The notes under the pieces: model-generated
What the model was told of the DNA's origin: nothing
The model's input: the letters and a program-made list of their open reading frames with translations, nothing else
Database searches by the model: none
Source: Clostridiaceae bacterium
GTDB taxonomy: Bacteria; Bacillota; Clostridia; DSM-8532
DNA: 32,604 bases
Assembly: GCA_012522505.1 (NCBI GenBank)
Contig: JAAYKJ010000051.1
Location: 1-32,604 of the forward strand
Direction of reading: 5' to 3'
Shown: positions 1 through 32,604 of the stretch, one piece after another
How positions within the stretch are numbered: the first letter of the stretch is position 1
Layout of the letters: each line of letters begins with the position of its first letter
Made by a program: the position numbers and the translations under genes

Positions 1-59
1 AAGGACTTCAAAAATTCTATGATAATAACTATAAATAATATTACACAATAGAAAATCGG

Positions 60-101
60 AAACATACGGAGCATTTGCTTTTATATATGCTCCGTATGTT
101 T
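60..101. terminator. Strong hairpin, probable intrinsic terminator of an upstream gene
   Basis: Perfect 15-bp stem AAACATACGGAGCAT / ATGCTCCGTATGTTT with 12-nt loop, followed by T-rich GTGTTTGTT. Confidence 0.7.
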
Positions 102-211
102 GTGTTTGTTACATGCATAAGGAATTATTTTCGGGCGATTAAATCAATTATTTGATAAAATGTTATGAAAAGCAAGAAGGGGTATAGGAATATGGTTTTA
201 AGGAGGCAACA

Positions 212-1288
212 ATGTATACTATTCCAAAAACGATGAAAGCGTTGGTTGCATTCAGCACAACGGATTTTCGGCTGATAGCCGATTACCCAGTGCCAGATTG
301 CGGACCTAATGATGTGATTATCAAGACAGAAGGTTGCGGTATATGCGCGGGTGATCTGAAATGCAAGCACGGGGCAGCGATGTTTTGGGGTGATGAAAAC
401 CAGCCTTCCTGGGTTGAACCGCCGTTTATACCGGGACATGAATTCGTTGGAACTGCTGTCGCAGTAGGAGAGAATGTAAAGGATATTACAGTTGGTGAAC
501 GTTTGGCAGCCGATCAGATTGTTCCCTGTGGTCAGTGCCGTTTCTGCAAAAGAGGGCAGTATTGGATGTGTCAGCCGCACAAAATTTTTGGTTTTTTTAA
601 CAGTCTCAATGGCGGTATGGCGGAATATGTCAGATTGCCAAAAGGATCGGTCATATCAAAGGTTCCCAAAGATTTACCGTTGGAAAAAGCCTTGCTCATT
701 GAACCATATGCATGCTCAAAACATTGCATCGACAGGGCTCAAATCGGGTGCGAGGACGTAGTAGTTATTGCCGGTGCAGGTACTCTGGGTCTTGGTATGA
801 TTACTTATGCCCGCATGAAAAGCCCGGCGAAATTAATCGTTTTGGACATGATAGATTCAAGGCTGAACAAAGCCAAGGAATTCGGAGCGGACATTGTTAT
901 GAACCCCGGTACTGAAAACGTAGTTGAAAAGGTTATGAATATGACGGATGGTTATGGGTGTGATATCTATGTGGAAGCAACCGGGCATCCTTCTTCTGTA
1001 GTGCAGGGCCTTTCAATGATTCGCAAACTCGGACGTTTTGTAGAATTTTCAGTATTCGGTGAGCCAACAACTGTAGACTGGTCCATTATCGGGGATAGAA
1101 AAGAACTTGATGTTTTAGGTTCGCACCTTTCTCCGTATTCCTATCCATTTGTGATTGAGAATATTGCAAACGGGAAACTTAAGACAGAAGGCGTGGTGTC
1201 ACGTGTTTTTGAGATTGAAGACTGGCAAAAAGCTTTTGAGTATTCAACTGGAAAACATGGTGATCTTAAGGTTGCTATTAAGTTTTAA
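212..1288 (+). CDS. Zinc-dependent medium-chain alcohol/polyol dehydrogenase (threonine/erythritol dehydrogenase-like)
   Basis: GHEFVGTAVAVGENV motif, structural-zinc cysteines CGQCRFCKRGQYWMC, Rossmann GAGTLGLG; RBS AAGGAGG upstream. Confidence 0.9.
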   Translation: MYTIPKTMKALVAFSTTDFRLIADYPVPDCGPNDVIIKTEGCGICAGDLKCKHGAAMFWGDENQPSWVEPPFIPGHEFVGTAVAVGENVKDITVGERLAADQIVPCGQCRFCKRGQYWMCQPHKIFGFFNSLNGGMAEYVRLPKGSVISKVPKDLPLEKALLIEPYACSKHCIDRAQIGCEDVVVIAGAGTLGLGMITYARMKSPAKLIVLDMIDSRLNKAKEFGADIVMNPGTENVVEKVMNMTDGYGCDIYVEATGHPSSVVQGLSMIRKLGRFVEFSVFGEPTTVDWSIIGDRKELDVLGSHLSPYSYPFVIENIANGKLKTEGVVSRVFEIEDWQKAFEYSTGKHGDLKVAIKF

Positions 1289-1345
1289 TATGGAAACTTT
1301 GTTTCTACCAACCGAGCAAGCACTTTGTTGAAAAGAAAAAAATCC

Positions 1346-1386
1346 GCAAAAATATTGGGGAAGCAATTGCTTCCTCTTCTTTTTGC
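1346..1386. terminator. Putative terminator downstream of the dehydrogenase
   Basis: GCAAAAA...GGAAGCAATTGCTTCC...TTTTTGC nested inverted repeat. Confidence 0.5.
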
Positions 1387-1626
1387 AATTGTTTATCAAA
1401 TGCTCCCAGCACCCCTGCCGTTATGTACATCTATCTCTCAAATATATATGATGTAAACATCACCCCTGCCTCTACCCAATCACCTTGTTAATCCAATGGT
1501 TTGACGGGGTTTTTTTGGTATGTTATCATTGTGACCTAAGGCTTGCCTTTAGGTTTTGGTTATTAGGTCCTGTGAAGGTCTTAAGAAGCAGATCGGCACA
1601 TAAGATGTTGAGTAGAGGTGAATTTA

Positions 1627-3333
1627 ATGAAGAGAAGAGTATATAAAGCCATGGTGGCTGGAGTAACTGCGATTCTATTGTTATTACAATGCATACCGGG
1701 GGTTCTTGCACAGGAAAGGCCGCTTGATATTCTTTACCCATCTCATTTGCTTCCCACAGCCTCTTTCAATGGGCGTTTCACCGATATGGATCTGTCAAGT
1801 CTTCAAAGGATTCCATCTGCGCAGGCACTTAACATATTGAATGTCCTTCGTGGAACCGGTGGGGATCTGATGCTGGAGCGAACAGCAAACCGTATGGAAG
1901 GTGCGGCCATGCTCGTGCGCCTGTTAGGGGCCGAGCAGGAAGCTTTAACTGTGCAATCCAGTCATCCGTTTACCGATGTTTCCCCGTGGGCAAGCCCGTA
2001 TATTGGATATTTGTATGAGAATGGACTGACGAATGGCATTGGCAACAACCTGTATGGGTCTAACCTGCCCATCAATGAAAAAGCCTACCTTACGTTTTTA
2101 CTGCGGGCACTGGGGTACAGTGACAAAAACGGGTTGGATTTTACATGGGACACAGTGGAACAGACCGCACGCCAAACAGGGCTTTTACTCCCCGGAGAGA
2201 GCTTCAGCGAAGAAGCAGCTTTCTTGCGGCAGCGTCTTTCGGAGTTGTCGTGGAGAGCGATGTTTCTGAACCATAAAACCAGACGAGAGCCACTGCTGGT
2301 ATTTTTGCACGAGCAGGGAATGATCTCCGGTGAAAGCCTGGAGGTTTTACTGCAGGCCGAGAACTTGAACCCGATCAATCGATGGTATTCTATTCTTCCA
2401 CAACTTGTGGATGGTCTGAAGAACCATGACGAAAAAATTGAGCTTCCATTCGGCAAAACCTTTGCTGAATCGGAGTTATCAAAATATGGGACAATTCTGA
2501 TGGAGCGGGCTAATCATGAGTCCGGGGTTTTTGTGGCTGGTTATTCAATTGAATCTTGGCTGGAAGGTGATGAGCACACGCTGGTTATCAGCCCCCGGTA
2601 TACGAACAGCAAACAGGATGCGGCTGTACTGCAAGCATGGGTAAGGCAACTGGTTGATGATATTATCCAGCCCGGGATGAGCGATTATGAAAAAGTGAAG
2701 ACCATTCACGACTTTATCATTATCGCCTTGCAATATGATACCAGTCCCAGCCCTCCGGATTCCTCCTTTCATGCCTTTGGTGCACTGAATACGGGGAAAG
2801 CTGTCTGCGGGGCTTATGCCGAGTTGATGGTGCTGCTTTTGAACAGGGCGGGCGTACCATGCCGCATGGTAACCGGAACCGGCGATGGTCTGTCCCATGC
2901 ATGGAATATCGTGGCCATAGACGGTGTATTATACCATGTGGACACTACCTGGGATGATCCGATCACTGGTGACGCACCAAACAAGGTTATACGGTATGAC
3001 TATTTCAACCTTACCGATGAAGAGATGGCAAAGGAACATATTTGGGTTCAAGAGGATTATCCGGCCTGCACCGAAACCAGAGAGAATTATTTCGTAAAGG
3101 AAAATCTGATACTCCAGGATGCAGATGCACTGAAAAAAGCCTTAAAGGAGGCTTTGCTCTGGGGAAGATCAAGCTGCATGTTCAGGATGAACGATTCTTC
3201 GGTTACCGAAGAGGATATCAACGATTTGGTTCTACAGGCTAACGCCGAAGTGGGGCATGTGCTTGACGCATATATGTTTTCCTATAATGAGGCCATGGGG
3301 GTTATAGTTATTGAATCCTTTGAGTACCACTAG
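1627..3333 (+). CDS. Secreted protein with SLH-like region and transglutaminase-like domain
   Basis: Signal peptide MKRRVYKAMVAGVTAILLLLQCIPGVLAQ; SLH-like FTDVSPWASPYIGYLYENGLTNGIGNNLYGSN; transglutaminase-like Cys/His/Asp segments GKAVCGAYAELMVLLLNRAGVPCRMVTG, SHAWNIV, YHVDTTWDDP. ATG 1627 preferred over GTG 1618 (AGAGGTG RBS). Confidence 0.85.
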   Translation: MKRRVYKAMVAGVTAILLLLQCIPGVLAQERPLDILYPSHLLPTASFNGRFTDMDLSSLQRIPSAQALNILNVLRGTGGDLMLERTANRMEGAAMLVRLLGAEQEALTVQSSHPFTDVSPWASPYIGYLYENGLTNGIGNNLYGSNLPINEKAYLTFLLRALGYSDKNGLDFTWDTVEQTARQTGLLLPGESFSEEAAFLRQRLSELSWRAMFLNHKTRREPLLVFLHEQGMISGESLEVLLQAENLNPINRWYSILPQLVDGLKNHDEKIELPFGKTFAESELSKYGTILMERANHESGVFVAGYSIESWLEGDEHTLVISPRYTNSKQDAAVLQAWVRQLVDDIIQPGMSDYEKVKTIHDFIIIALQYDTSPSPPDSSFHAFGALNTGKAVCGAYAELMVLLLNRAGVPCRMVTGTGDGLSHAWNIVAIDGVLYHVDTTWDDPITGDAPNKVIRYDYFNLTDEEMAKEHIWVQEDYPACTETRENYFVKENLILQDADALKKALKEALLWGRSSCMFRMNDSSVTEEDINDLVLQANAEVGHVLDAYMFSYNEAMGVIVIESFEYH

Positions 3334-3512
3334 GCCTGTAATCAAGCTTTCCCTCCCCCCTCTCCTTCCCCTTCTGCTCAACTTGTCAGAGATCTTCGTG
3401 GAGAAATAATTCGCTGCACAAAACATATTATTTTAACACGAAACATGTCGAAGAATCGACATTTATGGTAAACTGAACTTGGGTAATTGAATCTGTAAGG
3501 GGAGGAATGTGG

Positions 3513-4235
3513 ATGCAAATTGCTGTCTGTGATGATAATATTGATGAGCTTTCCAATATGGTACAGCTCCTCGATCAATACAGGGTATCAAGAAATTTGA
3601 ACTGCGAATATGCCGCATTTCCGAATGGGTTTGAGTTAATTTCTTGTCTGACAAAAGGGAAGCGGTTTGATATATACTGCCTGGATATCATGATGCCTGG
3701 CTTTACGGGCATGGATGTGGCGAAGGAAGTGCGTGGGTTTGACAAAACCGCGCCGATTCTGTTTTTTACCTCATCACCTGATTTTGCTTTTGAAAGCTAT
3801 TCGGTGAGAGCCATCAACTATATTCTAAAGCCTGTGACAAAGGAGAAATTTTTTGTCACCTTTGACGAGCTGCTGGAGCAGATCAAGGCCGAAAAAGATG
3901 ACGATGCGATTGTCGTAAAGAGCAGTGAAGGCATCAAGAAAATCCTGATCTCCAATTTGGTATTTGCTGAGGTTCTCGGCAGGGATGTGTTGTATCATCT
4001 ACGCTCGGGCAAAATAACAGAATGCAGTGAGTCTTTTTCCTCTGTTTGCGATAAGCTTATGAAATATGGATGTTTTATCAAACCTCACCGTTCCTATCTT
4101 GTGAACATGCAGTATGTGGATACCATCGAAAATCATCAGATAACTTTGCAAACCAGGGCTGTTGTCCCTATTGCACAGGGTAAAACAAAGGAGATCAAGA
4201 AGCGGTATCTGAATTATCAAATGGAGGGGGAATAA
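3513..4235 (+). CDS. LytTR-family response regulator (AgrA/LytR-like)
   Basis: Receiver domain AVCDDN...YCLDIMMPGFTGMDVA...FFTSS...LKPV; C-terminal LytTR domain FIKPHRSYLVNMQYVDTI. ATG 3513 preferred because RBS AAGGGGAGGA is adjacent to ATG 3507. Confidence 0.9.
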   Translation: MQIAVCDDNIDELSNMVQLLDQYRVSRNLNCEYAAFPNGFELISCLTKGKRFDIYCLDIMMPGFTGMDVAKEVRGFDKTAPILFFTSSPDFAFESYSVRAINYILKPVTKEKFFVTFDELLEQIKAEKDDDAIVVKSSEGIKKILISNLVFAEVLGRDVLYHLRSGKITECSESFSSVCDKLMKYGCFIKPHRSYLVNMQYVDTIENHQITLQTRAVVPIAQGKTKEIKKRYLNYQMEGE

Positions 4236-4240
4236 TGTAG

Positions 4241-4363
4241 TGGTAGAAACCGTCATTGAATTCTCCCGTTACTTTATTGCCATGACGTTCGGTTCGGCGG
4301 TTGAAGCCAGCCTCGCTGGAATGGCCCGTATGCGAGAAATTACCTGGCTTTGGGGTGCTTGAA
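4241..4363 (+). pseudogene. Probable remnant of a GHKL-type membrane histidine kinase N-terminus
   Basis: Begins just after the response regulator: VVETVIEFSRYFIAMTFGSAVEASLAGMARMR; the next frame continues as RNYLALGC, resembling recalled N-termini of AgrC/GHKL kinases, then stops; no kinase domain follows. Confidence 0.55.
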
Positions 4364-4437
4364 CATCTGTTTATATTTCAGGCCACGAGTTGAATTCAAG
4401 GCTCATTGTGTAGATATGTTACAGATGAAACAGCATC

Positions 4438-4465
4438 AAAAAAAGGCGAGTATTGGAACTCACCT
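4438..4465 (-). terminator. Putative minus-strand intrinsic terminator
   Basis: Minus strand reads AGGTGAGT-TCCAAT-ACTCGCCTTTTTTTG, near-perfect stem followed by T7. Confidence 0.6.
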
Positions 4466-4594
4466 CGGTTTGAAGGAATAGTACGGCCTTTTTGGTGAAT
4501 TGGCCGCCAGCAAAGACTCGTTTTGAATTACGAATATATTGAACAGACTGTTAATATGTTGCATCATATTAAGCAGAAACCTTATCACTTTTAT

Positions 4595-5356
4595 CTAGGA
4601 GTATCTTTTGAATGATTCTTTCTTTTCAGCAACACCAATATGAACCTGTTGCTTTTGAAGTATTTTAAGCTTGACGAGAATGACCATCTTCTCGGTTAGC
4701 TTCTGGAATTTGCATTCCCAGGGCATATCGCTGTCAACCGGATAGCAGCACTCGTGAATGTCGCTTTCGAAAAACTTCGCTTCTTCCAGTTCACAAAAAA
4801 CAGGTTCGTTGAAGAATTCCTGTGCTTCAAAGGCATCTTCGCATGCTTTACGCCCAATGATGGTTTTTCCGCCACAAATACTTTTTCCTTCGCAGTCAAT
4901 GCTGTAAGCGGCCTGTTTGGCCGTGGGTTGGAATGTAATATGGGGCGGTGAGAAATAGCAAATTTCTGTTACGCAGGTAAACGGAACGTTAACGGTTAAA
5001 TGTTTTATATCGCCACTGATTCCGTCTTTCTTGCATATTTTATCGGGAGTAGCGTATTCAATGTTTTTACGGACAAATCCGGCAAGGAATAGTTTACCTT
5101 TTCCCATCTTTCCAATGTCAATCAGCTTGCATTGCGTAATAAAAAGGTTCTTCTTAATTCTTTTGATTTCAAATACAGGTTCGGGAAGGTCAATGCATGC
5201 TTCAATGACTACCTGTACAACCGGTTCTGCGAGCACTACAGGTATTTTTCCCGTGAGGGGACCGCTCAGGCCATCCGGTTTTCCCATCGTACTCGTGCAT
5301 TCCGGTAATGTGACGGCTTTTATAACTCCGCAATCTCTGATACTTTCTCCAATCAA
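4595..5356 (-). CDS. DUF3794 (SPOCS)-domain protein, CsxC/SipL-like, probably spore associated
   Basis: GKIPVVLAEPVVQVVIEACIDLPEPVFEIKRIKKNLFITQCKLI...GKLFLAGFVRKNIEYAT...VNVPFTCVTEI; TTG start with GGAGGTG RBS. Confidence 0.75.
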   Translation of the reverse strand: MIGESIRDCGVIKAVTLPECTSTMGKPDGLSGPLTGKIPVVLAEPVVQVVIEACIDLPEPVFEIKRIKKNLFITQCKLIDIGKMGKGKLFLAGFVRKNIEYATPDKICKKDGISGDIKHLTVNVPFTCVTEICYFSPPHITFQPTAKQAAYSIDCEGKSICGGKTIIGRKACEDAFEAQEFFNEPVFCELEEAKFFESDIHECCYPVDSDMPWECKFQKLTEKMVILVKLKILQKQQVHIGVAEKKESFKRYS

Positions 5357-5560
5357 GTGTTACACCTCCATAAATTCTGATGTATGGAACGAGTCCAGTA
5401 TTCCTACTATATAATATGTACATGTCCATCGAAGGTGACATAATTTATACAATTTGCGAAACCAAATTATTCTGATCCAGCGGGTTTAATAAGAATCTTC
5501 CACGGGTGCATTCGTGAATGACGCTGCGGTACACCTATGCTTGCGCGTGATTGGCTAATT

Positions 5561-6202
5561 TCATCGAAGATAAACACATTGTTTTTGCGTCAACAGGAAC
5601 GAGATGGAAAGGATCAATTCAATGGCCGTTTCATTCGGGTTCAAACCCGTGCAAAAGTTGACCTCCCGCGCATGGATGTTCAGGATTTCACACTGCAGAA
5701 AATCCTGTGAATTCGGTTTTGTCCCTAAAGTAAAGTTTGGCTCGGGCGTAAACTTACCTGGAGGCAACTCCACGGAAACCATGGAATCTGCTTTCTTTAG
5801 CCTGGGAGGAAGGTAGTATTCAATATCCGTGCTAAACTCAAAGGGAATTTTCATCGAAACAAAGCCGAGCTTCCCCTGGCTATCGTTAACACCAGACTCA
5901 GTATCCAGGTAATCAATGTTTTCGATCAGAAAACCCGAGAAGAAGACTTTTCCTTTGTTATTATCCATATGAATCAGCCGGCAGGAAGTTATCTGAGTCT
6001 CTGTAGCGCATCTTTTAATTTGTTCCACAGCTTTTTGTAGTTTTGGCTTGATTTCGATATGAAGGATGTTCTTGTTGCAGGAGATGACAACCGGCAGCCA
6101 TAGCGGAAGCGGTGTCTTGTTAAAAAATGGGCCAAGGCTTTCGCTGCTGCATACATAAACTGCTGCCATCCGGGCTTCATCCCCCTGTATTTCTTTGCAC
6201 AT
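5561..6202 (-). CDS. Second, divergent DUF3794-like protein (paralogue of neighbour)
   Basis: LPVVISCNKNILHIEIKPKL...ITSCRLIHMDNNKGKVFFSGFLIENIDYLD...MKIPFEFSTDIEYYLPPR parallels neighbour; ATG 6202 with GGAGTG RBS. Confidence 0.65.
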   Translation of the reverse strand: MCKEIQGDEARMAAVYVCSSESLGPFFNKTPLPLWLPVVISCNKNILHIEIKPKLQKAVEQIKRCATETQITSCRLIHMDNNKGKVFFSGFLIENIDYLDTESGVNDSQGKLGFVSMKIPFEFSTDIEYYLPPRLKKADSMVSVELPPGKFTPEPNFTLGTKPNSQDFLQCEILNIHAREVNFCTGLNPNETAIELILSISFLLTQKQCVYLR

Positions 6203-6469
6203 AAAAACACTCCATAAATGGTAAAGCTCTTGTGTTACCATTTATTTATTCATGTATTGCCCCGGTTATGATAGGAACCTTGTTTTGGCGTACAATTCGC
6301 GCAGGCGCTCAGTCAATCGGTTTTAGAATGCATCAGACTAATAGAACGGACAAACGTATTTAGATCTGAAAAAGGAAGAGCTTGATTGAAGATGTTTGTT
6401 AAAAAAATATCTAGTCGTCCATGTTGCTAACCAGCCGGAAACAATATAATATGAATGTGAACAGGACAG

Positions 6470-7231
6470 GTGGATACAAGTATGATATTTATGGAAAATC
6501 TATGGAAGATCTATAGAACAGGAACAATCTCTGTTGAGGCATTAAGAGGGATCGATTTCAGCGTGGAAGAGGGAGAGTTTGTTTCCATTATGGGGCCATC
6601 CGGATCGGGTAAGTCCACACTGATGAACATCATCGGATGTCTTGATAGATTGACGAAAGGAACCTATACATTAAACAATATCGACATAACCGTTTTATCC
6701 GAGCACGAGCTGGCGAAAATTAGAAACTCGCAGATAGGATTTGTCTTTCAAACCTTTAACCTGTTGCCCAGAATGACGGCGTTGAAAAATGTTGAATTAC
6801 CCATGATCTATGCTGGTGAATCGGCAAGAAAGAGACGGGAGAAGGCCATAGAAGCTTTGCGAAAAGTGGATTTGCTTGACCGAATGGATCATAAACCGAA
6901 TGAGTTGTCAGGCGGACAGAGGCAAAGGGTGGCTATTGCAAGGGCTCTGGTGAACAATCCATCCATACTGCTTGCTGATGAGCCTACAGGAAACCTGGAC
7001 AGCAAATCCGGCGAAGAGATTATGGCGATCTTTCAAAACCTGAATCGGGAAGGGGTAACTATTATTTTGGTAACCCATGAACCCGACATTGCGCAGCATT
7101 CTCACAGGGTTGTTACCTTTAGGGATGGCTTGGTTTTGAAGGACGAAAAGGTGAAAGAGCCGCTGGATGCACTAAACGTTCTGGATGCGATGATCCAGCA
7201 GAATTTAATCTATCAGGAAAAAATAGTATAG
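6470..7231 (+). CDS. ABC transporter ATP-binding protein, YknY/MacB-ATPase-like
   Basis: Walker [25 protein letters not shown], Walker [20 protein letters not shown] 6470 or ATG 6482 start. Confidence 0.93.
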
Positions 7232-7248
7232 CAAGGGAGGATGTCAAA

Positions 7249-8016
7249 ATGTATTACGGAACAGACACTGTGGAAACAGCAGAATTAAATATTCCGGAAA
7301 GAATGAACATATTCCAGAGAATAGGAAATTTGCTATTTTCGCCCTCAAAACTGTTTTCATTTATTAAAAAGAAGCCCACCATTCTTTTTCCGATCATCCT
7401 TATATGTATCGGAGTAATCGCTTTACAGTTAATTTTATGGGAGCCTTTAGAAAAGGTACAAATAGATACCTTGTACAATGCATATAAAAGCGCGGGGATG
7501 AGTGTGGCACCAAGTGAAATAGAGCAAACTGCGAAAGCCCTTATGATAGGTACTATTATAGCTATGCCTTTTGGCTATATAGCGGTCTGGCTTTTTGCAA
7601 CATTGATCCTTTATGCGATGTTTCGTCTGGTAAAGTGTGAAAAGGGCATGAAAAAATACTTTTCCATGGTTGGGTATATCTTCTTAATCTTCATTTTTGG
7701 TCAGCTGATCAATTCAGCATGCATGTATTATACGGGAAATATGACAGCACCTATGGTAACCTCCCTTGCGACGTTCCTTGCTCCGGAAATGAACGGAACC
7801 TTTCTTTATGGGCTGGCATCCGGCATTGAAATTTTTAACGTATGGGCCTTCATTTTGTTTGGAATTGGGTTTGTTTATACCGGTGGTGTAAGCAGAAAAA
7901 AATCATACATAATGACAGCTGTTCTGTTCGTAGTTGTTTTGCTTGCAAGTGCCGGGTTCACTTCTTTACTTGCCGGGGTTCAGAACAGTTTGCAGGGATC
8001 TTACCCGGGTTTATAA
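7249..8016 (+). CDS. Yip1-domain membrane protein, YknW-like
   Basis: Multiple hydrophobic segments; SPSKLFSFIKKKPTILFPIIL start typical of Yip1 proteins; sits between ABC ATPase and membrane-fusion protein. Confidence 0.75.
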   Translation: MYYGTDTVETAELNIPERMNIFQRIGNLLFSPSKLFSFIKKKPTILFPIILICIGVIALQLILWEPLEKVQIDTLYNAYKSAGMSVAPSEIEQTAKALMIGTIIAMPFGYIAVWLFATLILYAMFRLVKCEKGMKKYFSMVGYIFLIFIFGQLINSACMYYTGNMTAPMVTSLATFLAPEMNGTFLYGLASGIEIFNVWAFILFGIGFVYTGGVSRKKSYIMTAVLFVVVLLASAGFTSLLAGVQNSLQGSYPGL

Positions 8017-8040
8017 CAGGATTCAAAAGGAGAATAATCG

Positions 8041-9354
8041 ATGAAGAAATTTTTAATCGCTCTTATCGTAATTGCTGCAATAGCAGGTATGATATATTTC
8101 AGTATCAGCAAAGATTCAGAGCCTACCATAATGTCGGGTACGTCTGCGCGTAATGCTATACCAGTTAAGGCTGTTACAATTGAGACGGGAAGCGTCACCT
8201 CCTATGTAACCGCACCAGGCATGGTAGAAGAGGTGAACAAGTCCCAGGTTTTCTTTGATACACCGCTTCGTGTCATCAAAGTGCTGGTGAATAAAAATGA
8301 TTCTGTACAAAAGGGAGATAAGTTGATTGTTCTGGACACTTCCAGCCTTGAAGATGAAATGGATAGGCTGGCAGTGCAAAAGGAAATTCAATCCATTACG
8401 CTGAAAAAACTGGAGTCTGGCCAGAATTTACTATCACTTGAAGCGCAGTTGGCCTCAGCAAAAAAAGCACTGGAGCAGGCACAGGAGAACCACCAAACAG
8501 CACTGGACGAGTATAATAAACAGCTGGGTTTCTACGAAAAGGGGATCATTCCCAAAACGCAGCTTGATCAGTACGAAAAGGCTGCAAAGGATGTAGAGGC
8601 TGTGGTGGATAACGCACAGCTCAGTTTTGAAAATGCGGAAAAAGCATATCAGTCCAGTGTAGGGGGCCTGGATCTGGATATACAGTCACAGATTAAAAAC
8701 ATAGAACTGTTAAGTTCACAGATTGACGACATCAGAAAAGAATTAAACAAAATCAGGAATCTTGAAAAAGCACCGATTGGTGGGTTTGTGACGGAAGTGA
8801 ATGTGATTGAAGGCGGATACACATATACCGGACAGCCAGCCTTTACGATAATTGATGCAGAAAACCTGCAGATAACCGCCGCAGTCAGTGAGTTCAATAC
8901 AAAAGACATTGCCATAGGGCAGCAGGTTACGATAACCGGGGAGGCCCTGGGGGATGATTTAAAGCTTTCTGGAGAGGTTACCGCTGTCGCACCGATAGCG
9001 ACCAGAATTCAAACAGCAAGCGGCACAGAAACTGTTGTTGAAGTCAGCATTGCCCCGAATGACACCGAAGGTGTTCTAAAACCTGGCTTAAACGTTGACT
9101 GTGACATCATTACTCAAGAGAAGAATGACGTCGTGGTTGCTGAATATAATATTTTTATTGATGAAAGGGATCGAAAACAATATGTTCTCCTGATCGACAC
9201 AGAAAAAATGACGATGAGAAAGCAGTATGTTATTTTGGGTATCTATTCGGATATGCATGTAGAGGTAGTGGACGGTCTGAAGGCTGGGGACGTGGTTGTG
9301 GCAGATCCACAGGCAAGCTACGGTGATGGAGACAGAATCAGGATAATGGAGTAG
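8041..9354 (+). CDS. Membrane-fusion/efflux adaptor (HlyD/MacA, YknX-like)
   Basis: N-terminal TM anchor, biotinyl-lipoyl-like halves, coiled coil, APIGGFVTEVNVIEGGYTYTGQPAFTI; RBS AAAGGAGAA. Confidence 0.9.
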   Translation: MKKFLIALIVIAAIAGMIYFSISKDSEPTIMSGTSARNAIPVKAVTIETGSVTSYVTAPGMVEEVNKSQVFFDTPLRVIKVLVNKNDSVQKGDKLIVLDTSSLEDEMDRLAVQKEIQSITLKKLESGQNLLSLEAQLASAKKALEQAQENHQTALDEYNKQLGFYEKGIIPKTQLDQYEKAAKDVEAVVDNAQLSFENAEKAYQSSVGGLDLDIQSQIKNIELLSSQIDDIRKELNKIRNLEKAPIGGFVTEVNVIEGGYTYTGQPAFTIIDAENLQITAAVSEFNTKDIAIGQQVTITGEALGDDLKLSGEVTAVAPIATRIQTASGTETVVEVSIAPNDTEGVLKPGLNVDCDIITQEKNDVVVAEYNIFIDERDRKQYVLLIDTEKMTMRKQYVILGIYSDMHVEVVDGLKAGDVVVADPQASYGDGDRIRIME

Positions 9355-9358
9355 AAAA

Positions 9359-10561
9359 ATGATTTTATTGGAATTGTTCAAACAGGCTTTCGATAGCTTG
9401 AAATCAAATAAAATGCGCTCCTTTTTGACCATGCTGGGTATTGTAATGGGTGTATTTTCGGTGATCGCCATAATGGCGTTGGGGAATGCAACAGAGAATT
9501 ATATTGTAGGCGAGTTTGAAAAAATCGGAGCCAATACATATAATATTTACAATAAGGGGAGTGATATTACTCAGAACGAGTGGCTTACCCTTAAGGACAT
9601 CAATCTGCTGGAAGAAAACATTCCTGAAATCAAAAACATTACAACACTTGATCAAGGGTTCGGGCAATTAAGGGTAGATTCTGACACAAGGGATGCTATG
9701 ATTAGTGGTGTAACAAGCCAATACAGGAATTTTGCGGTTGTGGATCTGGTCGCTGGTCGGTTTATCAGCAGCTTTGATGACACAGCCAGGGCAAAGGTTG
9801 CGGTTGTGGATGAAAGCTTTGCGAAAAGGTATTTTAACCGGGTTGATATTGTGGGAGAGGAACTGAGCCTGCGCTTAGGTCGATATAATATCAAGGTTAA
9901 GGTTGTCGGAGTTCTCGGCATGGAAAATGACTTTCTCACCGAAATGGCCGGAGATCAAATGCCTGCGATAGTCTTTATGCCGATAAAAACCATTCAATCC
10001 ATTACAGGAAATGAGCGGCTGAGTACCATAATGTTTTCAATTTACCCAGAAGCGGATGTCAAAATGGTCACTGACAAAATAATTGGTCTTCTCGAGAGGA
10101 CACACCGGTCAGAAGACTGCTTTTATCTCCAGTCTATGGACGATGTGCAAAAAATGTTTTCAAGTGTAATCGGCGTAATTACCTCGGTTCTGCTGGTAAT
10201 TGCTGTCATCACACTGATTGTGGGCGGTATAGGTATTATCAATATCCTGCTTGTGTCGGTTACCGAAAGGATTCGGGAAATAGGGATTCGAAAGGCATTG
10301 GGGGCCAAGAAAAGAGATATTGTTATCCAGTTTCTGTTGGAATCCATTCTTATGACCGGAATTGCCGGGATGGTTGGAATCTTTCTGGGTGTTCTGAACG
10401 GGAATGTTATTTCAAGTGTTATTTATATCCCGCCTGCTGTTGATGTTCAGACCATTATCTTGTCTTTTACAATATCGGTTGCATTGGGTCTGATTTTTGG
10501 CGTGTATCCTGCAAAAAAAGCCGCGGACCTCGATCCTATCGAAGCGCTACGCTACGAATAA
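9359..10561 (+). CDS. FtsX/MacB-type ABC permease (YknZ-like)
   Basis: KSNKMRSFLTMLGIVMGVFSVIAIMALG; C-terminal IGIRKALGAKKRDI, GVYPAKKAADLDPIEALRYE. Confidence 0.93.
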   Translation: MILLELFKQAFDSLKSNKMRSFLTMLGIVMGVFSVIAIMALGNATENYIVGEFEKIGANTYNIYNKGSDITQNEWLTLKDINLLEENIPEIKNITTLDQGFGQLRVDSDTRDAMISGVTSQYRNFAVVDLVAGRFISSFDDTARAKVAVVDESFAKRYFNRVDIVGEELSLRLGRYNIKVKVVGVLGMENDFLTEMAGDQMPAIVFMPIKTIQSITGNERLSTIMFSIYPEADVKMVTDKIIGLLERTHRSEDCFYLQSMDDVQKMFSSVIGVITSVLLVIAVITLIVGGIGIINILLVSVTERIREIGIRKALGAKKRDIVIQFLLESILMTGIAGMVGIFLGVLNGNVISSVIYIPPAVDVQTIILSFTISVALGLIFGVYPAKKAADLDPIEALRYE

Positions 10562-10583
10562 TAGCAACATTTCGTGCTCTATA

Positions 10584-10634
10584 ACACACCCATCAGCGGC
10601 GGTTTCAATCCGCTGATTGGGAGGTGTTTTCCAT
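10584..10634 (+). terminator. Intrinsic terminator of the ABC efflux cluster
   Basis: ACACCCATCAGCGG ... CCGCTGATTGGGAGGTGT stem followed by TTT. Confidence 0.7.
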
Positions 10635-10645
10635 TCAATTCCAAA

Positions 10646-10828
10646 TTAAATGTGGGTGCGGTTGAATTGTAGCCTGTACAGCTTTTGATAAGCATTGATG
10701 CGTTTATCCAGCAGATTACTGTACCGTAGTATCTCTTTGCTTTGTAAATTATATTGTTTTACTTGTATGAGATAATTCATTCGTAACTGCATTCCTTTGA
10801 TGAGCATGTATAAAACGAACTTTCTCAC
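10646..10828 (-). CDS. Spo0E-like aspartyl-phosphate phosphatase, ~60 aa
   Basis: SKEILRYSNLLDKRINAYQKL matches the SxxxD signature region of Spo0E-like peptides; GTG start with AAGGAGG RBS. Confidence 0.7.
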   Translation of the reverse strand: MRKFVLYMLIKGMQLRMNYLIQVKQYNLQSKEILRYSNLLDKRINAYQKLYRLQFNRTHI

Positions 10829-11062
10829 CCCTACGACCTCCTTCAACGGAAAAAGAAGATAAAATGCTATTAAAGATACAAAAATCTGTTATAATAGAAT
10901 TAACCGGATTCATTTGTGTACTTCCGTTTTATATTGATTCTGAAGAGGGATATAATAACATTCCTTAGGCCTGCCCGGTTGAAACAGCAAAATATTGCGT
11001 ATATTATGTTTTTACCAATTAAATTTAAAAAGTAACATAAAAAGTGAAAAGCAGGTGCAAAT

Positions 11063-11758
11063 ATGAAAAGAAAAATACTGATTGTTGACGATGAAAAAAA
11101 TATAGTGGATATTTTGAAATTCAATCTGAAAAAAGAGGGTTTTGACACCATTGAAGCATATGACGGAAGACAGGCACTGGAAATGGTTGAACGGGAAAAA
11201 CCAGACCTGATCCTTTTGGATATTATGCTCCCGGAATATGACGGGTTCACGGTATGCAAAAAAATCAGGCAGACGCTGGATACGCCTATATTGATGCTGA
11301 CAGCACGGGAAGAGGAAGTAGACAAGGTTCTTGGGCTGGAGCTCGGTGCAGATGATTATATTACGAAACCTTTCAGTCCAAGGGAACTGATGGCTCGGGT
11401 GAAGGCAAATCTACGGCGGGTTGTTGAAGATGTCCAAAAGGTTCAGGGCGAAGTTCTAACCCGCGGGGACTTAACCATCGATGTGAACCGTTATGAAATT
11501 AAAAGAGATGATGAAACTATCGAGCTTACCCTGCGTGAATTTGAACTGGTGAAATTCCTTGCGATGCAAACAGGACAAATTTTTACAAGGGAAAGCCTTT
11601 TGGAAAAGGTCTGGGGATACGAATATTATGGGGACGTCCGTACCGTTGATGTAACGGTTAGAAGGTTGAGAGAAAAGCTTGAGAGGGTTCCCAGCAGGCC
11701 TGAATACATTCTGACAAAACGCGGAGTGGGTTACTATTTTAATCCCTCGTTAACATAA
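11063..11758 (+). CDS. walR: WalR (YycF) OmpR-family response regulator
   Basis: [54 protein letters not shown], winged helix [25 protein letters not shown]; located before walK. Confidence 0.9.
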
Positions 11759-11942
11759 GGCTGCTGGTAAAAAACCTATTCTTGCGTGAAAGGTTATGTA
11801 AGCTGCCGATTTCAGCTTCCATAGTGTCATCGCCTGTACCGGTGTGGAGATGTCTGAGACCAATTCGATCGCGATGCGTAAATTGTTATATTTAAATAGG
11901 CTGGAATCATCGGAAATCCAATTGAAACACCGGGGGATATGA

Positions 11943-13733
11943 ATGTTTTTACGAAGCTTGCAATGGAGACTGATCATCATAATTGTAGCCATCACCTTTG
12001 TTCTGATGTCTGTTATTTGGGTTTTCCTATTTTATAAGGTGGAGGATATTTTTTACAACGACTTCAAGGATACAGTAACCGATAATTATGCGGTTTTGAA
12101 TATTAACGAAAACATGTCGGTACAGAACCTGATAAAAAAACTGGAAGACGATCCCTATACCCTTAGCCAGCTTGCTGGCAGGGAAAAAAGCTTTACAATT
12201 CTGGATGGGCATACGCATGAAATAGTGTATTCCTTGGATGTTTCCTACAAAAAAAATAAAATAGACTTTCGTAATGAAATCTTGAAATCAGAAAACTTGA
12301 TGGCTGTCATCAACGACAAGAACGAAGGCAAGGAAAAGAAACTTACCCGATCGGCCAAAGGAGATGATTTCTACGATTATGTGAAACGGCAGGCACTGTC
12401 AGATGGCGACTATATTTTATATTTTAAGTACAATCGTTCACAGGCATTACAAATCATTGGTGAATTCAGCAACGTCATCTTTACCGGTATGCTTATTGCG
12501 GTTGCTGTTGCCATTGTAATCGGTTTTCTGCTTTCCAGAACCATAACAAAACCAATCATCGATATTATGCATAAAGCAGAAAACATTACATCCGGCGACT
12601 TCGAACAGGTATTGGAAGTAAAATCCGAAGATGAAATCGGGAAACTTACAAGAACTTTTAACTATATGACAAGCCAGCTGAAAAGCATGCTCAATGAAAT
12701 ATCCAGCGAAAAAAATAAATTTGAACTGATACTGAACTTTATGACCGACGGAATCATTGCGTTTAACCGGGAAGGCCTGATTATTCATATCAATTCAGCA
12801 GCAGTGCGGTTTTTGGAATTACAACACAAAGACCTGACTTTTGAAGGAATCATGGATAAGCTAGGCCTTACATATGCGCTGCCAGATATGCTGGACGAGG
12901 AGAACCTCGCAGATATCAAAGATAATATAACAATACGGGATCGGTTCTACCGGGTAAATTTTGCCTCATTTACGGACAAGGAAAATACAGTTGAGGGGAT
13001 TATTACAGTGATCCAGGATATTACTGAATCACAGAAACTGGATAACATGCGCAAGGAATTTGTGGCCAATGTTTCTCATGAACTGAAAACGCCACTGACG
13101 TCTATAAAAAGCTATTCTGAAACGCTGCTGGACGGTGCCGTTGATGATCCGGAAACCGCAAAAAGCTTTTTGCAGGTAATCTATTTGGAATCCAACAGGA
13201 TGGATCGGATCGTGAAGGATCTGCTCCTTTTATCCAAGCATGACAGCGGGATTCAGTTAAACCTGCAGCGAATATCCCCAACGGAATTGACACAAAGTGT
13301 AATCCAAAATCTTAAGATGACTGCTGACGAGAAACATCAGAAGATTAAGATGGTTGAGACCCAAAAAGCGCCGGATATCTCCGGTGATTGGGACAGGTTG
13401 GAGCAGCTTCTGTTCAATATTGTGGGGAATGCCATTAAATACACACCTGATTATGGCGAAATCGTTGTATATGTAGGAAGAAGAGAGAAGAATGCCTGTA
13501 TCTCGGTTGTGGATAACGGTATTGGAATTCCTGAGCAGGATTTGGGAAGAATTTTTGAAAGGTTTTACCGCGTTGATAAGGCTCGTTCCAGGCAAATGGG
13601 AGGCACAGGACTGGGGTTGTCTATCGCCCGTGAAATTGCAGAATTCCATGGCGGGCATATAGAGGCAAAAAGCGAGCCAAACAAAGGCACCGAGATAACG
13701 ATTATTTTGCCCGGAATTGTGGTGGAGCAATGA
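11943..13733 (+). CDS. walK: WalK (YycG) sensor histidine kinase
   Basis: Two TM segments, HAMP, PAS, FVANVSHELKTPLTSIKSYSETLLDGA, N/G boxes NAIKYTPDYG, DNGIGIPEQD, GTGLGLSIA. Confidence 0.9.
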   Translation: MFLRSLQWRLIIIIVAITFVLMSVIWVFLFYKVEDIFYNDFKDTVTDNYAVLNINENMSVQNLIKKLEDDPYTLSQLAGREKSFTILDGHTHEIVYSLDVSYKKNKIDFRNEILKSENLMAVINDKNEGKEKKLTRSAKGDDFYDYVKRQALSDGDYILYFKYNRSQALQIIGEFSNVIFTGMLIAVAVAIVIGFLLSRTITKPIIDIMHKAENITSGDFEQVLEVKSEDEIGKLTRTFNYMTSQLKSMLNEISSEKNKFELILNFMTDGIIAFNREGLIIHINSAAVRFLELQHKDLTFEGIMDKLGLTYALPDMLDEENLADIKDNITIRDRFYRVNFASFTDKENTVEGIITVIQDITESQKLDNMRKEFVANVSHELKTPLTSIKSYSETLLDGAVDDPETAKSFLQVIYLESNRMDRIVKDLLLLSKHDSGIQLNLQRISPTELTQSVIQNLKMTADEKHQKIKMVETQKAPDISGDWDRLEQLLFNIVGNAIKYTPDYGEIVVYVGRREKNACISVVDNGIGIPEQDLGRIFERFYRVDKARSRQMGGTGLGLSIAREIAEFHGGHIEAKSEPNKGTEITIILPGIVVEQ

Positions 13734-13861
13734 ACAAAGTGAATCAGACAGCGCTCTATCCAGCTGATGCATTCTTTAAAGAGCGGTTCTTCTGCGGTAG
13801 TATAAAGCCAGTTAATTTTACTGTAGATATACGAGGATAATTTGTATGGGTGATGTCCAGT

Positions 13862-14266
13862 TTACAAAAACAGGGCCTGGAATACTTCCTGACCGGGCAA
13901 AACCTTGATGCATTGCATCAGGGTTTCTGATTCGCCATATTTTGCTCTTATTGTATAAAAACCCGGGGGTAACTCTTCCAGTTTGAAACGACCATTAAAC
14001 TCCGATTTTGTTCTGGAAACCGGAAAGTTGCTCTCATTTCCGAAATATAAAAGTATTCCCACATCATTTACGATGCGTTTTTGCCTTCCATAATATGTTA
14101 TACCGGTGATCTTGCCTGAATAATCCATTTTTTCATTGTTTACAACCAGATGTATGCGCTGTGTGTTATTCTGGACAGGCATTACATCCATATTCTGTTC
14201 CTGGTCCAAATCCTGGCAATTGTATTGCAAGCTCTCTTTTTCCAAAACCGCTTGATCCGTTTCCAT
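13862..14266 (-). CDS. Small protein with carboxypeptidase-regulatory-like beta fold, function unknown
   Basis: SGKITGITYYG...VGILLYFGN...SRTKSEFNGRFKLEELPPGFYTIRAKYGES resembles CarboxypepD_reg-like segments. Confidence 0.55.
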   Translation of the reverse strand: METDQAVLEKESLQYNCQDLDQEQNMDVMPVQNNTQRIHLVVNNEKMDYSGKITGITYYGRQKRIVNDVGILLYFGNESNFPVSRTKSEFNGRFKLEELPPGFYTIRAKYGESETLMQCIKVLPGQEVFQALFL

Positions 14267-14387
14267 TTTACATACCCCGTTTCTACGCTGAGAAATCTTC
14301 GCATGCGCCCATTGAACTCGTTATTTTTCATCTGTATGTTATATGCAGTGTGGCAAGGCAAAATACCACACTGCACGTATGTTTTAA

Positions 14388-14720
14388 TTAATAATATTTC
14401 GTTTTCTTTTCAGGATTTTCTGCCTTTGCTTCAGCACTGCTTTCAGCCTCTGCTTCCACCTCGTTTTTGATCTTTGCTTTAACGTCAGCATCCACATCTG
14501 TTTTAGTCTTTGATACATTCTCCACCTTCGCATCAGAATCTGCGTCGGTTTCTGCGGTCTGACCCTGACTCTGCTTCTGTGTCAGGTAGTTATAGTTGAT
14601 TTGTTTGTTGGTCTGTTTCTGACGTGTTTCCTGTTCAGCTTCCACCTCTGCCTCCAATTCTGCCTTTATCTCTGCCTTCAACTTACTCTTCAATTCAGCA
14701 TAATCATATTCTATCACCAT
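14388..14720 (-). CDS. Low-complexity A/E/K/D-rich, probably coiled-coil protein of unknown function
   Basis: MVIEYDYAELKSKLKAEIKAELEAEVEAEQETRQ...; strong RBS GGAAGGAGGTG before ATG 14720. Confidence 0.65.
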   Translation of the reverse strand: MVIEYDYAELKSKLKAEIKAELEAEVEAEQETRQKQTNKQINYNYLTQKQSQGQTAETDADSDAKVENVSKTKTDVDADVKAKIKNEVEAEAESSAEAKAENPEKKTKYY

Positions 14721-15018
14721 GAAGCACCTCCTTCCCTGCATTATGATTGAACTAATACATATTATGCAATTCACGAAAAAAGGTTAACCGTAAATTACAT
14801 CAATTCCCGCGAATAATATTCCAAACACCTATTCGCACTAAATCCTCTCTGTTTCGTTATGAAAGGCAAAAAAGCGATAAGGATAATTGAGGTAAAAAAT
14901 CATATCTTTACTTAATCAGCATCTATATGTAAAATAGAGTTTAAACAACACGATAATATTAAAAATGTCTGAAATAGACAGAAACATAAAAATCACCATG
15001 TTTCAGGGGGTATACATA

Positions 15019-16719
15019 TTGGATATCATTGGAATTGATCTTGGTACTACAAACAGTCTGGTTGCAATCTGGACCGAGAACGGCCCGAGGATTATCCCAA
15101 ACGTTTTCGGCTCTGGTATTACGCCATCAATTGTAAGTGTCGATGACTCAGGAGAAATATATGTCGGGGAAATAGCCCGCGAGAGAATGATTACGCATCC
15201 ATACATGACTGCCTCCAATTTCAAGCGGTACATGGGAACGGAAAAAGTATATCCATTAGGGAATTACAAGTTTAAACCAGAAGAATTGTCGTCCTTTGTG
15301 CTCCGTTCTCTGAAATCCGACGCAGAAGCCTATCTTGGAGTGGAGGTAAACGAAGCGGTTATCAGTGTGCCTGCTTATTTTAATGATGCGCAGCGAAAAG
15401 CTACAAAGCGGGCTGGTGAACTGGCGGGCCTTAAGGTTGAGAGGCTTGTCACTGAGCCCACAGCAGCTGCCATCGCTTATGGTCTTCATCTGAAAGAATC
15501 AGAAACGAAATTTCTCGTGTTTGATCTGGGTGGCGGAACATTCGATGTTTCCATACTTGAATTGTTTGAAGGTATTATGGAAGTGAAATCCATTGCCGGC
15601 GATAATTTTCTTGGTGGGGAGGACTTCACGGATGCTTTGACCTCCTACTTTGTCGAGAAATGCAATGTCGATCTCCAAAGTATGGATCTAAAAGAACTAA
15701 CTAAATTAAAAAAGCATGCTGAGCTATGCAAACGCCAGCTGACAGCGGGCTCAGATGCAAAATTCTGCTTGATGCAGGGGGATAAGAGCTATGAAGCGGA
15801 TTTGGACAAGAACAAATTTGAAATGATAGTGGCTAATCTATTGCTGCGGTTACGCCAGCCCGTAGAGAGAGCTTTGAGAGATGCGTCCTTAAAGCCACAG
15901 GATATGGATGCTGTTATTCTGATTGGTGGGGCGACAAGAATGCCTGTAATACGTAATGTAGTGTCCAAAATGTTTGGACGGCTTCCATATACAAGTATCA
16001 ACCCCGATGAGACCGTGGCCTTGGGAGCTGCAATACAGGCAGCGCTCAAGGAAAGGAATGAATCGTTGAACGAAATAATCCTTACAGATGTATGCCCCTA
16101 TTCATTGGGTGTTCAGATCGTCCGTGACATGGGAAACGGTCAGTTTGAAGGAGGGTACTTTCTTCCCATTATTGAAAGGAATACTCCGATTCCAGTGAGC
16201 AGGGCAGAGGTTCTTGAAACGATTGAGGATAATCAGACATGCATCCAACTTGAAATTTACCAGGGTGAAAGCCGAAAGGTAGAAAACAATATTCGTATCG
16301 GTGAATTAAGCTGTAGTATCCCCCCTGCGCCTGCCGGAAAACAGATGATCGACGTACGCTTCACATACGATATCAATGGATTGCTTGAAGTGGAGGCAGT
16401 TGCCCTGGAAACAGGCATCAAACACAAGATTGTTATAGAAAACAGCCCAGGCAGCATGACGCCAAAAGAAATTGAAGAACGGCTGCAGGAGCTTCAGAAG
16501 CTGAAAATCCATCCGCGGGACAGGGCCGAAAATAAGCTGTTGCTTTCCAGAGGGGAACGATTGTATGAAGAATCCCTTGGTGAAATGCGTGCTTGGGTAT
16601 CCAGACTCCTTGCAGATTTTGAAAATGTTCTGTCCAGGCAGAATGACAAGGAGATCAAGGTGTTTGCAGCGAAGTTGAAAGAGAAGCTGGAAGAGGTTGA
16701 GAGGCGGTTGGGGTTCTAG
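15019..16719 (+). CDS. hscC: HscC-like Hsp70 chaperone
   Basis: [75 protein letters not shown] 15019 with AGGGGG RBS fits better than the 14965 ORF start. Confidence 0.88.
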
Positions 16720-18047
16720 TGGACATGTGGAAGATTCTTGAAATTGAACCTACCGACGATATGTCGGCTGTAAAGAAGGCATACGCAAGAAAGCTGAGGC
16801 TTCATCATCCAGAGGATGATCCGGTAGGTTATCAGAGGCTGCGTGAAGCATTTGACCAAATACTAAATATAAACAAAATGCTCGGGCAAGAGTCTGAGGA
16901 TGGATTGCCCCGTTCTTTTTCCACACAGGTTGCAGAAGTAGAGGAAGAGGACACAATAGAGGTTGTACCGGATACCATCATGCCTCCGAAAAAGATATGG
17001 TTAGATCTTGATGTTTATGAACCCCCCGATGTTACAGAACTGAATGACCTGTTTGTGTCACAGGCCGAAGCTTTGTATGGTGACTATTTTTCCAGAGTAA
17101 ATGTAGAAAATTGGAAAACACTATTGAAGCATGAAGCGGTATGGAATATAGGAAACAGGGAACGACTTGGTATTAGAATGCTTCATTTTTTCTCGGATCA
17201 TCATTATATCACTCAGGAAGTATGGCAGCTGCTCAATCATGTTTTCAACTGGTTTGACCATGAGGTAACGGGAAACAGCTACAGCGAATATTCTGAATTA
17301 TTGAAGTATATCCAAAGCCAATTACAACAAGAAAACCCACCGAGCTTCCCTTGTTTTAATACTGACAAGCCTATAGAATACGATAAGTTTCTGGAACTTC
17401 GTGAAAATGTGAAGAGCGCATTCGAGGGAAACGATCTTGAGAAAATGGAACGGTTTATCGATGAGGGGGAAATGATATATGACAAGGATCCTGACATGCT
17501 TTGCCTGAAATCAAAGCTACAGTTACGAAAAAATTCGTATCGGGAAGCAGTTTTAACCTTAACCAAATTGCTGGAAGTCAAGCCGAACGATGAATGGGCG
17601 TCTTTTTATCGGTTCATTGCCATATATGAAAGCTCACAGAAGGCTCAGGATTATGCGCAATTAAGCGACGCATGTTCCTGTGGCTCTCAAAAAGACCAAG
17701 TCGCCGTTAGCGTGGCGAATGCATATATTGAAATTGGTTGCTTTGAAAGGGCAGAGTGTTGGCTTCAAAAGGCTATCAAACTAAAGAGGTCAAATCTAGA
17801 GGAACACTATCTGCTCAGCAAAGTCTACACGGCTATCCAGAAAAGACTAATGGATGAACTGAGTCATAGTCCGGGCAGCCCTGTATTGATTCAGCAGTCG
17901 AACGAATTATCAAACAAGATGCGTAAGAATTACAGAAAGATCGCAAAGAAGCGAGAGCAAGATTCTTACCGGATCTATAGGATCATGGTTTTAATATTTA
18001 CAGCGATGATGATAATTCTCTATTGCATCAATCTACTGGTAAGATAA
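16719..18047 (+). CDS. J-domain-like co-chaperone (DjlB/DjlC-like) with TPR-like region and C-terminal TM anchor
   Basis: MWKILEIEPTDDMSAVKKAYARKLRLHHPEDDPVGYQRLREAFDQIL; C-terminal IMVLIFTAMMIILYCINLLVR; start overlaps hscC stop. Confidence 0.8.
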   Translation: MDMWKILEIEPTDDMSAVKKAYARKLRLHHPEDDPVGYQRLREAFDQILNINKMLGQESEDGLPRSFSTQVAEVEEEDTIEVVPDTIMPPKKIWLDLDVYEPPDVTELNDLFVSQAEALYGDYFSRVNVENWKTLLKHEAVWNIGNRERLGIRMLHFFSDHHYITQEVWQLLNHVFNWFDHEVTGNSYSEYSELLKYIQSQLQQENPPSFPCFNTDKPIEYDKFLELRENVKSAFEGNDLEKMERFIDEGEMIYDKDPDMLCLKSKLQLRKNSYREAVLTLTKLLEVKPNDEWASFYRFIAIYESSQKAQDYAQLSDACSCGSQKDQVAVSVANAYIEIGCFERAECWLQKAIKLKRSNLEEHYLLSKVYTAIQKRLMDELSHSPGSPVLIQQSNELSNKMRKNYRKIAKKREQDSYRIYRIMVLIFTAMMIILYCINLLVR

Positions 18048-18195
18048 TCTGTGTTTTTCTGCGCAAAGTCTAAATTATAGAATTTTTCCTCCCTTTCTCG
18101 CGTAATTGGGTATGAAAGAACGGAAAAGGGGCATGATAGTGAATGACCCGATAACAAACAGATTGGAAAGAATAGTAACCGCATCTTAAAGCACC

Positions 18196-18228
18196 GGTAA
18201 CAGTTTTGTAACAAAATCTGTGTATAAT
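18196..18228 (+). promoter_or_regulatory. Candidate WalR box upstream of a TATAAT -10 element
   Basis: GGTAAC-N5-TGTAAC, 11/12 match to TGTWAH-N5-TGTWAH; TATAAT at 18223-18228. Confidence 0.4.
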
Positions 18229-18293
18229 ATACTTATGATTATTTGACTCGGCAGAAGCGCAGCAAATTTTACAGCTTCTCCAGGAGGGTTAAT

Positions 18294-18950
18294 ATGGCTA
18301 AAAAGCTTATGTTTATACTCTTGGTTCTGATAATGATGGCAGCGGGTTCGGTGGTAGCTATGGCTGACGAAGAGTCTGCGCCGCTAATGAATATGATTGC
18401 TGAAACAAATGAGAACATGCAAAATATTGTTATGTTTGATGAGGCAGTTCAAGGCGAGTACATAGAGGAATATTCCCATCAGGCGGTATTCAATAAATAC
18501 CAAGATTTATTCCAGGACAGAGAAATCCAAATGGAAGGTGTTTACCTCAAAAACATTTGCATAAACAAGAGTAAAGAAAGTTATAACAACCAAGATTATA
18601 CTTTGTCAGCAATGCTACTGGATGAAGTCGTGTTGGAAAACGGGGAATCCATAGTTGTGATGGCTTTTGTTCAAACGGACGATTCCTGCGAGCTGCTTGG
18701 AACTCCTAAACAAATGTTTGCCAAGTTAATGAAGCCCTATAATTTCAGGTTGCCGTTTTCGGGTAAAGAAAATCCCAACCTTATCCGGGTTGTCGCATTT
18801 CTTAAAAGCGAATGGCAGTCTCTTGAGTTGGGTGAAAACCTGGAAATAACCAATTTCGAAATCATAATCGAAGAGGAGAGCTTTATATTTAAGGATAGTT
18901 TAAAAAGTTCTTGGGATATAATAAAGTCAGTGGAAAACATATTGCAGTAA
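18294..18950 (+). CDS. Secreted protein of unknown function in the wal locus
   Basis: Signal peptide MAKKLMFILLVLIMMAAGSVVAMA; RBS CAGGAGGG before ATG 18294. Confidence 0.75.
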   Translation: MAKKLMFILLVLIMMAAGSVVAMADEESAPLMNMIAETNENMQNIVMFDEAVQGEYIEEYSHQAVFNKYQDLFQDREIQMEGVYLKNICINKSKESYNNQDYTLSAMLLDEVVLENGESIVVMAFVQTDDSCELLGTPKQMFAKLMKPYNFRLPFSGKENPNLIRVVAFLKSEWQSLELGENLEITNFEIIIEEESFIFKDSLKSSWDIIKSVENILQ

Positions 18951-18961
18951 TGGGGTAAAAC

Positions 18962-20359
18962 ATGCGTCTATCACTTGAGTTTAAAAAATCCATACTGATG
19001 ATATTTTTACTGCTTTTATGTGTGTTACAGATGGGAATTCTTTGGGTGGACAAAAGCCCGGGGGTTTCCATTTTTTCATCACAGCGCTTTTGGCCTAAAA
19101 CAGAAAATATCAAGGTGGAGGAAGTAAAAAAGAACTATATTCATCCCGGAAGAATTATCGTTTCCGACGGAACAGAAGTATATTGGCCTCTTGAACCGGA
19201 TAATGCTTTCTATTCCGCTATTTGGAATGGTTTCACAGGAAGTTATCTGAAACAAATCCTGGAGCAGTCCGCAGCAGACAATGTATACTACACCGACTGG
19301 GATACCCTTATAAAAAAGAAGTGCGTTATTGTTGAGTTTAAGTGTTCTGTTCCTGTTGGTATACTACAATGGCTTACCGGAACAGAGAAGCCGGCGATGA
19401 CTCCGTTTAAGGAGATTTCAAAAGTTGCCATCATTCCAGATAGTCTCAACCACAACGAAATTATCCTATATTTAACCGAGGATGGCGTAAACGTATACGA
19501 ATACATTGTCAACATCGAACAGGGAAGTATTAGAAAGGAAGATTATTATTACCTGTTGGATACGATCAGGGATAACGAAACCATTATTCCGCTGCGCACC
19601 TTTGGTTCCCTGTATCCCGGTATTGAAAATGGAGAACTTCTTGCCGTTCTGTCCGAAGACAAGGAACTAAAAATGATTCGGGATCTCCGCGTTACAACGC
19701 CGGATGAAATTGTGCTCCGCCAAGATAATATTGACAGGATACAGGAGTATCTTATAGAATCCAGTTCAACTTATACAGCGCCCAGTAAAGACGGTACAAG
19801 TGTGCTTTTTTCTGATGACGAAAAAATCGTTTATTATTACGATAACGGCTTCTTCGATTACAGGTACAGAACATGGACCGGCCCTAAAGGAGCTGCTGAG
19901 GAAGCGCTTGAACAGGCGCTCACCTTTATTGAATACCGACGTAAGAATTTAGAGCTGGACTCTGGTATTTACCTTACCGATATCGTCAGCACAAATCCCA
20001 ATTATTATGTCTTTACCTTCAACTATTTCATGTATGGTATGGAAATTAAAGTATTGGACGAGAAAGGCAAGACCATCAAGCCTTCTATTAGGATTATTGC
20101 GAACAGGGAACGCGTTCTGGATGCAAAATGGTATATAAAAACTTTCTCCGACAATGATTTTGCAAAGAACTACGACCTTAACTTTATTAATTTTTATGAG
20201 AATAAACTAGTGTCGGAATATCCACAGTTCAATATAGATTTTCAACCCCAACACATTTCCACCGATTATCTTTTTTCAGGAATGCGTGCCGAACCCTACT
20301 GGCTGGTTGAAGCTGATAAAAAGGAGATTTACCTGAAAATGGAGCCAGAAGGAGAATAA
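18962..20359 (+). CDS. yycH: YycH-family WalK regulatory protein
   Basis: N-terminal TM, position immediately before YycI and murA/yycJ/rlmH; general layout of YycH. Confidence 0.75.
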   Translation: MRLSLEFKKSILMIFLLLLCVLQMGILWVDKSPGVSIFSSQRFWPKTENIKVEEVKKNYIHPGRIIVSDGTEVYWPLEPDNAFYSAIWNGFTGSYLKQILEQSAADNVYYTDWDTLIKKKCVIVEFKCSVPVGILQWLTGTEKPAMTPFKEISKVAIIPDSLNHNEIILYLTEDGVNVYEYIVNIEQGSIRKEDYYYLLDTIRDNETIIPLRTFGSLYPGIENGELLAVLSEDKELKMIRDLRVTTPDEIVLRQDNIDRIQEYLIESSSTYTAPSKDGTSVLFSDDEKIVYYYDNGFFDYRYRTWTGPKGAAEEALEQALTFIEYRRKNLELDSGIYLTDIVSTNPNYYVFTFNYFMYGMEIKVLDEKGKTIKPSIRIIANRERVLDAKWYIKTFSDNDFAKNYDLNFINFYENKLVSEYPQFNIDFQPQHISTDYLFSGMRAEPYWLVEADKKEIYLKMEPEGE

Positions 20360-20360
20360 T

Positions 20361-21176
20361 ATGGATTGGAGCAGGGCAAAAAACATTATACTGATCGTTT
20401 TAGTCCTTCTTAATATATTCCTTTTTGTGAATATATTGAGCGTTAAAGACCCTCTTAATCTGGCGGGACAGTATCAAGTGGATGCGAAACAAGCTCTGCA
20501 GTCAGCGGGGGTGGTTCTTTCGAGCGGCATTTCTTTCAAGAGAAGCAAGCCTTTGGGCCGAATCAGTTATATCGAAACCGATCCAGCCGTCTATACTGAA
20601 ACAATCCGACGGTTAATCGGTCCATTTGATGGAACGGATACAGCTTTATGGGAAAAGGAAGGAAAGAGCTTAAGCTTTCAGGATGAGTTTTTCATATATA
20701 CCGATGAAGCCGGCCAGGAGATATTCCCGGTCGAGGATCAGAAAAGACTTGATCGCCGATTAAGCGCATGGATCAAAGAGAATTTTCTCCCAAACGAAAG
20801 ATTTATTCAGGACAGATTTGAACAAGATGGCAATACCATTACCGCAAGGTATATACGATGCTATAAGAATATGCCACTTTTCAGCCATGGTATTTCATTG
20901 ACAATCGTGGACGGAAAGCTAAAAAAGGCGGAAGGAAGCCTGAAGATATTTCAAACAATTAAGGTAAGCACGTCTGCTGATGAAATCATTACAGCCAATA
21001 TAGCCATGATAACCAATAAGGATAAGGTTCAGGGAATAGTCAACTCCATCGAACTGGGTTATTTGTGCCTGCAGAGCGATGATCTGTATGACACGCCTGT
21101 CTGGAGGATCACCCTTGCCACGGGTGAAAATGTTTGGTTTAATGCCTATACCGGGGAATATTTAAAAAGTGATTGA
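20361..21176 (+). CDS. yycI: YycI-family WalK regulatory protein
   Basis: MDWSRAKNIILIVLVLLNIFLFVN typical YycI N-terminus; C-terminal WRITLATGENVWFNAYTGE. Confidence 0.88.
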   Translation: MDWSRAKNIILIVLVLLNIFLFVNILSVKDPLNLAGQYQVDAKQALQSAGVVLSSGISFKRSKPLGRISYIETDPAVYTETIRRLIGPFDGTDTALWEKEGKSLSFQDEFFIYTDEAGQEIFPVEDQKRLDRRLSAWIKENFLPNERFIQDRFEQDGNTITARYIRCYKNMPLFSHGISLTIVDGKLKKAEGSLKIFQTIKVSTSADEIITANIAMITNKDKVQGIVNSIELGYLCLQSDDLYDTPVWRITLATGENVWFNAYTGEYLKSD

Positions 21177-21366
21177 TAAATCCATGCATTTCTGGTTTAA
21201 TAACGTTTATGCGGATTATGCACAAACGCTTATTTCTATGCCTTCGGGGCAAAAGAATTTGCTGGCTGATCCGAAAAACTATTAAACGGAATGTTCGTTG
21301 AAGAGAATAACGGGATAATATTGACGGTTCGGTTAAAAATCTGATTGTCGTTTATGATCAGATAAT

Positions 21367-21414
21367 GTTATAATGGTTACATATTCCGGGAAACCATTAT
21401 AACTTATCCGGAAT
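21367..21414 (+). promoter_or_regulatory. Promoter with interlocking inverted repeats upstream of murA
   Basis: TTGTCG(21345)-N18-TATAAT(21369); GTTATAATGGTT/AACCATTATAAC 12-bp perfect repeat interlocked with ATTCCGG/CCGGAAT. Confidence 0.5.
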
Positions 21415-21460
21415 GTCAGATCAGTTTTTTACAAAAGAATGGGAAAGATGGTGTTGGACA

Positions 21461-22720
21461 TTGGAGAAACTGGTTATCCACGGGCAAAAACGGCTGAAGG
21501 GGGAAGTCACCGTCAGCGGTGCAAAGAATGCAGCTGTAGCAATACTTCCCGCAGCGATCCTATCGGATGGTCACTGTACAATTGAAAATATTCCGGATAT
21601 ATTGGATATTTCTATTCTCAAGAACATCTTGACCAATCTCGGTGCCAGAATTGAGCATCTGAATGATTCCTCCATTCGAATTGATACTTCCAAAGTAAAT
21701 TCATATACTGCCACCGATAAGCAAATCGGAAACCTTCGTGCATCCTATTACCTAATGGGTGCCCTGTTGGGCAGGTTTAAAAAGGCAGTTGTCACTTTTC
21801 CAGGAGGGTGTGACTTTGGAGTAAGGCCAATAGACCAGCATATCAAGGGGTTTGAAGCACTGGGTGCTAAAGTGGAAATTGAACATGGCAAGGTGATCAT
21901 TAATGCAAACAAGTTGATCGGTGCGCCAATCTATCTGGATGTCGTCAGCGTGGGGGCAACCATCAATATTATGCTTGCTGCAGTGAAGGCAGAGGGAATT
22001 ACTACGATTGAAAATCCAGCCAAGGAACCCCACATTGTCGATCTCGCCAACTTCTTAAACGCGATGGGTGCCGACATTAAAGGAGCCGGAACGGATGTTA
22101 TCAAGATCAGAGGTGTTCGTGAACTAAAAGGTGGACATGTTTACACGATCATCCCGGACCAGATTGAAGCGGGTACCTTTAAGATAGCTGCAGCAGCTAC
22201 CCGTGGGGATGTCCTTGTTAAAAATATCATACCAAAGCATATGGAATCCCTAACTGCAAAGCTTATGGAAATGAATGTCCGGGTGCAAGAATATGATGAC
22301 AGCATCCGTGTATCCAGTAAAGACAAAATACAAAATGTAAATATAAAAACTTTGCCTTATCCGGGGTTTCCTACCGACCTTCACCCCCCTGTAACCGCTC
22401 TCCTTTGCCGGGCAGAAGGTACCAGCATTATTACAGAAGGTGTTTGGGATAATCGCTTTCAGTATGTGGACGAGTTAAAAAGGATGGGTGCAAAAATAAA
22501 GGTGGAAGGGCGGATGGCTGTCATTGACGGTTCGGTACGCCTTACCGGGGCTCCGATACGAGCGCTTGATCTAAGAGCCGGGGCTGCCATGGTCATTGCT
22601 GGACTGATGGCCCGAGGCGAGACTACCGTTTCAAATATACACTATATTGACAGGGGCTATGAAAAGCTTGATGAAAAGCTGAGAGCTCTTGGAGCAGACA
22701 TTCAACGAATACAGGAGTGA
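21461..22720 (+). CDS. murA: UDP-N-acetylglucosamine 1-carboxyvinyltransferase
   Basis: [41 protein letters not shown] with catalytic Cys, [16 protein letters not shown] 21461 likely start. Confidence 0.93.
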
Positions 22721-22729
22721 TCAGCGAAG

Positions 22730-23521
22730 ATGATAAAACTTGCCAGCCTTTACAGTGGAAGTAGTGGGAATGCCATTTATATAACAAACAATAACACGAA
22801 TATTTTGGTGGATTCCGGGTTAAGCGGTAAAAGGATTGAAGAATCCATTGCTTATGTTGGAGGATGTATGCAGGATATCCATGGCATACTGATCAGTCAT
22901 GAGCATACCGATCATATCTTGGGTGCAGGAATTCTTTCAAGGCGCTACAACATTCCCATCTATGCAAACAACAAAACCTGGAATGCCATGCGTAGTAATC
23001 TGAAAAAGATACCAGACGGGTGCATCCGTACATTTCGAACAGGTGAGTGCTTTGAAATAGGAGATATTACTGTGCGTTCCTTTCCAACGCCCCATGATGC
23101 TGCCGAGCCGGTGGGCTTCAACTTTGAGTGCGGAAATAAAAAAGTGACTGTTGCCACCGATATTGGGCATATCCATGACGAGCTTCTGGCGAATCTTGAA
23201 GGCAGTGACTTGATTTTGATAGAATCAAACCATGATGTTGAAATGCTTAAGGTGGGGCGCTATCCCTGGCCATTGAAGCAACGAATTCTGGGAGATTCGG
23301 GGCATCTTTGCAATGAACTGGCGGCAAAGGTGGTCACCCACCTTGCGGTAATGGGAACCCAGAAGTTTTTGCTTGGCCACTTAAGCAAAGAGAATAATTT
23401 TCCCGAACTCGCGTTTGAAACCGTGAAAAACGCATTGTGTGAAAGGTCTATCCTTGCCGGGAGGGATGTATACCTTGGTGTGGCACGACGGGACAGACCC
23501 AGTGAAGCGATCTGCGTATAA
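22730..23521 (+). CDS. yycJ: YycJ/WalJ metallo-beta-lactamase-fold hydrolase
   Basis: LASLYSGSSGNAIYI, ISHEHTDHILGAG, TDIGHI, LIESNHD, GHLSKENN. Confidence 0.92.
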   Translation: MIKLASLYSGSSGNAIYITNNNTNILVDSGLSGKRIEESIAYVGGCMQDIHGILISHEHTDHILGAGILSRRYNIPIYANNKTWNAMRSNLKKIPDGCIRTFRTGECFEIGDITVRSFPTPHDAAEPVGFNFECGNKKVTVATDIGHIHDELLANLEGSDLILIESNHDVEMLKVGRYPWPLKQRILGDSGHLCNELAAKVVTHLAVMGTQKFLLGHLSKENNFPELAFETVKNALCERSILAGRDVYLGVARRDRPSEAICV

Positions 23522-23526
23522 GTCAG

Positions 23527-23554
23527 GATAATCAATTTATTGAAATTGATTATC
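23527..23554. repeat. Perfect 12-bp inverted repeat (AT-rich hairpin)
   Basis: GATAATCAATTT-ATTG-AAATTGATTATC between yycJ and rlmH, no T-tract. Confidence 0.8.
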
Positions 23555-23662
23555 AGGCATACGGTTACAGCATTTACGCTCAGGCTTGCATTTTCTCTGA
23601 TATGAAACCGGGCTCAATTGCATGAAACCATGCAGGTATTGTTTATATGAAAGGTTTTTGAA

Positions 23663-24142
23663 GTGCAGATTCAAATTATATCGGTCGGAAAACTGAAAGA
23701 AAAATACTTAAGGGATGCCGTTTTGGAGTATACCAAACGGCTTTCTCGTTTCTGCTCAATTAAAATACTGGAGGTTTCGGAGGAAAAGGCTCCGGAAACC
23801 TTATCAATTGCTGAAGAAGAGCAAGTAAAAAGAAAAGAGGCGGATAAAATCAAAGCCGCCCTTTCCAAAAACACCTTCACCATCGTACTCGATCTTAAGG
23901 GAGAACAACTGGACTCGATACAGTTCTCGAATAAGCTATCTACCTGGATGATTCAGGGGAAAAGCCACATCACATTCATCCTGGGTGGTTCAATCGGTCT
24001 GGATCGTCAGCTTGTCAAAGAGGCGGATTACAACCTTTGTCTTTCCAACATGACATTTCCGCACCAGCTTTCCAGAGTAATTCTTCTGGAGCAGATCTAC
24101 CGCGGCTTTAAGATTATGCGTAATGAGACCTATCATAAATAA
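23663..24142 (+). CDS. rlmH: 23S rRNA (pseudouridine1915-N3)-methyltransferase RlmH
   Basis: MQIQIISVGKLKEKYLRDAVLEYTKRL, FILGGSIGLD, LSNMTFPHQLSRVILLEQIYRGFKIMRNETYHK. Confidence 0.96.
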   Translation: MQIQIISVGKLKEKYLRDAVLEYTKRLSRFCSIKILEVSEEKAPETLSIAEEEQVKRKEADKIKAALSKNTFTIVLDLKGEQLDSIQFSNKLSTWMIQGKSHITFILGGSIGLDRQLVKEADYNLCLSNMTFPHQLSRVILLEQIYRGFKIMRNETYHK

Positions 24143-24154
24143 AATGTTCTTCGA

Positions 24155-24358
24155 ATGTTGGGCCCGGATATGCGGTGTAACCTGGCTTCGTTGTATACCA
24201 AGGGAACGTTCTTCCATGAAGGCTCAGGGGCCTGCAGCCTGATCATTGATCCTTTCGAGAAGCTGGTAGCCGCATGGTTTGTACCCTGGGTGAACGACAA
24301 ATGGTGCGCCCACGGGCTTTACAATGCCGCGGCGGTGATGTGGTCGGGTCTGGAATAA
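24155..24358 (+). pseudogene. Possible C-terminal remnant of a beta-lactamase-family serine hydrolase
   Basis: FFHEGSGACSLIIDPFEKLVAAWFVPWVNDKWCAHGLYNAAAVMWSGLE* reads like the C-terminal end of such proteins; no RBS and no N-terminal catalytic portion present. Confidence 0.5.
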
Positions 24359-24530
24359 TCTTTCAGGATGCCATTGAATTCCATAAAGCAGTGTGGTAAA
24401 ATTTATGCATTCACTCCATGTCTACTAAGTATATAGCCTATATATGATATGTAGACATAAACACGAAAGTGCTACCATTGTCTTGTGCAATGGGCAATTA
24501 AGCCATTCACCGTTGAAAGGAGTAATTCGT

Positions 24531-25316
24531 ATGGTAAAAAGCATCACGATTCTTCCAGGCAGCAACAGGCAGGGCAATCCTGAATTTAAGGAAAGCATCG
24601 AACTTAAAATGGGAAATGTCATCAGTATCGTAGGACCAACCGGTTCCGGGAAGACAACGCTGATCAACGACATTGAGCTGCTATCCGACGGCACTACCCC
24701 GACAGGACGCCGGATTTTGATCAACAATGCTCTCCCACCGGCCGATTATCGCAATAACCCATCCAGAAATCCCATCGCCCTGATCACCCAACATACCACC
24801 TTTCTATCAGATCTGCCTGTACATGAATTCCTGTTCATGCATGCCAGAATCCGCAATAAAAATGACCAGCATGTATCGGAACTGATTCAAAAAACAATTG
24901 ATTTTGCAAACCAGCTTACCGGGGAACCGATTATCACCAACAGTAAAATGACGGAGCTTTCAGGAGGTCAGACCAGAGCTTTATTGATCGCCGATGCAGC
25001 CGTCATCTGCGATACACCTGTCGTCCTTCTGGATGAAGTTGAAAATGCGGGAATCCATCGTACACGTGCTTTGGAATTGCTCCGCAGGCATGAGAAGATC
25101 TTTGTCTTTGTCACCCATGATCCGCGGATTGCCCTTCTTTCGGATTTCCGTGTAATCATGAAGGAGGGTGGAATTGCACAGGTTCTGTATACCAACCATG
25201 TGGAAAGGGATTTTGCTGAAAGGGTGACCAAACTCGACGATGTGCTCGGATCCCTACGGGAAATTATCAGAAAAGGTGAACGTCTTACCACCGAAGCATT
25301 GGAGGGAGTATTATGA
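24531..25316 (+). CDS. Stand-alone (soluble) ABC-type ATPase
   Basis: Walker A GPTGSGKTT, signature LSGGQTRALLIADAAV, Walker B VVLLDEVENAG, H-loop THD; RBS AAAGGAG; no permease nearby. Confidence 0.85.
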   Translation: MVKSITILPGSNRQGNPEFKESIELKMGNVISIVGPTGSGKTTLINDIELLSDGTTPTGRRILINNALPPADYRNNPSRNPIALITQHTTFLSDLPVHEFLFMHARIRNKNDQHVSELIQKTIDFANQLTGEPIITNSKMTELSGGQTRALLIADAAVICDTPVVLLDEVENAGIHRTRALELLRRHEKIFVFVTHDPRIALLSDFRVIMKEGGIAQVLYTNHVERDFAERVTKLDDVLGSLREIIRKGERLTTEALEGVL

Positions 25317-26014
25317 AGCTGTGTATTTGCGCGGGACCTGCTACCACGGGGAAAACATCTGTTTTGCGGCATGTTATCAAAAAGCTGATCACAATGAACC
25401 TGAAATCGGCATATTTGAAAATTGATGTTCAATATGCGGAAGAAGACGAACTGCTTGCATCTGAATTCGGTATTCCTACCAGAAAAATTTATTCCGGTGA
25501 GCTATGCCCTGATCATTGCAATGTGGTTGTTCTGGGCGAAACACTGGAATGGGCGCAAAGTGTTTCCAGTGACATCCTTCTGGTAGAGACTGCTGGGCTA
25601 TGTTTAAGATGCTCACCTTATGTGGATGGAGGGATGGGAATAATCGTCCTTGAAGCCACCAGCGGAATAAATCTTCCCCTTAAGGTGGGGCCAATGCTAT
25701 CTCTGGCCGACACTGCCGTCATCACAAAAATTGATCGGGTTTCACAGGCTGAACGGGAGGTCTTCAGGATGCGGATCCAGGATGTTGCGCCATCGGTCAG
25801 GATTCGTGAGGTAAACGCCCTCCACGGTATTGGGATTGATCCTCTTGTAGAGCAGATTACACAGATGGGTGATATACATGAAAACATGCTGCTGAGGGGG
25901 AACCCTCCGGTTGGCACCTGCACTATCTGTGTAGGAAAAAAGGAAATTGGCTGGAAACAACATTTCGGCATTGTCAGAAAGCTCCATGGAGAAGTGTTTT
26001 ACCAGGGAGAATGA
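25313..26014 (+). CDS. HypB/UreG-like P-loop GTPase with Cys motifs
   Basis: Walker A GPATTGKTS, G4-like TKID, SGELCPDHC, AGLCLRCSPYVDGG, GTCTICVGKKEIGW; ATGA overlap with upstream gene. Confidence 0.78.
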   Translation: MKLCICAGPATTGKTSVLRHVIKKLITMNLKSAYLKIDVQYAEEDELLASEFGIPTRKIYSGELCPDHCNVVVLGETLEWAQSVSSDILLVETAGLCLRCSPYVDGGMGIIVLEATSGINLPLKVGPMLSLADTAVITKIDRVSQAEREVFRMRIQDVAPSVRIREVNALHGIGIDPLVEQITQMGDIHENMLLRGNPPVGTCTICVGKKEIGWKQHFGIVRKLHGEVFYQGE

Positions 26015-26044
26015 TTAAAAATTTTTTGAAGGAGGAATATCCGA

Positions 26045-26758
26045 ATGATTAATTCCAGGAATGAAGTGATATTGCCCGGCTTGGACTGTGGCCTATGCGG
26101 CTGCAAAACCTGTGAGGAATTTTCCGGGCTCATGAAAAGAGAGCCGGATCTCATGAAGCGATGTCTGCATTTGGACAAGTCCCTGATCAGCTCCAAAATA
26201 GAACCCGCTGTGCCATCTGATGCACAGATAGCCATCAACGCCTGCACCGCAGCCTGCCCGACCTGTAGTGAGAACACCTCTTTGAAAGAGGGGTGGGTAG
26301 ATTCTCTTGGTAGAGATTTTGATTTCATTCTCGATCTGTTCCCTAATGAACCCGGGCCCAGGGAAACCATCCTCCCCCATAACCCTCTTATCACCATAGA
26401 AATGAACATTCAGCCCGGAGATATTCTTATCGGAAGGCCTTTGGGCATGTCATGTGGTTGCCCGGTGACCCATTGCGGAGTTGTCATGGAGGTGGATCAG
26501 AGGACAGGCGTTATCGTCTGGTGTGTCACCGGGCCTTTAAGCGCCCGCAGGAATGGCTTTAAGGATCTGGGCTACTACTCGGCTGAGGCTTACGACGGTA
26601 TTGTTTTAAGGTCAAAATCTGAATTGAAAATCGGATACCGTTATTGGTTCATGCCGCATAGGTGCATGCTGCAATGGAGGCACAGCGGGTTGGTTAATTT
26701 TCTGAAGCAGACGCCGGAAGGGCTTCATGTCCGCGTGGAAGGGTTGTTCATCGGGTAA
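26045..26758 (+). CDS. Cys-rich (Fe-S)-binding protein
   Basis: LDCGLCGCKTCEEFSGLM (PF04060-like), CTAACPTCSEN, MSCGCPVTHCGVV; RBS GAAGGAGG. Confidence 0.78.
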   Translation: MINSRNEVILPGLDCGLCGCKTCEEFSGLMKREPDLMKRCLHLDKSLISSKIEPAVPSDAQIAINACTAACPTCSENTSLKEGWVDSLGRDFDFILDLFPNEPGPRETILPHNPLITIEMNIQPGDILIGRPLGMSCGCPVTHCGVVMEVDQRTGVIVWCVTGPLSARRNGFKDLGYYSAEAYDGIVLRSKSELKIGYRYWFMPHRCMLQWRHSGLVNFLKQTPEGLHVRVEGLFIG

Positions 26759-26954
26759 ATGGTATCATAGGTCTTTGATGTATTTGATATCATACAGTAA
26801 CAGATATCGCTGCAAAGCTGCCCCAAAACCAGCAGCCAATCCGGCTGGATTCATTACCGGCATTACATATCCGGTATAAAAAGGATACCGCTTTTTGTGC
26901 CAGCGGCTATATACAGCTGATTTCATATGCCATCAGGGAAAAGGAGACGTAACA

Positions 26955-27047
26955 ATGTTCTTCAGCTTTGATACTGCACTGCAAGAACAAATGTTTCAGA
27001 ATATGCCAAAAAGCTATGGCATATTTTTTTTTGTTTTGGTACAATGA
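26955..27047 (+). CDS. Possible 30-aa small ORF with strong RBS
   Basis: AAAAGGAGACGTAACAATG start; MFFSFDTALQEQMFQNMPKSYGIFFFVLVQ*; 3' part overlaps a hairpin + T9. Confidence 0.3.
   Translation: MFFSFDTALQEQMFQNMPKSYGIFFFVLVQ
27001..27032 (+). terminator. Intrinsic terminator upstream of the methylase gene
   Basis: ATATGCCA-AAAAGCTA-TGGCATAT perfect 8-bp stem followed by a T run. Confidence 0.75.
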
Positions 27048-27071
27048 TTTTGGAAGTTGAGGGTTATAAGG

Positions 27072-27908
27072 ATGAGAAAAAACGGACATGCTGCACCGGT
27101 TGTAAAGTGGGCTGGAGGAAAACGACAGATCCTGGATGAAATAATAAAACACGTCCCGGACGATTTTACAGCATATTACGAGCCCTTTGTCGGTGGTGGC
27201 GCTGTTTGGTTTCGGCTTTGTCCCCAGAAAGCGGCTGTAAACGACGTCAATGCCGAGTTGGTTAATATTTATCGGGTTATCAGAGACCATGTTGATCAAC
27301 TGGTGAGCGATCTGAAAAAACACGAAAACAACAAGGAATATTTCTACAAGATCAGGCAAATCGACCGGGACAGTAAAGCCTACAGCAAGCTAACCCCTGT
27401 TGAGAAGGCATCCAGAACCATTTATCTGAATAAAACCTGTTATAATGGCTTGTTCAGGGTAAACCAGGCTGGTGAATTCAATACGCCCTTTGGGAATTAT
27501 AAAAACCCCAATATTGTTAACGAACCTGTGCTTAGGGCGGTGAGCGAATATTTAAACAATGCGGATATCGAATTCACCTGTGTTGATTTTGAACTGGCTT
27601 TGAAAAACATAAAGAAAGGTTCTTTTGCTTATCTCGATCCGCCCTATGATCCGGTTTCAATCACCGCCAATTTTACCGGCTATGATAAAGGCGGGTTCGG
27701 AAAAAGTGAACAAATAAGATTAAAGAGCGTATGCGACCAACTGAACGAGAAAGGTATCCGGTTCCTTCTTTCCAACTCAGCCACCCCGTTCATTCTGGAG
27801 TTGTATAAGGATTATATCATTGAAATTGTACAGGCAAAAAGGATAATCAATTCCAACTCCAAAAAAAGAGGAGAGATTGACGAGGTACTAATAAAAAATT
27901 ATTCGTAA
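27072..27908 (+). CDS. dam: D12-class DNA adenine methylase (Dam/M.DpnIIA-like)
   Basis: PVVKWAGGKRQILDEI, YEPFVGGGAVWF, YLDPPYDPVSITANFTGYDKGGF, FLLSNS. Confidence 0.93.
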   Translation: MRKNGHAAPVVKWAGGKRQILDEIIKHVPDDFTAYYEPFVGGGAVWFRLCPQKAAVNDVNAELVNIYRVIRDHVDQLVSDLKKHENNKEYFYKIRQIDRDSKAYSKLTPVEKASRTIYLNKTCYNGLFRVNQAGEFNTPFGNYKNPNIVNEPVLRAVSEYLNNADIEFTCVDFELALKNIKKGSFAYLDPPYDPVSITANFTGYDKGGFGKSEQIRLKSVCDQLNEKGIRFLLSNSATPFILELYKDYIIEIVQAKRIINSNSKKRGEIDEVLIKNYS

Positions 27909-28033
27909 ACGAAAATGGCGAAGAACAAATAGTGTGAGAAATGTTTTCAGAAGTGCACAAATGCACACAAAAAGGGAAATAGTATATAACAAAGCAGTTA
28001 TCGCACAGTAACCAAGAGAACAGGAGACTGATT

Positions 28034-29902
28034 ATGCAGGTTAACGGACAGACAGATGGGATAAAGAAGAGTGTTCTTGACGCCCTGGTGTTATTGTATG
28101 ATGTTAAGGTTCCTAAAGATCAGATATTTACAGAAGAGATGGTGTCTTTGCTTGCAGAAATCTCTTCTGCCATCAACCGCGAACTCGCCGTTTATATAGA
28201 CAGAAAGGGTAATGTTAAGGATGTAAGAGTAGGCGATAGCAGAACCGTCAGCCTATATCCTGCAGACAACAGGAAAAAAGAAACGGGTTTATCGGGGATT
28301 CGTTGTATCCATACGCATCCGGGAGGGTCCACAGCCTTGTCAGAGCTGGATATCAGTACGCTGAAACAGCTGCGGTTGGACATTATTGTCGCGATTGGGG
28401 CTTTGAACGGAAAAATAACCGGTGTATCTGCTGCCATACTGGACGCAGATCTGGATAAGGCTGAGATATATGGCCCTTTTAAGCCCATGCAGCCTGAACT
28501 GCACGAATTGGCGATCTTGGCAGCCGAAAGAGAAAACAAAGGCAGGGAAATGAATGTCATTGTGCAGGAAGGCAAGGAACGGGCTTTGCTGATAGGCATT
28601 GAAACCTCGAAGACACCTGTCATTTCGGGTGTCAGTGAAGCTGAAATCTCCATGAAGGAATTGGTCGAACTGACGAAAACCGCAGGAGCTGAAGTGGTCG
28701 AAGCCATCGTTCAGAAAAGGCCCATCCGTGATGCCACTTATTTGGTGGGAAAAGGCAAGCTAAAAGAGATCAAGCAGATCGTTCAAACGAAAGATATCGA
28801 TCTGATCGTTTTTGATGAAGAATTATCCAGCTCCCAGATCCGAAATATTGAGGCCAATACCGGCGTAAAGGTTGTGGACAGAACCGGTTTGATTCTTGAT
28901 ATCTTCGCAGGCAGGGCAAAATCAAGAGAGGGCCGGGTTCAGGTTGAGCTGGCGCAGCTGAATTATCTGCTACCTAAGCTGTCCGGGCAGGGTACCGCTT
29001 TGTCCAGGTTGGGGGGTGGCATCGGTACAAGAGGCCCTGGTGAGACACAGCTTGAAACAGACAGGCGTCATATCCGCAGACGGATTGACTACCTGAAAAC
29101 CCAACTGAGCGAAATTAAAAGCCAGCGACAGGTTGTGCGGCGTGAAAGGGAGAAAACCCAAATCCCCCTGGTAGCGCTTGTCGGGTATACCAATGCAGGC
29201 AAATCAACTCTGTTGAACGCCTTATGCGCCGCTGAGGTTTTTGTTGAAGATAAACTGTTTGCCACACTGGATACAACCACAAGAAAGCTCGCACTCGATG
29301 AGACGACAACCGTATTGTTATCGGATACCGTTGGTTTTATCCGAAAGTTGCCTCACCACTTGGTAGATGCGTTTAAAGCTACCCTGGAAGAAGCTGTTCT
29401 GGCCGATCTGCTTATCATCGTCGCTGACGCTGCAGATCCTTTTGCGCCGGATCATATCCGGGTTGTGGATGAAATTTTAAGTGAACTGGGGGCATCCGGC
29501 AAACCTTCTCTTGTGGTATGGAACAAATGGGACAGGGTCGATGCTGATTTTCGTACGCCCTATTTCGGGGATGGAAGGGAAGAGCTCAATGTATCAGCAT
29601 TAACCGGCAAGGGCCTGGAAGACCTAAAGGTAGCAATCAAAAAGGTGCTGGAACCACAGACCGAAGTGGTAAAGCTGATTATTCCCATCACCGAGGGTTG
29701 GGTGCTGCCATACCTGTATGAGAATGGAACAGTAAATGAAGTTGCATATGACGAAAATAACGCTGTTGCAGAGGTGAAGATCGATAAAAAATGCATCAGC
29801 CGCATTCGACCATTTATGATGACCCAATCTGTTGGAAAACAGGCGCCAGGCCAGAATCAAAATGTTGGTGAAAATGGTTATGATCCATCCTGCAAGCAAT
29901 AG
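28034..29902 (+). CDS. hflX: HflX GTPase with N-terminal JAMM-like extension
   Basis: HflX core GKGKLKEI, DRTGLILDIFAGRA, GGIGTRGPGETQLETDRR, GYTNAGKSTLLNAL, LSDTVGF, NKWD; N-terminal RELAVYIDRKGN...CIHTHPGGSTALSELD. Confidence 0.93.
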   Translation: MQVNGQTDGIKKSVLDALVLLYDVKVPKDQIFTEEMVSLLAEISSAINRELAVYIDRKGNVKDVRVGDSRTVSLYPADNRKKETGLSGIRCIHTHPGGSTALSELDISTLKQLRLDIIVAIGALNGKITGVSAAILDADLDKAEIYGPFKPMQPELHELAILAAERENKGREMNVIVQEGKERALLIGIETSKTPVISGVSEAEISMKELVELTKTAGAEVVEAIVQKRPIRDATYLVGKGKLKEIKQIVQTKDIDLIVFDEELSSSQIRNIEANTGVKVVDRTGLILDIFAGRAKSREGRVQVELAQLNYLLPKLSGQGTALSRLGGGIGTRGPGETQLETDRRHIRRRIDYLKTQLSEIKSQRQVVRREREKTQIPLVALVGYTNAGKSTLLNALCAAEVFVEDKLFATLDTTTRKLALDETTTVLLSDTVGFIRKLPHHLVDAFKATLEEAVLADLLIIVADAADPFAPDHIRVVDEILSELGASGKPSLVVWNKWDRVDADFRTPYFGDGREELNVSALTGKGLEDLKVAIKKVLEPQTEVVKLIIPITEGWVLPYLYENGTVNEVAYDENNAVAEVKIDKKCISRIRPFMMTQSVGKQAPGQNQNVGENGYDPSCKQ

Positions 29903-30031
29903 CAGTCGTAGATTTATTGAGGGACGATTGCCATCCCTGAACCCGGTGAAGCAGGAAAGCATGGTAAGGCATAATGCTGCCAGTATAAAGAGAATGTATT
30001 GCATAAGGTGGTATGGAACAGGGGGATTATT

Positions 30032-30640
30032 GTGCAAGAGTTTTTAGCAAGCGACTTTTTTTCCTGGGTGGTATTGCCCTTTTTGATCGTGATTGCCCGC
30101 ATGGTGGACGTGACATTAGGAACGTTAAGAATCATATTCGTTTCAAGGGGAAGCAGGCTTATTGCTCCAATCCTGGGCTTTTTTGAAGTGTTGGTTTGGA
30201 TAGTGGCCATCAGTCAAATCATGCAGAACTTAAAAAACCCGATGACTTATTTTGCATATGCTTTCGGGTTTGCAGTGGGAAACTATTTAGGCATTATTGC
30301 GGAGGATAAACTGGCATTAGGGTTTTTGGTGGTCAGGATTTTTATCATAAAAAGTGATGTTGACTTAAAAAAGAAGATTATAGACGCAGGCTTTGGTGTT
30401 ACTTCAATACAAGGTAAAGGTGCAACTGGCGAAGTAACCATCCTGTTTTCCGTGATTAAAAGAAAAAATCTTGATGCCTTCTTGGAGATTATCAACAGGG
30501 ATGACCCGAAGGTGTTTTATTCGGTTGAAACAGCACGGCAAGCACATTTGGGGATACATCCAAGCGTTGGTTCGGATGTTTCAAAGGATGAAGGATTGTT
30601 CTTAAGGAAGATTGTGGGCGGATTCCGTAAACGAAAATAG
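30032..30640 (+). CDS. UPF0316 membrane protein (DUF5698/DUF2179-like)
   Basis: VVLPFLIVIARMVDVTLGTLRIIFVSRGSRLIAPILGFFEVLVWIVAISQIM; cytosolic domain GFGVTSIQGKGATGEVTILFSVIKRK; GTG 30032 with GGGGG RBS. Confidence 0.82.
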   Translation: MQEFLASDFFSWVVLPFLIVIARMVDVTLGTLRIIFVSRGSRLIAPILGFFEVLVWIVAISQIMQNLKNPMTYFAYAFGFAVGNYLGIIAEDKLALGFLVVRIFIIKSDVDLKKKIIDAGFGVTSIQGKGATGEVTILFSVIKRKNLDAFLEIINRDDPKVFYSVETARQAHLGIHPSVGSDVSKDEGLFLRKIVGGFRKRK

Positions 30641-30642
30641 TC

Positions 30643-30671
30643 TTTACAAACCTAAAATATATCGATAAGAT
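30643..30671 (+). promoter_or_regulatory. Putative sigma-A promoter for nrdJ
   Basis: TTTACA (30643-30648) N17 TAAGAT (30666-30671). Confidence 0.5.
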
Positions 30672-30675
30672 ATAT

Positions 30676-30722
30676 GTACAATATGTAGAATAATTTTCAG
30701 CATACCATACAATATATTGTAA
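30676..30722. promoter_or_regulatory. Two tandem NrdR boxes
   Basis: gtaCAATATGTAGaat (30676-30691) and ataCAATATATTGtaa (30707-30722), matching core CWATATATWG at 9/10 and 10/10, separated by 15 bp. Confidence 0.8.
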
Positions 30723-30739
30723 ATCAGGGGGTAAAAAGT

Positions 30740-32604
30740 ATGAAACTTTCAGAAAATGCCGTGAAAGTACTAGAGAAAAGATATTTAGCAAAAGATGAGA
30801 AAGGCAACTTACTTGAAACTCCGGAGCTGATGTTCAGACGTGTTGCAAAAACCGTAGCGATGGCCGATAAGGACTATGTTGATGAAGACGGGCTGAAGGA
30901 AATCGAGGAACGGTTTTACAACCTGATGACACAGCTTTACTTTTTGCCCAATTCACCAACACTGATGAATGCGGGGAGGCCTCTAGGCCAGTTAAGTGCC
31001 TGTTTTGTACTACCCATAGAGGATAGTATGGAAGGCATTTTTGACAGCGTAAAAAATGCAGCACTGATCCATAAAAGTGGTGGTGGAACAGGGTTTAGCT
31101 TTTCGCGGCTACGCGCAAAAGGTGCTTCGGTAAATTCAACAGGTGGTGTAGCCAGCGGGCCTGTCAGTTTCATGAAGGTCTTCAATGCGGCCACCGAAGC
31201 CGTGAAGCAGGGCGGAACACGAAGAGGTGCCAATATGGGCATTCTGCGTATCGATCATCCGGATATCCTTGAGTTTATTACCTGCAAGCAAAACAATGCC
31301 GACATCACCAATTTCAATATCAGCGTGGGGATCACAGAAGCCTTTATGGAAGCGGTGGAGCTTGGTAAAGACTACGACTTGATTGAACCGAAAACGAATA
31401 AAAAAACGGGCAGCCTGAATGCCCGGGAAGTATTCAACATGATGGTTGAAATGGCCTGGAAGAACGGCGAACCGGGCATCATATTCCTGGACAGGCTTAA
31501 CCGGGATAACGTTACCCCACAGCTTGGTGAAATAGAGAGTACAAACCCATGTGGGGAGCAACCTCTGCTTCCGTACGAGGCTTGTAATCTTGGGTCAATC
31601 AATCTGAGCCTTCTGGTTAAAAAGACCGAAAATGGCGCGGAGATTGACTATGACAAATTGAAGGAAATTGTCCATGAAGCAGTACATTTTCTGGACAATG
31701 TTATTGACGTGAATCAATACCCATTGCCGGAAATCGACAAAATGACCCGAGGAACCCGGAAAATTGGGTTGGGTGTTATGGGATGGGCAGACATGCTGCT
31801 GCAGCTTGGTGTCGCATATGATTCAGACAAAGCAAATACCCTTGCTGAAGAGGTTATGGGTTTTATCCGCCGCGAGGCCCAGGCAAAATCCATGGAACTG
31901 GCCAAAGTAAAAGGTGTGTTCCCATACTATGATCAAAGTATTTTCAAAAAGCAGAAAATAAAAATCCGGAATGCCACGACCACAACCATCGCTCCAACCG
32001 GTACCCTTAGTATCATCGCTGGGGTATCCAGCGGTGTTGAACCGTTGTTTGCCATATCCTTTATAAAGAATGTCATGGACAATGATGAACTGGTGGAAAC
32101 AAACCCAATTTTTAAGGCAATTGCACTGGAAAGGGGATTCTATTCCGAGGAATTGATGAAACAAATTGCCAAAAAGGGTGGACTTCACGATATGGAAGAG
32201 GTTCCACAGGACATCCGGGAGCTATTTGTTACCGCTCATGACATTACTCCGGAATGGCATGTTAAAATGCAGGCATCCTTCCAGAAGCATACAGACAATG
32301 CAGTGTCGAAAACTGTAAATTTAAGAAACGAAGCAACAACGGACGATGTTCGTGAAGTATTTATAAGCGCGTTTAAAACCGGCTGCAAGGGCGTAACCAT
32401 CTATCGTGATGGTTCCAGGGACATGCAGGTTCTAAACATCGGAAAAGTGAACAACAAAGAAGAGGAATCAAAACAGGCAGGAAAGCTTAAAGGAAAATAT
32501 AAAATCGTCCCCAGGCCACGTCCGGATATTACGAATGGGTTTACTGAGAAAGTAAGAACCGGCTGTGGAAACCTGTATATTACCGTTAATTATGATGAAA
32601 ACGG
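30740..32604 (+). CDS. nrdJ: Adenosylcobalamin-dependent (class II) ribonucleotide reductase, 3' truncated by window edge
   Basis: Open frame to window end: LPNSPTLMNAGRPLGQLSACFVLPIEDSMEGIFDSVKNAALIHKSGGGTGFSFSRLR, GTRRGANMGILRIDHPDI, ESTNPCGEQPLLPYEACNLGSINL, RTGCGNLYITVNYDEN; RBS GGGGG. Confidence 0.95.
   Translation, partial: MKLSENAVKVLEKRYLAKDEKGNLLETPELMFRRVAKTVAMADKDYVDEDGLKEIEERFYNLMTQLYFLPNSPTLMNAGRPLGQLSACFVLPIEDSMEGIFDSVKNAALIHKSGGGTGFSFSRLRAKGASVNSTGGVASGPVSFMKVFNAATEAVKQGGTRRGANMGILRIDHPDILEFITCKQNNADITNFNISVGITEAFMEAVELGKDYDLIEPKTNKKTGSLNAREVFNMMVEMAWKNGEPGIIFLDRLNRDNVTPQLGEIESTNPCGEQPLLPYEACNLGSINLSLLVKKTENGAEIDYDKLKEIVHEAVHFLDNVIDVNQYPLPEIDKMTRGTRKIGLGVMGWADMLLQLGVAYDSDKANTLAEEVMGFIRREAQAKSMELAKVKGVFPYYDQSIFKKQKIKIRNATTTTIAPTGTLSIIAGVSSGVEPLFAISFIKNVMDNDELVETNPIFKAIALERGFYSEELMKQIAKKGGLHDMEEVPQDIRELFVTAHDITPEWHVKMQASFQKHTDNAVSKTVNLRNEATTDDVREVFISAFKTGCKGVTIYRDGSRDMQVLNIGKVNNKEEESKQAGKLKGKYKIVPRPRPDITNGFTEKVRTGCGNLYITVNYDEN

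Follow-up and report, generated by a model that had tools for sequence, protein, structure and literature searches.

A conserved three-gene module of a permease-less ABC ATPase, a HypB/UreG-like GTPase and an Fe-S protein, with a probable role in metal-cofactor assembly or delivery

Introduction

What might a cell do with a soluble ABC ATPase encoded beside a GTPase of the HypB/UreG kind and a cysteine-rich Fe-S protein? The question is raised by three adjacent genes in a stretch of 32,604 nucleotides of a Clostridiaceae bacterium (contig JAAYKJ010000051.1), which was analyzed as a whole and is referred to here as the window. An original prediction, made from the sequence alone, had read them as an ATP- and GTP-driven machine that assembles or inserts a metallocluster into an enzyme encoded elsewhere. 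Known cofactor-assembly systems are few (Isc, Suf, Nif, Hyp, Ure, and Coo), and the range of anaerobic metalloenzymes available to a cell depends on such systems.

Results

Organization of the Locus

The trio and its signals are arranged as follows:

24516..24522, + strand: ribosome-binding site of the ATPase gene, AAAGGAG (sequence)
24531..25316, + strand: P0001, soluble ABC-type ATPase of 261 amino acids, no permease partner (Pfam and motifs)
25301..25305, + strand: ribosome-binding site of the GTPase gene, GGAGG (sequence)
25313..26014, + strand: P0002, G3E-type GTPase of 233 amino acids with the UreG/HypB fold; its gene overlaps the ATPase gene by ATGA (Pfam, NCBIfam, Foldseek)
26030..26036, + strand: ribosome-binding site of the Fe-S protein gene, AGGAGGA (sequence)
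26045..26758, + strand: P0003, Fe-S protein of 237 amino acids with a CFeSP-type [4Fe-4S] domain, a variable linker and a beta-rich domain without a PDB match
26998..27027, + strand: possible intrinsic terminator 3′ of the trio, an 11-bp stem followed by a T run (consensus scan only)

The sequence agrees with the layout originally described, namely three genes at these positions, an ATGA overlap between the first two, a gap of 30 bp between the GTPase and P0003 genes, and a good ribosome-binding site before each. An alternative ATPase start upstream, at 24444, would give a longer reading frame, but the ribosome-binding site backs 24531, which is therefore the start we use. No RNA element, riboswitches included, was found at the gathering threshold. 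Further downstream, at 28034-29902, the window encodes an HflX-like GTPase, of which Pfam covers only residues 206-498; it carries about 200 extra N-terminal residues with HTHPGGSTALSELD, resembling a JAMM/RadC motif.

The Trio Is a Conserved Module With a Patchy Distribution

The relatives fall into three groups: A, with 65-79% identity to the window GTPase; B, a Bacillota set at about 55%; and C, a distant set. A scan of named genomes returned 333 relatives, of which the best 80 are the group A loci analyzed here; they come from Omnitrophota, Chloroflexota, Planctomycetota, Verrucomicrobiota, Actinomycetota, Acidobacteriota, Pseudomonadota, Heliobacterium, archaea, and others. All three genes were present in 70 of these 80 best loci and the ATPase and GTPase in 78; eight loci were without P0003, several of them at contig ends. 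A search of 399 genomes from Bacillota gave a full-domain match to P0003 in 24 others, and in every one the GTPase gene adjoins it, as does the ATPase gene as far as the contig allowed. These 24, defined by a P0002 match at E<=1e-78 together with a P0003 match, were also the ones returned when the same 399 genomes were searched with the GTPase, at about 55% identity and separated by a clear gap from a set at 36-44%. The recurrence of the gene set across phyla puts it far beyond chance. The check for co-occurrence that had been proposed therefore came out in favor of the trio, in 70 of 80 named-genome loci and 24 of 24 Bacillota genomes, and its homologs are kept together instead of being dispersed: the three genes are one conserved module.

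Closer to home the picture is different. P0003 is absent from 60 relatives of the window genome, taken from the same genus, family, order, and class. In a tree of the GTPases, the window sequence falls within group A with 99% SH-aLRT support (38 group A rows plus the window, in a quick tree with one support value) and apart from group B, the group of its own phylum. Since the clade spans many phyla and is missing from those 60 relatives, the trio was probably gained by horizontal transfer; this is the simplest account, with loss in the relatives as the alternative. The block that precedes the trio (21413-24142; EPSP-synthase-type, metallo-beta-lactamase, and rlmH genes) is common to same-genus relatives, and the place that follows is variable: in two same-genus genomes the position of the trio after rlmH is taken by other genes, and one of these genomes has, further downstream of rlmH, a DNA methylase gene resembling the one found 3′ of the trio in the window. 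A plasmid collection held no match to P0003, and matches to P0001 and P0002 were limited to a Fusobacterium record of the distant clade and ordinary HypB. We found no description of this gene combination in the literature searched, in which our reach into subscription journals was limited. The module is thus widespread and undescribed; its components belong to known families, except for one domain of no known fold.

The ATPase Has No Permease Partner

The motifs of the ATPase are intact:

24633..24659, + strand: Walker A, GPTGSGKTT (sequence)
24957..24971, + strand: ABC signature, LSGGQ (sequence)

P0001 matches ABC_tran at 3.7e-16, above the curated Pfam cut-off, and also has an intact Walker B (VVLLDE) and H-loop (THD); the form [LM]SGGQ is kept in 92 of the 92 complete relatives checked. 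By a simple hydropathy count, a multi-spanning protein occurs in the contiguous gene string of 6 out of 100 group A and B loci. Judged from these strings, a permease is not part of the trio, and the original reading of an ATPase with all ABC motifs and no transmembrane partner nearby holds well beyond the window; consistent adjacency to a permease is not what the relatives show. An ordinary ABC importer with its permease encoded elsewhere could account for the complete ABC motifs, for the scores of the ATPase on transporter models, and for the SBP_bac_6-like third partner of group C (see below). We nevertheless consider it very unlikely. Not only do 94 of the 100 loci have no multi-spanning protein in the gene string, but the ATPase is also paired with the GTPase in three clades and its best NCBIfam transporter model scores 57 bits against a cut-off of 482, while the SBP-like partner in Fusobacterium starts with DUF1858 and has no evident signal peptide. 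Among the NCBIfam models listed, none reaches its curated cut-off for P0001, P0002, or P0003. PADLOC returned only ABC/AAA-type ATPase hits to P0001 and nothing for P0002 or P0003, so a role in anti-phage defence was rejected.

The GTPase Carries a Putative HypB-Like Metal Site

The motifs of interest in P0002 are:

25505..25516, + strand: CPDH (C65, H68), aligned with the Cys-His metal site of HypB (alignment)
25601..25612, + strand: CLRC (C97, C100), with C100 in the segment aligned with the second metal-binding Cys of HypB (alignment)
25725..25736, in the GTPase: G4 motif TKID, not the canonical NKxD; [TN]KxD in relatives
25919..25930, + strand: C-terminal CTIC (C203, C206) (alignment)

P0002 is a cobW/HypB/UreG protein in Pfam (1.9e-9, above the curated cut-off), and its predicted model (pLDDT 78, pTM 0.79) had UreG (6.8e-11) and HypB (3.0e-10) as best Foldseek matches. 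C65, H68, and C100 lie in segments aligned with HypB, whose corresponding Cys-His and Cys we take to be nickel ligands, so that a G3E fold goes together with a putative metal site. The motifs CPDH, AGxCxRC, and a terminal CxxC are found in all 133 GTPases from the three clades; CPDH is kept in 100 of 100 sequences of groups A and B and in 33 of 33 of group C, and CTIC is invariant in A and B, with C..C retained in 33 of 33 of group C. The P-loop and three Cys pairs originally proposed for this protein mostly stand: CLRC and CTIC do, and so does the C65/H68 part of CPDHC, but its last residue, C69, is Ala in group B. As the G4 motif is TKID and not NKxD, specificity for GTP is only presumed. 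Fold and aligned ligand segments bear out the assignment to the HypB/UreG kind, and support a HypB/UreG-like GTPase with conserved, putative metal ligands.

With HypB and UreG the protein shares the fold, the P-loop, and, by alignment, the putative Cys-His and Cys metal ligands. It differs from them in its extra C-terminal CxxC, in TKxD, in scores below the cut-offs (49.2 bits against 121.2 for hypB, TIGR00073; 22.4 against 204 for ureG, TIGR00101), and in its partners, which are an ABC ATPase and an Fe-S protein and not HypA or UreEFH. COG0523/CobW is defined by a CxCC motif (PMC9164220), and there is none in the P0002 sequence.

The Fe-S Protein Combines a CFeSP-Type Domain With a Domain of No Known Fold

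Three segments of P0003 hold its universal Cys and His residues:

26087..26164, + strand: predicted [4Fe-4S] ligands C15, C18, C23, and C40, invariant in 60 of 60 aligned sequences
26453..26476, + strand: CGCPVTHC, part of SCGCPVTHC; C139 and H143 universal, C137 and C144 in subgroup A only (alignment)
26663..26683, + strand: C207 and H213, universal; with C139 and H143 a predicted second metal site (conservation only)

An Fe-S motif at the N-terminus had been anticipated, and the domain indeed scores above the cut-off of PF04060 (2.7e-5; 24.2 bits against 23), while a profile match limited to positions 7-55 links it to the large subunit of CFeSP (4djd_C, 4.8e-6). The sequence CTAACPTC (residues 67-74), which had been included in that motif, does not belong to it: it lies in a variable, unconserved linker where the AlphaFold pLDDT is below 50 (residues 49-79), and the predicted fourth ligand is C40. 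Over residues 81-237 the pLDDT is mostly above 90. No Pfam family exceeds its cut-off in the C-terminal 150 residues, and a Foldseek search of the PDB with the beta-rich domain gave a best E of 0.03, a poor match with a TM of 0.16. The Cys cluster SCGCPVTHC was right in part, because C139 and H143 are universal, as opposed to C137 and C144, which are confined to the subgroup of the window; together with H112 and C160 these are group A extras missing from group B. From conservation, C139, H143, C207, and H213 are candidates for a second metal site; its group A version may be larger and of the metal-sulfur kind. An N-terminal [4Fe-4S] domain of the PF04060 type is common to P0003, the CFeSP large subunit, and RnfB; the rest of P0003 is unrelated in sequence to the CFeSP large subunit, whose TIM barrel and corrinoid-contacting part were not matched, and no fold match was found in the PDB.

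Linked Genes Point to Sulfur

In 41 of the 80 group A loci a NifS/IscS-type cysteine desulfurase (class-V aminotransferase, PF00266) is encoded between the GTPase and Fe-S protein genes; there were four more hits within 1.5 kb and nearly none elsewhere in the group A flanks. Upstream, an Rrf2 regulator (PF02082) is common, with 38 hits within 1.5 kb and a density there of 0.18 per kb, against 0.004-0.007 farther out. These partners fit with work on a metal-sulfur cofactor. The window copy has neither gene, however, and since group B as a whole and half of group A likewise have no linked desulfurase, sulfur need not take part everywhere. An Rrf2 regulator and a NifS/IscS-type desulfurase are also features of Isc and Nif operons, but IscU/NifU is found neither in the window operon nor among the recurrent neighbors of the relatives, IscSU being encoded separately, and the Cys cluster of IscR is missing from most of the Rrf2 proteins that were inspected.

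A minority of group A loci have CysK (17), MetY/Z (13), MetX (4), or MetW (4) genes nearby. The amino-acid part of this link (MetY/Z) is weak, as the density does not drop with distance, and we rate the link to cysteine and methionine genes as moderate. At four group B loci of two related families (f114/f151) the trio comes immediately after ComA, or after ComA and ComB, and in a Thermoleophilia genome of group A (L081) ComA follows within about 20 bases, which amounts to two independent contacts with sulfonate chemistry. The same Thermoleophilia MAG has two phosphosulfolactate synthase (ComA) genes, at 12726-13448 and 16112-16864, and a TauE/SafE-like gene downstream of the operon. Such neighbors would also suit a trio that is itself an enzyme of sulfur metabolism (acting, for example, on sulfite, sulfonates, or thioethers), with P0003 as the catalytic protein and the two NTPases driving turnover, and a domain with invariant Cys and His and no fold match could be expected of it. 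We judge this unlikely, as siroheme sulfite reductase-type genes do not split carriers from non-carriers, the ComA contacts are just two independent events, and the G3E GTPases studied so far serve in metalloenzyme maturation or metal homeostasis (PMC9164220).

Candidate Clients and Housekeeping Fe-S Assembly

Nitrogenase-like and CODH-type enzymes had been suggested as neighbors to look for. Nitrogenase-like gene pairs do lie beside the trio in Heliobacterium mobile (L068) and Pararhodospirillum oryzae (L057); in the former (4220-17070), a string of Rrf2, ATPase, GTPase, NifS, FeS, and MetY/Z genes is placed between two such pairs and a URO-D-like protein. These contacts would fit a dedicated maturation system for nitrogenase-like enzymes, for example methylthio-alkane reductase, and this could hold locally. 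As a general account it is extremely unlikely, since no PF00148 match exceeds the cut-off in the window genome or in four other carriers (Omnitrophota L036, L040, and L113, and Thermoguttaceae L050), which excludes these enzymes as obligatory clients. The CODH suggestion did not survive either: PF03063 (CODH/Hcp) also occurs in relatives without the trio, and a CODH/Hcp client was rejected. Likewise, PF01077 fails to separate carriers from non-carriers, and an alternative to sulfite reductase was discarded.

Replacement of the housekeeping Isc system is not supported, as IscU/NifU_N is encoded in almost all carriers and also in relatives that lack the trio. The window genome encodes IscS-IscU on contig 209, a possible sulfur source, and because the pair is found there and in the trio-less relatives, the module adds to housekeeping assembly without replacing it. 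The trio is like SUF in having a soluble ABC ATPase (as SufC), no permease, a metal-sulfur context, and, in relatives, a desulfurase. It differs in that SufB/D is in neither the module nor the window genome (PF01458 absent there, present in 14 of 14 control genomes), and its scaffold would be another protein.

A Distant Group Exchanges the Third Protein

In group C (L143:6823-9807 of Fusobacterium vincentii, NZ_CP084075.1, and L144-L175) every locus with enough contig to show both genes retains the GTPase-ATPase pair, and P0003 was not found. Instead, 25 of the 33 loci have a solute-binding-protein-like neighbor, which in Fusobacterium is a DUF1858-SBP_bac_6 fusion whose start has no evident signal peptide. 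Since P0003 is swapped for an SBP-like partner, the ATPase-GTPase pair appears as the constant engine and the third protein as an exchangeable carrier. Often there are further neighbors: Hcp-like genes at 8 loci, Crp/Fnr-type regulators at 12 (both families recognized by eye), or iron/cobalamin-type transporters. In L144, L157, L166, and L171 the pair is followed by a protein that by its look is DUF4213/DUF364-like, presumably a putative heavy-metal chelation family, with iron/cobalamin-type ABC transporters near three of them. The group C context of SBP_bac_6-type, Hcp, and Crp/Fnr proteins points to ligand binding or repair more than to one fixed assembly task.

This bears on a reading in which ATP and GTP serve to charge the existing cofactor of a client with low-potential electrons from the CFeSP-like [4Fe-4S] domain, or to mend it, as in the ATP-driven activation of MCR, and no cofactor is built. 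The Hcp and Crp/Fnr neighbors, which resemble an HcpR/Hcp nitrosative stress context, and the CFeSP/RnfB electron-transfer type of the Fe-S domain both agree with it. The desulfurase inside 41 group A operons, however, suits assembly better than pure electron transfer, and no HypB-like GTPase is known to us that takes part in electron activation. Methanogens do have a precedent in component A2, an ABC ATPase that drives metalloenzyme activation, and the MCR activation complex (component A2, McrC, and Mmp proteins) likewise brings an ABC ATPase and Fe-S partners to a metal centre (PMC12176620). No HypB-like GTPase is described in that complex, however, and A2 is a single chain with two ABC domains, while the trio is mainly bacterial and matched no protein of the complex in the searches run. 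Overall, we regard activation or repair as possible but rather doubtful.

Discussion

By the tests run, the trio is not HypB, UreG, COG0523, SUF, CFeSP, or a transporter. Probably it represents an as yet undescribed machine by which metal cofactors are built or delivered. Our preferred reading, held with a confidence barely above even, is of a module that works in the cytoplasm, driven by nucleotides, assembling a metal or metal-sulfur centre or handing it to a client protein, and that serves sulfur metabolism. The metallocluster machine of the original prediction is thus the best reading available, at about even confidence: linkage, folds, and partners speak for it, and the client is the part that did not come through.

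For such a module we infer the identity of the metal, the hydrolysis of the nucleotides, the formation of a complex, and the direction of transfer. The HypB/UreG-like GTPase would bind a transition metal via C65, H68, and C100, with C97 and the C-terminal CTIC pair as further ligands, and would pass it on upon GTP hydrolysis. P0003 would act as carrier or as scaffold, with the CFeSP-like [4Fe-4S] domain giving electrons or holding a cluster and its C139/H143/C207/H213 site taking up the metal, and the subgroup A extras C137, C144, C160, and H112 would allow a larger metal-sulfur site. Sulfur would come from the NifS/IscS-type desulfurase often found inside the operon or, in the window genome, from the housekeeping IscS. 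A dimer of the ABC ATPase, working with no membrane partner, would reshape the carrier upon ATP binding, as SufC and component A2 do.

A broader and more tentative idea is that groups A, B, and C represent an undescribed class of cofactor machines, in which an ABC ATPase without a permease, in permanent partnership with a HypB/UreG-like GTPase, would use exchangeable carriers (a new-fold Fe-S protein in A and B; in C, an SBP-like carrier, probably cytoplasmic and in some cases with DUF1858) to move metals or metal-sulfur clusters inside the cell, following the logic of an ABC importer without the membrane.

The module is widespread in little-studied phyla, is apparently horizontally mobile, and probably uses two different NTPs. 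If a metal-sulfur centre is indeed what it builds or delivers, its carrier genomes would form a list in which to seek an unrecognized, sulfur-linked client enzyme.
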